64,000 nucleotides of DNA from Desulfofundulus kuznetsovii DSM 6115. GTDB taxonomy: Bacteria > Bacillota > Desulfotomaculia > Desulfotomaculales > Desulfovirgulaceae. A program made the position numbers and the translations under genes. Under the pieces are notes generated by a model. It was not told where the DNA came from. It made no database searches and was given only the letters and a program-made list of their open reading frames with translations. The stretch lies in NCBI RefSeq assembly GCF_000214705.1, contig NC_015573.1, positions 3,355,001 through 3,419,000 on the forward strand. The letters are read 5' to 3'. Below, piece after piece: positions 1 through 64,000 of this stretch; position 1 is the first letter of the stretch, and every line of letters starts with the position of its first letter.

Positions 1-367
1 TCGCCGAGGCCTGGATTACCTGCGCTTCCAGGCTGGCGGTGTCCTGTTCCGCCAGCAGCTGGCCGGCGGTAACCCGGTCACCCACCTTTACGTATATTTT
101 CTTGATCACTTCGGCGTTTTCAAAACCCAGGGAAACTGTTTTTACCGGCTCGACCACACCGCTGGCCGGGATACTGCTGGTAATGGTGCTCCTCTTGACG
201 GTGCTGGTGAGGTAACTCCCGCTCGCTTTTCTTGTTCCACCCAGAAAATAAAAGCCCGCCACGACCAAAACGAAAATTGCCGCCATACCGATGATTATTT
301 TTTTTCTCCCGAAGACACCGGAAACAATTTTAAGGTACCTGGAAAAGAAACTCGGCTCGCTTTGCAT
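1..367 (-). CDS. Efflux membrane-fusion protein (HlyD/MacA type), N-terminal part
   Basis: The gene runs off the left edge, so only about 122 N-terminal residues are visible. The start is the ATG at 367, preceded by a GGGGGAAG ribosome site. The product opens with a basic stretch, then one membrane segment (around residues 24-43), then the start of a biotinyl-lipoyl/HlyD barrel (VEPVKTVSLGFENAEVIKKI and GDRVTAGQLLA are readable). Such proteins link an inner-membrane ABC or RND pump to the outside. It lies 17 bp after the histidine kinase gene, in the same direction, so the two-component system probably controls this exporter. The partner transporter should lie beyond the window edge; I cannot tell ABC from RND. 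Confidence 0.85.
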   Translation of the reverse strand, partial: MQSEPSFFSRYLKIVSGVFGRKKIIIGMAAIFVLVVAGFYFLGGTRKASGSYLTSTVKRSTITSSIPASGVVEPVKTVSLGFENAEVIKKIYVKVGDRVTAGQLLAEQDTASLEAQVIQASA

Positions 368-384
368 CCGCTTCCCCCCGTATT

Positions 385-1770
385 TCAGCTGGTAACCGGT
401 TTCAATTTAATGTTCCCCAGTGGAATGATAACCGTCGAAGATACACCGCCCCTCTCATTTTTCAAACTGATCTCTCCCTGGTACATTTTAACAATTCGCT
501 GCACTATGGTCAGCCCCAGCCCGAATTTGCCCTCCCGCCCTTTATGGAAGGGCTGGAACAGCTGGTCGAGGATGTGGGGCTCAATCCTGGAGCCGTCATT
601 CCAGAAAGAGAGGACTATCTCCTTTTTTTCATCGCTTAACCCGAGACTGATCTCAAGACGTGAAAGCGCATAACGCAGGTGGTTTTCCAGCAGGTTTTCA
701 ACCATAACCCGCAGAACCTCTTCATCTCCCCAAATACTTACCGGCTGCAGATCCATCCGGCACGATATCTCCGGCCGCTGCGGGCATAGACGCTGGACTA
801 TATTCTCAACCAGCGTGTTCAATTTTACCTCTTTTTGAACCTGTTCCCGCGTGGCCAGGTAATCAAGCCGTGTCAGGTACAGCAGTTGCTTGACCAGCTT
901 TTCCAGGCGCGCACCCTCCTCGTCGATCACCTGGATGCTGCCGGCCAGGTCGCCCCTGGGGTAGACCCCGTCCTGGATGGCCTGGGCATAGCTGCGGATC
1001 ACCATGACCGGTGTTTTCAGCTCGTGGGAGATATTCTGGAGCAGGGATTGCTGCATTTCGTCCTGGCGGACAAGCTGCCGGCGCATAACCTCGATGGAGC
1101 GGGCCAGCCGTCCTATTTCATCGCCACGATTCACCTCCAGGGGTTCATGCCAGTTGCGGTTTGCAATACGCTTTACATGCCGTTCCATTTGGATCAGGGG
1201 CCGGGTCAGGTAGCGGGCAATAAAAAGAGAAGCAAACCAGCTGATTATCAGAGCAATGCCGGTGAACACCAGAAAGTTCAGCAGCAGGGATTTTATAAAC
1301 CTGTCTTCTTCGGATTTCCTGATGAGCGCCACCCGGTAGAGGGGGCGCCCGTAAGCCTGCTCCTTCCTTATGACGTAGCGGATATTTTCCTGGCCGCGGT
1401 TATATTCATACAGACGGGCGGATGCTTTCTGGGCCACGGCGTTCTGCAGGATTTCCCGGATAAACGAAGATGAAAACATTTGCCCGGCCTCCGCGGGAAT
1501 GGTGGTCCCGTCCTCCAGGACGATAAAATCACGGATGCGGAATTCCGGCCTGCCCAGGACAGGGGGCCCGGGAGGTGGAGCGGGGGGCGGTGCTTCCCGC
1601 CGGGCGTTTTTTTCAAGCGGTTTCTCCGGCGGCGCCTGGGGCCCCATCATGTTGAGCGTGAAAAAGTTGCGCACCAGAAAGGGCATGATCAGGATGACAA
1701 TCACATACACCAGCAGGCTGACCAGCGAAAGGGCCAGCCACATTTTTACCGTCAGCGAAATTTTTTTCAT
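385..1770 (-). CDS. Sensor histidine kinase
   Basis: 461 residues. The N-terminal membrane segment is at about 10-32. It is followed by an extracellular region with a proline-rich stretch (about 45-70), a second membrane segment (about 164-186), HAMP (about 187-240), a HisKA dimerisation helix with phospho-acceptor His249 in NISHELKTP, and a C-terminal HATPase domain with N-box (ENLLENHLRYA) and G-box (GKFGLGL). It should autophosphorylate and pass phosphate to the response regulator encoded just upstream, whose gene it overlaps by 4 bp (ATGA), indicating translational coupling. The extracellular sensor belongs to no family I recognise, so the signal is unknown. The efflux adaptor gene downstream suggests an antimicrobial or envelope-stress cue. 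Confidence 0.93.
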   Translation of the reverse strand: MKKISLTVKMWLALSLVSLLVYVIVILIMPFLVRNFFTLNMMGPQAPPEKPLEKNARREAPPPAPPPGPPVLGRPEFRIRDFIVLEDGTTIPAEAGQMFSSSFIREILQNAVAQKASARLYEYNRGQENIRYVIRKEQAYGRPLYRVALIRKSEEDRFIKSLLLNFLVFTGIALIISWFASLFIARYLTRPLIQMERHVKRIANRNWHEPLEVNRGDEIGRLARSIEVMRRQLVRQDEMQQSLLQNISHELKTPVMVIRSYAQAIQDGVYPRGDLAGSIQVIDEEGARLEKLVKQLLYLTRLDYLATREQVQKEVKLNTLVENIVQRLCPQRPEISCRMDLQPVSIWGDEEVLRVMVENLLENHLRYALSRLEISLGLSDEKKEIVLSFWNDGSRIEPHILDQLFQPFHKGREGKFGLGLTIVQRIVKMYQGEISLKNERGGVSSTVIIPLGNIKLKPVTS

Positions 1771-2432
1771 TTGGCCGTCATCCTGTATCCAAAGCCATAT
1801 ATGGTTTCAATGCGGAGGTCAGGCATTTTTTTCCGCAGCCGCCGCACCAGATCGTCCACGGACCGGTCGCTGCCGACGTAGTCCGCACCCCATACGTGGT
1901 TGATAATCTGCTCCCTGGAAAGGGCCTGCCCCTTTCTCCTGGCAAAAAATTGGAGCAGGTCGAATTCCTTGGATGTTAATTCAATCTTTTCCTTTCCCTT
2001 GAGAACCATTCGCCTGTCTTCATCCAGTACATAGGGATACAGGTTAATCAATGAGTTTTCCGGCGTTGATTTGTAAACCCGTTCCAGAAGACGGTGAACA
2101 CGGATGACCAGTTCCCGGGGTGAAAACGGTTTGGCCAGGTAATCGTCGCTTCCCATCTCCAGCCCTATGATCCGGTCCAGATCGGCATCCCGGGCCGAGA
2201 TAAAGATAACCGGAACGTCCGGCGACGCTTCTTTGATGCTGCGCAGGAGCTGGTACCCGTCGATATCGGGAAGCATAATATCCAGAATCCAGAGATGGGG
2301 ATGCTCTTCCACGGCCTGCAGGGCGGATTGGCCATCGTAAAAGGACCGCACTTCCCAGCCCTCTTTTTCCAGGTAGGAAACCAGTATATTATTTAAGTTT
2401 ACCTCATCTTCAACCAGGAAAACACGAAACAA
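1767..2432 (-). CDS. OmpR/PhoB-family response regulator
   Basis: 221 residues. The N-terminal receiver domain (1-120) has the acidic pair in VEDE, the phospho-acceptor Asp51 in LDIMLPD and the conserved Lys in AKPFSP. The C-terminal winged-helix DNA-binding domain (about 130-221) ends in the usual RTIYGFGYR-like motif (here IETIYGFGYRM). It is the transcription factor partner of the overlapping kinase gene. Its likely target is the efflux operon beginning at 367. The start ATG at 2432 has AGGGGAGGGG upstream. Confidence 0.94.
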   Translation of the reverse strand: MFRVFLVEDEVNLNNILVSYLEKEGWEVRSFYDGQSALQAVEEHPHLWILDIMLPDIDGYQLLRSIKEASPDVPVIFISARDADLDRIIGLEMGSDDYLAKPFSPRELVIRVHRLLERVYKSTPENSLINLYPYVLDEDRRMVLKGKEKIELTSKEFDLLQFFARRKGQALSREQIINHVWGADYVGSDRSVDDLVRRLRKKMPDLRIETIYGFGYRMTAK

Positions 2433-2638
2433 GTGCCACCCCTCCCCTTTTTCTGTTGTTGTACCAAAAAGCCAGACTCTCTTGCGAAAAGGGAGTCCGG
2501 CTTTTTGTCAATGATTTGTTTTCGATAGCATCTCAGACGCTCCTTGTTTCTTTCCTGCAGTTGTTTCAAAAGCTGCGGCAGCAGCTCTTTAATCCTGGCT
2601 TCATCATTGGCTTCCATCGCTTTCCTAAATTCACCCAT
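2399..2638 (-). CDS. Small charged helical protein, uncertain
   Basis: An open frame of 79 codons starts at an ATG (2638) with a good ribosome site (GGAAAGG, 6 nt spacing). The first 40 residues are a highly charged predicted helix (MGEFRKAMEANDEARIKELL and onward). The last 35 codons run straight through the hairpin at 2466-2506 and overlap the response-regulator start. That tail is probably not natural coding sequence, so either the true stop has been lost by frameshift or the frame is fortuitous. No family recognised. Confidence 0.4.
   Translation of the reverse strand: MGEFRKAMEANDEARIKELLPQLLKQLQERNKERLRCYRKQIIDKKPDSLFARESGFLVQQQKKGRGGTCFVFSWLKMR
2466..2506 (-). terminator. Hairpin with T-tract upstream of the response regulator
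   Basis: AAAAAGCCGGACTCCC pairs with GGGAGTC(T)GGCTTTTT around a short loop, a typical intrinsic terminator shape with T-tracts on both strands. It separates the prfB/small-ORF unit from the two-component genes. Confidence 0.7.
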
Positions 2639-2731
2639 CAGCTGCCTTTCCTTGCTAGGGGTTGGACAAACTGACACTTAAAATATACAGGTGGAATGCG
2701 GAAAAATTATCAAGGAATTGTGGGAAATTGT

Positions 2732-2759
2732 AAAAAACCAGTGCTCTTTGCACTGGTTC
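2732..2759 (-). terminator. prfB terminator
   Basis: AACCAGTGC-AAAGA-GCACTGGTT followed by a run of T on the minus strand. The stem begins at the last bases of the prfB stop codon. Confidence 0.85.
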
Positions 2760-3860
2760 TAACTCTTTGCCTTCTGCCGCAGGTAGGCGGAAATAAACTC
2801 GTCTATTTCCCCGTCCATCACCGCCTGGACGTTGCCCACCTCCACCCCGGTGCGGTGGTCCTTGACCAGGCTGTAAGGGTGAAAGACGTAGGAGCGGATC
2901 TGGTTGCCCCAGGCAATTTCCCCCTGCTCGCCCCGCAGGGCGGCCAGTTCGGCTTCCTTCTTTTTCATCTCCAGGTCCAGAAGTTTGGCCCGCAACAGCT
3001 TCATGGCCGCGTTGCGGTTGGCAATCTGGGAGCGCTCGCTCTGGCACTGGACCACGATGCCCGTGGGCAGGTGGGTGATGCGCACCGCCGACTCGGTCTT
3101 GTTTACGTGCTGCCCGCCGGCCCCGCTGGAGCGGAAGGTGTCGATTTTCAGGTCCTCGGGCCTGATTTCCAGCTGCACATCCTCCTCCACCTCGGGCAGT
3201 ACATCCACCGAGGCAAAGGAGGTGTGCCGCCGCCCGGCGGCGTCAAAGGGGGAAATGCGCACCAGCCGGTGGACGCCCTTTTCCGCCCGCAGGTAACCGT
3301 AGGCATTGGGTCCGGCCACGGAAAAGGTGACGCTTTTTATGCCCGCCTCGTCCCCGGGCAGCATATCCATGATGGTCACCCGGTAGCCCTTTTCCTCCGC
3401 CCAGCGGGTGTACATGCGCAGGAGCATCTCCACCCAGTCCTGGGCCTCGGTGCCGCCGGCCCCGGCATGGAGGGAGACAATGGCGTTCCCCCGGTCGTAG
3501 GGGCCGCTCAGCAGCACCTCCAGCTCCATCTTCTCCACCCGCCGGGCCAGCTTCTTCAGCTCCCCGGCCACCTCCCGGGCCACCGTCTCGTCCTCCTCTT
3601 CTTCCCCCAGGTCCAGGAGAACAACCAGGTCCTCCTGGACCCGGGCCAGCTCCCGGTACTGAGCAACCCGGTCCTTTAAGGCGGCCAGTTTCTGCGTCAC
3701 CTGCTGGGCCTGTTCCGGGTCGTTCCAGAAGCCCGGGTCCAGCATGGCTTCCTCCAGGCGCTTTATTTCCTCTTCCTTTTGGGCAATGTCAAAGAGAAAC
3801 CCTCAATTCTTCGATGCGTTTGCCCAGGTTCTCCAGTTCCCGGGACAGTTCGGCATACAT
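2759..3860 (-). CDS. prfB: Peptide chain release factor 2, with programmed +1 frameshift
   Basis: RF2 releases polypeptides at UGA and UAA. The gene has two frames. Frame 0 starts at ATG 3860 (AGAGGTG ribosome site) and runs 23 codons to an in-frame TGA at 3791-3789. The sequence AGG-GTT-TCT-CTT-TGA-C is the classic RF2 autoregulatory slip site, with an AGG Shine-Dalgarno-like triplet upstream of CTT-TGA. A +1 slip at CTT continues as [20 protein letters not shown], giving about 367 residues. The SPF stop-recognition tripeptide (RISPFDA) and the GGQ hydrolysis motif (SGAGGQHVN) are present. It lies after secA, as in many Firmicutes. The frame 0 part is missed by simple ORF calling from 3745. 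Confidence 0.97.
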
Positions 3861-3897
3861 ATACTGTTCACCTCTTGTTGTTTGATGACTTGTAAAC

Positions 3898-4190
3898 ATT
3901 CGGTAAACCCGGTTGGGTGCGGCGCTGTCCCCGCTCACTCCAGTGCTCCGCGCCGACAGCACCTCGGCTCGCTTCGGGCCGGCTCTGGCTCTCTGCGGAT
4001 TACCATCGATATTGTTGCCTCTCGATCATAATTAAACTGACCGATGTGTCACTGGTAGGTGTTTTTTCACTTGCTGTCATTTGGCGTCCTCGAGAGCCGA
4101 GCCGGCAACCTCGCTTCACCGGGTGCTGTTACCGGCGCTTCGCAAGTCGTTCGCTCCGGACAGCGCCGCACCCCCCTAGCGGAACTGAAT
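3898..4190. repeat. Family A long-palindrome repeat, copy A1
   Basis: This fills the gap between secA and prfB. It begins ATTCGGTAAACCCGG and ends with ACTGAAT. Inner arms TGCGGCGCTGTCC and GGACAGCGCCGCA are inverted, and further in there are GGGCCGGCTCTGGCTCTC-type and CGAGAGCCGAGCCGGC-type arms, so the whole unit can fold as one long imperfect hairpin. The central ~75 bp differs from the other copies. Other copies: 32461-32755, 34603-34981, 49360-49650. It has no coding capacity I can support. Confidence 0.9.
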
Positions 4191-4203
4191 ACTTACGATG
4201 GCT

Positions 4204-6843
<2,640 letters not shown>

Positions 6844-6863
6844 AAAAATCACCCTTCGTAAAT

Positions 6864-6888
6864 AAGAGGAACCGTAAAGGTTCCTCTT
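6864..6888 (-). terminator. Hairpin between hpf and secA
   Basis: A perfect 10-bp stem AAGAGGAACC/GGTTCCTCTT with a 5-nt loop lies 20 bp before the secA start. Only a weak T-rich tail follows, so it may attenuate or stabilise rather than fully terminate. Confidence 0.55.
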
Positions 6889-6976
6889 CCAAAGTAACTC
6901 CGGTATTATTGTAGCACCCGCCGGGGATGGTTTCAAGTACAGGCTGCTGCCGGCGGATTTCTAGAGGGTAAAACCT

Positions 6977-7498
6977 TTAAAATTCGGGCTCGATCAGGCC
7001 GTAGTTGCCGTCCTTGCGCCGGTACACCACGTTGACCTTTTCCGTATCCGCGTTGGAGAAGACAAAAAAGCTGTGCCCCAGAAGGTTCATCTGCATTACC
7101 GCTTCGTCAACGGACATGGGCTTCATGGCAAACCGCTTGGTGCGCACAATCCGGGGGCCGTCTTCCTCCTTTTTATTGTCCCCGGCTTTCACCTCCGTGT
7201 TCTGGCGGCCCAGGCGGCGGTACAGCCTGCCCTTATAGCGCTCGATTTGTTTTTCCAGCTTTTCTACCACCAGGTCGATGGAGGCATACATGTCGCCGGT
7301 GCTTTCCTCGCCCCGCAAAATGATGCCGTTGATGGGAATGGTTACTTCCACCCGGTGGGAATCCTTTTCCACGGTGAGGGTTACCTGCGCCTCTTCAATC
7401 AGATCCAGATATTTCACCAGCTTGCCCAGGCGCTTCTCCACATACTCCTTCAAGGCATTGGTTACTTCCACGTTTCTGCCCCGTACCTGTACTTTCAT
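6977..7498 (-). CDS. hpf: Ribosome hibernation-promoting factor, long form
   Basis: 173 residues. The N-terminal ~100 residues are the HPF/RaiA fold (MKVQVRGRNVEVTNALKEYV, EAQVTLTVEKDSHRVEVTIP). The C-terminal domain that mediates 100S ribosome dimerisation is present (VRTKRFAMKPMSVDEAVMQM, FFVFSNADTEKVNVVYRRKDG). It acts in the cytoplasm, silencing ribosomes in stationary phase. The start ATG at 7498 follows an AGGAGAGGGT ribosome site. The hpf-secA order is typical of Firmicutes. Confidence 0.97.
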   Translation of the reverse strand: MKVQVRGRNVEVTNALKEYVEKRLGKLVKYLDLIEEAQVTLTVEKDSHRVEVTIPINGIILRGEESTGDMYASIDLVVEKLEKQIERYKGRLYRRLGRQNTEVKAGDNKKEEDGPRIVRTKRFAMKPMSVDEAVMQMNLLGHSFFVFSNADTEKVNVVYRRKDGNYGLIEPEF

Positions 7499-7584
7499 CT
7501 GGTACCCTCTCCTTTCTGGTCCCTGGTATTAATATTATTCCCGAAAACAGCCGGAATTCCTGCCTGTCGCCTGGCAAAAATACC

Positions 7585-7613
7585 AAAAACCCCGGCTACC
7601 GGGCCGGGGTTTT
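7585..7613 (-). terminator. Terminator of the cold-shock gene
   Basis: AAAACCCCGGC pairs with GCCGGGGTTTT around a short loop just after the csp stop codon. The minus strand runs into a TTTT tract. Confidence 0.85.
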
Positions 7614-7623
7614 GCTCCCCAAC

Positions 7624-7821
7624 TTATAACTTTACCACATTGGCCGCCTGAGGCCCACGGGCACCCTCGACGATATCAAACTCCACGAGCTGACCTTCAG
7701 TCAGGGTTTTGAACCCTTCTTCCTGGATGGCCGAGAAGTGAACAAAGACGTCCTTGCCGTCCTCCCTCTCGATGAAGCCGTAACCCTTCTCGGCGCTGAA
7801 CCACTTGACTCTTCCTAGCAT
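7624..7821 (-). CDS. Cold-shock protein (CspA/CspB family)
   Basis: 65 residues from ATG 7821, with a GGGAGGAAT ribosome site; in-frame ATGs further upstream lack such a site. It is a single five-strand OB fold that binds single-stranded RNA/DNA. RNP1 (KGYGFIE) and RNP2 (VFVHFSAI) are both present. The gene is monocistronic, with its own promoter and terminator. A leader of about 50 nt precedes it, too short for me to claim a cold-responsive structure. Confidence 0.97.
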
Positions 7822-7875
7822 GAACATTCCTCCCAGCATAAAATCCCGTGGGTGCTTGCACACACACGCAGGTGA

Positions 7876-7904
7876 ATACTAACATATTCAACCCCTGATG
7901 TCAA
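7876..7904 (-). promoter_or_regulatory. Promoter of the cold-shock gene
   Basis: Minus strand: TTGACA (7904-7899), 17-bp spacer, TAGTAT (7881-7876), a good vegetative sigma-A type promoter directed at csp. Confidence 0.75.
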
Positions 7905-7944
7905 GGGTTACCATCCGACCGGTCCGTATCAAGATTCAGTGGTT

Positions 7945-9753
7945 CTACCCCGCCCGCCAGGCAATGGGCATACGCCGGCCCATGCCGAAGGCCTTGGAGG
8001 TCACCCGCAGCCCGGGGGCGGCCTGGCGGCGCTTGTATTCGGCCCGGTCCACCTTGCGGATCACTTCCCGCACCAGTGCCGGGTCAAACCCCAGGGCGGC
8101 AATTTCATCAGCCGGCTTCTCCTCTTCGATGTATGCCTGCAGGATGGCGTCCAGCACCTCATAGGGGGGCAGGGAATCCTGGTCCACCTGGTTGGGCCTC
8201 AGTTCCGCCGACGGGGGTTTCACCAAAACGCTTTCGGGAATTATTTCCCGCTCCCGGTTAATATAGCGGGCCAGCTGGTACACCATCACCTTGGGCACAT
8301 CGGCCAGCACCGCCAGCCCTCCGGACATGTCGCCGTAGAGGGTGCAGTAACCCACGGCCATCTCGGACTTGTTGCCGGTGGTGAGGGTGAGGTATCCCTC
8401 CCGGTTGGAGATGAACATGAGGATGTTACCCCGGATGCGGGCCTGGATGTTCTCCTCCGCCAGGTCACCGCAGGGGGAACCGTCCCGGTTCATGACCTTT
8501 AAGAAGGTGCTGAACACTTCTTCGATAGGTATCTCCCGGAAGGCAATGCCCAGGTTTTCCGCCAGCTTCCGGGCATCGGAACGGCTGCCGGGAGAGGAGT
8601 AACGGGAGGGCATGGAAACTCCCAGTACATTTTCCGGTCCCAGGGCAGCGGCGGCCAGGACGGCCGTGACGGAAGAATCAATGCCCCCGCTCAGGCCGAT
8701 AACGGCCTTTTTGAAACCGGTCTTCCGCATATAGTCGGCGATTCCCAGCACCAGCGCCCGGTAAACGTAACCGATGTCCTCCTGCGGGAGCACCGCCGCC
8801 GGTGCTTCAACGCTGGACGGGGTGCAACCGGCGTTACTGCCGGCATCCACTCCCTCCGGAGAACTGCCGCAGGAATCCGTTGTGCCGGCATGACCGGGGG
8901 CACCACCGGCATTTTCCCTCCAGGTGCTGCAGCCGGCACCCGCAGCTTTTCCAACCGGTTTCATCCATGTCGCCCCGGACTTCTGCCGCCCCATTTCCAG
9001 CACCAGCAAATCTTCCTCAAAGCTGCCCGCCAGGCAGACCACATTACCCCCGGCGTCCACGGCCAGGCTGGTGCCGTCGAAGATCAGCTCATCATTACCC
9101 CCGATCTGGTTGACATAGATTACGGGCCGGTGATACTTGCGGGCGATGCTCCTGAGCATGTCCAGGCGCAGCCCGGCTTTACCGTAGTGATATGGGGAAG
9201 CGGAAATGTTCACTATCAGATCCACACCCCGGGCCGCCAGTTCCTCCACCGGATCCACCTCGTAAAGCTGCCGGTTCCAGTAGTCCTTATCGTTCCAGAT
9301 GTCCTCGCAGATGGTCAGGCCAAGGCTCCACTCTCCCAGTTGCACCGGAATCCTTCGCCCGGCCGGGCGGAAATAGCGGCTTTCGTCAAACACGTCGTAA
9401 TTGGGCAAAAGGCTTTTGTCCTGGCGGCCGGCCAGCTTACCTTCCGCATAAAGCAGTGCGGCATTGTAAAGATAATCCCGGTCCGCCTTTTCTCCCCGCA
9501 CCGGGGCACCGACAACAAGGGCCGCCTCCCGGCTCAAGGGGGCAATCTCTTCTACCAGCACCCTTTCCACCCGCTGCAGAAAATCCCTCCGGCAGAGCAG
9601 GTCCCGGGGCGGGTAGCCCGTTACGGCCAGTTCGGGAAAGACCACCAGATCCGCACCGGCCCGCCGGGCCGCCTCCACGACCTTTCTCATTTTACCCGTG
9701 TTGCCGCCCACGTCCCCTATGGTGGGATTCAACTGGGCCAGGGCTATGCGCAT
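7945..9753 (-). CDS. nadE: Glutamine-dependent NAD+ synthetase
   Basis: 602 residues from ATG 9753 (AGAGGG ribosome site); the open frame continues 93 codons upstream without family similarity. The N-terminal nitrilase-type glutaminase domain (about 1-270) has the Glu (FPELAVTGYPP), Lys (DKSLLPNYDVFDE) and Cys (LTICEDIWND) of the catalytic triad. The C-terminal synthetase domain has the PP-loop GLSGGIDSSVTA. It makes NAD from deamido-NAD, ATP and glutamine-derived ammonia. Between the two domains lies a low-complexity Gly/Ser/Ala/Thr-rich insertion of about 60 residues (DNA about 8780-8985). It looks lineage-specific and resembles linkers in several other proteins in this window. Confidence 0.95.
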   Translation of the reverse strand: MRIALAQLNPTIGDVGGNTGKMRKVVEAARRAGADLVVFPELAVTGYPPRDLLCRRDFLQRVERVLVEEIAPLSREAALVVGAPVRGEKADRDYLYNAALLYAEGKLAGRQDKSLLPNYDVFDESRYFRPAGRRIPVQLGEWSLGLTICEDIWNDKDYWNRQLYEVDPVEELAARGVDLIVNISASPYHYGKAGLRLDMLRSIARKYHRPVIYVNQIGGNDELIFDGTSLAVDAGGNVVCLAGSFEEDLLVLEMGRQKSGATWMKPVGKAAGAGCSTWRENAGGAPGHAGTTDSCGSSPEGVDAGSNAGCTPSSVEAPAAVLPQEDIGYVYRALVLGIADYMRKTGFKKAVIGLSGGIDSSVTAVLAAAALGPENVLGVSMPSRYSSPGSRSDARKLAENLGIAFREIPIEEVFSTFLKVMNRDGSPCGDLAEENIQARIRGNILMFISNREGYLTLTTGNKSEMAVGYCTLYGDMSGGLAVLADVPKVMVYQLARYINREREIIPESVLVKPPSAELRPNQVDQDSLPPYEVLDAILQAYIEEEKPADEIAALGFDPALVREVIRKVDRAEYKRRQAAPGLRVTSKAFGMGRRMPIAWRAG

Positions 9754-9851
9754 TTGACTAAACCCTCTTTCCGCAGCCAAAATAAAACCCCGCCCTCCGC
9801 TCGAAAAGCGTATGGCCGGGGCCCCATTGCCCTGATTGTTTCCCTGCCCGT

Positions 9852-9880
9852 ATTGTAACAAAAACAATACTGCCTGGCAA
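9852..9880 (-). promoter_or_regulatory. Probable nadE promoter
   Basis: Minus strand TTGCCA (9880-9875), 17-bp spacer, TACAAT (9857-9852), about 100 bp before nadE. A 7-bp inverted repeat (GTATTGT/ACAATAC) overlaps the -10 region and could be an operator. Confidence 0.6.
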
Positions 9881-10051
9881 GGGCGGGCTTTAAAACCCGG
9901 CGCCCCTGCCCGGGAGCGACAAAATTCGGCACCAGGTAGACTTTTTATGCCAATTCGTGCGATCCGGGTTCCGGTAATGGGCACTATGCAAAAGCAGGAA
10001 ACAAGACATTCCCTCCCCTCATGGGGGTTCATTTAATTTCCGTGCCGGATC

Positions 10052-10200
10052 TTACCGGTTGTTCAAGGTGATATCCGCAGCCAGCACCCCTGTAATCTGA
10101 CCCGCCTTATCCCGTATGGACAAAGACAGGGTCCGGCAGGGCTGCCGGGTGATGGCCGAAATATAAAAAGAGCGCCTTTGCCCTTCTCCGATTATTTTAG
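10052..10200 (-). pseudogene. C-terminal remnant of an extracellular sensor (Cache/PDC-like) domain
   Basis: Reading the minus strand in a frame different from nifV gives FYISAITRQPCRTLSLSIRD, then DKAGQITGVLAADITLNNR and a stop. This resembles the end of a PDC/Cache sensor domain, as found in chemoreceptors or GGDEF proteins. There is no start and no rest of the domain, and the fragment begins exactly where nifV ends. I read it as debris from a rearrangement that also may have shortened nifV. The remaining sequence of the 9754-10196 gap holds the nadE promoter and nothing else I can support. Confidence 0.5.
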
Positions 10201-11078
10201 CACCACGGCGAAGGGAAATCTACCACCCGGATACTGTTTTCAAGCGTAACATCCCTGTTTTCCCCCGTATTCGGGGAGGGCCGCCCGGCGGCCCGGGCCA
10301 CGAAGCGGCCCAGAAGGGGTAGATAACGGGTGTCCAGTCCCGGGTCCAGACCGTAAAGTCCGGCAAGTACCCGGTATAGTTCCTCCAGGGAAGTATTCCC
10401 CGCCCTTTCCCCCATCCCGCCGACGGTAACATCCACCCATTCCACGCCCGCCTTTATGGCCGCCAGGGCGTTGGCCGTGGCCAGGCCGAAGTCGTTGTGC
10501 CCGTGGAATTCCAGCTCCAGATCCACCCGCTCCTTCAGCCAGACGAGGCGTTCAAAGGTGGTAAACGGGTCCAGGACGCCCACGGTGTCGCAGTACCGCA
10601 GACGCTCCGCGCCCAGCTCCCGGGCCAGTAAGGCAAATTCCAGTACGAATTCCGGGTCCGCCCGGGAGGCGTCCTCCGCTCCCACCGTTACCGGCAGCCC
10701 GTACCCTGCGGCGTAAAGGCAGGCCTGCTTCAAACGCTGCAGCACCCACTGTCTGTTCTGCCCCAGCTTGTACTTAATTTGAATGTCCGAAACGGGCGCA
10801 GAAATGTGCACGTGCCGCGCCCCGCAGGCCAGGGAGGCACGAATATCCGCCGGCACCACCCTGTTCCAGGTGCTCACCCGGCTCCTCAAACCCAAACGGA
10901 CAATGGCCGCAATGGCCTGCTGCTCCACTTCCCCCATGGCCGGGGTACCCGCCTCGATCTGGGCCACCCCCAGGCGGTCCAGCATCCTGGCGATGATCAC
11001 CTTTTCCTGCAGGTTGAAAGCCACCCCCGGCGCCTGCTCTCCATCCCTCAGGGTCGTATCCACAATATGCACCTGCAT
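10197..11078 (-). CDS. nifV: Homocitrate synthase-like protein, short form
   Basis: 293 residues from ATG 11078 (GGAGGTGA ribosome site). Condensation of acetyl-CoA with 2-oxoglutarate supplies homocitrate for the nitrogenase cofactor. The TIM-barrel signatures VDTTLRDGEQAPGVAF and FHGHNDFGLATANAL and the GGMGERAGNTSLEE segment are intact. NifV and isopropylmalate-synthase-like enzymes usually have about 370-400 residues. Here the usual HESGIH-containing C-terminal part is missing, and the sequence ends with an unrelated tail (SIRVVDFPSPWC). Either a barrel-only enzyme or a truncated gene; a partner subunit elsewhere, as in clostridia with split NifV, is possible. Last gene of the nif cluster. 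Confidence 0.85.
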   Translation of the reverse strand: MQVHIVDTTLRDGEQAPGVAFNLQEKVIIARMLDRLGVAQIEAGTPAMGEVEQQAIAAIVRLGLRSRVSTWNRVVPADIRASLACGARHVHISAPVSDIQIKYKLGQNRQWVLQRLKQACLYAAGYGLPVTVGAEDASRADPEFVLEFALLARELGAERLRYCDTVGVLDPFTTFERLVWLKERVDLELEFHGHNDFGLATANALAAIKAGVEWVDVTVGGMGERAGNTSLEELYRVLAGLYGLDPGLDTRYLPLLGRFVARAAGRPSPNTGENRDVTLENSIRVVDFPSPWC

Positions 11079-11166
11079 CAGTTTCACCTCCGGATAAAAT
11101 GACTGGTGGTACCGGGTAGAGAAACGGCAGGGCAAATCTACCCTGCCGCCCGCACAATTTAAAACC

Positions 11167-11982
11167 TCATGACAGCATCCCCACCGCATCTGCCCGGCAG
11201 CGCCGGCAGTGGGTCACCTGCTCAATAATGGGAGACAGCTTTTGACGCAACAGGTTGATCCGCTCCGGCGGCGGTGGAAGCAGGCCGGCAAATTTCCCCT
11301 GGGGAATCAGGGGGATAATGTTCATGATATGCGCCCCGGCCGCCTTCACCGCCCGGGCCACCTCTTCCAGGTGATGGTCATTGACTCCGGGTATAAGCAC
11401 GCTGTTTACTTTAACGACCATGCCCAGTTCCCGGGCCAGGCGGATGCCCGCATGCTGGGCCCGCCACAGCAGTTCCGCCCCGGCAGTCCCCTTGTATACC
11501 CGCCCCCGGTGAGATACGCAATCGTAAATCCGGCCGCCCACCGCCGGTGAAACAGCGTTCACCGTCACCGTCACCGCCCGCACCCCCGCTTCCCGCAACC
11601 CCGGCAGCTTTTCAGCCAGCAGCAGGCCGTTGGTACTGATACATTTGATCAGCTCCGGAAAACGGTGATGCACCAGCCGCAAGGTATACATAGTGGCTTT
11701 ATTGGCCAGGGGCTCCCCGGGACCCGCAACGCCTACCACCCGGATGCGCCCGTCCCTTTCCACTACCCGTTTCACGTACTCCAGGGCTTCCCCCGGGGTC
11801 ATCAGGCGGCTGGTCACGCCGGGGCGGTTTTCATTGGCGCAATCATAGAGCCGGGTACAATAACGACACTTTATGTTGCAGTCCGGCGCCACCGGCAGGT
11901 GTACGCGCCCGAACCACCTGGCGGCGGCTTTATTATAGCAGGGATGTTCCCTGGTTATTTCCTCACAGGCTGGATCTCTCAT
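11167..11982 (-). CDS. nifB: Nitrogenase cofactor biosynthesis radical-SAM enzyme NifB (stand-alone)
   Basis: 271 residues. NifB builds the 8Fe-9S-carbide core of the cofactor. The radical-SAM motif is CNIKCRYC (CxxxCxxC) preceded by HPCYN. AGPGEPLAN and the C-terminal CRRCRADAVGML, typical of NifB, are present. The NafY/NifX-like C-terminal domain of proteobacterial NifB is absent, as in archaeal and many clostridial forms. ATG 11982 overlaps the nifE end by 20 bp and has GGGGGATAA upstream, so the two are translationally coupled. Confidence 0.94.
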   Translation of the reverse strand: MRDPACEEITREHPCYNKAAARWFGRVHLPVAPDCNIKCRYCTRLYDCANENRPGVTSRLMTPGEALEYVKRVVERDGRIRVVGVAGPGEPLANKATMYTLRLVHHRFPELIKCISTNGLLLAEKLPGLREAGVRAVTVTVNAVSPAVGGRIYDCVSHRGRVYKGTAGAELLWRAQHAGIRLARELGMVVKVNSVLIPGVNDHHLEEVARAVKAAGAHIMNIIPLIPQGKFAGLLPPPPERINLLRQKLSPIIEQVTHCRRCRADAVGMLS

Positions 11983-13351
11983 TCTCGTTTATCCCCCTCT
12001 CCATATACCGCACGTGTCTGGCCACCATTTCTTCGCCTTCCTCACGCATGAACCCGCTGTTACCCAGCCGCCACACCGGGGCTCCCACCAGGGCCGCCAC
12101 TTCCCGGGCCAGGTTCACAAAACCGTTGAAGCCGGCGTAAGGGCTTGTTTCCTGGGGAAAGACCAGGAAGGGTATGCCCATCTTATGGGCCATGAACCTT
12201 TCCCTGGTGCCCCCCACCAGCAGGTCCGGTCGGCACCGGTGTAAAAATTCCTCCAACTCTCGCTGGTGGGCGTCATCAATCATCGGCGTTCCCCGGCCCA
12301 GGCAGCGGCGGGACTCGGTATAATCTTCCTGACAGCCGAACTGGGAGCCGCACAAAACCACCTCCATGCCCAGTTCGCCAAAGGCCCTGGCCATGGAACC
12401 CATGCGTGAAGCACCAAAGAAAAGGGCCACCCGCCTGCCTGCCAGGCGTCTCAGGTAAGGAAGCGCCCTCTGCCTGGCGGCCTCCGCCTCCTTTTCCACC
12501 CACGCCGCCTCCCCCGGGCGGTTAAAGAAAGCAGCAATGGCCTGCAGCGCCGCCGCAGTTTCGGCCAAACCAAAAAAGGAAACCTTCCGCCAGGGAATGC
12601 CGAAGCGCTCCTCCATCTCCCGGGCCAGCCAGCGCCCGGTACGCCCGCAGTGCACGATATTGAGCCCGGCCCGGTGAGCCCGGGCCATATTTTCTACCGT
12701 TGCCCGGCCGGACACGGCACAGATAATATTTAAACCGAGACGCTGCAACAACTGCTCAATTTCCTTCAAATCCCCCTGAACGTCAAACTCACCAAGTATG
12801 TTTACACTGTTCTCCAGGGGCGGCCCGGCCGGACCACGCCCGATAAAATGCTCGAGCAGGGCTGCCGCGGCGACATCGTGCCCTTTACCCTGGCTCACCC
12901 CGCCGAAACCGGGACAGTTGACCGGCACCACCGGCAGGCCCAGGGAGGCCGATGCCCGTTTGCAGATTGCCTCCACGTCCTCACCGATCAGTCCTACCGC
13001 GCAGGTAGTGTAAACCAGCACGGCAGAAGACCGGGGACGCAAACTTACTGCTTCCCTGATGGCATCTTCCAGTTTTTGCCCGGCACCAAAGACAATCTCC
13101 TTTTCACCCAGGGCGGTGGAAAACACCGTGTAGTTCTTTTTACGCACCGTCCCGCTGTAGTAAGCACAACCCACCGGCCCGTGGATAAGGTGAACCGCGT
13201 CCCTGATGGCTGCCAGCATCCAGCGGGCTCCGTAAAGCAGGCAGGCCCGCTGGGAAACTACCCCGGGGAGGGTACGCCGGTCACATGCGGGTATCTCCAC
13301 CACTTCCAGGTGCCCGGCCCGTTCAGGTATTACATCAATGGATATTTTCAT
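11963..13351 (-). CDS. nifE: Nitrogenase cofactor scaffold protein NifE
   Basis: 462 residues from ATG 13351 (AAGGAGAGG ribosome site); an open extension upstream has no family similarity. It is homologous to the NifD alpha subunit. It shows the cluster-ligand cysteines in SQRACLLYGARW, LIHGPVGCAYY and YTTCAVGLIGED, plus NIVHCGRTG and SPYAGFNGFVNLARE, and lacks the residues of a catalytic subunit. NifE normally forms a heterotetramer with NifN to mature the cofactor. No nifN is found in this window, so NifE must pair with a gene elsewhere or work differently. It is 224 bp downstream of nifK, after a GC-rich hairpin. Confidence 0.9.
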   Translation of the reverse strand: MKISIDVIPERAGHLEVVEIPACDRRTLPGVVSQRACLLYGARWMLAAIRDAVHLIHGPVGCAYYSGTVRKKNYTVFSTALGEKEIVFGAGQKLEDAIREAVSLRPRSSAVLVYTTCAVGLIGEDVEAICKRASASLGLPVVPVNCPGFGGVSQGKGHDVAAAALLEHFIGRGPAGPPLENSVNILGEFDVQGDLKEIEQLLQRLGLNIICAVSGRATVENMARAHRAGLNIVHCGRTGRWLAREMEERFGIPWRKVSFFGLAETAAALQAIAAFFNRPGEAAWVEKEAEAARQRALPYLRRLAGRRVALFFGASRMGSMARAFGELGMEVVLCGSQFGCQEDYTESRRCLGRGTPMIDDAHQRELEEFLHRCRPDLLVGGTRERFMAHKMGIPFLVFPQETSPYAGFNGFVNLAREVAALVGAPVWRLGNSGFMREEGEEMVARHVRYMERGINENERSSL

Positions 13352-13442
13352 AGTTATCCTCTCCTTAATCGAAAAGCATCCCTTCTTGAGCCCGACGGGC
13401 CTCTTCTCAAAACCACCCGTTGCTTTGTGTTGTTTATTAATT

Positions 13443-13505
13443 GAGCCGGGACCGGCAGGGCGCCCTGGGGGGCTTTCACGCCCCCCACCGGCCGGCCCGA
13501 CCCAA
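13443..13505 (-). other. GC-rich intercistronic hairpin between nifK and nifE
   Basis: TGGGGGGC/GCCCCCCA (13466-13487) forms the core stem, flanked by CCGGC-type arms that extend the pairing. No T-tract follows, so mRNA stabilisation or partial attenuation is more likely than termination. Confidence 0.5.
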
Positions 13506-13575
13506 ACCTGGCGTTTCGTGAAAATATTTAATGAATGAATCGTGGCAACTGTCACCCGGAATTCCATAAAAGTCC

Positions 13576-15054
13576 CTACAACTGCTGGGTACGGTCATCG
13601 GGGTACTGGTAATCCAGCATGCTGTTTACAATTTCCGCAAGCAGCATTTCCCCGCCCCGGTAACCCACAATGGGACGTTTTTGATAACCAAAGCGGTCGT
13701 AGATGGGGAAACCTACCCGCACCAGCGGTACCTGCAGCTCACGGGAGATGTCCACCGCCCGGGAATTACCGATAATCAGGTCCAGGCGCGGTTGTTTTTT
13801 CAGGTACTCCTCAAACTCAAACAGGTCGCCGCCATTGATGATCAGCGGCGGTTCGCCTTCGTAGCCCGCTTCGGCCAGAATGGCCTCCACATCGTGGACG
13901 AAGGTCTTGCTGGCCGTACCACCGGCCAGGGCCACCGGCTCCATCCCCATTTCCAGCACAAAGCGGGTGACACCGAGCACTATATCGGGATCCCCCATGA
14001 CAGCCACCTTTTTCATCATGGTGTGGTGCAGGGTGTCGGCCAGGGAATCAACTAACCGTCCCCTTTCCTGTAAGAGGCTTTCGGGGATGGGTTTTCCGGT
14101 TATCTCCCGCAGCGCCTTTAAAAAGGCATCGGTACCCTGTACCCCAACCGGTGGTGGACCAACCACGGCACGCACGCCGTATTTGCGCTCCAGGTAGCGG
14201 GCGCCGGCCTGGCCGGCGTGGGGCTGCAGGGCAAAGGTGGCCAGCGAATTGGCCATGTCTCTGATTTCCCCCACCGCAGTGCCACCAGGAGGATAGTAGG
14301 GGACGGACATTGGCGGCTCCAGGGGGGCGTCCAGGGTATCGGAAATGTCAAAGAGCACTATCGCCTCCACACCCATGTGGCGCAGCAGGTGCTTGATTTC
14401 CCGGATGTCGCCCGGGTAAAATAGACCCGGAATGATGTTCACCTTGCCGTTGGGTTCTCCCCTGGTGGTGGCCAGGGTCTCCACAAAGGCACGGGAGGCC
14501 CGGTCATAACCTTCCACATGGGACCCGGCAAAGCTGGGGGTGTTAACCAGCACTATGGGGATCCGGTCCGCTTTCTCAGGTCCGATCTCTTTACGCAGGT
14601 TGGCCCTGGCCATTTTAATAAAGCTGACCATATCGTCGCCGATAATTTCACTGGAACAGGTGGTCACCACGCCAATCAGCTCCGGCCAGTAACGCACCAC
14701 CAGGTTGCGAATGCCCTCCACCAGGTTGCGCCGGCCGCCAAAAACCGCCGCATCCTCATGGAAAGAGGCGGTGGCGATAAGGGCCGGTTCCTTAAAAATA
14801 CGGCAGAACGTATACCGTACGTAAGTGGTACAGCCCTGGGCACCCTGGACAAAAGGGATCGCCTTCCTTACTCCCAGCACCGCCCACATGGCTCCCAGGG
14901 GCATACAGGTGCGGTTGGGATTGATCACCACAGCCCTGTTCGCGGAGGGAATCAGCTCCGCCGGCCGCTCACAATACTCCGGCGCCGCCGGGACTTTTTC
15001 GATTTTTATCTGATCGTAAGGTATGCCCGTAACGGGAATTTCCTTTAGCTGCAT
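13576..15054 (-). CDS. nifK: Nitrogenase beta subunit
   Basis: 492 residues. It pairs with NifD; together they hold the P-cluster. The three beta-subunit P-cluster cysteines are present in NPNRTCMPLGA, GAQGCTTYVR and TTCSSEIIGDD, with the nearby Ser in PSFAGSHVEGYD. The sequence around FCRIFKEPALIATASFHEDA resembles VnfK/AnfK more than classical NifK, as does the short N-terminus. ATG 15054 overlaps the nifD end by 10 bp. Unlike nifD, this gene has no in-frame stop. Confidence 0.94.
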   Translation of the reverse strand: MQLKEIPVTGIPYDQIKIEKVPAAPEYCERPAELIPSANRAVVINPNRTCMPLGAMWAVLGVRKAIPFVQGAQGCTTYVRYTFCRIFKEPALIATASFHEDAAVFGGRRNLVEGIRNLVVRYWPELIGVVTTCSSEIIGDDMVSFIKMARANLRKEIGPEKADRIPIVLVNTPSFAGSHVEGYDRASRAFVETLATTRGEPNGKVNIIPGLFYPGDIREIKHLLRHMGVEAIVLFDISDTLDAPLEPPMSVPYYPPGGTAVGEIRDMANSLATFALQPHAGQAGARYLERKYGVRAVVGPPPVGVQGTDAFLKALREITGKPIPESLLQERGRLVDSLADTLHHTMMKKVAVMGDPDIVLGVTRFVLEMGMEPVALAGGTASKTFVHDVEAILAEAGYEGEPPLIINGGDLFEFEEYLKKQPRLDLIIGNSRAVDISRELQVPLVRVGFPIYDRFGYQKRPIVGYRGGEMLLAEIVNSMLDYQYPDDRTQQL

Positions 15055-16505
15055 GACCCTTCCTCCTCGTCTTTTGCCGGAGCACCATCAATGCCCCACT
15101 GGTATTTCCAAACCGGTGCATAAAGAGCCTGGTAGATATCCCGGGCAAAATTGACCATACCGACAAAGCCGGCATAAGGACCTTTTTCGTAGGAGTGGGA
15201 ATTTACCGTGGGAATGCCCATCTTGCGCGCGATATATTTTTCTTTCAGCCCGGTTAAAAACAGATCCGGCTTTTCGGTCTTGAGCATCTCTTCGATCTCA
15301 AACTCGTTGGGGTTGTCAATAACCAGCATTCCCTCCGGCGCCCGGGCGTTGATCTTTTCATAGTCGTCTTCGTGGGCAAAGGTGCAGGCGACGGCCACCA
15401 CGGTCATCCCCAGTTCCTCCATCAGCTTGATCCAGTGCCATACCCGGGGACCGCCGACGTAAATGGCCACCCGCTTGCCCTTTAACTTTTCCCGGTAGAA
15501 AGCCAGGCTCTTTTCCACCCGCTTCATTTCCCCGGCAATCACCTTCTCGGCCCGCTCCTCCAGGCCGAAGAAGGCAGCGGTTTTCCGCAGCGCTTCTGCA
15601 GTCTGCTTAATCCCGAAGAGCGAGACGCGGATAAATGGAATGTTAAACCCGTCTTTGATCATGTGGGCGATATATTCGGCGGAACGCTGGCAGTGCACCA
15701 CGTTTAATTTCACATCGGGCATCTTGACCAGGTTTTCGATGCGCTCGTTGCCGCTGAAAACGGCTGCAATGCGCACGCCGATTTTCTCAAAGAGCGGCCT
15801 GACTATCTTTAAATCCCAGTCCATGTTGTACTCGCCAATCAAGCAGATGTCATAGGGAGTTTTCTCTTCTTCGGACATTTTCAGCTCCGGCCGGCGCTCC
15901 CTCAACTGCCGTATCTGCCGGTAAAACTGGGTGTTAAAGTCGTGGTGCCCCCTGGACTGGCTCACCCCGGAACAACCCGGTGATTCGGAAGTGAAGATCA
16001 GCTTGCCGGTTTTCTTTTCCACCTGCCGGGCTATCGCCTGCACGTCGTCGCCGATCAGCCCCGTGGTGCAGGTGGTGAAGATGATCAATCCCTTTGCCTC
16101 GGGGAACAGCCGGATGGCTTCCAGGCAGGCCTGTTCCAGCTTTTTCATGCCCCCGAAGACAACGTCTTTTTCCTGCATGTCGGTACACATGCAGTAGCGG
16201 CGGTTGAAGGCGACGTTGGTCAGGCGGGTGGGCGTAGCCCAGGGATAAAAGTCGGATAGATGCCGCCGCGTACCCCACGTGTACCAGGCGCAACCTGCCG
16301 GCGCGTGAACCAGTTGAATGACGTCGGAAATTGGTCCGCCCACGACCCCGCGGGCACCGGCAAAAGCTCACCCGCGCTCGGTCATATCTCCCGGAATGGT
16401 GGCGATATTACAGGCGGGAATTATGGATTTCTCCTTTTCTGTGCGGTAAATATGCTTATCCCGCTCGGGAATCGTTTCGTTGCACTTCATTCTTACCACA
16501 GGCAT
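15045..16505 (-). CDS. nifD: Nitrogenase alpha subunit with in-frame TGA at a P-cluster cysteine; candidate selenoprotein
   Basis: 487 codons from ATG 16505 (GGGGAGG, 8-nt spacing) to TAA 15047-15045, with one in-frame TGA at 16370-16368 (codon 46). The context is MTERG-TGA-AFAGARGVVGGPI. The family has a strictly conserved Cys here (RGCAYAG in Azotobacter NifD, ERGCAFCG in VnfD), a P-cluster ligand. The other ligands are intact: HAPAGCAWYTW, TTCTTGLIGDD, the cofactor Cys in NVVHCQRS, the His in VNSHSYEKGPYAGF and the catalytic-region His in VSQSRGHH. The N-terminus (MPVVRMKCNETIPERDKHIY) is VnfD-like. No alternative start downstream has a ribosome site. The TGA could encode selenocysteine (inference; see hairpin at 16335-16352), or be a point mutation or sequencing error that destroys the gene. 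Confidence 0.9.
16335..16352 (-). other. Possible SECIS-like hairpin downstream of the nifD TGA
   Basis: Counting from the base after TGA, nt 13-18 (GCCCGC) pair with 25-30 (GUGGGC, one G-U pair) around loop GGGGUC. GGU at 10-12 can pair with ACC at 33-35 across a GG bulge, extending the stem to about 16330-16358. The UGA-to-loop distance is 18 nt and the loop starts with G, matching published descriptions of bacterial SECIS elements (short stem, G early in the loop, 16-37 nt spacing). GC-rich coding DNA forms hairpins easily, so this is suggestive only. Confidence 0.4.
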
Positions 16506-16618
16506 GATTTCATTCCTCCCCTCACGTCTTTCGCGACAGCCGTCCCCCCGGCCGGAGGACTATTGCCACACTTCATTTAAGCGTGCAATTCCCGGACACT
16601 TTATGACCCGTTCTGTTA

Positions 16619-16981
16619 TCAGATGGCTGCCGGGCCTTTTTCCCCCGTGCGTACCCGGACTACCTCTTCTACAGGGCAGACAAAGATACGTCCGTCTCCT
16701 ATCCGGCCGGTACGGTTGATTTTGATGATTGCAGCCACGACCAGGGACACGTCCCGGTCGTCCACCACCAGGGAAATCATCCGTTTGGGCACGTATTTCA
16801 TCCCGCCCTCCTGCTTTTCCAGTTCGGGGTTGACGGCAAAGGTCACTTCACCCGTGATTCCCTTCTGCTTGCCCCGCCCCACCACCTTGCAGGCGTTCAG
16901 ACCCGGAAAACCCAGCACGGCCAGGGCTTCTTTAGTGGCGTTAATTTTATTGGGCCTGATAATGGCAACTACTTCCTTCAT
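16619..16981 (-). CDS. nifI2: PII-like nitrogenase regulator NifI2
   Basis: 120 residues from ATG 16981 (GGGGGTGA ribosome site). It is a PII-family protein (KEVVAIIRPNKINATKEAL, VVGRGKQKG, GRIGDGRIFVCPVEEVVRVR). The enlarged T-loop region (GEVTFAVNPELEKQEGGMKY) is typical of NifI2. With NifI1 it switches nitrogenase off after ammonium addition by binding NifDK, relieved by 2-oxoglutarate (established in methanogens). Located between nifI1 and nifD, the usual order in archaea and clostridia. Confidence 0.94.
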   Translation of the reverse strand: MKEVVAIIRPNKINATKEALAVLGFPGLNACKVVGRGKQKGITGEVTFAVNPELEKQEGGMKYVPKRMISLVVDDRDVSLVVAAIIKINRTGRIGDGRIFVCPVEEVVRVRTGEKGPAAI

Positions 16982-17074
16982 GGCATATTCACCCCCGCGC
17001 AAAATCCACCGGAGAGTGCCGGTGCCAGCGGCGTTTTACCGGCCTCCGGCAAGAATCCGTTAACCTCCCGCGGG

Positions 17075-17392
17075 TTACAGCCCCGCAGCACCGGTGCGTA
17101 CAGTGTAGGCCTCATCAACCGGGGTGATGAAGATTTTCCCGTCACCGAAGTTTCCGGTATAAGCAGCTCTGGTAACGATTTCCACCACTTCCGCCGCCTT
17201 ATCGTCCTCTACCACCAGCATGATCATCACCTTGGGCAGCTCGTCGTAGTATATGCTGCCCACATGAATGCCCTTTTGCTTGCCCCGCCCAACCACATCC
17301 ATTTTGGTCAGGGCTACGTATCCGGCTTCAGCCAGGGCGTCCACCACTTCCTCACTTTTTTCGGGACGGATGATGGCCCTGATCATTTTCAT
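17075..17392 (-). CDS. nifI1: PII-like nitrogenase regulator NifI1
   Basis: 105 residues from ATG 17392 (GGGGAGGT ribosome site). It shows the PII fold with VVGRGKQKGIHVGSIYYDEL, a T-loop without the uridylylated tyrosine context of GlnB, and the C-terminal FGDGKIFITPVDEAYTVRTG. It works with NifI2 as a post-translational nitrogenase switch. Lies downstream of nifH, separated from it by a 249-bp long palindrome. Confidence 0.95.
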   Translation of the reverse strand: MKMIRAIIRPEKSEEVVDALAEAGYVALTKMDVVGRGKQKGIHVGSIYYDELPKVMIMLVVEDDKAAEVVEIVTRAAYTGNFGDGKIFITPVDEAYTVRTGAAGL

Positions 17393-17461
17393 ACTATAAC
17401 CTCCCCGGTGTAACAATTTTTTCCTCATTCCTCTGAGGCTTCTGTTACATATGCCCTGAGT

Positions 17462-17710
17462 TATCCCCAGTTTTAAGAGCGTGATTTAGCTCGAAAGCGA
17501 GCGACTTGAGCCAAGCGGAAGACCAAACTTAGCGAAATTGAGGACGGAGGCGGGGCCGAGGCCCTGGATGGCCGAGGCCGGCTCCTGAGGCACGGAAGCC
17601 GAATGAGCCGGGAACCCCGCCGGAGTCCGAAAATTGAGCGCTAGTTTGGTCCGCGAGGCGAAATTTAAGCGAGCGGGAGCTAAATCACGCCTGGCGAAAA
17701 AGTGGGGATA
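17462..17710. repeat. Family B long palindrome, copy B1, between nifH and nifI1
   Basis: Nested inverted arms are: TATCCCCA (17462) with TGGGGATA (17703); GCGTGATTTAGCTC (17479) with GAGCTAAATCACGC (ending 17690); GACCAAACTTAGCG with CGCTAGTTTGGTC; and GGCGGGG with CCCCGCC. The whole intergenic region can fold as one hairpin. It ends 3 bp from the nifH stop codon, so it will form at the 3' end of the nifH message. Related sequence occurs at 20612-20945 and 37925-38290. Confidence 0.9.
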
Positions 17711-17713
17711 CCG

Positions 17714-18622
<909 letters not shown>

Positions 18623-18641
18623 TCACTGTTTACTAATAAGT

Positions 18642-18692
18642 GGCGCCACGGGATTAGAGGGAGGAGGGTAGATCCTTTAAACCCGGGGCGCC
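18642..18692 (-). other. Second hairpin in the glnK-nifH interval
   Basis: GGCGCCACGGG pairs with CCCGGGGCGCC across a ~29-nt loop. It lies just upstream of the terminator-like hairpin and may compete or cooperate with it. No sigma-54 promoter matching the GG-N10-GC spacing was found in this interval. Confidence 0.45.
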
Positions 18693-18772
18693 AATGCCAG
18701 TTCTCCAACATCCTTGTTTTAACGCCCGGAAAACCTCACCTGCGAGTAGCAATTGCCTTTTCCAGGGAATCA

Positions 18773-19129
<357 letters not shown>

Positions 19130-19171
19130 TCACGTAGTCCATGTCCCGGGAAAAAGCAGCTTTAATTTATC

Positions 19172-20569
19172 TTACACACCGGCTTCCCTGGTAGTGACCA
19201 CAGTAGAAGGAGAAGCCGATAAGCTCTGAATACGGCTCACCGGTGCGCCCAGCACCATGTCTGAGTAGGCATCCTCACCATGCTGGGTGATATCCAGACC
19301 CTGTACCTCTTCATCTTCGCTGGCCCGCAACTTGAAGAACAATCCCACCACCTTGAGGATGACGAAAGTCATAACGGCGGCAAACAGCCAGCTGGCCAGT
19401 ACGCTGATAAACTGGATCCACAGCTGATGGGGGTTGCCAAAGAGCAGCCCGTCAACACCGGCAGGGTTAACAGCCCTGGAAGCAAACAGGCCGGTGGCCA
19501 GCGCGCCCCACGTACCGCCGATACCGTGCACGCCGAAAGCGTCAAGTGAATCATCATAACCCAGCCGGGTCTTGACCACGCTCACCGCCAGGTAGCAGAC
19601 CACGCCGGCCACCAGGCCGATGATTACGGCAGGAATGGGACCGACAAAGCCGGAAGCGGGGGTGATGGCCACCAGACCGGCCACCAGGCCGCTGGCACCG
19701 CCAAGCACGGTAGGCTTGCCGTGACGGATCCACTCGGCAAAGACCCAGGAGAGGGCTGCCGCTGCAGCGGCCGTGTTGGTCACCACAAAAGCGCTGGCCG
19801 CCAGGCCGCTGGCCGAAAGGGCGCTGCCGGCGTTAAAGCCGAACCACCCAAACCACAGCAGCGCCGCTCCCAGGACCGTAAGGGGCAGGTTATGGGGCAC
19901 CATCGGTTCCGAACCGTAACCCCTGCGCTGGCCCAGCACCAGGGCCGCGATCAGGCCGGATACGCCGGAGGAAATGTGCACCACCGTGCCGCCGGCAAAG
20001 TCCAGGGCGCCCAGGTTGCGCAACCAGCCATCAACGCCCCATACCCAGTGGGCCAGGGGGTCGTAAACGAAAGTCGACCAGAGCAGGGTAAAGGCTACAA
20101 AAGCCGGGAAACGCATGCGCTCAGCAAAGGACCCGGTAATCAGGGCCGCCGTAATGACTGCAAACATCATCTGGAAGGCCATAAAAGCCAGGTGCGGAAT
20201 GGTAGCCGAATAATCGGCATTGGGCTCTTGACCTACACCGTTCAAGCCAAGCCAGGAAAGGTCACCAATTAACCCCCCCTGGTCGGGACCAAAAGCCAGG
20301 CTGTAACCCCAGAGCACCCACTGTACTGAAATCAAGGCCATGATAAACAGGCTCTGCATGATCGTGCTGAGGGTATTCTTGCGCCTGACCATACCACCGT
20401 AGAACAGGGCCACCCCGGGCAGGGTCATGAGCATCACCAGTGCTGCAGAGATAAGTATGAATGCGGTGTCTCCCGTATCAATTTGAGCTTCACCGGCCCA
20501 GGCCAGACCGGGTGCGGCCAGCAATACCAGAGGTAAAAGGTAAAGGCCATTCATGATTCGCCTGTACAC
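19172..20569 (-). CDS. amtB: Ammonium transporter Amt
   Basis: 465 residues from GTG 20569 (AGGAGG, 9-nt spacing). A signal-like first segment (LLPLVLLAAPGLAWAGEAQI) precedes about eleven membrane helices. Amt signatures: ALFYGGMVRRKN, WVLWGYSLAFGP, DFAGGTVVHISSGVSGL and FGVHGIGGTWGALATGLF, which contain the twin pore histidines. It conducts NH4+/NH3 across the membrane under nitrogen limitation. It heads the nitrogen-fixation cluster, linking supply sensing to nif expression. Confidence 0.96.
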   Translation of the reverse strand: MYRRIMNGLYLLPLVLLAAPGLAWAGEAQIDTGDTAFILISAALVMLMTLPGVALFYGGMVRRKNTLSTIMQSLFIMALISVQWVLWGYSLAFGPDQGGLIGDLSWLGLNGVGQEPNADYSATIPHLAFMAFQMMFAVITAALITGSFAERMRFPAFVAFTLLWSTFVYDPLAHWVWGVDGWLRNLGALDFAGGTVVHISSGVSGLIAALVLGQRRGYGSEPMVPHNLPLTVLGAALLWFGWFGFNAGSALSASGLAASAFVVTNTAAAAAALSWVFAEWIRHGKPTVLGGASGLVAGLVAITPASGFVGPIPAVIIGLVAGVVCYLAVSVVKTRLGYDDSLDAFGVHGIGGTWGALATGLFASRAVNPAGVDGLLFGNPHQLWIQFISVLASWLFAAVMTFVILKVVGLFFKLRASEDEEVQGLDITQHGEDAYSDMVLGAPVSRIQSLSASPSTVVTTREAGV

Positions 20570-20611
20570 TTACACCAACCTCCTATCCAAACCTGTCCTG
20601 AGAATAGCACT

Positions 20612-20945
20612 TGCCTGCCGTTTGCACGCGCTCGCTCCGGTGAGCCTTGCAGGCCAAACTAGCGCTCGACCTCGGGCTACGGCGGGGTTCCCGGCCAATT
20701 TGGAAGTTGGAAGTCAGATGTCAGAGGTTAGAACTGTTGTTGGAATTCGCTACGCGAATTCCTTCCTCTTTTCCGACTTCCGACTTCCGACCTCTAACCT
20801 CCATTCATCCCGGCATCCAAGCCCTCGGCCCCGCCTCCGCCCTCGGTCTCGCTAAGTTTGGCATCTGCTCGGCTCAATGTCGCTCACTTCGTGCAAAACG
20901 GCGGCCATTTTCATCCTCTGTTGGTGGCGCTGAAAGCGCCATAGG
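20612..20945. repeat. Family B long palindrome, copy B2, with inserted heptad/hairpin module
   Basis: Outer arms GCCGTTTGCACG (near 20617) and CGTGCAAAACGGC (near 20912) are inverted; inside are GCCAAACTAGCGCTCG and CTCGCTAAGTTTGGC. The centre holds GGAAGTY-type heptads on both strands around a perfect palindrome GGAATTCGC-TAC-GCGAATTCC (20742-20762). The right flank (CAAAACGGCGGCCATTTTCA) recurs in copy B3. In the 20570-21384 gap, the only other features I see are the two terminators listed. Confidence 0.85.
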
Positions 20946-21080
20946 TGCCTACCCTGGTTTCTGCACCTCCAGCCGCTGCAGCCTCCGGATCCTGCTGTAA
21001 CGGCCGAAGATGGCCTGTATCTTATCGCCCGGGGTGAACGGCGCCAATTCACCGGACGGACGTTTCCTGCAAAACGCAAA

Positions 21081-21125
21081 AAGGGTGCTTTAATGGAGCA
21101 ACACTGCTCCTTTTAAAGCACCCTT
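21081..21125 (-). terminator. Strong terminator downstream of the glpC terminator
   Basis: AAGGGTGCTTTAA / TTAAAGCACCCTT with an inner GGAGCA/TGCTCC stem, followed on the minus strand by TTTTT. Second of two terminators after glpC. Confidence 0.8.
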
Positions 21126-21183
21126 GCTTTGGTTCACCATCATATCATGTTGAACTGGTTCCAAATTCTGTCCGGTTAAGTAA

Positions 21184-21225
21184 AAAGGCGCTTCAGGAAG
21201 ACTACTCTCCCTGATAAGCGCCTTT
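21184..21225 (-). terminator. Terminator after glpC
   Basis: AAAGGCGCTT/AAGCGCCTTT stem with a T-run on the minus strand, about 160 bp after the glpC stop codon. Confidence 0.8.
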
Positions 21226-21384
21226 GCCAGACTTCCACCTTTGGATGACCTGCCTGCATTAAAACAAAACGCTTTTCAACAGATCCACCCTGTCAAAAAG
21301 CGCCATCGCCGGGATAGATACAACTGTGTACCTGAATCCTGATTAAAGTATAAGTTAACAGGGAATCGCTGTCAAGACCTTTTT

Positions 21385-22602
21385 TTAATTTTGTGTCGCC
21401 GGACCGTACCAACCCATAGGAGCCATAATTTCCACGGGATGGGCCACCATGACACCTGTGCCGTGATTGATCTGCACTCCACACATGCCGCACTCCGTAA
21501 CCACCATTTGCACTTCCGTCTCCCCTACGGCCCGGAAGAGCTCCCGGCCTACGGCCATGGCCAGGGGATATCTGTCCCGCTTTAAACCGTAACTGCCGGA
21601 CATGCCGCAGCAACCGGCCGCCAGGTCCTGCACCGCCAGGGCGGGTATGTGCTTTAACAGGCGAAGGGCGGGGATGCCGATACCTGCCGCCTTGTGGTGG
21701 CAGGGCTGGTGATACCCGATTTTGAGTTCTACGGGTTGAAAGTTGCCCGCCAGCTCGCCGTTTGCCGCCAGGTTCGCCAGAAATGCCACGGCATCGGTTA
21801 CCTTTTCCGCCACCACCTCGCTGCCCGGCACATCCAGCAGTTCCCCGTATTCCACCTTTAACGAGAGGTAACAGCTGGGGCAGGTGGTGAGAATGGACAT
21901 GCCCGCCAGGGCATATTCCGCCAGGGACTGGACATTTGCCGCAGCCAACCGGCGTGCCTTGTTCAAATAACCGTTGCTGAAGAGGGGCAGGCCGCAACAA
22001 TGCATCCCGGGCACCACCACCTGGTACCCGTTCTCCTTCAGGATACGAACCAGGGCCAGGCCGGTAGCCGGGCGGTAGTACTCCACAAAACAGCCGGGGA
22101 AATATACAACCTTCTTGCCGGCGGCATTCTGCTTGACCCGCCGCAACAATTTCCTGAAGATAAGAGGTGCATAGGGCGGCAGCGGGGCCCGGCTCGCAAG
22201 ACCGGTGCTTTTCTCCAGCAGCCGCCTCCCCAACGGCCAGCGCAACACCCGGTTCACCAGGCCGGGCCACAGGGAAGCCATTTTACCTGCCAGATCGGGG
22301 CGGGCCGGCAGGTAGCCGGTAATCCCCGGGCGGCCGGCGGTCCCAGACCGGGCCTTGGCCAGCTGGTTGATTACGGATATGCGCACTCCGGAAGGGCAGG
22401 CCAGGTCGCAGTTTTTGCAATTGGAACAGTAATGCACACCGGGATACACGGCGGCTGGATCTTCCAGGGTGAAGCGCATCATGTCCGGACCGCATTGCTT
22501 GGGCCCGGCAAAACGGGGGTTTACCGCCGCCACGGGGCAGAACATGGTGCAAATGGAGCACTTGATGCATTGATCCAGGTTAACTTCACGGGCGCCGGTC
22601 AT
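21385..22602 (-). CDS. glpC: Anaerobic glycerol-3-phosphate dehydrogenase, iron-sulfur subunit C
   Basis: 405 residues from ATG 22602 (AGGTGA, 6-nt spacing); a TTG two codons earlier is too close to the ribosome site. Two 4Fe-4S motifs: CIKCSICTMFCP (about residue 12-23) and CSNCKNCDLACPSG. Two cysteine-rich CCG domains follow, one with CCGLPLFSNGYLN and one with CCGMSGSYGLKR. GlpC anchors the GlpAB dehydrogenase to the membrane and passes electrons to quinone. It is 13 bp after glpB in a glpABC operon. Confidence 0.95.
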   Translation of the reverse strand: MTGAREVNLDQCIKCSICTMFCPVAAVNPRFAGPKQCGPDMMRFTLEDPAAVYPGVHYCSNCKNCDLACPSGVRISVINQLAKARSGTAGRPGITGYLPARPDLAGKMASLWPGLVNRVLRWPLGRRLLEKSTGLASRAPLPPYAPLIFRKLLRRVKQNAAGKKVVYFPGCFVEYYRPATGLALVRILKENGYQVVVPGMHCCGLPLFSNGYLNKARRLAAANVQSLAEYALAGMSILTTCPSCYLSLKVEYGELLDVPGSEVVAEKVTDAVAFLANLAANGELAGNFQPVELKIGYHQPCHHKAAGIGIPALRLLKHIPALAVQDLAAGCCGMSGSYGLKRDRYPLAMAVGRELFRAVGETEVQMVVTECGMCGVQINHGTGVMVAHPVEIMAPMGWYGPATQN

Positions 22603-22615
22603 TGCCAATCACCTC

Positions 22616-23881
22616 TCAATCCACTAAGCTGCCCGCTTTGTAACCGGTGGCCAGGGCCAGCCCGTTGCCGCACTTCTCTCGGGTAAAGTCGCTGCCGGCC
22701 AGGACGGCCCCGGCCGCCAGCACATTGGTGAAAATCTCCTTCCCCTCATGGACCGGCGTCAGCTGGGCATTTACTTTGATCCCGGACCGCAGCACCGGGT
22801 GGCCAGAAAGGCTGAAAAAGTCGGCGTTCGCCCCCGACACGGGGCCGGTATGGCCGGTCCATACCGGCAGGTTGAAAACCGTTTCCCTGATGCCGTCAGG
22901 ACCGGCGGTCAAGCCGCCGCCCAAAAAGGAGCCGGTACATAGGATGAAATAACGGGCGCGTATTTCCTGCCGGTCATTTCCCGCCTGCACCACCACCGCC
23001 CGGCATGTCCTATCTTCGGCTACTGCACCTACAACCGTACAACCCGGCCTTACTTCCGCCCCGGCCCGGCGGATGCAGGTGAACAGCATGTCGCTTAAGC
23101 GCTTGCCGGGAAGAGACGGGGGCAGGCCGGGCAGCTCCACGACCTGGCAGTCGAGCTCTGCCGTTAGTTCCGCCGCCACGGTGCTGTCCCAGCGCGTGCC
23201 GAGTACGGCCGGTAAGAGCAGGAGGGTATCACGCGTCACCGCGGTTTTAAGGTGCCGGGCAAGCTCCACCCTGCCTTCCGACGTTTCCAGCCGCCGGGCC
23301 AGGAATTCCGCCCGCAGTTCGCCCGGGGAAAACAGCTCCAGCTGAATGGCCTCCACCCGGCAACCCGCCGGCAACCAGCCGCTCCGCTTTAGATTGGTGG
23401 CGATGACCGCCGGGAAGAAATCTTTCAATCCTTTAAAGCCCACCACAACGGCCTTTTTGAGGTCGGCCGGGTTACGGGGCACCTGGCCGGCCGGGGCCAG
23501 GTATGTCGGCCGGACCGTACCCAGGGCCGTGGGCAGGAGCTGGTTTGCCTGGTCTTTGGCCAGGTAATGGCAGTTCATCTGCCGGCACAGATCCTGGAAA
23601 AAGGCCAGGCTTTCTTCCAGCATATCAGCGGCTGCGGCGTAAGGGTGATCGGGATTATACCTGATCATCTCCCGGATCTCAGCCACGGGGTTGACTGCCA
23701 TGGCTTTGTTGGGACCGGCGTATCCCCACACATCCACGCAACCGGTAGATAAAGACAGGGTGCCGCTGCCTGCGGCCAACAGGAGCACTGATTTGCCGCG
23801 GCTGGCGGCCCGGGCCGCCGCCATCAGGCCGGCCATGCCCCCGCCGATCACCACCACATCATACTGGCATCCCGCACTCAT
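22616..23881 (-). CDS. glpB: Anaerobic glycerol-3-phosphate dehydrogenase subunit B
   Basis: 421 residues from ATG 23881, overlapping the glpA stop (ATGA). It is a flavoprotein with an N-terminal dinucleotide fold YDVVVIGGGMAGLMAAARAA and the C-terminal CGNGLALATGYKAG segment seen in GlpB. It mediates electron flow between GlpA and GlpC. The GTG at 23890 is an alternative start but would overlap its own ribosome site. Confidence 0.94.
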   Translation of the reverse strand: MSAGCQYDVVVIGGGMAGLMAAARAASRGKSVLLLAAGSGTLSLSTGCVDVWGYAGPNKAMAVNPVAEIREMIRYNPDHPYAAAADMLEESLAFFQDLCRQMNCHYLAKDQANQLLPTALGTVRPTYLAPAGQVPRNPADLKKAVVVGFKGLKDFFPAVIATNLKRSGWLPAGCRVEAIQLELFSPGELRAEFLARRLETSEGRVELARHLKTAVTRDTLLLLPAVLGTRWDSTVAAELTAELDCQVVELPGLPPSLPGKRLSDMLFTCIRRAGAEVRPGCTVVGAVAEDRTCRAVVVQAGNDRQEIRARYFILCTGSFLGGGLTAGPDGIRETVFNLPVWTGHTGPVSGANADFFSLSGHPVLRSGIKVNAQLTPVHEGKEIFTNVLAAGAVLAGSDFTREKCGNGLALATGYKAGSLVD

Positions 23882-25491
23882 GACCGGCACATCCTTTCAA
23901 GGTTAAATATGGTGCCGTAAATGGCCTGGGCAAGCTGGGTTTCCCGCAATTGCTGCCCCCACAACACCGGGCGGATGCCCTCCCACCGGCTCTGCAGGAA
24001 TTCGCGCAGGTAGTGAAGGTTGTTTTCCAGCACGCAAGTGTTATGCTCCGCAGCCACCCCCAGGGTACGGAAGGCGCAAAAGGCGCCCTGGCAGGTGCCC
24101 ATGCCCATCCTGGTCTTCCGACGGATGTCGCACAAGGTAAAGGTGTCGGCACAGCCGGCCGCGTGTTCTATTTCCGCCCGGCTGACAAGCTCGCACTCAC
24201 AGATGAGCTCCGCCTTGCTGGGGTCGGCCCCGGCCTTTTGCAAAATGTCTTTAAATTCGCTACCCCAGCGCTCTGCGGCCTTGACCGCTGCGGGAAACCC
24301 GAACAACCGCCTGCCCCGGTTTAAGTCCGCCGGAGGGATGGGTTCCGTTAAAGGTTCCTGCGCCGTGCGGCACGGGCTGTTGATGCATAGCAGGGAGCAA
24401 ACCAGGTCGGCCGTTTTTTCTGCCATCAACCGGTAAGTGGTCAGCTTGCCGCCCACAATGCTGACCATGCCGTTTAAACCGTCCTCCCGGTGGTCTAGCA
24501 GGACAAAATTCCGCGATACCTCCCGGCCCGCCTGGGCGGTCCCGCTGCGGTAAAGTGGGCGGACGCCGGCAAAGGCCCGGATCAGGCGGTACCGGCGCAA
24601 ACCGGGAAATACCTCCTCACCTGTGGCCAGGAGCTGCTGCACCTCCTCCGCCGCCGGCCTGGCGAACGCGGGCCCGGCCACCTCCTGGGAAGTGGTGCCC
24701 AAAATGGTTACCGTGTTGTGAGGCACGAATATGTCGCCGTCCCCCGGCGGGCGGAGCCTGTTAATTACCTGGTTGACGAAACGGTGGTTAAAAACGGCGA
24801 GGGTACCTTTATCATGCAAGACGCTTACTTTGAGTCCCGCCAGTTCCGCCACCTTTCCGGCCCAGGGCCCGGCGGCGTTAACCAGCACCTGGCATTCCAG
24901 GTGGGATTTTTCACCGGTTAGAGTATTGGTCAGTTCCACGCCCGTCACCCGACCGTCGGCAATGTGCACCCCGGTCACCCGGTGGTAAGTGAACACGCGC
25001 GCCCCGTGGCGCCGTGCCGAGCGCACGTTGGCCCGGAGCAGGCGAAAGCCGTCTACGGCACCATCGGGAACCCTGAAGGCCCGCCTGACCCGCGGGGAAA
25101 GGCCAGGATACCGGGCGCGCAAGTCCTGTACATCCACTTCCTGAACATCGATGCCGGCCGCCCGGCAGGCGGATACCCACCGGCCCACATAATCCGGATC
25201 TTCACCGTCCAGGTGCACAAACAGGCCGCCGGTGTCCTCCACGCAGGCGGGCGCAATCTGCTTCAGAATTTCATTTTCCCGGATGCATTCCACGGCGGCG
25301 TCCATGTCCTTGACCGCGTAGCGTGCCCCGCTGTGCAAAAGGCCGTGGAAACGGGAGCTGGTACCGTGACCCAGGTCGAACTGTTCCACAAGCACAACAT
25401 CAACACCGCGCATGGCCAGGTCCCTCAAGACGCCAACACCTGTGGCCCCCCCGCCGACAACCGCCACCTGGGCGCGTTCCCTTTTGATCAT
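23878..25491 (-). CDS. glpA: Anaerobic glycerol-3-phosphate dehydrogenase catalytic subunit A
   Basis: 537 residues from ATG 25491 (GGAGGAATT). It oxidises sn-glycerol-3-phosphate to dihydroxyacetone phosphate. FAD-binding motif VAVVGGGATGVGVLRDLAMR at the N-terminus, then the DAO fold with GHGTSSRFHGLLHSGARY. The C-terminal BFD-like [2Fe-2S] domain has ICECELVSRAEIE and GMGTCQGAFCAFR. It follows glpK after a 200-bp leader with a terminator hairpin, so it can be regulated separately from glpFK. Confidence 0.96.
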   Translation of the reverse strand: MIKRERAQVAVVGGGATGVGVLRDLAMRGVDVVLVEQFDLGHGTSSRFHGLLHSGARYAVKDMDAAVECIRENEILKQIAPACVEDTGGLFVHLDGEDPDYVGRWVSACRAAGIDVQEVDVQDLRARYPGLSPRVRRAFRVPDGAVDGFRLLRANVRSARRHGARVFTYHRVTGVHIADGRVTGVELTNTLTGEKSHLECQVLVNAAGPWAGKVAELAGLKVSVLHDKGTLAVFNHRFVNQVINRLRPPGDGDIFVPHNTVTILGTTSQEVAGPAFARPAAEEVQQLLATGEEVFPGLRRYRLIRAFAGVRPLYRSGTAQAGREVSRNFVLLDHREDGLNGMVSIVGGKLTTYRLMAEKTADLVCSLLCINSPCRTAQEPLTEPIPPADLNRGRRLFGFPAAVKAAERWGSEFKDILQKAGADPSKAELICECELVSRAEIEHAAGCADTFTLCDIRRKTRMGMGTCQGAFCAFRTLGVAAEHNTCVLENNLHYLREFLQSRWEGIRPVLWGQQLRETQLAQAIYGTIFNLERMCRS

Positions 25492-25520
25492 AATAATTCC
25501 TCCTGCCCCTCGGTATCCTC

Positions 25521-25584
25521 AAAAAAGGCAAGCCGCACCACAGCGGGTGAACTTTCTCGTCCACCCGTAGCTGCAAGTGCGGCT
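25521..25584 (-). promoter_or_regulatory. Leader terminator upstream of glpA, possible GlpP antitermination site
   Basis: Minus strand: AGCCGCAC/GTGCGGCT and an inner CGGGTG/CACCCG stem followed by TTTTTT, 30 bp before the glpA start. It could be a simple glpK terminator. In Bacillus, GlpP overrides such leader terminators when glycerol-3-phosphate is present, and glpP is in this cluster, so conditional read-through is the better guess. Confidence 0.6.
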
Positions 25585-25690
25585 CTGTCTCCAAAATCAC
25601 AAGCCTGTTGTCCAATTTTTTAAGGTTCCATACCCTTTTGCCCCATGCAAAACGGCAACAATTCTGAGCCGCCCCAGGCTGCAAAAAGGT

Positions 25691-28052
<2,362 letters not shown>

Positions 28053-28154
28053 AATTTTCCTCCTCCTTATTCTCCCATATTCCCCTTATTAACGCGGTCA
28101 CGATAGATTCATAAGCGGAATCCTAATTATTCACCCCCCCTCCTGCAGCCAAAT

Positions 28155-28205
28155 AAAAAAGGGGTGACCCATGAACAGTACTGTAGCTGCTCACAACAGG
28201 CCACC
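28155..28205 (-). promoter_or_regulatory. Second hairpin-T-tract in the glpF leader
   Basis: GGTGGCC/GGTCACC stem (one G-T pair) with TTTTTTATTT behind it on the minus strand, about 100 bp before glpF. Likely a conditional terminator read through with help from GlpP. Confidence 0.55.
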
Positions 28206-28235
28206 TCTCCTTATCTCCCGGCCACGTCATCAAGC

Positions 28236-28306
28236 AAAAAACCCCTTAAGCAAAGCCAGTTGGACATGAACAAACATGAACACACGGCTCTGCCAGCAGG
28301 GGTTTT
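28236..28306 (-). promoter_or_regulatory. First hairpin-T-tract in the glpF leader / glpP terminator
   Basis: AAACCCCT at 28306 side and AGGGGTTTTTT at 28240 side enclose GGCAGAGCC and GGCTTTGC arms. It can act as the glpP terminator or as the first GlpP-controlled terminator of glpFK. A perfect inverted repeat ATCAAG-TTAT-CTTGAT lies just upstream at 28326-28341. Confidence 0.6.
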
Positions 28307-28390
28307 CTCCTCGACTCCTACCAATATCAAGTTATCTTGATTTTGACTATTCTACAAAAGTTCAAACTTTCCTCCTCTTCGAAAGAAAAT

Positions 28391-28966
28391 TTAATTAAGC
28401 GATATATTCCACAACTTCCTCAAACTGGTACTTATGGCCATAATCCCTTTCGATAGGGCTTCCCTTACATCCTCCTCAGTTTTCAAAAGTCCTCCGGCCA
28501 TAACAGGAACTCCCAGAGCATTTTTTAACTCTTCAACTACATACGCAGGTACCGTGGCCGGCAATATTTCCACTGCGTGGGGAGTAACATTTTGGGCCAC
28601 CTTAATGGCAGTTTTAAGCGACTCGGAATCAACCATAAAAAACCTCTGAACGGCCAGCATACCTTCATCCAGAGCACATTTTACCAGGTTCGACTTGGTA
28701 GTAATAATCCCGTCGAGATTCATCCGGGCTAACAAGTGCACCCCCGCACGGTCTTTGCCAATTCCCTCAAGAAGATCCAGGTGTACCAGAAAAGTCTTCC
28801 CGGCAGCCCTGGCCTTTTTGATCATGCCGGACAAATAATTTATATCTCCACCCAGGATAATTATCGTTTCAATATTAGGATGATACAGGGCTTCCGGAAG
28901 ATCATCCATCCTCCGAATGGCAGCGACCACCCTCTTGTTGCCGAACAATTTACAACTTTTCTCCAT
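28391..28966 (-). CDS. glpP: Glycerol-3-phosphate-responsive antiterminator GlpP
   Basis: 191 residues from ATG 28966 (GGAGGGGT ribosome site). GlpP-family TIM-barrel-like protein: NKRVVAAIRRMDDLPEALYH, TIIILGGDINYLSGMIKKA, LARMNLDGIITTKSNLVK, VEILPATVPAYVVEELK and VMAGGLLKTEEDVREALSKG. With glycerol-3-phosphate bound it allows transcription through leader terminators of glp genes. It lies directly upstream of glpF, where two candidate target hairpins are present. Confidence 0.94.
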   Translation of the reverse strand: MEKSCKLFGNKRVVAAIRRMDDLPEALYHPNIETIIILGGDINYLSGMIKKARAAGKTFLVHLDLLEGIGKDRAGVHLLARMNLDGIITTKSNLVKCALDEGMLAVQRFFMVDSESLKTAIKVAQNVTPHAVEILPATVPAYVVEELKNALGVPVMAGGLLKTEEDVREALSKGIMAISTSLRKLWNISLN

Positions 28967-29088
28967 AGGCACCCCTCCATAATCAAAAGCGCCAACGTAT
29001 CGCTCAAAATTCACATTCACACGTGTATAGCCCCGTTATTGGACGGCACCCGGCACCGTCCAACCGGGATCGCCATGTCGAAAAACGC

Positions 29089-29181
29089 CTGTGGAAAAGT
29101 CTCCTGTGGATGAAAAAGCTGTGGATAATGTGGATAAGCCTGTTAATAACCAGCCGGATAACCCTTTCGGATTTGGATAAA
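29089..29181. promoter_or_regulatory. Cluster of DnaA-box-like sequences between comF and glpP
   Basis: Two exact boxes TGTGGATAA occur back to back at 29120-29128 and 29129-29137 (complement TTATCCACA). One-mismatch or weaker relatives flank them: TGTGGAAAA (29090), TGTGGATGA (29105), CCGGATAAC (near 29155) and TTTGGATAA (29173). All point the same way. Density is far above anything else I noticed in the window. It could bind DnaA for titration or regulation; no dnaA/dnaN genes are near, so it is not the usual oriC. Confidence 0.65.
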
Positions 29182-29219
29182 CTGTTGGTAAACGTAAATT
29201 TTGTCACATTGGGTTACAT

Positions 29220-30092
29220 TTATGCATCCCCTGGCGGGCCTGCTGTCGAATTCCGCAAACAAAAAGGGGCAGCCACGGTGACCACGTAGACCCCCGCCGC
29301 ACCCGCCGCAAGAAGGGTACTGGTACATTCCCGGACGGTCGAGCCGGTGGTGATAACATCATCCACCAGGAGCACCACCCGCCCCGGCAGCAGAACATCC
29401 GCCGCAACAGCAAAGCAGCCTGACAGATTGCTTAAACGGTTTGCGCGGGACAGCCCGGTCTGGGGAGGAGTTTCCCGCACCTTGCGCAGGGCCGGCACAA
29501 GGGACCAGCCCAGCGTCAGGGACAGCTCCCGGGCCAGCAATTCGGCCTGATTAAACCCCCGGGCCTGTAAGCGTTTCCGGGAAAGGGGCACCGGTACCAC
29601 AAGGGGAAGCGTTCCAGGAGGAACCAATTCCCGGGCCACCGCAGCCAGCAGATGTCCCAGGGGGCGTGCCAGTCCCCGCTCCCGGCGAAACTTCAGGCGC
29701 AGGACAGCTTCCTTCAACACGCCTTCGTAGGGACCGACGGCCCGGGCTGCGTTAAAGGGAGGGCGCTCGACCCCACACCGGGGGCAGGGCGGGTGCGGGA
29801 AAGGAGCACCGCCCCGGCCGGTGGACCGGGAAGTTGTAACAAGAGCCCCACCGCCAGACCCTCCAGGTTCCTCACCAGGGGTGCCGGTTCTTTTTCCTGA
29901 CGGCATCCGAAAGCAGCCGCAAATAGTACAGCCAACCGGCATTCTGTTGTCCAGAAACATCTCCCGGCACCTGGAACAAAGCTCTCCATCTTCCGCCGCG
30001 GCACCACAGAGGGGGCACCCCCGGGACGGGGGAAATAGCAAATCCAGAAAATCGCTCCACAGTTCCCGCAAGGGGTTTAAAAGACGGCGCAC
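29220..30092 (-). CDS. comF: ComF-family phosphoribosyltransferase
   Basis: 290 residues from GTG 30092; an alternative GTG at 30122 begins inside a heptad repeat. An N-terminal zinc-finger-like pair is visible (GCPLCG, LCSRC; then GCTICGC and CPRCG), followed by a type I phosphoribosyltransferase domain with PRPP loop VVLLVDDVITTGST and FNQAELLAREL. ComF proteins serve DNA uptake or nucleotide salvage. A Gly/Ser/Thr-rich insert (PSGKRTGTPGEEPGGSGG onward, about 40 residues) splits the cysteine-rich region. Confidence 0.9.
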   Translation of the reverse strand: MRRLLNPLRELWSDFLDLLFPPSRGCPLCGAAAEDGELCSRCREMFLDNRMPVGCTICGCFRMPSGKRTGTPGEEPGGSGGGALVTTSRSTGRGGAPFPHPPCPRCGVERPPFNAARAVGPYEGVLKEAVLRLKFRRERGLARPLGHLLAAVARELVPPGTLPLVVPVPLSRKRLQARGFNQAELLARELSLTLGWSLVPALRKVRETPPQTGLSRANRLSNLSGCFAVAADVLLPGRVVLLVDDVITTGSTVRECTSTLLAAGAAGVYVVTVAAPFCLRNSTAGPPGDA

Positions 30093-30100
30093 CCCGATCA

Positions 30101-30140
30101 GCTCCCACTTCCCACTTCTCACCTCCCACTTCTCACTACC
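30101..30140. repeat. Heptad array (GAAGTGR type) at the 3' end of the diguanylate cyclase gene
   Basis: Minus strand GTGAGAAGTGGGAGG then TGAGAAGTGGGAAGTGGGAG. It starts at the TAG stop of the upstream gene and supplies ribosome-site-like and GTG start-like sequence in front of comF. Confidence 0.7.
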
Positions 30141-31824
30141 GCGGCAGTTCGGCTAACTGCTCGTACAACACCACGCGATCTTTGCCTGCTTTTTTGGCCC
30201 CGTAAAGTGCCTGGTCGGCCCGTTGCACCAGCGTGGTTACATCCACCGCATCCCGGGGGCAGGCCGCTACCCCCAGGCTGATCCGCACCTGCCGGGGCAT
30301 GCCCTCTACCGCAAAATGATGTTCCCGCACCAGCCGCCTCAGCTCCCCGGCCAGGGCACCGGCCCGGGCGGCATCACAGCCGGGCAGGAGGATGGCAAAT
30401 TCTTCCCCACCGTACCGGCAAACCACCCCCGCCTCACCCACGGCATCCCGCAGGAGCCTGGCCAGTTCCACCAGCACTGCATCCCCGGCCACGTGCCCGA
30501 AGCGGTCGTTGATCAGCTTGAAATTATCCACATCCAGCATGATCAGCGCCAGGGGCAGACCGGCATCCCGGGTGCGCCGGTACTCGACATCGGCCCGGTA
30601 AGTGAAATAACGGTGATTGTAAATGCCCGTCAGGCCGTCGGTATTGGCGCTTTCCGCCAGACGCTTCATTAAAATGGTGTTGGCAATGGCCACCGCCACC
30701 TGGCCGCAAATGACGGAGATGGTGTGCAGGTGGTTTTCATTAAAGGCAAAGGGGCGTTTATCCCCGATGACCAGAGCACCCACCGTCCTTGTGTCGGCCA
30801 AAAGGGGAATAACCATTAAAGAACGCAGCACCTGGAACAATCCCGGTTCCTGCCGAACCCGGGGATCTTCCCGCACATCGTGAATAATTTCCGGCTCACC
30901 GTTTTCTATGACCCAGCCGATAAAACCCTCCCCCGAAAAAACCACGCTCTTACATAATTTTTCCCTGAAAGGACCGGCAGCCGCCCGGGCCTTAAAATAC
31001 CGCTTTTCCTCAGACCACAGGTAAATTACCCCGCTGTGATAAGATACCACCCGGCGGGTCTCCTTGAGCACCAGATCCAGTATTTCCTGCACATCAAGCC
31101 TCTGGCTCAATCCCCGGGCCACATGGTAGAGGGCCAGCAATTCCCTGTTGGTCAGCTCCATATGCACGTACAACCGCAAGACAAACTGTACCACCAGAAC
31201 GGGCAGGAAAAGGAGAACAACACCGGACAACCCTGCTTCGCGGTATAAAAAGGCCATGAGCAACCCTATGGGGATGCTGAACAGGCAGGTAAACCCGTCC
31301 CAGCGCAGGGCATCCCACCAGGAAAGCAGGGGGTAAAGGGATCTCCTGGGGGCAACGTACAAAGAGACCAGCAGGTGATTCACCAGAAAGTAGGTCCCCG
31401 AAAAGGCAAGGAGGCCGGCGGCCAGTTCCACCGTAAGCCGGTTGCCGGCCGCACCGGCAACCCGGAGAAAAACGTAGTTTCCGGCCATCACCGCCAGCAC
31501 ATGCTGGGCGGCATTGAAAAAAACGGTCCGCAGGGGATTGCCCCGGGGCAAAAACCCCTGGCTGATCAGGGTGGCCAGGGCCCCGGTCCAGGCAGCTGCC
31601 GGCGCATCGAAAAGGATAAAGGTAGCCAGAACCAGAGCAAAACCCCCCGACAGCTGGCCGTGGGGAAAGTTGACCGCCAGCCACTCGGCGGCCACCCCCA
31701 GGACGATGAAAGCCAGAAAATGCCTGCCGTAATCCAGGTCCAGAAAAGAAAAAAGGCGCGCCAGGCCCCACGCACCCAGGCCGATGACCAGCCAGGTGTA
31801 GGCAACGTGGGTAATGCGACGCAT
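30136..31824 (-). CDS. Membrane-bound diguanylate cyclase (membrane domain-GAF-GGDEF)
   Basis: 562 residues from ATG 31824; a TTG three codons upstream is an alternative. The N-terminal ~200 residues form about seven or eight membrane helices of unknown sensor type. A GAF domain follows (about 225-385, IGWVIENGEPEIIHDVREDP), then a GGDEF domain with active-site RYGGEEFAILL and the Mg-binding DVDNFKLINDRFGH. It should make cyclic di-GMP. An RxxD inhibitory site is not evident at the usual position. Monocistronic-looking. Confidence 0.93.
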   Translation of the reverse strand: MRRITHVAYTWLVIGLGAWGLARLFSFLDLDYGRHFLAFIVLGVAAEWLAVNFPHGQLSGGFALVLATFILFDAPAAAWTGALATLISQGFLPRGNPLRTVFFNAAQHVLAVMAGNYVFLRVAGAAGNRLTVELAAGLLAFSGTYFLVNHLLVSLYVAPRRSLYPLLSWWDALRWDGFTCLFSIPIGLLMAFLYREAGLSGVVLLFLPVLVVQFVLRLYVHMELTNRELLALYHVARGLSQRLDVQEILDLVLKETRRVVSYHSGVIYLWSEEKRYFKARAAAGPFREKLCKSVVFSGEGFIGWVIENGEPEIIHDVREDPRVRQEPGLFQVLRSLMVIPLLADTRTVGALVIGDKRPFAFNENHLHTISVICGQVAVAIANTILMKRLAESANTDGLTGIYNHRYFTYRADVEYRRTRDAGLPLALIMLDVDNFKLINDRFGHVAGDAVLVELARLLRDAVGEAGVVCRYGGEEFAILLPGCDAARAGALAGELRRLVREHHFAVEGMPRQVRISLGVAACPRDAVDVTTLVQRADQALYGAKKAGKDRVVLYEQLAELPR

Positions 31825-31892
31825 GCCCTTCAAAATTCCTCACCTCAAGGGTTTATTTCGACAAAAAGGATCGATTACCTCCTTATCGTTCT

Positions 31893-32381
31893 TCAGGCCG
31901 CCAGGCCCATCTGCCGCAGAACGGGTGTGCGTAAAAGGCTCCGGCCCTGCAACCCCCGGGCATCGTAATACCAGGTGGGTCTTTTCCCACCAACCAGGCC
32001 GTTCCGGGGCTCTCCCGGCAGGCGCACCAGCATGGCCGAAAGGGCTGTCTTTTCCTCACCGCTGGTTTCCCTCGCCCGCAGGGCGCTGAAGCCCAGTCTG
32101 CGGCCAAGGATGCGGGCAATGTCAAAGGTATCGTCGCAACTGTGCTCATCCACCACCACGGCCATTTCCACCCGGGGCAACAAAAGTTCACACCCAAGGG
32201 CCAGACGGCGCAAAAAACCTTCGCAGGCCTGATCCTGGTTGCTCAGGAGCAACACCAGTTTTCCCCGGCTCTGCCCGGCATAACGGCGGTAAACCAGAAC
32301 CAGACGGCACACCTTCACCACTACCAGAACGAGCCACACCAGCCAGAGCGCCAGGAGAAACTGCACCAGCAAGTCAATCAC
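31893..32381 (-). CDS. Hypothetical membrane-anchored protein
   Basis: 162 residues if started at GTG 32381; the frame stays open to TTG 32459 at the edge of repeat A2. One N-terminal membrane helix (LLVQFLLALWLVWLVLVVVK) is followed by a soluble region with KLVLLLSNQDQACEGFLRRL and MAVVVDEHSCDDTFDIARIL. The latter vaguely resembles the nucleotide-binding half of a glycosyltransferase-2 fold but lacks a DxD-containing rest. I do not recognise a family. It lies upstream of the diguanylate cyclase in the same direction. Confidence 0.65.
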   Translation of the reverse strand: MIDLLVQFLLALWLVWLVLVVVKVCRLVLVYRRYAGQSRGKLVLLLSNQDQACEGFLRRLALGCELLLPRVEMAVVVDEHSCDDTFDIARILGRRLGFSALRARETSGEEKTALSAMLVRLPGEPRNGLVGGKRPTWYYDARGLQGRSLLRTPVLRQMGLAA

Positions 32382-32460
32382 CCCCGTATTCGCCCCTGCT
32401 CCACCATATGCAGGACCGCGAACGGGGGTGAAAGGATTACCCGGCGTTTTAAATGTCAAT

Positions 32461-32755
32461 ATTCAGTGAACCCGGTTAGATGCGGCGCTGTCCCCGCTCA
32501 CTCCGGTGCTCCGCGCCGACAGCACCGCGGCTCGCTTCGGGCCGGCTCTGGCTCTCTGCGGATTGCCCGCCACTAATCATTCTTCGTTGTTACCCCTTGA
32601 AACAATATGTCTTAAAAGGTCATCTTCCGGATAGTTCATCATGCGTCCTCGAGAGCCGAGCCGGCAACCTCGCTTCACCGGGTGCTGTTACCGGCGCTTC
32701 GCAAGTCGTTCGCTCCGGACAGCGCCGCATCCTCTTCATAACGGTTTTACTGAAT
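32461..32755. repeat. Family A long-palindrome repeat, copy A2
   Basis: Terminal inverted ATTCAGTGAACCCGGTT ... AACGGTTTTACTGAAT; inner ATGCGGCGCTGTCC/GGACAGCGCCGCAT. The core is nearly identical to copy A3, in inverted orientation, while A1 and A4 have different cores. It fills the gap between metK and the gene at 31893-32381. Confidence 0.92.
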
Positions 32756-32796
32756 ACTTTTAAATTGCTTAACTCAATGTCTATGTGTCTGGTCTC

Positions 32797-33987
32797 CTAC
32801 GCTCCCGCTTCCTTGCGCAAGATCTCGGCCTTGTCGGTGCGCTCCCAGGGGAGGTCGATGTCGGTGCGGCCGAAGTGGCCGTAGGCGGCAGTACGGCGGT
32901 AGATGGGCCGGCGCAAATCCAGAGCTTTGATGATTCCGGCCGGGCGCAGGTCAAAATGTTCCCGGATCAGTTTGACCAGAAGGTCATCACCGACCCTGCC
33001 GGTACCGAAGGTATCCACCATTATGGACACCGGACGGGCCACACCGATGGCGTAGGCCAGCTGCACCTCGCACTTATCGGCCAGCCCGGCGGCTACGATG
33101 TTCTTGGCCACATAGCGGGCGGCATAGCTGGCGGAACGGTCCACCTTGGTGGGGTCCTTTCCGGAAAAGCATCCGCCGCCATGCCGGGCCATACCGCCGT
33201 AGGTATCCACAATAATTTTGCGCCCGGTCAGACCAGTATCCCCCTGGGGACCGCCAATGACAAAACGGCCGGTGGGGTTAATGAAGTAACGGGTGGTGGA
33301 GTTGAGCAGTTCCGGCGGTATGATCGGCCTGACAACCTTTTCGATCAGGTCTTCCCGGATCTGGTCCAGGGGCACACGGGGATGATGCTGGGCCGAAATG
33401 ACCACCGTATCAATGCGCACCGGCCGGTCGTCTTCATATTCCACCGTCACCTGCACCTTGCCGTCCGGGCGCAGGTAGGGCAGTTCCCGGGTCTTCCTGA
33501 CCGTGGCCAGCCGGCGGGCCAGCCGGTGGGCCAGGGCAATGGGAAGGGGCATGAACTCTTTTGTTTCATTGGTGGCAAAGCCAAACATCATGCCCTGGTC
33601 CCCCGCACCAATGGCTTCAATTTCCGAATCGGTCATCTCCCCGGAGCGGGCCTCCAGGGCCCTATCCACGCCCATGGCAATATCCGGCGATTGCTCGTCA
33701 ATGGAAGTGACCACCGCACAGGTGTCGCAGTCAAAGCCGTATTTGGCCCGGGTATAGCCAATCTCCCGCACCGTTTCCCGGGCAATGCGGGGGATGTCTA
33801 CATAACATTTGGTGGTAATCTCGCCGGCCACGAGAATCAAACCGGTGGTGACCAGCGTTTCGCAGGCCACCCGGGCGTCCGGGTCCCGGGCAATAATCTC
33901 ATCCAGAATGGCATCGGAAATCTGATCGGCCACCTTATCCGGGTGGCCTTCGGTAACTGATTCTGAAGTAAACAGCCTCCTGGCCAT
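32797..33987 (-). CDS. metK: S-adenosylmethionine synthetase
   Basis: 396 residues from ATG 33987 (GGAGGTGGG ribosome site). It makes SAM from methionine and ATP. Signatures: [32 protein letters not shown] and [17 protein letters not shown] (P-loop-like). Normal length. A housekeeping gene, monocistronic. No SAM riboswitch was recognised in the 33988-34060 region. Confidence 0.98.
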
Positions 33988-34178
33988 GACAACCCACCTC
34001 CATGTCCTGCGGGCAAAAACTGCCACGACTATTCTAGCAAATAGCCCGAATAGTGTCAAATTAAATCAACATCAATCTTGAAAATCGGCAACAGCACGGG
34101 CCAACCATATTCTGGCATACAGCAAGTACCAAAAATAGAACTGCTCCAAAATTAGACATGAACTGACAAATTCTGGCC

Positions 34179-34207
34179 TTGACGGTACCCCCTGCCCGGG
34201 GTATAAT
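34179..34207 (+). promoter_or_regulatory. Promoter of the DUF1659/DUF2922/YvrJ unit
   Basis: TTGACG (34179-34184), 17-bp spacer, TATAAT (34202-34207), an excellent sigma-A promoter. A perfect 12-bp palindrome GAACACGTGTTC sits at 34221-34232, around +8 to +19, well placed for a repressor. Confidence 0.8.
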
Positions 34208-34261
34208 AAAACCACAAGACGAACACGTGTTCGGTCAAAGCTCAAGGAGGTGTTTCAAGTT

Positions 34262-34486
34262 ATGGCAGTGAGCAGGGTTCCCAGCACCACGGTCCTGCGG
34301 CTGGTGCTGCAAACCGGCGTTGATGGGGAGGGCAACCCGGTCTACCGCAACAAAAACCTGAACAACGTGCGCCCCGATGCCGCCGACCAGGATCTCTTTG
34401 ATGTAGCCCAGGCCCTGGCCGGCCTGCAGGAATACCCCCTGGCCGGCGTGAACCGGATTGACAGCGCCCGCCTGGTACAGGTGTAA
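34262..34486 (+). CDS. DUF1659 family protein
   Basis: 74 residues from ATG 34262 (AAGGAGGTG ribosome site). The sequence (STTVLRLVLQTGVDGEGNPV, YRNKNLNNVRPDAADQDLFD) matches the DUF1659 pattern: two strands then an acidic helix. These small proteins recur in Firmicutes together with DUF2922 and YvrJ proteins; their function is unknown. The strong promoter and ribosome site suggest abundant expression. A hairpin at 34503-34534 follows. Confidence 0.88.
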   Translation: MAVSRVPSTTVLRLVLQTGVDGEGNPVYRNKNLNNVRPDAADQDLFDVAQALAGLQEYPLAGVNRIDSARLVQV

Positions 34487-34502
34487 TGATTGGCGCATAG
34501 GG

Positions 34503-34534
34503 AGGCGGGGCCGGTTTGGATACAGGCCCCGCCT
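34503..34534 (+). terminator. Hairpin after the DUF1659 gene
   Basis: AGGCGGGGCC/GGCCCCGCCT stem with a 12-nt loop. There is no T-tract behind it, so it may stabilise the 3' end or only partly terminate. Confidence 0.5.
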
Positions 34535-34602
34535 GTTGATCCCCCCTGTCGATTAGAAAGCAGGTTCCCCTGGCACGGCTAAAAGCCGGCCCAAACGTAA
34601 AT

Positions 34603-34981
34603 ATTCAGTAAAACCGTTATGAAGAGGATGCGGCGCTGTCTGGAGCGAACGACTTGCGAAGCGCCGGTAACAGCACCCGGTGAAGCGAGGCTGCCGGCTC
34701 GGCTCTCGAGGACGCATGATGAACTACCCGGAAGAAGACCTTTTAAGACATACTGTTTCAAGAGGTAACAACGAAGAATGATTAGTAGCGGGCAATCCGC
34801 AGAGAGCCAGAGCCGGCCCGAAGCGAGTATGGCAGCGGCAGCGATTGTTTTAGGTAAGGCAAGCTTTTTCCGATGCCGCTGCGGCGAGAATTGTTTGCTT
34901 ATGCGATAGATACTTTTTCTGTCGGCGCGGAGCACCGGAGTGAGCGGGGGACAGCGCCACATCTAACCAGGTTCACTGAAT
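34603..34981. repeat. Family A long-palindrome repeat, copy A3, enlarged
   Basis: Reverse orientation relative to A2, with the same ends (ATTCAGTAAAACCGTT ... GGTTCACTGAAT) and extended terminal inversion CGTAAATATTCAGT/ACTGAATATTTACG. About 92 bp (34828-34919) replace the expected CCGCGGTGC segment. That insert has its own AGCGGCA/TGCCGCT-type arms. It separates the DUF1659 and DUF2922 genes. Confidence 0.9.
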
Positions 34982-35014
34982 ATTTACGCCAAAACAACAA
35001 GGAGGTGCATTTTT

Positions 35015-35248
35015 ATGGCTGTCACCACCACCCAGACCCTGCGCATGGTTTTTAAAAATCAAAGCGGCTCCAACTTCACCATCAGCCTGGACAACCCCCG
35101 GGATAACGTTACCGCCGCCGAAATTGAAGCCGTAATGGACCTGATCATCAGCAGGAACGTCTTTCTCACCGGCGGCGGCGCCCTGGTATCCAAGCAGGAT
35201 GTGCAGATCGTCGACCGCACCACCAACGACCTGTACGACCCGGCCTAA
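35015..35248 (+). CDS. DUF2922 family protein
   Basis: 77 residues from ATG 35015 (AAGGAGGTG ribosome site). TLRMVFKNQSGSNFTISLDN and NVTAAEIEAVMDLIISRNVF are typical of DUF2922, a partner of DUF1659. Function unknown. The ribosome site sequence is almost identical to that of the DUF1659 gene, implying balanced translation. Repeat A3 lies between the two. Confidence 0.88.
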   Translation: MAVTTTQTLRMVFKNQSGSNFTISLDNPRDNVTAAEIEAVMDLIISRNVFLTGGGALVSKQDVQIVDRTTNDLYDPA

Positions 35249-35266
35249 ACCATCCCCTTCAACATC

Positions 35267-35296
35267 CCGGCCCCCGGCAACACTGCCGGGGGCCGG
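35267..35296 (+). terminator. Hairpin after the DUF2922 gene
   Basis: CCGGCCCCCGGCA-ACAC-TGCCGGGGGCCGG, a very stable perfect stem. No T-tract on the plus strand. Confidence 0.6.
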
Positions 35297-35326
35297 CCTC
35301 CCCGAGCCACAAACTTTGGAAGACGT

Positions 35327-35410
35327 AAGAAGGGATTCCAAGGTTGGTATTCGGCTTTAGCCGAATGCCTTCTTAATCCCACTTCTCACCTCTCACTTCT
35401 CACTTCTCAT
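35327..35410. repeat. Core-hairpin module with heptad array
   Basis: AAGAAGG...CCTTCTT encloses ATTCGGC-TTTA-GCCGAAT (35349-35366), followed by CACTTCTCACCTCTCACTTC-type heptads. It resembles the central modules of repeats B2 (20742-20762) and B3 (37967-37987). Confidence 0.75.
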
Positions 35411-35428
35411 ATCCGGAGGTGCTGCCTT

Positions 35429-35575
35429 GTGGAAACCATTTTGCAGGCAGTAGGCAACCTGGGTTTTCCCATTGTGGTCACCGCCTATCTGCTGGTGCGT
35501 ATTGAAACCAAGCTGGAGAACCTGGCCGCCAGCATCGCCGGGCTTGCCCAGGCGGTGAACGCCCTGCGGAAGTAG
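35429..35575 (+). CDS. YvrJ family small protein
   Basis: 48 residues from GTG 35429 (CGGAGGTG ribosome site). ETILQAVGNLGFPIVVTAYL then VRIETKLENLAASIAGLAQA: a short hydrophobic helix followed by an amphipathic coiled-coil-like helix, as in YvrJ proteins. It is the third member of the DUF1659/DUF2922/YvrJ set. It is likely membrane-associated; function unknown. Confidence 0.85.
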   Translation: METILQAVGNLGFPIVVTAYLLVRIETKLENLAASIAGLAQAVNALRK

Positions 35576-35628
35576 CAACCCCGGCCGGAAAACTAGAACC
35601 ACTCACTTTTACCGCCAGCACTTCGCAA

Positions 35629-36021
35629 TTAAGATTCCACCCCGTACAGATCAAAGCCAAACTGAATGAAATGGCGATCAAAAGCAAAAGCACTGCTTAT
35701 TCCCAGGCGTTCCATGACCGCAAAGGTGGTAGCGTCGGTAAAAGAAAAAGATTTATCAGAATAGGTAAAGATAATTTCTCTGGCCCTATTTTCATCCTCT
35801 TCATTAACCCGTTCCACCGGCCAGCACAATCCTTTCAACCAGGCCCGGGCTATTTCCGGGCTTAACCTGCTGACAAGCAGCGCATGACATTCAGCAACAA
35901 TAAAATTTGTAATTACCACCGCTACACTTTTTGTGCTCAGTTCTTTCAAAATGGAAACGGCCTGCTGGTGCATGTTGTCCGACCTGTCAAGCAGGGCGTA
36001 TATGGCGCTTGTATCCACCAT
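35629..36021 (-). CDS. PIN-domain toxin (VapC-like)
   Basis: 130 residues from ATG 36021, which overlaps the antitoxin stop as TAATG. PIN ribonuclease fold with acidic residues in MVDTSAIYALLD, AECHALL (Glu) and SFTDATTFAVMERL (Asp), and the ending FAFDRHFIQFGF. It is expected to cleave RNA (often tRNA) when freed from its antitoxin. Convergent to the YvrJ gene. Confidence 0.9.
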   Translation of the reverse strand: MVDTSAIYALLDRSDNMHQQAVSILKELSTKSVAVVITNFIVAECHALLVSRLSPEIARAWLKGLCWPVERVNEEDENRAREIIFTYSDKSFSFTDATTFAVMERLGISSAFAFDRHFIQFGFDLYGVES

Positions 36022-36293
36022 TATTCTTTCCACCGCTTAATTTCTCCTTCGGCAAGATAGGAATCGTGGTTTACGGAAATATCCTTTTCCCCGCTTTCCC
36101 CCACGCCAACGAGCCGCCAGATGGGGTCTTCGGCACTCAATGGCCGGACCGGTTCAATCTTTTTCATGCGTATCTCATTGTCCTCCAGATAGACCTGCAG
36201 GTAATCACCTTCGCGAATATTTAGCTTTTTTCTGATCGAGACTGGAATTGTCAACTGCCCTTTGGCGGTAACACGCATTACTTCACAACTCAT
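36021..36293 (-). CDS. AbrB/MazE-type antitoxin
   Basis: 90 residues from ATG 36293 (GGGGGAA upstream). The SpoVT/AbrB swapped-hairpin DNA-binding domain is at the N-terminus (MRVTAKGQLTIPVSIRKKLN, REGDYLQVYLEDNEIRMKK). The C-terminal tail (VNHDSYLAEGEIKRWKE) should wrap the PIN toxin. First gene of the two-gene unit and probable autorepressor; a TATACT -10-like box lies just upstream at about 36340. Confidence 0.88.
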   Translation of the reverse strand: MSCEVMRVTAKGQLTIPVSIRKKLNIREGDYLQVYLEDNEIRMKKIEPVRPLSAEDPIWRLVGVGESGEKDISVNHDSYLAEGEIKRWKE

Positions 36294-36364
36294 AATAGAA
36301 TTCCCCCATTGTGGTTTGATTTTCTTACTATAAGTATACCACAGTTTCGTGCCGGAATTAAGCA

Positions 36365-36390
36365 AAGCCGGGCTAAAGATTGCCCGGCTT
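36365..36390 (-). terminator. Hairpin after the phosphohexomutase gene
   Basis: AAGCCGGGC/GCCCGGCTT with an 8-nt loop. It is placed between the mutase and the toxin-antitoxin promoter. Confidence 0.6.
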
Positions 36391-36480
36391 GCCTCCCATA
36401 ATGCTTATATTAGCAACCAGCTTGCGCCACTTGCTGTTAGCTTCCTTATAGGTTTGCCTTCCATAATGCTTATATTAGCA
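36389..36480. repeat. Pair of 27-bp direct repeats
   Basis: TTGCCTCCCATAATGCTTAT plus ATTAGCA at 36389-36415 recurs with one mismatch at 36454-36480. The 38-bp segment between them contains an unrelated TTAGCTTCCTTATAG stretch. Purpose unknown; possibly a duplicated binding site downstream of the mutase gene. Confidence 0.75.
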
Positions 36481-36486
36481 GCCCTC

Positions 36487-37905
36487 CTACAGCCCCAGCA
36501 TGCTCCGCGCGGCCTGCTGGAGACGGCGCAGTTCATCTTCAGTATTGGCCTCCACGTAAATACGGAAAAGGGGTTCTGTGCCCGAAGCCCGCACCAGCAC
36601 CCAGGCGCTGTTTTCCAGCACCAGCTTGATCCCATCCACGGCGATGCGCCGCTCCACCTTCAAGCCGCCAATTTCCGGAGGATAAAGGTCCTTTAACACA
36701 CCCAGGACCCTTTTCTTTTCTTCCGCCGACGTATGAATGTCCAGCCGCTCGCTGTACAGGCGGCCAAAACGGGACCAAACCTCGTAGGCCAGGCCGGTCA
36801 GGCTTTTGCCGTGGGCGGCCACCATTTCCGCCGCCAGAAGCCCGGCCAGGATGCCGTCTTTTTCCGGAATGTGCCCGCGAATGGACAACCCGCCGCTTTC
36901 TTCCCCCCCTAAAAGACAGTTCTTCTCCAGCAGGTGCTGGCCGATGTACTTGAAGCCAACGGGTGTCTCGTAAACTTCTTGATTAAAAGCACGGGCCAGG
37001 CGGTCCAGCAAATGGGTGGTGGCCACGGTGCGGGCCACCGGCCCCCGTTCACCCCGGGTCTGGAGCAGGTGGTAGTACAGCAGGGGCAGGAACAGGTTGG
37101 GTGCGATATAGGTGCCGTCCCGGTCGATGATGCCGAAGCGGTCGGCATCACCGTCCAGGGCCAGGCCCAGATGGGCCTCACGCTCCAGGACCAGGGAGCG
37201 CAGCTCTCCCAGGGACTTACCGGTCGGCTCGGGGAGACTGCCGCCGAAAAGGGGATCCCGCCGGTTATGAATTGCTTCCACCTCGATCCCCTCACCGGCC
37301 AGAATATCTTCCAGGTAACCGATACCCGCCCCGTACATGGGATCCACGATAATCCTTAAACGGGCCTTTCTAATGGCGTCAAGATCAATGAGCTTTGTGA
37401 TGTGCTGGAAGTAAGCAGGCCGGGGGTCGATCTTTTGAGCAGCATCCCCGGAAGGTTCAGCCGGCCCGCCTTCGTGTTCCCCGGTTGCCTGCAGGCGGTG
37501 AATATTATCTTCAATCTCCCGGGTAATGTGGGGCAGGGCCGGCCCGGCATATTCCGGGATAAACTTAAAACCGTTATATTCGGGCGGGTTGTGACTGGCC
37601 GTCAGCATTACGGCCCCCCCGGCCCGGTGTTCCTTGATGGCAAAGGCGGTAACGGGGGTGGGAGTGGCCCTTCCGGTAAGATAGACGGGAATACCCCGTC
37701 CGGTGAAGACGCCGGCTACGGTGGCGGCCAGTTGTTCCGACAGGAAACGGTTGTCGTAACCGACCACCACCCCTTGTCCAGCCAGATGGTGGGCTTCAAG
37801 GTAATCGGCCACCGCCCGGGTCACCAGGGCCACATTATCAAAGGTGAAATCCCGGGCCAAAATGCCCCGCCAGCCGTCGGTACCGAAAGAAATTCTGGTT
37901 GCCAA
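36487..37905 (-). CDS. Phosphoglucomutase/phosphomannomutase family enzyme
   Basis: 472 residues from TTG 37905 (GGGGGG, 7-nt spacing). Alpha-D-phosphohexomutase with phospho-serine Ser104 in TASHNPPEYNG, metal site LDGDADRFGII, sugar loop GGEESGGLSIRGHIPEKDG and C-terminal phosphate site VRASGTEPLFRIYVEA. It interconverts hexose 1- and 6-phosphates, feeding the GalU, epimerase and wall-polymer genes nearby. Substrate preference cannot be read from the sequence. Confidence 0.94.
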   Translation of the reverse strand: MATRISFGTDGWRGILARDFTFDNVALVTRAVADYLEAHHLAGQGVVVGYDNRFLSEQLAATVAGVFTGRGIPVYLTGRATPTPVTAFAIKEHRAGGAVMLTASHNPPEYNGFKFIPEYAGPALPHITREIEDNIHRLQATGEHEGGPAEPSGDAAQKIDPRPAYFQHITKLIDLDAIRKARLRIIVDPMYGAGIGYLEDILAGEGIEVEAIHNRRDPLFGGSLPEPTGKSLGELRSLVLEREAHLGLALDGDADRFGIIDRDGTYIAPNLFLPLLYYHLLQTRGERGPVARTVATTHLLDRLARAFNQEVYETPVGFKYIGQHLLEKNCLLGGEESGGLSIRGHIPEKDGILAGLLAAEMVAAHGKSLTGLAYEVWSRFGRLYSERLDIHTSAEEKKRVLGVLKDLYPPEIGGLKVERRIAVDGIKLVLENSAWVLVRASGTEPLFRIYVEANTEDELRRLQQAARSMLGL

Positions 37906-37924
37906 GTCAAGTCCCCCCTTTAAT

Positions 37925-38290
37925 TCGGACGTTGGAAGTCAGATGTCAGAGGCCGGAACTGCTGCAGGAATTGGCTGCGCGAATTCCTCCCTCTTTTCCG
38001 ACTTCCAGCTTCCGGCCTCTAACCTCCATTCCCGGCATCCATGCCCTCAGCCCCGCCTCCGCCCCCGGTCTCGCTAAGTTTGCCCAGCACTCAACAGACT
38101 TCGAATGATGAGCGCTGAGATGAGCGCTAAATACAATCGCTTTCCCGGCACTCAACAGACTTCAAATGACGAGCGGCTAAACATAATGTCTTTCAGGTCT
38201 GTTGATTGCTGGGTTGAGTGCTGGCTCGATGTCGCTCGCTCCGTACAAAACGGCGGCCATTTTCACCCTCAGTTTGCGGCGCTGAATGCG
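37925..38290. repeat. Family B repeat, copy B3
   Basis: It contains the heptad/core-hairpin module (GGAATTGGC-TGC-GCGAATTCC, 37967-37987), the B arm CCCCGCCTCCGCCCCCGGTC TCGCTAAGTTTG, and a 25-bp direct repeat GCACTCAACAGACTTC... at 38087 and 38148 with an inverted partner GTCTGTTGATTGCTGGGTTG near 38195. The right flank CAAAACGGCGGCCATTTTCA is shared with B2. It occupies the whole gap between the mutase and the DUF421 gene. Confidence 0.85.
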
Positions 38291-38300
38291 TCATGGGTGT

Positions 38301-39038
38301 CTACTGGGGCATTTTGCCGGGAAGTTTGTCGGTAATATCGGTGACATGCTGCATGGTGTCTTCTTTTCTGTCCACATACAATTTGCCTTCCGCGTCCAGG
38401 CTGGCGTACATGACATCCTTGACCGATTTGATGCCCTGCTTTTCCAGCTCCCGGTAGAGCCAGTCCTCGGTGAGGTTGTTTTGCTTCAGGTTTTGCTGGA
38501 TTACTACACCGTCCACAATCAACTCCGAAGGAATGCCCTGATATTTGGTAGGTATCTGCATATCGCTGGGAGTAAGAGGTTGCTTGTGGCTTTTCAACAG
38601 CACGCTCAGCCCCCCGTTGGGTTCGGCCACGGCAAACTCCACATCGGCAATATTGAACACATTTTTTTCCCTCAGCTGCATCATGAGGTCATCCACATTG
38701 TAAATTAACTTTTTCATGTTATTTTCCAGGATTTTACCGTTATGAATGACCACAGTGGGTTCGCCTTCAATTAACTTGCGCAGGGGGCGGTATTTTAAAG
38801 AGGCATACTCCGAAATAACCGTCAAAAGGCCAAAAAGCAGCAGGCCGAAGGCATAGTACCAGCCGTTTTCCTTTAAATCCGTAACCATGGCCGCAGCTAT
38901 AGAGCCGATTACAATGGCATTGACAAAGTCTGCGACCGTAAGCTGGCCCACCTGGGTTTTACCCACCACCCGGGTGATCACCAGCACCCCCAGAAAGGCC
39001 CCGATACCCCGGATGAGAATTTGTAAATAAGGATTCAT
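38301..39038 (-). CDS. DUF421 family membrane protein (YetF-like)
   Basis: 245 residues. Three N-terminal membrane helices (to about residue 80) are followed by the cytoplasmic DUF421 domain (RPLRKLIEGEPTVVIHNGKI, NMKKLIYNVDDLMMQLREKN, FNIADVEFAVAEPNGGLSVL). Bacillus relatives YetF/YdfS/YrbG are spore or stationary-phase membrane proteins of unknown role. It stands alone with repeat B3 downstream. Confidence 0.88.
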   Translation of the reverse strand: MNPYLQILIRGIGAFLGVLVITRVVGKTQVGQLTVADFVNAIVIGSIAAAMVTDLKENGWYYAFGLLLFGLLTVISEYASLKYRPLRKLIEGEPTVVIHNGKILENNMKKLIYNVDDLMMQLREKNVFNIADVEFAVAEPNGGLSVLLKSHKQPLTPSDMQIPTKYQGIPSELIVDGVVIQQNLKQNNLTEDWLYRELEKQGIKSVKDVMYASLDAEGKLYVDRKEDTMQHVTDITDKLPGKMPQ

Positions 39039-39224
39039 CTTCCCTTCCCTCCGTCAGTATTAATTTACAGGCCTTAGTTTACCGGGGGTCAGGGAATTTA
39101 TACCTCTGTTCTAACTTCCGACTTCCAACTTCCATTTGAAGGCCGGGACATCCGGGAACACTTTGCAAAGGGGGTATAATTCAACCATATTATGGTAACA
39201 ATACCCGCTGGGAGGGTGTAATGC

Positions 39225-39359
39225 ATGAACAGCCAGAAACTGCTTAAACAGCTTGAAAAGAAACAAAAGATGTTTGAAGAATATCTCCGGCAGGTTAGAC
39301 AGGGCCGGAAAAGCAAGGCCTCGACCGGACACGGGGACTCAAGAACCGCTCATAAATAG
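39225..39359 (+). CDS. Small basic protein, 44 residues
   Basis: ATG 39225 follows GGGAGGGTG at good spacing, and a TATAAT box lies at 39175-39180. The product (MNSQKLLKQLEKKQKMFEEY, then LRQVRQGRKSKASTGHGDSR and TAHK) is a lysine/glutamine-rich amphipathic helix with a basic tail. Its last 21 bp overlap the end of the convergent epimerase gene. No family recognised. Helical and signal-driven enough to be real. Confidence 0.6.
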   Translation: MNSQKLLKQLEKKQKMFEEYLRQVRQGRKSKASTGHGDSRTAHK

Positions 39360-40280
39360 GCGCCTTTCTTTTCTATACCACTCCACGGTCAAGTTCAAAC
39401 CGGCGGCCAGGTCCGTGAGGGCCTGCCAGCCCAGGGTTTTTCGCGCCAGGTCGCAGGATAAATAGCTGTGGCGGATGTCCCCCGGGCGGGGCGGGCAGTA
39501 GCGGGCTTTTATTTTGCTACCGGTAATTTTTTGCAGCAGCTGGAATAGATCGTTCACCGACGTGGCCCGGCCGGTGCTCACGTTAAGCACCCGGCCGCTG
39601 CCTTTTTTGACGGCGGCCAGGTTGGCCGCGGCCACATCCCCCACGTAAACGAAATCCCGGGTCTGCTCGCCGTCGCCAAAGATACAGGGAGCTTCTCCCT
39701 GCAGCAGGCGGTGGACAAAAACGGCCACCACACCCCCCTCACCGGTGGCGTCCTGCCGGGGGCCGTAAACGTTGGCGTAGCGCAGCACGGTGTAATCCAG
39801 CCCGTAAAGCCCCCGGTAAACTTCCAGGTAGTGTTCCACCGTATGCTTGGAAATGCCGTACCCTGCCAGGGGACGAACGGGATGTTCCTCGTCCACGGGC
39901 AGGTAGAGGGGATCCCCGTAAACAGCCGCCGAGGAGGCATAGATCACCTTTTCCACCCCGGTGCGCCGGCAGGCCTCCAGCAGGTGGAGGGTGCCGCCAA
40001 TGTTTACTGCGGCGTCCCGGGCGGGATCGTCCAGGGAGGCCTGTACGTCCACCTGGGCCGCCTGGTGAATGACCACCCGGGGCCGGAATTGCTCCAGGGT
40101 TTCCCGCACAAACTCTTCGTCCCGGATATCTCCATGATAGAGGCTGGCCGCAGGGTGCAGGTTGGACAGGCTGCCCCGGGAGAGATTATCCAGCACCGCA
40201 ACATCTGCCCCGCAGGCCGCCAGCTGTTCCACCACATGGGAACCAATAAAACCGGCACCGCCGGTAACCAGAACCCGCAT
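39339..40280 (-). CDS. NAD-dependent sugar epimerase (UDP-glucose 4-epimerase type)
   Basis: 313 residues from ATG 40280 (AAAGGAG). Extended SDR fold: NAD motif VTGGAGFIGSHVVEQL, catalytic Ser/Thr region VIYASSAAVYGDP and YGISKHTVEHYL with the Tyr-x-x-x-Lys pair. GalE-like, acting on a nucleotide sugar for envelope polysaccharide. It lies in the same direction as galU but is separated from it by palindrome C. Confidence 0.92.
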   Translation of the reverse strand: MRVLVTGGAGFIGSHVVEQLAACGADVAVLDNLSRGSLSNLHPAASLYHGDIRDEEFVRETLEQFRPRVVIHQAAQVDVQASLDDPARDAAVNIGGTLHLLEACRRTGVEKVIYASSAAVYGDPLYLPVDEEHPVRPLAGYGISKHTVEHYLEVYRGLYGLDYTVLRYANVYGPRQDATGEGGVVAVFVHRLLQGEAPCIFGDGEQTRDFVYVGDVAAANLAAVKKGSGRVLNVSTGRATSVNDLFQLLQKITGSKIKARYCPPRPGDIRHSYLSCDLARKTLGWQALTDLAAGLNLTVEWYRKERRLFMSGS

Positions 40281-40308
40281 GATTAACTCCTTTCGTCTTC
40301 AGTGAGAT

Positions 40309-40605
40309 ACTGTCGCATAACTACCCGGGGCGGCGGTCGTCCCTCGTCGCTCCGTGCTACGGGCCGGACGAAACATCGTCTTGCCTCGGAGCGAACCTGG
40401 CAGCGCTGCATATGCGCCGGAAGTGCACTTTCCTCATGTATAGTTATAGCCTAAGTAGCTCAATTATTATATCGATACAGCTACCAGCGCGATTCGCGCT
40501 GCCGGTTCGCTAACCTCGGCTGCGCCGTGTTTCGTATCCGGCCCTCCGCAATGTCGCTCCTTAAGGGACGACCGCCGCCCGTTTCGTTTCTGGTTTTGCG
40601 ACAGT
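40309..40605. repeat. Family C long palindrome between galU and the epimerase
   Basis: Outer arms ACTGTCGCA (40309) and TGCGACAGT (40597-40605). A perfect 16-bp inner pair GGGCGGCGGTCGTCCC / GGGACGACCGCCGCCC (40328-40343, 40565-40580). Further imperfect arms converge on an AT-rich centre near 40450. Only one copy is visible here. It has the same size class as families A and B. Confidence 0.88.
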
Positions 40606-40662
40606 ACCCAGTAACCCAGCAGGAGCCGGCCTTTGCCACCGGCTCCCGTACCTGCCGGGCCT

Positions 40663-41532
40663 TTAGAGGGTCCGGGCAATCTCCTTGAGATAGGCCGCAA
40701 ATTCTTCACCCAGATCCGGCCGGTCCAGGGCGAATTCCACCATGGCTTTGAGGTAGCCCAGCTTATCTCCCACATCGTAGCGCCGCCCTTTAAAGGCCAG
40801 GCCGTACACGGGCTGCTCTCGGCAGAGAACCCTTAAGGCGTCGGTAAGCTGGATTTCCCCGCCCGCCCCGGGGGGTGTTTCGGCCAGTATATCAAAGATA
40901 CGCGGGTCAATTATGTAACGGCCCATGATGGCCAGCCGGGAGGGGGCCTCATCGGGAGCCGGTTTTTCCACCAGATCCCGTACCCGGTAAACGCCTTCCC
41001 TGATGGGCTCGGCGTCCAGAATCCCGTACTTGCTGACGTCTTCCGGGGGTACTTCCTGCACCGCCAGGATGGTGCCGGGCATTTCTTCGTAGAGGGTTAA
41101 AAGCTGTTTCAAGCACGGCGTCCTGCTGCGCACGATATCGTCGCCCAGGAGCACGGCAAAGGGCTCGCTGCCGATAAACTTCCGGGCGCAGTATACGGCA
41201 TGGCCCAGGCCCCTGGGTTCCTTTTGCCGCACGTAATATATATCAACCATTTCGCTGATATCCTGAACCAGTTCCAGCAGCCCCAGCTTCTCCCTGGCCC
41301 TTAACTGCTCCTCCAGGTCTGGAGACTTGTCGAAATGATCCTCTATGGCCCGCTTATGGCGTCCGGTAATGATCAGAATATCTTCAATGCCTGAATGCAC
41401 CGCCTCTTCAATGATGTACTGGATGGTGGGCTTGTCGACTATGGGCAGCATCTCCTTGGGCTGTGCTTTGGTGGCCGGCAAAAAACGTACCCCCAAACCG
41501 GCCGCCGGAATAATGGCCTTACGGATCTGCAA
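40663..41532 (-). CDS. galU: UTP-glucose-1-phosphate uridylyltransferase
   Basis: 289 residues from TTG 41532 (GGGGGTG ribosome site). It makes UDP-glucose. Nucleotidyltransferase motif IIPAAGLGVRFLPATKAQPK, uridine site QEVPPEDVSKYGILD and VEKPAPDEAPS. Normal length. It supplies precursors to wall and capsule polymers together with the mutase and epimerase. Confidence 0.96.
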   Translation of the reverse strand: MQIRKAIIPAAGLGVRFLPATKAQPKEMLPIVDKPTIQYIIEEAVHSGIEDILIITGRHKRAIEDHFDKSPDLEEQLRAREKLGLLELVQDISEMVDIYYVRQKEPRGLGHAVYCARKFIGSEPFAVLLGDDIVRSRTPCLKQLLTLYEEMPGTILAVQEVPPEDVSKYGILDAEPIREGVYRVRDLVEKPAPDEAPSRLAIMGRYIIDPRIFDILAETPPGAGGEIQLTDALRVLCREQPVYGLAFKGRRYDVGDKLGYLKAMVEFALDRPDLGEEFAAYLKEIARTL

Positions 41533-41552
41533 AAAGCAACACCCCCATCATG

Positions 41553-41588
41553 TAAAATTAAGCGGTCCTCCAACGTGGCAGGACCGCT
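41553..41588 (-). terminator. Terminator between the WecA/TagO-like gene (41602-42669) and galU
   Basis: AGCGGTCCT/AGGACCGCT stem followed by TTAATTTTA on the minus strand, after the glycosyl-phosphate transferase gene and 20 bp before the galU ribosome site. Confidence 0.65.
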
Positions 41589-41601
41589 GCTGTGACCCAC
41601 T

Positions 41602-42669
41602 CTATAACCTGCTCGACATCTGTCGATCCTTTTCAGGGGCTCTACCAATCACGCCCACTTTGTTTGCCGCGGCAATGACCACAACGGCCAGTACAACCAG
41701 CAGGGCCAGGGCCTGATCGGTAGCCACCAGGTTCAATACCACCGCGCTGGCTCCCAGCAGGGCGCTGATGCCGTAAATCACCAGGACGGCCTGCCGGTGG
41801 GAAAGTCCCAGGGCCAGCAGTTGATGATGCAGGTGCTCCTTATCCGGCTGGAAGATGGGCCGGTGCCTGTGGTAGCGGCGCAATACGGCAAAGAAGGTAT
41901 CCAGCAGGGGGATGCCCAGAATAACCAGGGGCACCAGCACCGAAACGGCAGTTACACTCTTGGTTAAACCCATGATGGCCATTACGGCCAGGGTATAACC
42001 CAAAAGCATGGAACCGGAGTCACCAAGGAAGATTTTAGCCGGGTGAAAATTGTAGCGTAAGAAGCCCAGCAATGCCGCAGCAAGCAATAAGGCCAGCATG
42101 ATTATTTCCCGCTGCCCTGCGGCACCAAAAACCTGCCACTGTGTCCAGCCCACCACCGCCATAGTTAAGGCGGCAATACAGGAAACGCCGCCGGCCAGAC
42201 CATCCAACCCGTCAATTAAATTGACCGCGTTGGTAACGGCTACCACCCAGAAAATGGTAATAGGAATACCCAGCCATCCAAGATCGACTATATGACCGTT
42301 AAAGGGATTGGTGACAAAATATACCTGCACACCCAGAGGCAACAGGACCAGTGCCGCAGCCACCTGCCCGGCCAGCTTCACCCGGGGTGAAAGGCCCCGG
42401 ATATCATCCAGCGCACCAAGGAGCATGATCAACGTCATCCCCAGCAGCAGCCCGTAAAGACTGCGGGTGGGCTGTATGGTGACCAGAACGGCCGTAACAA
42501 AACCTGCGTATACCGCCAGACCACCCAATCGCGGCATAACACCCTTATGCACCTTGCGGGCATTGGGCCGGTCCACCGCTCCCCAACGGAAGGCCTGCCG
42601 CCGCACCCAGGGGGTTGCCGCCAGGGTAATTCCGCCGGCCAGCAACAGGCCCAGCAACATTTTGAACAA
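41602..42669 (-). CDS. Undecaprenyl-phosphate sugar-1-phosphate transferase (WecA/TagO/MraY family)
   Basis: 355 residues from TTG 42669 (GGAGGG, 7-nt spacing). About ten to eleven membrane helices. Catalytic loops LLGALDDIRGLSP, NAVNLIDGLDGLAGG and KIFLGDSGSMLLG, and the HxH-type DKEHLHHQLLALGLSHRQ loop of the GlcNAc-specific subgroup. It starts teichoic-acid-like or other lipid-linked polymer synthesis. Consistent with TagA and LCP genes at 51.8-54.6 kb. Confidence 0.93.
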   Translation of the reverse strand: MFKMLLGLLLAGGITLAATPWVRRQAFRWGAVDRPNARKVHKGVMPRLGGLAVYAGFVTAVLVTIQPTRSLYGLLLGMTLIMLLGALDDIRGLSPRVKLAGQVAAALVLLPLGVQVYFVTNPFNGHIVDLGWLGIPITIFWVVAVTNAVNLIDGLDGLAGGVSCIAALTMAVVGWTQWQVFGAAGQREIIMLALLLAAALLGFLRYNFHPAKIFLGDSGSMLLGYTLAVMAIMGLTKSVTAVSVLVPLVILGIPLLDTFFAVLRRYHRHRPIFQPDKEHLHHQLLALGLSHRQAVLVIYGISALLGASAVVLNLVATDQALALLVVLAVVVIAAANKVGVIGRAPEKDRQMSSRL

Positions 42670-42773
42670 GCTCTATCCCTCCGCAACCGACAATAACCCG
42701 TAGTATCAGAGGTATTGTACCATTATGAACTTTATAACTACAAACTGCGCTATATGATGCCGGAGGGTGATAA

Positions 42774-42839
42774 ATGGGGTGCGGTGGATTCTGGACAAGC
42801 TTTTTTAACTTATTGCCTGCTCAAGGAAAATTTGATTAA
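42774..42839 (+). CDS. Tiny Cys/Gly-rich peptide, 21 residues
   Basis: ATG 42774 follows GGAGGGTGAT, an excellent ribosome site. The product is [20 protein letters not shown] plus Asp. The MGCGGF start is reminiscent of short glycine-rich sporulation-type peptides in clostridia, but the expected hydrophobic tail is missing, so this may be a truncated form. The stop overlaps the fabZ end by 4 bp. Low but non-trivial support. Confidence 0.35.
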
Positions 42840-43267
42840 CTTCCCTGTTCTACGGCAAAAATGAGCTCCGCTTCGGCCGCCAGCTGGTCTCCCACCAGCG
42901 CCCGACCCGCCGCCCTGCCAATGTTTCCGCGCATTTTGAGAATCTGGACTTCAATGTGCAGCTGGTCCCCGGGTACTACCTGGCGGCGGAACCGGGCCTT
43001 ATCGATACCGGCAAAAAGAGCCAGCTTACCGGCAAACTCCGGCATTTGCAACAGTGCCACCGCCCCCACCTGGGCCATGGCTTCAATAATCAAGACCCCG
43101 GGCATTACCGGATGGCCGGGGAAGTGCCCGGCAAAAAAGGGCTCGTTGATGGTGACATTTTTAATGCCCACGGCCCGCTTTCCCTCTTCCACCTCCACAA
43201 TCCTGTCCACCAGAAGGAAGGGGTAGCGGTGGGGGAGAATTTTTTGTATCGACTGTACGTCCAGCAT
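42836..43267 (-). CDS. fabZ: 3-hydroxyacyl-ACP dehydratase FabZ
   Basis: 143 residues from ATG 43267, the family N-terminus ([20 protein letters not shown]); a GTG at 43297 is possible but overlaps its ribosome site. Hot-dog fold with catalytic His in [20 protein letters not shown] and the Glu in this same helix. It dehydrates 3-hydroxyacyl-ACP in fatty acid elongation. It is isolated from other fab genes here. Confidence 0.96.
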
Positions 43268-43422
43268 GCGCTTTTCCGGCCGCAGCCGGTGTGACACTCC
43301 TTTCCCTGCAGGCGGATCACCGCCAAAAGCTTTTAGCCTTAAAACAGGAATATTATACCACAGGAGTCTTTCTCCTAGCCAACCCTTTTGCCGGACAAAA
43401 TTTACGACAAGGTGGCAATGGT

Positions 43423-45309
43423 ATGGACAACAAAACCTGGCCCTTGCATGAAAACGGTTACCGGCCGTGGTATTTTGCCGGCGGCCGTCTTTTTACATTC
43501 CTTTTGTTAATCCTTTTCCTCCTATCCCTCCTCCTGCTTGCCGCCTGGCACGACGCCGGCGTAACCGGCAGGGTAGAACAATACGACATCGTGATCTACG
43601 GCGGCAGCTTTGCCGGCTGCGCCGCGGCCCGCACCGCCGCCCTGGTCGCCCCGCATAAGTCCATCCTGCTGGTGGTACCGGACCCCGTACCGGCCCTGGG
43701 CAGTACCGGCACCATCGGCGGGCAAAATTTTTTTGATCTCCGGCGCTGGCGGGGGCAACTGGTGGCTAAAGGTTCCTTCGCCCGCTGGTACGGCCAGACC
43801 GGGCAGTTTTACCACCCGGGAACCATGGCCACCCTGCTGCGGGCGGACCTGGCAAAGCACGATAATATCTCTATTCTCTGGTGCCACGATATAGAAGCGG
43901 TAGATTATACCAGCCATCCCCGGCACATTGCACAGCTGGTTCTGCGGGAAGTTTTCCCGGACCGGAACGGGGTAACCCGCTGGGGCAGCGACGTGCGCCG
44001 GGTGAAGGGGCAGGTGTTTGTGGACGCCTCGGACGACGGCCGTCTGACGCGCCTGGCGGGAGTCACCACCACCAGCGGGCGTTACGACTGGCCGGCAGGG
44101 TACCTTGACGACTCGGAACGGGAATTACCGCAGGAACAAAAAACAGCCCGCATCACTACCGCGGGGCTGGCCCGCCAGCAGGCGGCCACCCTGATGTTTA
44201 AAGTGCGGGGTGTGGAAACACCTCCCCCGCGAGCCGGCAGGGTGCTAACGATAGGTGACCTGACCTTTACCCGTGATCCCCGGGGCGGCCTGGGTATTGC
44301 CGGAGGCAGCCGCACTTTCAGGGAAAACCCGGTGGTAAGGGCCTTCAACGACCACTACGCCCCCCGGGGCTTTGCCCTAAAGCCGTTAAATGCCGCCTCC
44401 GACGGCCGAGACAGCTCCCAGTGGTGGGTGAACGCCCTGGTGGTTTTCAACGTGGACGGCCGGGCCTGCCTGCGGGATCGGGGCACTTCCCGCTACCCCG
44501 CCGTGCGTGAAGACTACCTGGATGTGGACACCGCCCGGCTCAAGGCCAGGGAGATGCTGAAAAACCCGGCCTTTCTGGAAGCGCTGCGGCAGTTTTCCAC
44601 AGTCAACCCTGCCACGGGGCAACGTTACGGTTTTGCCAGGGCGGAACTGGTGCGGGACAGCCGGGGAGAGCCGGTGGTAGGGGATATTCTTTACCTGCGG
44701 GAAACCATTCACCTGCCCCTGGATGCGGAAAAGGTGGGCCATGGAACGGAGAACACAAACTATGCCCTGACGGCAGAGGCCTGCCAGGGAGCGGGAGACG
44801 GGTCCGGCCGGACGGGCACCCGGGGCCGGACCGGTAAAACCGGTGCTGCAAAATTAACCGCAAACAATTCCCGGATACCCTCGCCCGCAGCCGATGCGGC
44901 CAACTACCCCACCCGCATCGGCCTGGGTTATTACGCCATGGATATCAACGCCTACACCTACCGGGATTTAAAACAAAACGGCGTGTACACCTGGCCGGTC
45001 ACGGGAACCGTGCGCCCCGACTGGGAGCGGCAGGGCGGAGAGCCGCAGAACCCCGTCTACCTTCCCTACCGCATGCTGGTCACCCCCCGGGCCGAAAACC
45101 TGCTGGTGCCGGGGTATGCCACCGGTGCCTCTTCCCTGGCCTGGGCGGAAATCCGGGTTATTCCCAATTTATGCGTACTGGGGGATGCGGCGGGGGCGGC
45201 AGCGGCCCGGGCCGTCCTGTACGGCGAGGCGCCGGCCCGCTTCGGCCCCGCCCAGATCAGTTGGGTGCAGCAAACCCTGCGCCGTATGGGAGCAAGGCTG
45301 GAGAAGTGA
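43423..45309 (+). CDS. Membrane-anchored FAD-dependent oxidoreductase
   Basis: 628 residues from ATG 43423 (AAGGTGG, 7-nt spacing). An N-terminal signal anchor ([20 protein letters not shown]) is followed by a Rossmann FAD motif [20 protein letters not shown] and a C-terminal FAD contact [16 protein letters not shown]. It resembles the FAD-dependent oxidoreductases annotated in envelope clusters, which often carry a xanthan-lyase-like label. Substrate unknown. A low-complexity Gly/Thr/Arg-rich insert lies around residues 490-530. Its 3' end overlaps the convergent gene by 53 bp. Confidence 0.85.
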
Positions 45310-46357
45310 CCACCAGCACGCGGGATTTGGAGCTGGTCAGCGTCAGGGGTACGATCACCCTGGATTGGTCCAGGGGAGTGACCAGCCACTGGTTCATCAC
45401 GGGCAGGCCGGCCAGCGCACCCCTCCAGGACCAGGAACTGATAATCTGCCGGTCTGGAGATACTTCTAACAAGGTGGAAGTGCCGGTATCGGCAATCAGC
45501 GTGTTCCCGTTGGGAAGACGCACGGCACCCGTGGGACGCTTGAGCCTGACTTTTTCAGTTGCCGCTGTAGTGCTGGCGGTTGCCCCGTCCCGGCCGGGAA
45601 CGATAGTTTTGCCGTTTTGATCTTCGTTATTCCCCGTTGCGTCCGGCGCGGCCTTTTGTATGGCGGGATGTGGGCCATACGTACCGTCCCCCACCTGCCA
45701 GACCACCTGCTTTTTAGCGTCGATTTCCAGCACCCGCCCCCCGGTAAAACCCTGGTCCACAATCAGGGTGTGGCCGTTGGGCAGCCGGACGGCCTGCACC
45801 GGGTTGGCCAGGTGGCCCGGCGTGCCGGGCGGCACCGGCCTGCCCCAGCCGTAGGACCAGACCACCCTTTTGTCCGGCGTTACCTCGATAATCTGGTAGG
45901 GCAGGGTGATCAGGGTGTTGCCGCCGGACAGGCGCTGGGCGTACCGCGGTGCCCGGGCCGGGGAAGGCAGCCGGTACTCCCAGACCACCCTGCCGGCCGG
46001 GTTCACTTCTATTACCCGGGGTACAAAGGGGCGGCCCGGTGCCCCGGAATCGGCAATGAGGGTATTGCCGTTGGCCAGGCGCCGGGCCGCGGCGGCCTGG
46101 ACGCCCTGGTACGACCATACCTCCTGCCCGGCCGGGGTGACTTCCACCACCGCCGGGGACAGGTGTCCCACCCGGGTCATGAGCAGGTTGCCGCCGGGCA
46201 GTTGCTCCACGTAGTAGGGGTGGTTAACGGTGATATCGTCCCGGTATTCCACCTCCACCGCCGCTTCCTGGGCCGCGGCCGGCAGGGGAAGGATGGCAGC
46301 GGCAGCCAGGAATATGGCAAGAACGGCAGCCAGGAACTTATTTGCCCTCATGGTCAT
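45257..46357 (-). CDS. Secreted beta-propeller protein (PQQ-like / arylsulfotransferase-like repeats)
   Basis: 366 residues from ATG 46357 (AAAGGTGAGG, 6-nt spacing). Signal peptide (FLAAVLAIFLAAAAILPLPA then AAAQ). Repeated blades with the pattern RLANGNTLIADSG, RLSGGNTLITLP, RLPNGHTLIVDQGF and RLPNGNTLIADTGT, each followed by VIEVNPAGRVVWEYR-like strands: five or six blades. Such propellers bind ligands or partners outside the cell; no enzymatic residues can be assigned. A Thr/Ala/Asn-rich insert (about residues 250-285) interrupts one blade. Confidence 0.85.
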   Translation of the reverse strand: MTMRANKFLAAVLAIFLAAAAILPLPAAAQEAAVEVEYRDDITVNHPYYVEQLPGGNLLMTRVGHLSPAVVEVTPAGQEVWSYQGVQAAAARRLANGNTLIADSGAPGRPFVPRVIEVNPAGRVVWEYRLPSPARAPRYAQRLSGGNTLITLPYQIIEVTPDKRVVWSYGWGRPVPPGTPGHLANPVQAVRLPNGHTLIVDQGFTGGRVLEIDAKKQVVWQVGDGTYGPHPAIQKAAPDATGNNEDQNGKTIVPGRDGATASTTAATEKVRLKRPTGAVRLPNGNTLIADTGTSTLLEVSPDRQIISSWSWRGALAGLPVMNQWLVTPLDQSRVIVPLTLTSSKSRVLVVTSPALLPYGAGFAAPN

Positions 46358-46379
46358 GGTGATCCTCACCTTTCACTTC

Positions 46380-47936
46380 TCAAGATTTTGCCTCAATTAT
46401 TACCGCCGGCGGAGCGTTTTGCCAGGTAACGGCAGCCCCCAGGGCCTCGCCCACAAACCGCAGGGGAACCATGGTGCGTCCTTCCACCGCCCGGGCCGGG
46501 GCGTCCAGGGGCAACGTTTTACCGTTGACCAGCGCCTCACCCTTACCCAGGGTCAGGCTGACCGTACGCCCGCCGCGGGCTGCCGTTACGGTTTTGGTTT
46601 TTTCATCCCAGTGCACCGTGGCCCCCAGGGCCTCAAAAATCCCCCGCATGGGCACCAGGGTGCGCCCCTTGTCCACCACCGGAGGTACGTCAAAGAAGAG
46701 GCGCTTGCCGTTCAGGTAAACCGGCACCTGGCGGAGCACCAGAATGGCGTTGGCCAGTCCCCGCTCACGGCCGTCGGATGGCCGGCTGACCAGCTTGCCC
46801 TTAACCCACAGGCCGCTGGAACCGCCCCCGTCCAGGGCCGCAGCGCGCACCGCTCCCAGGTCGGTCATCAGGTAGGCCAGTTCCTCCAGGGTGACACCGG
46901 CGCTCCAATCTTTCAGCCGGCCGTCCACCTCCACCAGCAGGAGCTGGCCCTTGCCGTTTACACCGATGGCCGTGCGGGGTGCCGGCTCCAGGACGCTCCC
47001 CCGGAACCCTTCCATAATCGCCTGCAGTACCGGCTGCCCTTCATCCACCAGCAACGGACCGGCGGTAACCAGGTGCTTCAGCCCCTCCCAGCCGGGTCCC
47101 CAGTCAAACTGCAGGATCACCGGGGTACCCACGGCCAGCGCCGCAGCTTCTGCAACCGCCTCACCCCGGAAAGCGAGTACATAACCGTCCCCGGGAATCG
47201 GGCTGCCCCCGTAACCAATTTCCGAAACTATGTACCGGTTGCTTTTTTCCGTCTCCGGGCGCACCACCACATCAATACCGTCACCGGCGGAACCGGCGCG
47301 CTCACCCCAGGCCGGGGTATAAAGGGTAATGCCCCCGGGTGCGGGAGAAGTATTGACCCGCGCCACCGCAAGGGGACCGGACGAGCCAAAACGTACACTC
47401 ACCCGGGGCGCAAAGTAACCAAACTGGACCTGGTTGCGCCCGGTGATACCAATGGAGGTGCGCAAAATCTCGGAGGTGGCCAGGAGCTGGCCGTCCTGGA
47501 CCAGGCTGCCGATGGGGTGTCCCCGGGAGGGATCAAAGAATCCCCCGTTTACGGCGGCCACCGCCCCGTGGCGGGCGGCCAGCTGGCTCAAAGTTTCCTT
47601 ATTGCCCAGGGCGTCACCGGCCACTGCCACCCGCACCTCCAGCAGGGCCTGGCCGGGGTCTACCTCCACCACATGCCCCTTCAGGGGTTCACCCTGCCAG
47701 GTGCGGCCGGAAATGGGGTAATAGCGGACGCCCGGGGCCAGGGTCTGGATCTGGCCAGCAGGCGGCCTGGAAACCAGGGGTTGCGGTGCCGGCCTGCCCA
47801 CCACCGTGGTCTGTACGGCCTGGGAACCGGCGGCAGCACTATCCGCCCCGGCCGGTTGAACGGCAAAGGCGGCCGTGCAGCCCCAGAGAAAGGTCCCCCC
47901 CAGCAGAAGGGCGACTAATTTTTTCACACTACGCAA
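46380..47936 (-). CDS. Exported phosphodiester glycosidase (NagPA/DUF2233) with C-terminal stalk domain
   Basis: 518 residues from TTG 47936 (GGGGAGGT, 9-nt spacing). Signal peptide (KKLVALLLGGTFLWGCTAAF). Central NAGPA domain with AAVNGGFFDPSRGHPIGSLV and LDGGGSSGLWVKGKL, characteristic of phosphodiester alpha-GlcNAcase-like proteins. The C-terminal ~110 residues are a copper-amine-oxidase-N-like stalk domain (VYLNGKRLFFDVPPVVDKGR, MVPLRFVGEALGAAVTW), common in surface proteins of Peptococcaceae. Likely acts on wall-linked phosphodiester glycans. Confidence 0.9.
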   Translation of the reverse strand: MRSVKKLVALLLGGTFLWGCTAAFAVQPAGADSAAAGSQAVQTTVVGRPAPQPLVSRPPAGQIQTLAPGVRYYPISGRTWQGEPLKGHVVEVDPGQALLEVRVAVAGDALGNKETLSQLAARHGAVAAVNGGFFDPSRGHPIGSLVQDGQLLATSEILRTSIGITGRNQVQFGYFAPRVSVRFGSSGPLAVARVNTSPAPGGITLYTPAWGERAGSAGDGIDVVVRPETEKSNRYIVSEIGYGGSPIPGDGYVLAFRGEAVAEAAALAVGTPVILQFDWGPGWEGLKHLVTAGPLLVDEGQPVLQAIMEGFRGSVLEPAPRTAIGVNGKGQLLLVEVDGRLKDWSAGVTLEELAYLMTDLGAVRAAALDGGGSSGLWVKGKLVSRPSDGRERGLANAILVLRQVPVYLNGKRLFFDVPPVVDKGRTLVPMRGIFEALGATVHWDEKTKTVTAARGGRTVSLTLGKGEALVNGKTLPLDAPARAVEGRTMVPLRFVGEALGAAVTWQNAPPAVIIEAKS

Positions 47937-48040
47937 CGCGAAATTACCTCCCCAGATAAACAATACCTTGTTTTCGCAATTTTTCCAGTGTAAAAGGTCA
48001 AAAAAATTTTCACCCGGGACAAGTTTAACTAATCGAATTT

Positions 48041-48082
48041 TCTAACTTCCAACTTCCGATTTCCGACCTCCAACTTCCATTA
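48041..48082. repeat. Heptad array at the csaB 3' end
   Basis: Plus strand TCTAACTTCCAACTTCCGAT then TTCCGACCTCCAACTTCCAT. In phase, the minus strand encodes the last twelve residues and the stop codon of csaB. Confidence 0.8.
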
Positions 48083-49319
48083 ATGCGCCGGCCAGCCGGG
48101 CGGTGGCCCGGGCGCGTTCCCTTAAGGGGCCGACCATCCGGGCCAGACTGGCCCTGAACCCGGCAGGATCGGCCAGAACCTCATCCACTGCCCGGCTCAA
48201 GGCGGCGTACTCCAGGCCGTTTGCCTGCCCCGCAGGCTGCAGCCCCAGCTGTTCCAGGAAACGGTCAACCTTCGGGTCGTAGCTTATTCCTACCGGCGGC
48301 ACACCCATTACCGCCGCCAGGATCAGGGCGTGCAGCCGCATGCCGACGAGCAGGTCCAGGCAGGCAACCAGGGAAACCGCCTCACCGACGGTCAGCCCCC
48401 GGTCCAGAACGGCGGCCCGCTCCCGCATCATGGCGGTCACTTCCCGGCTCACGGCCAGATCTTCGGGGTACTGCAGGGGGATGAAAAGCACCCGGTAGCC
48501 CCGGTGACAGAGGTCGTCGCACACCCGGGCCAGGACACGCTGTTGTTCCCCCCCAAAGCCGGGCCATTCCCGCACCGATACTCCCACCACGGGGGCTGTT
48601 GTACTTCCCCTGCCCCCGCCTTCACCCAAAGCCGGTCCGGCCCCAACCAGGGGGTGGGGGTTGCCCGCACTGCATGCCTCCCCGGGGGATGGGGTTGATC
48701 CGGGCTGGTTGTCCCTCCCATCCCGGCCGGCTGAGGGTTCAAAAACCCCCGTCCTTTCCAGGATCTCCATCCCTTTCTCCCTATCCGCCCGGGCTGGGTC
48801 CAGACCCAGCACCGGGTCGGCGGTAACCTCCACCGGGGGGCGGGTTACCCCCATTTCCGCCAGGTCCCGGGCAGAATTTTCGTCCCGCACGGTAATGAGC
48901 TGTACATCGTTGGCCACCAGGCGCATCAACAGCCGGCCGGTTTTACTTTTTACGGGGCCGATGCCCTGGGCGTAAAAAACCACCGGCTTGCCCAGGCGCC
49001 GGGCCAGCCAGACCACCCCCAGGTAGTAAACCAGGCTTTTGAGGCCGGTGACATCCTGCAGCAGGCTGCCCCCGCCGCTGAGCAGCAGATCGGCTCTGGT
49101 GAGGGCGCGGTAGACTTCCCCTATCCGCCAGCGGTTTACCGCCTCTACACCGTAGAGAGCACTGGTTCTTTCAGGGGCATGGGAAAGGACCACCGGCCGG
49201 ACGGTGGGGCACACCTCCCGCAGAGCCTCCAGCAGGCTGTAGAGGACCGCCTCATCCCCCAGGTTGTCGAAACCGTAGTAACCGGAGATGGCCACCACCG
49301 GCCCTTTGCCGGCCGCCAT
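48042..49319 (-). CDS. csaB: Polysaccharide pyruvyl transferase CsaB
   Basis: 425 residues from ATG 49319 (GGGGGTG). It adds pyruvate ketals to secondary cell-wall polymer, the anchor for SLH-domain S-layer proteins. Family motifs: AISGYYGFDNLGDEAVLYSL, LLSGGGSLLQDVT, VVFYAQGIGPVKSKTGR and LLVGMRLHALILAAVMGVPP. An insert of about 48 Gly/Pro/Ser-rich residues lies near 200-250. The last residues (MEVGGRKSEVGS) and the TAG stop are encoded by GGAAGTY heptad repeats, an apparent extension of the ancestral gene. Confidence 0.93.
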   Translation of the reverse strand: MAAGKGPVVAISGYYGFDNLGDEAVLYSLLEALREVCPTVRPVVLSHAPERTSALYGVEAVNRWRIGEVYRALTRADLLLSGGGSLLQDVTGLKSLVYYLGVVWLARRLGKPVVFYAQGIGPVKSKTGRLLMRLVANDVQLITVRDENSARDLAEMGVTRPPVEVTADPVLGLDPARADREKGMEILERTGVFEPSAGRDGRDNQPGSTPSPGEACSAGNPHPLVGAGPALGEGGGRGSTTAPVVGVSVREWPGFGGEQQRVLARVCDDLCHRGYRVLFIPLQYPEDLAVSREVTAMMRERAAVLDRGLTVGEAVSLVACLDLLVGMRLHALILAAVMGVPPVGISYDPKVDRFLEQLGLQPAGQANGLEYAALSRAVDEVLADPAGFRASLARMVGPLRERARATARLAGALMEVGGRKSEVGS

Positions 49320-49359
49320 AACAGCACCCCCGTTTTCACCCGAGTTATTCTGCTGGAAG

Positions 49360-49650
49360 TATACGAAAAACCGTTATGACAAGGATGCGGTGCTATCCGG
49401 AGTGAACGACTTGTGAAGCGCCGGTAACAGCACCCGGCGAAGCGAGGCTGCCGGCTCGGCTCTCGAGGACGCAAGATTGGCTAACCGAAAAGAAGAAGAA
49501 AACATATTTAAGTTAAAAGCTTACAACGAAGTGCAACTAGTCGCGGGCAATCCGCAGAGAGCCAGAGCCGGCCCGAAGCAAGCCGCGGTGCTGTCGGCGC
49601 GAAGCATCGGAGTGAACGAGGATAGCACCGCATCCAACCGGGGTCACTGA
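49360..49650. repeat. Family A long-palindrome repeat, copy A4
   Basis: Reverse orientation: AAAAACCGTTATGAC, GATGCGGTGCTATCCGG, CAGCACCCGGCGAAGCGAGG ... GCGGGCAATCCGCAGAGAGC ... GGATAGCACCGCATCC, CACTGA. The core differs from the other copies. Paired changes (GCGGTGCTATCC versus GGATAGCACCGC) keep the outer stem intact relative to GCGGCGCTGTCC in A2. It fills the csaB-DUF5693 gap and supplies the last base pairs and stop of the DUF5693 gene. Confidence 0.9.
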
Positions 49651-51578
49651 CTATCCCCCGGAGAGAACCTGCGCCACCAGTGCCCGGCCAGGTTTACCAC
49701 CAGGATGAGCGCCAGGCCCACCAGAATCCCCAGCCACAGGCCGTTGACCAGCCGCATTAGAGAAACCAGAAGCGGCGTGTGGATATGGGCAAAGGTGTTC
49801 ACCAGGGAGACCTGGCCGATGGCCCCCAGCAGCAGCAGGGGCAGGAAGCGGTTGTCCCGGTAGCCGGTGTAGAAGAGCAGCATCAAAGCGGGGTGGCCGA
49901 GTAAAAATTCCTTGGTTCTCGGGCGCACCCCCAGGACGGCATCCAGGAATCCCCGGAACTTCAGCTCCAGGGCGGAGGTGGCCACTTGCCCTTCGTTGCC
50001 CGTACGCACGAGATAAACGGCCAGAACCGCCAGGAGCAAAGCGGCGAGGGCGGCCCACTTGACCAGCACCGGCTGGTTCAACGCCCTCTCCAGGCGTTTT
50101 CCAAAGGGTTCTGCGGGGCCGGACAGGAAGAAAAACACCCCCGCCACCAGCAACAGCGGCGCCAGGTGGGCCAGCTTAACCCCGCTGAACTGGTCCAGCT
50201 TGAGCATGAACCCGGCATCCGCCAGAAGACCCACGGTAAAAAGTGCACCCAGCAGGGAAGCCAGGGTGGTGCGCAAAAGCATGCCCGCACTTTCCAGGGC
50301 GGAAGCACCCCGGGCACTCACGTTGGTAATTAGAGCCAGACTGGGGAAAATGATGACCGCCGCTAGGGCCATCAGCTTGCGTGCCGGTGAGGGGGCCGCC
50401 GCTAAAAGACCGGCCCAGGCCGCCACCGCCAGGAGCAAAAGCCATATTCCCCCCCGGCGCAACCCCAGCCGCCCGGCGAGCAAAAGGCCGCCGGCAATAA
50501 CCCCCAGGCCCATGACGAAGAGATTGGCGCGGGAGACGGGCAGGGCCGGCAGGGTGGAAGCCTGCCCCACCACCAGGCCTTCCCGCTGCAAACTCTCTTT
50601 CAGGCTGCTTATATAATCGAGGTTTTCCTCGAGCACGTCCCGGGCTCCCGCCCCTGGAAAGGGCCGCACCAGCAGTACCCGCATGTTGCGTTCGGCAGCG
50701 GCCAGCCTGTAGCGTTCCAGTGCTTCAGCCGGGGTGTAGCGACCCATATCCCTGGGGGGAATGCTGTGCAGGCGCACCACATCCTTGTCCAGCAGCACCC
50801 CCAGCTTATCAAGGCCTTTCTGGGGGAAGAATTCAACCTGGGCCACCGGCACGCCCAGCTGATCCACCACCTGGGCCAGCGCCCGCAGTTTCTGCGGATA
50901 GCCGGGCAGCGTGTCGTCGTTAAAGGCCAGGGCCGAGAGGTTGGGGATCTCCTTTAAGGGCGCCAGGGCCTGCTCAATCCCCCTGGCGGTGGCCCCGGGC
51001 CAGCTGCGCACCTGAACCATGGCCAGCAACCCGGCCCGGGCGGTGTCCTGCAGGGGACTGTCCGGAAAACCCAGGCCCAGCTGTGACAACAGGCCGGGGT
51101 CGGCAGAAGTGCGCACTACGTAAACCCCCGGCGCCGGCCGGTAACCCCGGGCTCCCGGGATCCTGGCTTCCAGCTGGACAAGCAGGCGCCGGAAGGTTTC
51201 CTCCCGGGAGGTGACCAGGTAGGTATCCCGGGTGGCTATTCCACCCCCGGCCCGCAGTTGTCCCAGCCAGGGGGGCGACATTAACTGCAGTTCCTGGCCG
51301 GTCATGACCGCTATTTCCCCCGCACGACGCAGCTCATCCACCGTAGGCTCTTTAAAGAGCACGGTGGTCAGCCCCCGTTCCCGGAAAAGGCGCATCACCT
51401 CCAGGGTATCCCGCCCCGACAGCCTGGCCAGCGCGTTCAGCTCGTCATAGGGCATGGCCACTTCCACGGTGCGAAAACCGGCCTCCACCCGGTAGCGCTG
51501 CCAGCCGGCCGCGCCGGCCGCGATCACACCCGCCACCAACAGAAACACCAGCAACAGGGGGTACCAGCGTTGTCTCAT
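49644..51578 (-). CDS. DUF5693 family membrane protein
   Basis: 644 residues from ATG 51578 (GGAGGTC, 9-10 nt spacing). One N-terminal membrane helix, then a ~300-residue extracytoplasmic TIM-barrel-like region (ERGLTTVLFKEPTVDELRRA, LPGYPQKLRALAQVVDQLGV), then about eight C-terminal membrane helices. This family habitually neighbours csaB in Firmicutes, suggesting a role in exporting or modifying pyruvylated wall polymer (inference from context). The TGA stop and last codons lie in the end of repeat A4. Confidence 0.88.
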   Translation of the reverse strand: MRQRWYPLLLVFLLVAGVIAAGAAGWQRYRVEAGFRTVEVAMPYDELNALARLSGRDTLEVMRLFRERGLTTVLFKEPTVDELRRAGEIAVMTGQELQLMSPPWLGQLRAGGGIATRDTYLVTSREETFRRLLVQLEARIPGARGYRPAPGVYVVRTSADPGLLSQLGLGFPDSPLQDTARAGLLAMVQVRSWPGATARGIEQALAPLKEIPNLSALAFNDDTLPGYPQKLRALAQVVDQLGVPVAQVEFFPQKGLDKLGVLLDKDVVRLHSIPPRDMGRYTPAEALERYRLAAAERNMRVLLVRPFPGAGARDVLEENLDYISSLKESLQREGLVVGQASTLPALPVSRANLFVMGLGVIAGGLLLAGRLGLRRGGIWLLLLAVAAWAGLLAAAPSPARKLMALAAVIIFPSLALITNVSARGASALESAGMLLRTTLASLLGALFTVGLLADAGFMLKLDQFSGVKLAHLAPLLLVAGVFFFLSGPAEPFGKRLERALNQPVLVKWAALAALLLAVLAVYLVRTGNEGQVATSALELKFRGFLDAVLGVRPRTKEFLLGHPALMLLFYTGYRDNRFLPLLLLGAIGQVSLVNTFAHIHTPLLVSLMRLVNGLWLGILVGLALILVVNLAGHWWRRFSPGDSQ

Positions 51579-51638
51579 AATATAACAGACCTCCAGCACA
51601 GGCAAATTGTTCCCCGGAGGGGGCCTTTAAGTTACGAA

Positions 51639-51671
51639 CCTCCTGCGTGCACTGCCGGGAGCTGCAGGAGG
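51639..51671 (-). other. Hairpin between the LCP and DUF5693 genes
   Basis: CCTCCTGC/GCAGGAGG stem, 17-nt loop. No T-tract. It could mask or expose a GGAGG sequence upstream of the DUF5693 gene. Confidence 0.4.
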
Positions 51672-51771
51672 TGGAAAACAGCTTCTTTATCTTCTGATAA
51701 TTACCTAAAACAGGTATTGCCAACAATATTGCATGATATATTCAGTGAACCAGGTTGCTAAATTTTTACCA

Positions 51772-53097
51772 CTAACTGGTACTTCCGTTGGGAATGGGGA
51801 TAATTTCTATGACCCCGCCGGTATCACCGCTCTGTTTTCCGGCATTTGGGACGGGCGGCTTTTGTTTTTCCGGAAGCGGAGAAGAACTGCCGTCACCGGT
51901 CCCTCCACCGTTGCCCGGCTGGTCGGCGGGAGGCGGGGCGTTATCCTGCCCCGGCGTGCTGCCTGCAGGTGCACCGGTGCTGGAACCATCACCGGGCGCC
52001 GGTTCGCTGGCCGGTGAATTTGTTTCCGGTCCAGGAAGAACCGGCGGCACCGCCGGTGGGGGTGGCTGAGACGGTGTTACCACCGGCTCACCGGCCGCCA
52101 GCTGGCCCGTCCCCGTCCTGCGCGCGGGCGGGCCGGAAGAAGACTTGCCCTCGCTGACCGTGGGGCCCTGAACCACTTCCGTCACCCGCCCCTCTTCAAA
52201 GAGGGCTAGAGCCACCTCATGGGCCTGCGCCGGGTCCACCGACCAGTAGCTGACGCCCCTTATATCCAGAAACCGCCCGGGCAGGGTCTGGGTGACGATC
52301 TCGGCCTGGTCGAAATACCGGGCCGCCCGGGCCAGGGCCAGCATCTGCTTGAAGCCCATGTTTGTTTCCACGCTCTTGTTTATTTCCGGCACCAGGCGGG
52401 GGAGCTTGAGCAGGGTGGACGGTTTCATCACTTCTGTGGCCAGGGCCTTTAAAAATTTCAGCTGCCTTTCCGTGCGGCCGATGTCCCCGAGGGCGTCCCC
52501 CCGGTAGCGGACATACTGCAGGGCCTTGTCGCCGTCCAGGTGCTGTACCCCCTTGCGCAGGTTGATGGCGTACTTGGGGCCATCGGAACTGTCGTTGTGT
52601 TTCATGTCCTTTTCTACATCGATAGTCACGCCGCCCAGGACGTCCACGATGTTCTTGAACCCTTCCCAGCGGGCCAGGGCGTAATACTGCACGGGCATTC
52701 CGATGAGGTTGGAGACGGTCTCGCAGGTCAGCGCCGGCCCGCCGTAAACGGCGGCGGCATTGATTTTATCCGTCCCGTGGCCGGGGATATCCACCCGGGT
52801 ATCCCGCGGTATGGACAACAGGGCAATGCGCTTTTTCTCGCCATCCACGTTGGCCACAATAATACTGTCGGTTCGACCCACCTTTTCCCCGGGGCGGGCA
52901 TCGGTGCCCAGGAGCAGCACGGTAAAGGACTCCGGGGGCTGACTGGCCTGCGCCTCATTGTTCTCGGAACCGACAGGCAATTCCGGCCAGCTCAAGCCAA
53001 GGTGGCCTGCAAGCAAATAGCCTCCTCCCACCAGACAAAGCAATAATAATAGCAGGAACAGGGGCTTTGGTTTCCACCTCCGCCTGCGTCTAACCAT
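51772..53097 (-). CDS. LytR-CpsA-Psr family wall-polymer ligase
   Basis: 441 residues from ATG 53097 (GGGGTG, 5-nt spacing). A basic N-terminus and one membrane helix (LFLLLLLLCLVGGGYLLAGH) are followed by an LCP domain (about 60-310): VLLLGTDARPGEKVGRTDSI, RIALLSIPRDTRVDIPGHG, DKALQYVRYRGDALGDIGRT with the conserved Arg/Asp residues. It transfers lipid-linked glycopolymers to peptidoglycan. The last ~115 residues are a Pro/Gly/Ser-rich tail, probably wall-spanning. Confidence 0.93.
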   Translation of the reverse strand: MVRRRRRWKPKPLFLLLLLLCLVGGGYLLAGHLGLSWPELPVGSENNEAQASQPPESFTVLLLGTDARPGEKVGRTDSIIVANVDGEKKRIALLSIPRDTRVDIPGHGTDKINAAAVYGGPALTCETVSNLIGMPVQYYALARWEGFKNIVDVLGGVTIDVEKDMKHNDSSDGPKYAINLRKGVQHLDGDKALQYVRYRGDALGDIGRTERQLKFLKALATEVMKPSTLLKLPRLVPEINKSVETNMGFKQMLALARAARYFDQAEIVTQTLPGRFLDIRGVSYWSVDPAQAHEVALALFEEGRVTEVVQGPTVSEGKSSSGPPARRTGTGQLAAGEPVVTPSQPPPPAVPPVLPGPETNSPASEPAPGDGSSTGAPAGSTPGQDNAPPPADQPGNGGGTGDGSSSPLPEKQKPPVPNAGKQSGDTGGVIEIIPIPNGSTS

Positions 53098-53138
53098 ACC
53101 AACACCCCGCTTTTTCTGGCCGGGCAATAAAGGCCGGC

Positions 53139-53603
53139 CTATTTACCGGCTGCACCCCGGTACATGATAATCACGCTGGTCTGGGCACGCAAACCCCGGC
53201 CGTCGGCCCTGGGGATGATGTACAGGTGGTTGGGAGCCACCGCCTTCCCGGCGGTCAGATTGGTGCCGGAGGTAACATCCGGTATCCCGCTGCCCGTGGG
53301 ATCCACGGCCACTGCCTTACCGGAACGCAGGATAAATTCCATTCCCGCACCGCCGGTAAACTCCTGCCCCGCAGGTACGGTGGCCACCCGCCACTGGAAA
53401 TCCCCGCCGCCCTGTCTTTCGCCCAGGGCTTCGCGCACATATCTGGCCACATATTCCTCCACGAAGCTCTTGCTTACCAGGGGATCGGCGTCGGAACCCG
53501 GTTCCCCGCCGACCGCCGCCCCGGCCAGGCGGGCATACCCCCCAACCGCGAGCAGCCCGAACAATAACACGGCTGCCACCACGGCAGGCCATTTTTTCCC
53601 CAT
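53139..53603 (-). CDS. Exported protein of unknown function
   Basis: 154 residues from ATG 53603 (TTGGAGGGAT ribosome site); the open frame extends upstream but without plausible signal. N-terminal signal peptide or anchor (WPAVVAAVLLFGLLAVGGYA), then an acidic helix (VSKSFVEEYVARYVREALGE) and a small beta-rich domain (GGAGMEFILRSGKAVAVDPT, APNHLYIIPRADGRGL). Similar small proteins sit beside LCP and TagA genes in related Firmicutes; no domain I can name. Confidence 0.75.
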   Translation of the reverse strand: MGKKWPAVVAAVLLFGLLAVGGYARLAGAAVGGEPGSDADPLVSKSFVEEYVARYVREALGERQGGGDFQWRVATVPAGQEFTGGAGMEFILRSGKAVAVDPTGSGIPDVTSGTNLTAGKAVAPNHLYIIPRADGRGLRAQTSVIIMYRGAAGK

Positions 53604-53662
53604 TTGAATCCCTCCAATGGCCATAATTAATTTAAGGTTCGACAAAAGCTTTCTCTTTCCTG

Positions 53663-53677
53663 CCTGAGTTATCCCCA
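53663..53677. repeat. 15-mer shared with the nifH palindrome edge
   Basis: CCTGAGTTATCCCCA here is identical to 17455-17469, the left boundary of palindrome B1. It lies in the 53604-53725 gap between the exported protein and tagA. Confidence 0.6.
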
Positions 53678-53725
53678 CTTTCCAACTACCCTGTTCTGGC
53701 TCTTGGTCTCTCCGGTGAACCTTTA

Positions 53726-54559
53726 TCATTTCCCCAACCGCGCTTTTCGCCAGGCCAGCCAGGCAAAGCGGGGCAACACCAGCATACGGCGCCAGCGGCG
53801 CGGTTCCCGGAGCAGCCGGCCCAGCCATTCCAGGTGGAGGCGCTGCATCCACAGTGGAGCCCTGGCCACCCGGCCGGCAATCACGTCAAAGCTGCCGCCC
53901 ACGCCCATGGCTACAGGCACGCCCAGGGCCTCCTTGTGCCGGGCGATGAATTTTTCCTGTTTTGGGGCCCCAAGGGCTACAAAAAGGAGGTCGGGTTTTG
54001 CCGCCCGGATCTGTTCCACCACGTCCCATTCGGTCGGGTCCTTTGGGTTTTCCGGCGGGCCACCGGTGCTGTCGTTCGGAGAGTTACCCGGTGTATGAGC
54101 GGGCGACGCACCCACCGCTTCCCCCGCAGGTCCCTCTTCAGCCGGCCTGAAATAGCCGTGCTGCGTGCCGGCCACCACAAGCCCCGGGTGTTTTTCCTGC
54201 AGCCGGCGGGCGGCCTCCTCCGCCACCCCCGGCGCCGCCCCCAGCAGAAAGATGCGCCAGCCTTCCCGGACGGCCCTGGCCACCAGCGCCAGCATGAGAT
54301 CGATGCCCGTCACCCGCCCGGGCACGGGGGTGCCGGCCACCTTTGCCGCCCAAACGACGCCGATACCGTCGGCGGTAACCAGGTCGGCCCGGTTGATTAA
54401 GGCCAGCAGTTCCGGCTCCTGCTGGGCACGGTACAAAATTTCCGGGTTTAAGGTAATTACCTGGTGGGGGCGTCCCGTGGCCACAAAAGCAGCCACTTTC
54501 TCCACCGCCCCGGCCAGATCCACAACATCCACCCGGGCACCCAGGAGGTTTATGTGCAT
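53726..54559 (-). CDS. tagA: N-acetylglucosaminyldiphosphoundecaprenol N-acetyl-beta-D-mannosaminyltransferase family (TagA/WecG/CpsF)
   Basis: 277 residues from ATG 54559 (GGGAGGGGT). GT26 family: HQVITLNPEILYRAQQEPEL, RADLVTADGIGVVWAAK, RIFLLGAAPGVAEEAARRLQ, PDLLFVALGAPKQEKFIAR and GVGGSFDVIAGRVARAPLWM. It adds the second sugar to the lipid-linked primer started by a WecA/TagO-type enzyme. A 35-residue Pro/Asn/Thr-rich insert (about 143-178) lies between the two lobes. Confidence 0.93.
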   Translation of the reverse strand: MHINLLGARVDVVDLAGAVEKVAAFVATGRPHQVITLNPEILYRAQQEPELLALINRADLVTADGIGVVWAAKVAGTPVPGRVTGIDLMLALVARAVREGWRIFLLGAAPGVAEEAARRLQEKHPGLVVAGTQHGYFRPAEEGPAGEAVGASPAHTPGNSPNDSTGGPPENPKDPTEWDVVEQIRAAKPDLLFVALGAPKQEKFIARHKEALGVPVAMGVGGSFDVIAGRVARAPLWMQRLHLEWLGRLLREPRRWRRMLVLPRFAWLAWRKARLGK

Positions 54560-54614
54560 GGACTCCGAACCCCTCCCACGCTAATAGACGAATTACAGCC
54601 CCGTTTGGTTCCCT

Positions 54615-55037
54615 TCAACGACCGGCAAGCATCGTGTTAATTTCCAGCACCTCGAGGCCGTCAACAAATGAAAAATGGCGCCGGTTGGTCGTTAAAACCG
54701 GTACTTTTGCTGCCAGCGCCGCTGCGGCAATAATAATATCGGCCAGTTCAATGGTAAAACCCTTTTCCCGCAAGGACCGGGCCAGTTCACCCGCTTTTTC
54801 TGCCAGTTCGGCATCCAGAGGGATTACTGATACTCCTTCAAAAAAGCGGCGGGTTTTGCCTTCTTCCCCCGCCTTTACTCCTTGCCAGACTTCGACCAGG
54901 GTAACCGTTGAAACGGCAAGCTGCCCCCGGGCATCGAGCAGTTCGAGCAAAAGTTCTTTCATCCCGGGAAAATTGCGCAGGTGCAAAATCACCGCACTGG
55001 TATCCAGCAGGCAGCCTAATGTTCTGCACGCCGCCAT
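54615..55037 (-). CDS. PIN-domain toxin (VapC-like)
   Basis: 140 residues from ATG 55037, overlapping the antitoxin by 22 bp. Acidic PIN residues: LLDTSAVILHL, LVEVWQG and ELADIIIAAAALAAKV (Asp), ending VLTTNRRHFSFVDGLEV. Predicted RNase toxin. Second of three PIN-type modules in the window and unlike the one at 35629-36021 in sequence. Confidence 0.9.
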   Translation of the reverse strand: MAACRTLGCLLDTSAVILHLRNFPGMKELLLELLDARGQLAVSTVTLVEVWQGVKAGEEGKTRRFFEGVSVIPLDAELAEKAGELARSLREKGFTIELADIIIAAAALAAKVPVLTTNRRHFSFVDGLEVLEINTMLAGR

Positions 55038-55267
55038 GTTGATCTAACCTCACGTACATATTTTTCTACATCTACAACAGTTTGCAGTTCAGGGTGGTTT
55101 TCATCGGACCAGGCACCGGCGCTTTCTTTAATCGCCCGCCGGCTTTGTTCCCGGGAAACATATTCCCTCATTCCAGCAGCTATAAACGAACTTATATTCG
55201 TCGTGAGGTTTTTCATCTGGTCAACAAGATCCTTAGGCAGGGTAATCGATAACTTTACAGTTTTCAT
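55016..55267 (-). CDS. Ribbon-helix-helix antitoxin
   Basis: 83 residues from ATG 55267 (GGGAGGTGAGG ribosome site). N-terminal RHH DNA-binding strand and helices (MKTVKLSITLPKDLVDQMKN, ISSFIAAGMREYVSREQSRR). The acidic C-terminal half (DENHPELQTVVDVEKYVREV) should neutralise the overlapping PIN toxin. Likely autoregulated. Confidence 0.87.
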   Translation of the reverse strand: MKTVKLSITLPKDLVDQMKNLTTNISSFIAAGMREYVSREQSRRAIKESAGAWSDENHPELQTVVDVEKYVREVRSTWRRAEH

Positions 55268-55321
55268 ACCCCTCACCTCCCACCCTATAATACTACCCGG
55301 CAACCATACCGTCAAGTAACT

Positions 55322-56848
55322 CTATCCACCCCTGGCATCCTTCCCCTTCTTTCCCAGAAACAGCGAAAGTGGTATGGCCACGGCCACCATCACGGCACTG
55401 ACAATGAAGGTATCGGCAATGGCGCTGGCCATGGCCTGCCGCTGGGCGGCCAGGCTGATGACGGCCAGGGCACTATCCCCGGACAGGGCCAGGGCCTGCT
55501 TGACCTGCTGGAGGGCTCCATAAGCCACCGGGGAAGACCAGGAAAAACCGTCGGCCAGCCAGCTGAAGTGGTAGGCCTGGCGCTTTGTCATAACGTAAGT
55601 GAGAAAGGCGATGCCCAGGGAAGCCGAAACCTGGCGCACCAGGTTGTTAAAAGCCGACGCCCGCCCGGAAAGCCTGGCCCCAACGGCCTCCATACCCGCC
55701 GTGCCGATGGGCATCATGGCCAGCCCCATACCGAGAGACCGGTACACCATCATCATCTGCAGCCAGTGTGTGGAAATGTCCAGGTTTATTTTATGAAGTT
55801 CCCACGTGGTATAGGCAACCACCGACAGCCCCACCAGGGCCAGCGGCTTCGCCCCAATTTTATCGTACAACCGGCCGCTGATGGGCATCATCAGGCCGCT
55901 GGCCAGTGCAGCAGGCATCAGGAGCAAACCCGTCTGCGTCGGTGTTAAACCCAGCAGGTTCTGGGTAAAAATAGGAACCAGGAAAAGCCCGCCGAAAAGG
56001 CCGATCGTCACCACGGCCGTGGTTAAAAGGCTGGCCGCAAACACGGGGTTCGCCAGCAGCCGGACGTCCAGCATGGGTTGTTCTTCCTGCAGTTCCCAGA
56101 GCACAAACAGGAGCAGGAAAAAGAAGGCTGCCACCAGCAGGGTGACAATGTACTGGGAAGTCCACCCCTTGTCCTGCCCTTCGCTTAAAGCCAGCAGGAC
56201 GGCAAAGCAGCCGGCCCCGCACAAAAGACAACCCACCAGGTCGAACCTGGCTTTCAGCAAGGGGGTTTCCTTCAAAAAAACGGCGGCAAGGAACATACCC
56301 AGCAAACCAACCGGCAGGTTGATTAAAAAGATCATGTGCCAGGAAAGTTCATCCACCAGGTAGCCGCCCAGGGTGGGGCCGATGGTGGGTGCCATCATGG
56401 CTGATATCCCCCAGACACCCATGGCCATACCCATCTTTCCGCGGGGAACGACTTTAAAAAGCATGCCCATGCTGATGGGGACGAGCATCCCGCCCCCCAC
56501 GGCCTGGAACACCCTGGCCACCACCAGGGAAGTGTTGCTCCACGACAGACCGCAGAAAAGGGAACCGAGGGTGAAAGCCGCCAGGGACAGGATGTACATG
56601 CGCCTGTACCCCAGGACGTCCCCCAAATACCCGCTGACCGGAATGACAACCCCGGAGGTGAGCAGGTAGGCGGTTAAAACCCACTGCACTTGATCGGTGC
56701 CCACGCCAAAAACGGCCATCAGCTTGGGTACGGCCACGTTGACGATACTGCCGTCCAGTATGGCCATAAAGGGGCCGATGACCAGGATGAACAGTTCCCG
56801 CCAGGGAAAACCGTTTCCCTCAGAAACGGCCGGTTTAGCCTTGGACAT
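55322..56848 (-). CDS. MFS drug exporter, DHA2/EmrB-QacA type (14 helices)
   Basis: 508 residues. Fourteen predicted membrane segments. DHA2 motifs: FMAILDGSIVNVAVPKL (motif D1), QWVLTAYLLTSGVVIPVSGY, GDVLGYRRMYI (motif A) and PTIGPTLGGYLVDELSW (motif C, antiporters). It works with the adjacent EmrA-like adaptor to export drugs across the envelope. Start ATG 56848; 22 bp after the adaptor gene. Confidence 0.94.
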   Translation of the reverse strand: MSKAKPAVSEGNGFPWRELFILVIGPFMAILDGSIVNVAVPKLMAVFGVGTDQVQWVLTAYLLTSGVVIPVSGYLGDVLGYRRMYILSLAAFTLGSLFCGLSWSNTSLVVARVFQAVGGGMLVPISMGMLFKVVPRGKMGMAMGVWGISAMMAPTIGPTLGGYLVDELSWHMIFLINLPVGLLGMFLAAVFLKETPLLKARFDLVGCLLCGAGCFAVLLALSEGQDKGWTSQYIVTLLVAAFFFLLLFVLWELQEEQPMLDVRLLANPVFAASLLTTAVVTIGLFGGLFLVPIFTQNLLGLTPTQTGLLLMPAALASGLMMPISGRLYDKIGAKPLALVGLSVVAYTTWELHKINLDISTHWLQMMMVYRSLGMGLAMMPIGTAGMEAVGARLSGRASAFNNLVRQVSASLGIAFLTYVMTKRQAYHFSWLADGFSWSSPVAYGALQQVKQALALSGDSALAVISLAAQRQAMASAIADTFIVSAVMVAVAIPLSLFLGKKGKDARGG

Positions 56849-56870
56849 GATCGCACAACCCCCCAGCCGG

Positions 56871-57524
56871 TCACCGGATATGAATCTTCACCCGGGCGTT
56901 GGTGCCTACTTCCACATAATTGTCGGGGTACTCGTCGAACACGATCTTCACGGGCACCCGCTGCACCACTTTGGTAAAGCTTCCGCCGGTGTTGGCGGGC
57001 AACAAGGAGAAGGTGGAAAGGGAGGCCCGCCCTATGCGTGCCACATGGCCCGTGAATTTGTGCCCCGGCAGGACATCCAGGGTGATGTCCACCTTTTGAC
57101 CCGGACGCACCTTTTTCAAGTCGGTCTCCTCGATATTGGCGGTGATGTAGAGGGCTGACGGATCCACAACCATGATAACGGGCTGTCCCGGGGCGGCAAT
57201 TTCACCCACATGGGCCACCTTTTTAACCACCACGCCGCTTACGGGTGACCGCACCACCGCAAGGTCAATGTTGGCCCCCGGGGGGAGGGTGGTGTCGTCC
57301 AGGCGGGCAACGATATCCCCGGCCCTGACCGCCTGCCCCTCTTCCACGTTTATCTCCAGCAGTTTACCGGACACCTGGGGACTCACCCGGTAAATATCCC
57401 CGTCGATACGGGCATCTTCGGTGGTGACGTAGTAGCGGTTCATGTGCCAGTAGTAAAAGGATATGGCGGCAAGGACGGCCACCATCACCGCGGCCACGGC
57501 CAGCATAGCCTTTTTGTTTTTCAT
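56871..57524 (-). CDS. EmrA/HlyD-type membrane-fusion protein, short
   Basis: 217 residues from ATG 57524 (GGGAGAGTG). One N-terminal helix (AMLAVAAVMVAVLAAISFYY) then RYYVTTEDARIDGDIYRVSP, typical of EmrA, a lipoyl domain (NVEEGQAVRAGDIVARLDD) and a beta-barrel. The long coiled-coil hairpin of Gram-negative EmrA is missing: the lipoyl halves are joined directly (TTLPPGANIDLAVVRSPVSG). This suits a Gram-positive or single-membrane exporter. Upstream reading into heptad repeats (MEVGSQREKGEC) is not needed. Confidence 0.92.
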   Translation of the reverse strand: MKNKKAMLAVAAVMVAVLAAISFYYWHMNRYYVTTEDARIDGDIYRVSPQVSGKLLEINVEEGQAVRAGDIVARLDDTTLPPGANIDLAVVRSPVSGVVVKKVAHVGEIAAPGQPVIMVVDPSALYITANIEETDLKKVRPGQKVDITLDVLPGHKFTGHVARIGRASLSTFSLLPANTGGSFTKVVQRVPVKIVFDEYPDNYVEVGTNARVKIHIR

Positions 57525-57539
57525 CCCACACTCTCCCTT

Positions 57540-57660
57540 CTCTCTCTGGCTTCCGACCTCCAACCTTATTTCCTACTTCCGACCTCCAACCTTGTTTCCT
57601 ACTTCCGACCTCCAACCTTGTTTCCTACTTCCGACCTCCAACCTCTAACCTCTATTCCCG
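57540..57660. repeat. Tandem 26-bp / heptad repeat between RND pump and EmrA-like gene
   Basis: CTTGTTTCCTACTTCCGACC plus TCCAAC repeats about three times (first unit CTTATTTCC...), flanked by further CTTCCGACCTCCAACCTCTA heptads. The TAG stop codon and last residues (NRG) of the RND pump gene are made by this array. Confidence 0.85.
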
Positions 57661-60600
57661 GCCTCCAGGCGGGCGGTCCGTCTCCCGGCCCACCGGGTCT
57701 GCCAGCGCTCCTTCCAGTCGTCCAGGATGGTGTAAATGACGGGTACCAGCACCAGGGTGATCAGGGTGGAAAAGGCCAACCCGCCGGCCACCACCGTGGC
57801 CATGGGCGCCTGCCCCTCGGAGCCCTCGCCGATGCCCAGGGCCATGGGCAGCATGGCCAGGATGGCCGTGAGCGCCGTCATCAGGATGGGGCGCAGGCGG
57901 GTGGGACCGGCCTTCAAAATGGCCTCCCGGCGCTCCAGGCCCCGCCGGCGCAGGATGTTGACGTAATCCACAAAAACTATGGCGTTTTTCACCACTATGC
58001 CCACCAGCATGATCAGGCCGATGAAGGCAGGCACGGAAAAGGTACGCCCGGTAACCAGCAGGCTGAAGGTAACCCCCACCATGGTTACGGGCACGGAAAA
58101 CATGATGATGAAGGGGTACAACATTGACTCAAACTGGGCCACCATCACCAGGTAGACCAGGACCACCGCCAGCACCAGGGCCAGGCTCAGGTCGCCGAAG
58201 GTTTCGGCCATCTGTTCCTGCTCACCGCCGAATTCCACGGTGTATCCCGGAGGCAGGGAGAGGCCTTTCAACCCGGCCTGGATATCCTTGATCACACTGC
58301 CCAGGTCCCGCCCCGCCAGCTGGGCGGTAACGGTTACCAGCCGGGTCTGGTCCTGCCGGTCAATGGCGTGGGGCCCCCGGGTTTCCACTATTTCCGCCAC
58401 CTGGCTTAAAGGTACGGACGCGCCGGTGGGGGATAAAATAGTCAGGGTGGATAAATCGGGCAGGCGGGTGACCGCACCGTCGGCCAGCTGCACCCGGATG
58501 TCCACCTCTTCCCCGCCGGTGCGGTAGCGGGTGGCCACAGTGCCTTCAACGGCCGTGCGCACGGTGGAGGCCACCTCCGCCGGTGACAGGCCGCAGGCCG
58601 CCGCCCGGTCACGGTGAACCAGCACCTGCACCTCGGGGCGGCCCTCCTGGAGGCTGCTGGTCACCTCCCGGGTGCCGGGAACCCGGCGCACCAGTTCCGC
58701 CACCCGGTCGCCCAGCCGGGTGAGGGTGGCCATATCATCGCCCCGCACCTGGATCTGCACCGGGGCGCTGCCGCCCATCATGCCGCCGCCCTCTTCCACG
58801 GCGCTTACCTTAATCTTCGCCCCGGGGATCTCCTTCAGCCTCTGGCGTAAAATTTCCGCCACCTCCTCGGCGGTAACGCTGCGCCGGGATTTATCCACCA
58901 GCTGCAGGATAATCTGGGCCACATCGGTGTTGCTCTCGCCCCACATGCCCTGCATACCGGTGAAGCCCACTCCGGTAAAAATGCTCTCCACCCAGGGATC
59001 CTGCACCATTTTTTCGATGCGGGCGGCCACCCGGTTGGTTTCCTCCAGGGAGGTGCCCCGGGGCATTTCCACGGTAATGCTCACCTGCCCCTGGTCCATG
59101 GAGGGCATGAACTCGAAGCCCACCAGGGGAAAGGCCGCCAGGCTCAGGACAAAGAGCGCCGACACGATGATGATTACCCGCCGCCGGTGGTTCAACGCCC
59201 ACTCCAGCAACCGGCGGTAGGCGTCATTTAAATTGTTGAACCAGCGCTCCGACAGTTTGTAGAGCTTCCGCCAGCCCCGCGGGCCGGAGGCGGCACTGCC
59301 CGGTGAAGAGCTCCCTTCCGGTACCGGCACCGCTGGCTCCTCCTCAAGGTGGAGCCAGCGGCTGGCCATCAGGGGCACCAGGGTGAGGGCCACCACCAGG
59401 GAGGTGAAAATGGCAAAGGATACCGTCAAAGCCAGGGGAGTAAACAGCTGGGCCGCCAGGCCTTTTACGAAAACCACCGGTAAAAATACGGCCATGGTGG
59501 TCAGGGTGGAAGCAATGACCGCCCCGCCCACCTCGCCGGTACCCACCCGGGCGGCCTCCACCAGGCCGTAACCCAGCTGGCGGTGGCGGTAGATGTTCTC
59601 CAGCACCACAATGGCGTCGTCCACGATCAGGCCGACCCCCAGGGCCAGGCCGCCCATGGTGATCAGGTTGAGGGTCATATCGTTAAAGTAAATGAGCACA
59701 AAGGTGCCGATGATGGAAATGGGAATGGACGTGGAGATGATCAGGGTGCTGCGCAGGTTGCGCAGGAAAATCCACATCACCAGCATGGCCAGGAAGCCGC
59801 CCACCAGGATTTCCTTCACCACGTGGTTGATGCTCCGCTCAATGAATTCCGACTGGTCCAGGACCACGTCAAAGCGCACCCCGGGCAGCTCCTTCTTCAA
59901 TTCATCCAGGGCTCTGTGCACCGCCCGGGCCACCTGGACCGTATTGGCACCGCTCTGTTTCTGGATATATACCGACAGGCCGGGCTTGCCGTCCACCCGG
60001 CTGAACTGGGTGATCTTTTTATGCCCGTCCTCCACCCGGGCCACATCCCCCAGGTGCACCGGTTGCCCTCCCGGAGCACCCACCACCACCCGGCGCACCT
60101 GGTCCAGATCCCGGAACTCCCCGGTCACCCGCACCAGTAGATCTTTCGTGCCTTCCTGCACGGTGCCCCCGGAAACATTCAGGTTTTCCGCCGAAAGGGC
60201 CTGGGTCAGGCCGTTTAAGGTCAGACCGTACCCGGCCAGCCGCTCCGGGTCCACCAGCACCCGGATCTCCCGCTCCACCCCGCCGGCCGACCAGACGCTG
60301 GCCACGCCGCCGACCCGCTCCAGCCGGGGCTGAATTACATCATCGGTAAGCTGTTTCAACCGCCGGGAATCTTCGGAGGACAGCGCCAGCTGTATGATGG
60401 GCATCATGTTGGGGTCCATCTTGAAAGTCATGGGTGTCTTGACCCCCGACGGCAGGTACTGCCGGATGATATCCACCTTTTCCCGGATCTGCAGGGCGGC
60501 GTAGTTCATGTCCGTCCCCCAGTCAAACATGAGGATAATGGTGGAAGTACCCATGCTGCTGGTTGACCGGATGGTATCCAGGTTGCTCACCGTGGCCAGG

Positions 60601-60809
60601 ATGGACTCCAGGGGCCGGGTGACCTGCTGCTCCACTTCCTCCGGCCCCGCCCCAGGATATTCGGTGACCACCGCGGCCACGGGCAGGTTCATTTCGGGCC
60701 ACAGGTCGATGGCCAGGCGGCTTAAAGAAACGCCGCCCAGGATCAGCAGTACGGTTACCAGCACGGCCACCAGCATGGGGCGCTGGATGGATACATCGGT
60801 AATTTTCAT
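57645..60809 (-). CDS. RND efflux pump (AcrB/HAE1 family)
   Basis: 1054 residues from ATG 60809 (GCAGGAGGT). Twelve membrane helices in two halves, each preceding a large periplasmic-type loop. Signatures: SIQRPMLVAVLVTVLLILGG, proton-relay aspartates in GLALGVGLIVDDAIVVLENI, and GTSLEETNRVAARIEKMVQD. Second half: GLIMLVGIVVKNAIVFVDYV. A proton-driven exporter working with the adaptor at 61602-62804. A Pro/Ser/Gly-rich linker (about 498-520) joins the halves. RND pumps are unusual in single-membrane Firmicutes but known in this group. Confidence 0.96.
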   Translation of the reverse strand: MKITDVSIQRPMLVAVLVTVLLILGGVSLSRLAIDLWPEMNLPVAAVVTEYPGAGPEEVEQQVTRPLESILATVSNLDTIRSTSSMGTSTIILMFDWGTDMNYAALQIREKVDIIRQYLPSGVKTPMTFKMDPNMMPIIQLALSSEDSRRLKQLTDDVIQPRLERVGGVASVWSAGGVEREIRVLVDPERLAGYGLTLNGLTQALSAENLNVSGGTVQEGTKDLLVRVTGEFRDLDQVRRVVVGAPGGQPVHLGDVARVEDGHKKITQFSRVDGKPGLSVYIQKQSGANTVQVARAVHRALDELKKELPGVRFDVVLDQSEFIERSINHVVKEILVGGFLAMLVMWIFLRNLRSTLIISTSIPISIIGTFVLIYFNDMTLNLITMGGLALGVGLIVDDAIVVLENIYRHRQLGYGLVEAARVGTGEVGGAVIASTLTTMAVFLPVVFVKGLAAQLFTPLALTVSFAIFTSLVVALTLVPLMASRWLHLEEEPAVPVPEGSSSPGSAASGPRGWRKLYKLSERWFNNLNDAYRRLLEWALNHRRRVIIIVSALFVLSLAAFPLVGFEFMPSMDQGQVSITVEMPRGTSLEETNRVAARIEKMVQDPWVESIFTGVGFTGMQGMWGESNTDVAQIILQLVDKSRRSVTAEEVAEILRQRLKEIPGAKIKVSAVEEGGGMMGGSAPVQIQVRGDDMATLTRLGDRVAELVRRVPGTREVTSSLQEGRPEVQVLVHRDRAAACGLSPAEVASTVRTAVEGTVATRYRTGGEEVDIRVQLADGAVTRLPDLSTLTILSPTGASVPLSQVAEIVETRGPHAIDRQDQTRLVTVTAQLAGRDLGSVIKDIQAGLKGLSLPPGYTVEFGGEQEQMAETFGDLSLALVLAVVLVYLVMVAQFESMLYPFIIMFSVPVTMVGVTFSLLVTGRTFSVPAFIGLIMLVGIVVKNAIVFVDYVNILRRRGLERREAILKAGPTRLRPILMTALTAILAMLPMALGIGEGSEGQAPMATVVAGGLAFSTLITLVLVPVIYTILDDWKERWQTRWAGRRTARLEAGNRG

Positions 60810-60990
60810 TCAATGAACCTCCTGCGAAAGCACGGCGAGAATTTAAACAGGCTAAAATAGTTTTTCTGATGTCACGGTCATGAAGACGGAGCTTTTTCCT
60901 TGTCTTTCATATGGCATTTTTGGTAACATTAAAAAAAGATACATCCATGGCATTTTCAAGTAACCGGTTCGGGAAAGCAGATGGTGCCTA

Positions 60991-61236
60991 TTGCAAATAA
61001 AATGGATACGTCATGCCAAAAATCGATTGCGCTTATTTAGAGCCTACGAAGGTTTGACAGAAAATGATGTACTCAATGCCATCAGGTCCCCCTTCGCCAT
61101 TACACCAAGCATTCACGGGCGAAAAAATCTCTGGCAGCCATTCCGCAACAAATGGCTACGAATAACCGTAATCATGGAAGAATCGACTGTAACTATCATA
61201 ACGGTTACCGTACGCCGCAAAGGCCCGGACAAATAA
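60991..61236 (+). CDS. DUF4258-type putative toxin
   Basis: 81 residues from TTG 60991; the ribosome site is weak, so the start is tentative. QIKWIRHAKNRLRLFRAYEG, LTENDVLNAIRSPFAITPSI and LRITVIMEESTVTIITVTVR fit the DUF4258 (RelE-like fold) pattern. Such genes pair with DUF2283 genes as putative toxin-antitoxin units, as here. It lies on the opposite strand, between the RND pump and its adaptor. Confidence 0.75.
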   Translation: MQIKWIRHAKNRLRLFRAYEGLTENDVLNAIRSPFAITPSIHGRKNLWQPFRNKWLRITVIMEESTVTIITVTVRRKGPDK

Positions 61237-61251
61237 AAGGAGGTGCTACCA

Positions 61252-61473
61252 ATGAAAATCACCTATGATTTTGAAGGCGATGTCCTTTATATTCTCCTAC
61301 GCGAAGCCAGACCAGATGACTCTTTCGATATCAACCCCGGCATAACTGCAGAGGTAGATGAAAATGGGGAGTTAATTGGAATTGAAATCGTCGCCGCCAG
61401 GGAAAGGGGGATTTCCCTTAACGATCTTCACCTGGAAAATCTACCCTACCTTCCCGCCTCCCGGGCCATTTAA
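61252..61473 (+). CDS. DUF2283 family protein (putative antitoxin)
   Basis: 73 residues from ATG 61252 (AAGGAGGTG ribosome site). MKITYDFEGDVLYILLREAR, DINPGITAEVDENGELIGIE and IVAARERG are the DUF2283 signature. It is 15 bp after the DUF4258 gene; the pair is widespread. The much better ribosome site than its partner is consistent with antitoxin excess. Confidence 0.88.
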   Translation: MKITYDFEGDVLYILLREARPDDSFDINPGITAEVDENGELIGIEIVAARERGISLNDLHLENLPYLPASRAI

Positions 61474-61546
61474 CATTTTAGCACGGGGATGACCGGCGCC
61501 TTTGGAACCATATATTTCCGGGTGGCCCCGTTTGTTTCGCCGGAGC

Positions 61547-61581
61547 ACGGGCGTCACCGGTGACGGGGGCCGCGCCCGTGA
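61547..61581 (-). other. GC-rich hairpin after the RND adaptor gene
   Basis: CACGGGCG/CGCCCGTG arms around a perfect palindrome GTCACCGGTGAC. No T-tract. It may separate the adaptor transcript from the convergent DUF4258/DUF2283 transcript. Confidence 0.45.
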
Positions 61582-61601
61582 CACGGCGGGGCCGGCCCCC
61601 G

Positions 61602-62804
61602 TCAGTTCTTGACCGTCACCCTGGCTCCATCCTGCAGGCTCTCCTGACCGGCGGTAACCACCTCTTCCCCCGCCTTTAGGCCGGAAATAACGGCAATGTA
61701 CCTGCCGTCCGATTCTCCCGCCTTTATCTCGCGGCGCTGGACTTTGCCCTGTTTGACCACCCACACGTAATCCCGTTCCCCGTCTTTTATCACCGCTTCC
61801 CGGGGGACCAGCAGCTGCTTCTGCCCCGAAGAGGGCAGCAGCACCTCGGCAAACATACCCGGTTTTAAGAGGTGTTTGGGGTTGTCAATCTCAACTTTGA
61901 TGGGGAATGCTTTGGTTGTGGGGTCGGCGGCCGGAGCAATGCTGGTAATCACGCCGGTAAAGGGCTGGGCCGATACGGCGCCGATCTTCACCTGTACTTT
62001 CTCCCCCTGCTTCAACTGATTGATGTGATCCTCGCCGACGGTGGCCTTGACCACCACCCGGTCGATATTGGCCATAGTAATTACGGGCATGGTGGACGCC
62101 ATCTCCCCGGGATTCACGTTCCGGGCGGTAACCACGCCGGTAAAGGGCGCCCTGATGAAACTATCCTCATAGCTCGACCGGGCCAGGGCCAGCTGCGCCC
62201 GGGCGCTGGACAATGCCGCCTGCTGCACTTTAACCATTGCCTGGGCCTGTTCCACCTGCGCAGGGACAGTGCCCTCCAGCGCCTGTTTGGCCTGCTTGTA
62301 GGGAAGCTCGTACTGGCTTTCAAAGACGGCCTGGGGAATGGCTCCCATGGCCAGCAGTTCCCGGGCCCGCTTGTAATTGGCTTCTGCCACGGCAAAGTTG
62401 TCCCGGGCGTTCTCCAGGGCTGATCGAGCCGACTTTAACCCCGCTTCCGCCTGGGCCAGAGCCGCTTCGGCCTGAGCTACAGCAGCCTGCGCCTGGGTCA
62501 CCCGGTCCGCCAGGTCTTTGTTCTCCAGGGTAACCAGCACCTGCCCGGCGCTAACCCGGTCCCCAACATCCACGTGCACTCTGGCCACCTTGCCGGGCAC
62601 TTTGGATACGATGCTGGCAGTTTGAACGGCCTCCAGTTTCCCGCTTACCACCACCCGGTTGTCCAGCAACCCCGTGGCTGCTTTGGCCGTACTGACCACC
62701 GTGGGACCCGCGTCAGCCGGGGCGGTTGCCTGCTTTTTCCCGCATCCGGCGGCCAGCACCAGGGCCACCAGGGCAATTACCAGGGCGATTTTTCCTCTAG
62801 GCAT
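61602..62804 (-). CDS. RND efflux adaptor lipoprotein (HlyD/AcrA family)
   Basis: 400 residues from ATG 62804. Lipoprotein signal with lipobox LVLAAGC at about residues 15-21. Lipoyl domain (VSKVPGKVARVHVDVGDRVS), a long alanine/glutamine-rich coiled-coil hairpin (AQAAVAQAEAALAQAEAGLK), and a beta-barrel with FIRAPFTGVVTARNVNPGEM. It should be anchored outside the membrane and couple to the RND pump at 57645-60809. A MarR regulator gene lies just upstream in the same direction. Confidence 0.95.
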   Translation of the reverse strand: MPRGKIALVIALVALVLAAGCGKKQATAPADAGPTVVSTAKAATGLLDNRVVVSGKLEAVQTASIVSKVPGKVARVHVDVGDRVSAGQVLVTLENKDLADRVTQAQAAVAQAEAALAQAEAGLKSARSALENARDNFAVAEANYKRARELLAMGAIPQAVFESQYELPYKQAKQALEGTVPAQVEQAQAMVKVQQAALSSARAQLALARSSYEDSFIRAPFTGVVTARNVNPGEMASTMPVITMANIDRVVVKATVGEDHINQLKQGEKVQVKIGAVSAQPFTGVITSIAPAADPTTKAFPIKVEIDNPKHLLKPGMFAEVLLPSSGQKQLLVPREAVIKDGERDYVWVVKQGKVQRREIKAGESDGRYIAVISGLKAGEEVVTAGQESLQDGARVTVKN

Positions 62805-62922
62805 TCCTCTTCACTCTCCCCAGGTAAATACTCTCAACCATAGCCGGCAGTCGGGAGGCCTCCCTCTCATACGGGCATCCCCCCAACTTTCCGGGGTTGA
62901 CCGTCCGTTTCTATTGCCTCAA

Positions 62923-63453
62923 TTATTCCGCTTGAGGAGCATTCCTGCCGCCTTCGGAAGACGCTTCCGGCCCACCCCTGCTGTGACCGGACCTTCCCCC
63001 GGCGTCCCCCGCCCCCTCACGTATCAAAATGGACAGTAATTTCTCGTAGATTCGTACCAGTTGCTCCACGTCTTCTTCCGGAAGCTGGCCCAAATATTTT
63101 TCCATCACCCGCCGCCTGACGACCAGGCACGAGCGCACAGCCTCCTCCCCTTTGGGCGTCAGCTCAAGCCACACCACTCGCCGGTCGTCCTCATCCCGAC
63201 GGCGCTCCACAAAACCCGCCCGGTGCAGTCTGTCCACCAGCGCGGTGATGGCACTCAGTGATACCCTCATATCCCCGGCCACCTCGGACACACTCATGCG
63301 CCCACGCCGGAAGATGCGCATGAGCACAATAAACTGGCTCCCGGTCAGGCCCTCCATTAGGTGGTGATCCAGCTCGGCATGAAGCCGCCTGGCCACCTGG
63401 TTGAACACCTCTTCCAGCCTGTCCAGCCAGGCGGACAGTTTTTGGTTGCTCAC
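62923..63453 (-). CDS. MarR-family transcriptional regulator
   Basis: 176 residues from GTG 63453 (AAAGGGTG ribosome site); GTG 63462 is an alternative. Winged helix-turn-helix: GLTGSQFIVLMRIFRRGRMS, SVSEVAGDMRVSLSAITALV and RDEDDRRVVWLELTPKGEEA (wing). C-terminal low-complexity Gly/Ser/Arg tail of about 30 residues. It heads the efflux operon and probably represses it, releasing on drug binding. Confidence 0.93.
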   Translation of the reverse strand: MSNQKLSAWLDRLEEVFNQVARRLHAELDHHLMEGLTGSQFIVLMRIFRRGRMSVSEVAGDMRVSLSAITALVDRLHRAGFVERRRDEDDRRVVWLELTPKGEEAVRSCLVVRRRVMEKYLGQLPEEDVEQLVRIYEKLLSILIREGAGDAGGRSGHSRGGPEASSEGGRNAPQAE

Positions 63454-63507
63454 CTCCGTCACCCTTTCCGTCGAAAAAATTAACGTCGCAAAAAGTTCAC
63501 CAAGTTA

Positions 63508-63537
63508 AGTATATGGACACAAGGAAGACCTTGTCAA
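63508..63537 (-). promoter_or_regulatory. Promoter of the marR-efflux operon
   Basis: Minus strand TTGACA (63537-63532), 18-bp spacer, TATACT (63513-63508). The spacer carries an AAGG-AAGA-CCTT inverted repeat (63521-63532) that could be the MarR operator. Confidence 0.75.
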
Positions 63538-63648
63538 CAAAAAAATGATGCGGTTCACAGCCTCCAAATACTATGGAGCGCGCGATGTTTGTCATCACCA
63601 TCCCCCGGGAGAAAAATTATGTGAAATTGTACAGGAAAGCAGACCTAA

Positions 63649-63677
63649 TTGACGAAAGCCAGCTATAACATTATAAT
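63649..63677 (+). promoter_or_regulatory. Promoter of the RHH antitoxin gene
   Basis: TTGACG (63649-63654), 17-bp spacer, TATAAT (63672-63677). The overlapping inverted repeat ATAACATTATAATGTT suggests autoregulation by the ribbon-helix-helix protein. Confidence 0.8.
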
Positions 63678-63697
63678 GTTGGTGGAGGCGATGTATC

Positions 63698-63952
63698 ATG
63701 CAGCGGACTCAAATTTATCTTCACCCCGACCAGCACCGCGCGCTCTTGAACGAAGCAAGAAGAAAGGGCATCTCGCTCGCCGAACTGATCCGGCAAATCG
63801 TTTCTGAACACCTGGAAAGGCAGGGGGAAAGGAAGGCTCCCAAAGAAGCATTCCAGCGGATTATAGGCATGGGGGCAAGCGGCAGGGAAGATATTTCGGA
63901 GCGGCACGACCACTACCTGGCGGAGGCGTTGGACCGTGGCCATAATGGTTGA
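63698..63952 (+). CDS. Ribbon-helix-helix antitoxin
   Basis: 84 residues from ATG 63698 (GGAGGCG ribosome site). RHH N-terminus (MQRTQIYLHPDQHRALLNEA, RRKGISLAELIRQIVSEHLE) and an acidic/basic tail ending SERHDHYLAEALDRGHNG, the typical toxin-binding arm of VapB-like proteins. It overlaps the following PIN gene. Confidence 0.9.
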   Translation: MQRTQIYLHPDQHRALLNEARRKGISLAELIRQIVSEHLERQGERKAPKEAFQRIIGMGASGREDISERHDHYLAEALDRGHNG

Positions 63953-64000
63953 TACAGGCGCCTGGTACGCGGTCTGCGACATCTCAGATCGGAACCATGA
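63936..64000 (+). CDS. PIN-domain toxin, 5' part only
   Basis: It starts at GTG 63936 or ATG 63945 and runs off the right edge. The visible residues MVDTGAWYAVCDISDRNH match the PIN N-terminus (xVDTxAWxAxxDxxDxxH). It forms a vapBC-like pair with the overlapping RHH gene. Confidence 0.85.
   Translation, partial: MAIMVDTGAWYAVCDISDRNH

Follow-up and report, generated by a model that had tools for sequence, protein, structure and literature searches.

A conserved DnaA-box module at two recurring addresses in Desulfofundulus kuznetsovii and many other Firmicutes: a probable replication-timing site away from the origin

A cluster of DnaA boxes beside comF in Desulfofundulus kuznetsovii probably helps control when replication starts, since it lies far from the origin and its layout and gene neighbourhood are kept in many Firmicutes. 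DnaA is the protein that starts chromosome copying, and DnaA sites off oriC are best known from Escherichia coli and Bacillus subtilis. Because the address is shared, the architecture conserved, the module present twice in the genome and no target gene constant, we infer DnaA binding, titration and an effect on initiation timing; the element would be an extra-origin DnaA-binding module that titrates DnaA as a chromosomal sink or sensor tuning initiation, a reading that we regard as rather probable. Its fixed letters, its spacing and its two recurring addresses over much of the Firmicutes make the module a concrete deletable target in many species.

The element beside comF and its conservation

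The window, i.e., the whole stretch of 64,000 nucleotides that was analysed, belongs to a genome of one contig of 3,601,386 bases; positions below are those of the window unless stated otherwise. The whole conserved element, as delimited by alignment of sister genomes, runs from comF to the stretch bearing glpP (29076..29206, on the comF strand, -). Two exact DnaA boxes TTATCCACA form a tandem pair, the distal member at 29120..29128 (-) and the other, abutting it with a 0-bp gap, at 29129..29137 (-). The nearer exact box is separated by 3 bp from a conserved variant box, TTATTAACA (29141..29149, -), which has 7/9 letters of TTATCCACA, and the three lie within a 32-bp core, GTTATTAACAGGCTTATCCACATTATCCACAG (29119..29150, -), with 100% identity in 4/5 genus relatives and 97% in the other one. 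An outer box, TTTATCCAAA (29172..29181, -; order consensus TTTANCCACA), has an almost fixed spacing to the core, and two boxes with one mismatch, TCATCCACA (29105..29113, -) and TTTTCCACA (29090..29098, -), are each found in 5/6 genus genomes. The order-wide profile of the module (R1, see below) matched 29117..29182 (-) with 59.4 bits.

An earlier note on this DNA had described two exact boxes and four near-matches in a single orientation between comF and glpP, and this cluster proved real: TGTGGATAA has exact matches at 29120-29128 and 29129-29137, and matches with one mismatch at 29090, 29105 and 29172, all on the forward strand, while the fourth near-match is TGTTAATAA at 29141-29149, two mismatches from TGTGGATAA and one from TTATNCACA. 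The single orientation stood, with the correction that the boxes read as TTATCCACA on the comF strand (-). The location given for the cluster was right and its extent was not, the conserved unit being wider on both sides (about 29076-29206); the second copy at tsaD, the fixed architecture and a Spo0A-box-like site had been missed. The flanking genes were borne out by Pfam, in a check that covered ten window proteins: comF (PF00156, DZR_2; 29220..30122, -), a ComFC-like phosphoribosyltransferase gene, is the upstream neighbour of the element, and glpP (G3P_antiterm, PF04309, E 9e-58; 28391..28966, -) is the nearest gene of the stretch beyond it and lies outside the conserved unit.

Five one-strand boxes with at most one mismatch fall within 92 bp, whereas in 300 simulated Markov-1 sequences of 64 kb the largest cluster was 1 (285 times) or 2 (15 times), and a chance cluster was therefore rejected. 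Genome-wide, TTATNCACA occurred 76 times, compared to 38 times for the reversed pattern, and only three pairs lay within 100 bp of each other (random expectation 0.16), namely at the comF site, at genome positions 3022458/3022467 just past the tsaD 3' end, and at dnaA-dnaN (oriC, 1393/1447). Equal density at many sites was thus not seen for exact TTATNCACA boxes. As in the extra-origin DnaA-box clusters (DBCs) of B. subtilis, several DnaA boxes lie, beyond chance, in a short intergenic stretch off oriC. At the tsaD-side sister module (G000:C1:3022412-3022650; L028:4413-4652), a second small box pair in opposite orientations follows about 150 bp on.

The core is conserved well above neutral sites, here the fourfold sites of comF. 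Identity to D. kuznetsovii at these sites, in the element and in the 32-bp core was 91, 94 and 100% in G003, 82, 91 and 100% in G005, 84, 94 and 100% in G001, 71, 94 and 100% in G004, and 62, 66 and 97% in G002; the corresponding values for two more distant members of the family were 42, 72 and 94% (G008) and 43, 64 and 94% (G007). Since the sites in these relatives were located by means of the tandem boxes, an independent test of the core is confined to its remaining letters. Taken whole, the element exceeds the neutral level by only a little in G003 and G002.

Several other explanations of a conserved non-coding stretch were discarded. A structured RNA was rejected on zero Rfam matches at E 0.1 in 28300-29400. 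On the forward strand a short hydrophilic peptide can be read through the boxes, but relatives show indels of 1-2 bases within the element, and a coding sequence was also dropped because the identical core recurs opposite to the tsaD orientation. An orientation-dependent transcription terminator does not account for a core that runs with comF yet against tsaD, and the single terminator-like site found (29269-29285) is outside the core. No sigma-70-like promoter was found in 28900-29300.

Recurring addresses, changing neighbours and chromosomal position

Throughout the order, the module consists of an outer box, TTATTAACA, 3 bp, and then TTATCCACA-TTATCCACA. The exact 19-mer core TTATCCACATTATCCACAG was found in 53/113 genomes of the order, with 63 matches (reversed control, 0/113). 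By tblastn landmarks, 30 matches are at comF, 27 at the tsaD 3' end and 6 elsewhere; two of these six are followed by csp, three are preceded by comF at 5.0-5.2 kb on the same strand, and the last precedes hpf-secA. The tsaD 3' end and the comF-csp-hpf-secA interval thus account for 63/63 matches. The names tsaD, hpf (presumably a ribosome hibernation factor), secA, fliS, fliT, glyS and trpS are our own assignments from the translations, and tblastn was run with those sequences. An alignment of the 63 rows shows the outer box (consensus TTTANCCACA), a spacer whose length differs by one base, GTTATTAACA, a gap of three bases and the tandem pair; outside the 19 bp by which the rows were gathered, GTTATNAACA is nearly invariant.

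The profile R1 was built from this 63-row alignment, uses sequence only and was run with strict filters, so that weak matches may be lost. It matched at least 106/113 genomes of the order at E 0.01, and among the matches listed D. kuznetsovii has two at this threshold, one at the tsaD 3' end and one in the comF-secA interval. Among the matches listed under these strict filters, 7/113 genomes had none at E 0.01, G031 had no R1 match in 2.2 kb at comF, and in G028 the match at comF was weak (25.5 bits), all of which count against the titration reading. The core has the orientation of comF and the opposite of that of tsaD, and two opposite orientations do not fit one gene-directed role.

The comF-side neighbourhood was compared between relatives. 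In many of them csp, encoding a cold-shock protein, follows the element within a 3-kb locus. In D. kuznetsovii, csp (7627..7821, -), the next landmark gene hpf (6983..7498, -) and secA (4252..6810, -), the end landmark of the conserved interval, lie on one side of a stretch of about 21 kb (7915..29042) and the element lies on the other, comF side; this csp has its own TTGACA, about 21 kb from the intact element. In the alignment, the stretch is missing at that place in G003 and G004, and G001 has about 0.8 kb instead. It is not wholly private to D. kuznetsovii, because near their elements G002 and G005 hold pieces that resemble window 18.8-21.4 kb; these two genomes keep the element with no csp within about 1.5 kb. 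The element thus stays while its neighbour changes: the 21-kb stretch here, a distant csp in G002 and G005, and an ABC-transporter gene in many loci of the class of Laceyella. The stretch contains glpP, a MIP channel, a glycerol-kinase-type FGGY kinase and FAD oxidoreductases. At its edge, an imperfect inverted repeat, GGACGGCACCCGGCACCGTCC (29041-29063), adjoins the element and is partly present in relatives. Elsewhere in the window, a 229-nt inverted repeat with 97% complementarity (32531-32759 and 34599-34827) flanks the S-adenosylmethionine synthetase gene metK (32797-34059).

A DnaA-regulated promoter for glpP, as the earlier note had suggested, did not withstand this comparison. The element is probably no control site of the glycerol gene beside it, because glpP is present in 0/8 other family genomes, yet 7/8 (the five genus members, G007 and G008) keep boxes beside comF, downstream of it; the eighth, G006, has no boxes at comF and carries the core upstream of hpf-secA instead. 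Overall, glpP was found in 6/41 genomes searched, within the family only in D. kuznetsovii, and it is not linked to boxes elsewhere, as six glpP loci in five other genomes (L002-L007) have 0-2 scattered boxes nearby. The absence of a sigma-70-like promoter between 28900 and 29300 points the same way.

The element lies 217 kb from dnaA, or 6.0% of the chromosome, and dnaA itself is at base 43 of the genome with its own box clusters. We searched for dnaA in 17 genomes and tabulated 10 (eight of one contig, G001 of ten contigs and G058 of two); the seven left out (G014, G018, G028, G034, G039, G045 and G147) include G034, which has no R1 match among those listed, and G028 with its weak match, and no position was assigned to the G031 comF copy. 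The comF copy was found 5.4-9.6% of the genome from dnaA and on the same arm in 9/9 genomes where it was placed, an origin-proximal and conserved relative position such as that of datA. The tsaD copy was found 8.8-19.1% from dnaA, on either arm, in 8/10 genomes; in G057 and G058 (2/10) it lies at 41% and 45%, which counts against the titration reading.

Beyond the order, a looser pattern allowing one mismatch was found in 112/398 genomes of the phylum (reversed control, 0/398). Among 30 phylum loci examined, 24 had a comF-secA landmark, 4 had tsaD and 2 had neither; a landmark was any one of comF, csp, hpf, secA, fliS and fliT in the fetched DNA, and a lone csp is weak evidence, csp genes having paralogues. 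A collection of named genomes, whose loci partly repeat genomes of the order set, yielded at least 120 stretches and at least 80 loci. Among the 80 loci listed, 40 had a comF-secA landmark and 19 had tsaD; no landmark was found in 21/80 (7 near glyS/trpS and 14 others), again a point against titration, and two of these 14 (L185 and L217) have coordinates that put comF at a distance of about 5 kb. Some uncultured Clostridia have the module near glyS (L159, L160, L175, L180, L193 and L211) or trpS (L197) and not at tsaD or comF, perhaps a third address family. Named genomes with a tsaD-side module include Thermincola, Carboxydothermus, Syntrophomonas and Desulforamulus, and in Clostridioides difficile the module is upstream of hpf-secA. 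For the class of Laceyella, which we take to be the Bacilli, R1 matched 86/151 genomes at E 0.001, the weak ones among which may be oriC because R1 scores 24-30 bits at dnaA-dnaN of two genomes. The best 30 loci of this class comprised 8 with tsaD, 19 with comF, fliS, fliT, csp, hpf or secA landmarks and 2 with neither, and in Laceyella itself, one of these 30, csp is 1.7 kb away. The module of this class often adjoins ABC transporter genes, presumably of the amino-acid type, and sometimes lies between them. The address is thus kept there at a scale of some 10 kb, and the neighbour is not.

Possible functions of the module and of its Spo0A-box-like flank

Under the titration reading, DnaA, probably ATP-DnaA, would bind the ordered boxes cooperatively, and the bound module would serve as a sink or sensor, lowering the DnaA free to act at oriC. 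Both copies, at the tsaD 3' end and in the comF-csp-hpf-secA interval, lie fairly near the origin, so that their dosage would double early after initiation. The earlier suggestion of a titration locus of the datA type fared better than its glpP counterpart: the element is non-coding, its core is above neutral, it is one of two modules found in the genome, it lies 6.0% from dnaA and no single downstream gene goes with it throughout, and the tsaD copy sits at a DnaA-binding address known from B. subtilis. A reactivating, DARS-like role, proposed together with titration, would look the same by sequence. In B. subtilis, the available text of PMC5295017 reports that deletion of six extra-origin clusters caused early initiation, strongly only with all six gone, that one cluster put back relieved this in part (also PMC13220808), and that a lone cluster was helpful at various locations, which means that position may matter little. 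An approximately 10-fold excess of DnaA without over-initiation, reported in the part of PMC13220808 used here, speaks against titration. The origin proximity of the two copies does not prove a need for proximity, since the positions of comF and tsaD may be conserved for other reasons and a B. subtilis cluster works at various locations.

The comF copy carries, at its csp-side end, a predicted perfect Spo0A-box (0A-box) core, TGTCGAA (29076..29082, +; motif as given in the accessible part of PMC3485338), at a conserved, phased distance from the DnaA core. Its reverse, TTCGACA, was found in the flanks of 27/35 comF-group copies, compared to a mean of 0.66 and a maximum of 3 in 200 shuffles; this test took 35 comF-group and 27 tsaD-group loci of the 63, with L072 left out, whose addition gives 27/36. 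TTCGACA is also the commonest 7-mer on the csp side when no motif is chosen beforehand (27/36 comF-group copies, in 8/9 families), and its start is 35-37 bp past the core in 23 copies; in 4 others the distance is 25 bp, about one helical turn less. Loci of other phylum families had it in 11/23 readable cases and those of the Laceyella class had a 0A-like core in 0/18, counts that omit the loci not matched by the strict core regex (7/30 and 11/29, respectively). In tsaD copies TTCGACA is absent on the matching side (0/27 order loci, 0/19 named loci), and on the other side TTCGACA occurs in 6/27 and TGTCGAA in 4/27. The other flank of the element holds a weaker conserved motif, TGACA(AAA), seen here as TTTTGTCA (29199..29206, +; TGACAAAA on the comF strand). 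The 3' end of comF contains another TGTCGAA (29244-29250). Spo0A_C was found in 105/113 genomes, and six of the eight without it are <90% complete.

A 0A-box core at a fixed, helically phased distance suggests a link to sporulation, and the comF copy may, on weaker grounds than those for DnaA, be a target of Spo0A as well, or of some protein that recognises an identical core; Spo0A is the first candidate, not a proven one, and another regulator could share the core. Tentatively, and as a possibility rather than an expectation, the comF copy in Desulfotomaculia and related families would be a joint DnaA-Spo0A site within an ancient pair of sinks of fixed architecture, at tsaD and in the comF/fliT-csp-hpf-secA interval, which would be a general replication-timing device of Clostridia and Bacilli. 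Spo0A~P on the helically phased TGTCGAA, on the same face of the DNA, would then alter the amount of DnaA held by the sink, and entry into sporulation would act on initiation away from oriC as well as at oriC. The module makes a connection of sporulation with the control of replication open to test.

The main rival to titration is gene regulation: a DnaA-controlled region for downstream genes (csp-hpf-secA in relatives, glpP here), coupled to replication and possibly involving Spo0A, which seems to us unlikely and which, if true, would couple stress or translation genes to replication status. The element is indeed upstream of csp or hpf in many relatives, the core lies 263 bp from the csp start in L009 with a promoter-like TTGACA close to csp, the 0A-box-like core is on the csp side of the DnaA core, and B. 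subtilis DnaA regulates several genes adjoining its binding regions (PMC4447404, in the text available). However, the tsaD copy sits at the 3' end of a gene, the element is intact in D. kuznetsovii although csp is far off there and has its own TTGACA, G002 and G005 keep the element without a nearby csp, and the glpP side shows neither a sigma-70-like promoter nor a link to boxes elsewhere. Distinctly unlikely in our judgement is an active nucleotide switch in place of passive titration, which would promote hydrolysis of DnaA-ATP as datA does or release of ADP as DARS do, with a protein at TTCGACA acting as IHF or Fis do in E. coli. Box order and spacing fixed over the order and a phased partner site recall datA (PMC4585315), the 3-bp box pair is as at DARS2 (PMC11317965), and the position would be replicated early, at 6.0% compared to 10 centisomes for datA (PMC4585315), as far as the consulted portions of these sources go. 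Against this, the portion of PMC13220808 used here describes B. subtilis as being without datA, DARS and IHF and puts its balancing of ADP- and ATP-DnaA in doubt, the second box pair abuts (0 bp), whereas E. coli favours a gap of 2-3 bp, and tsaD copies are missing the partner motif on that side.

Two further roles appear less probable again. A mark for chromosome organisation or segregation used at sporulation, i.e., an anchor near the origin bound by DnaA and Spo0A, is very unlikely; the 0A-like core at the comF copy, its origin-proximal place on one arm and the wide occurrence of Spo0A_C agree with it, but the readable Laceyella-class loci are without that core and no partner is known. A secondary or former replication origin is hardly credible and was dropped: R1 scores the dnaA-dnaN regions of two other genomes at 30.2 and 24.1 bits and that of D. 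kuznetsovii at 14.4 bits, but dnaA with its own box clusters is 217 kb away, no initiator gene was found among the ten neighbouring proteins scanned, and in the copies listed the core is not followed by any conserved AT-rich or trio-like tract.

Comparison with known DnaA systems

The double boxes of E. coli purH and DARS2 resemble part of the module. Pairs of boxes with 2-3 bp between them are favoured by E. coli DnaA, which at purH binds a 7-of-9 box and a perfect box separated by 3 bp (PMC11317965, in the text accessible to us); TTATTAACA and the first exact box have the same composition, distance and single orientation. However, a third box abuts here with 0 bp and an outer box follows. 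Similar to the element, datA of E. coli is a non-coding DnaA-box locus near oriC (10 centisomes, compared to 6.0% here and 5.4-9.6% in relatives), where the spacing between box and IBS matters (PMC4585315, in part). datA acts by stimulating hydrolysis of DnaA-ATP and requires an IHF site, in which the element may differ; IHF is reported to be missing from B. subtilis (PMC13220808, in the part used). The oriC of Firmicutes (dnaA-dnaN) shares a box order that R1 recognises weakly, and differs in that dnaA is not beside the element but 217 kb off.

The closest likeness is to the DBCs of B. subtilis, which are also intergenic DnaA-box clusters outside oriC. Two modules are found here compared to six clusters there, and the comF copy has an adjoining Spo0A-box-like core. 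The comF/fliT-csp-hpf-secA address is not named among the rows listed of the B. subtilis binding table (PMC4447404), and no DnaA cluster at comF/secA was recognised among the titles and abstract openings seen, which does not establish its absence from print. At the other address, the gcp (tsaD)-ydiF region is bound by B. subtilis DnaA with a Kd of 0.15 uM for ATP-DnaA, and 16-fold more DNA was recovered with ATP- than with ADP-DnaA at 55 nM (PMC4447404, in the portion available). The gene address of this DBC is that of the tsaD copy in D. kuznetsovii, by comparison of addresses and not of sequence, which suggests that the gcp region of B. subtilis may be one member of an old family.
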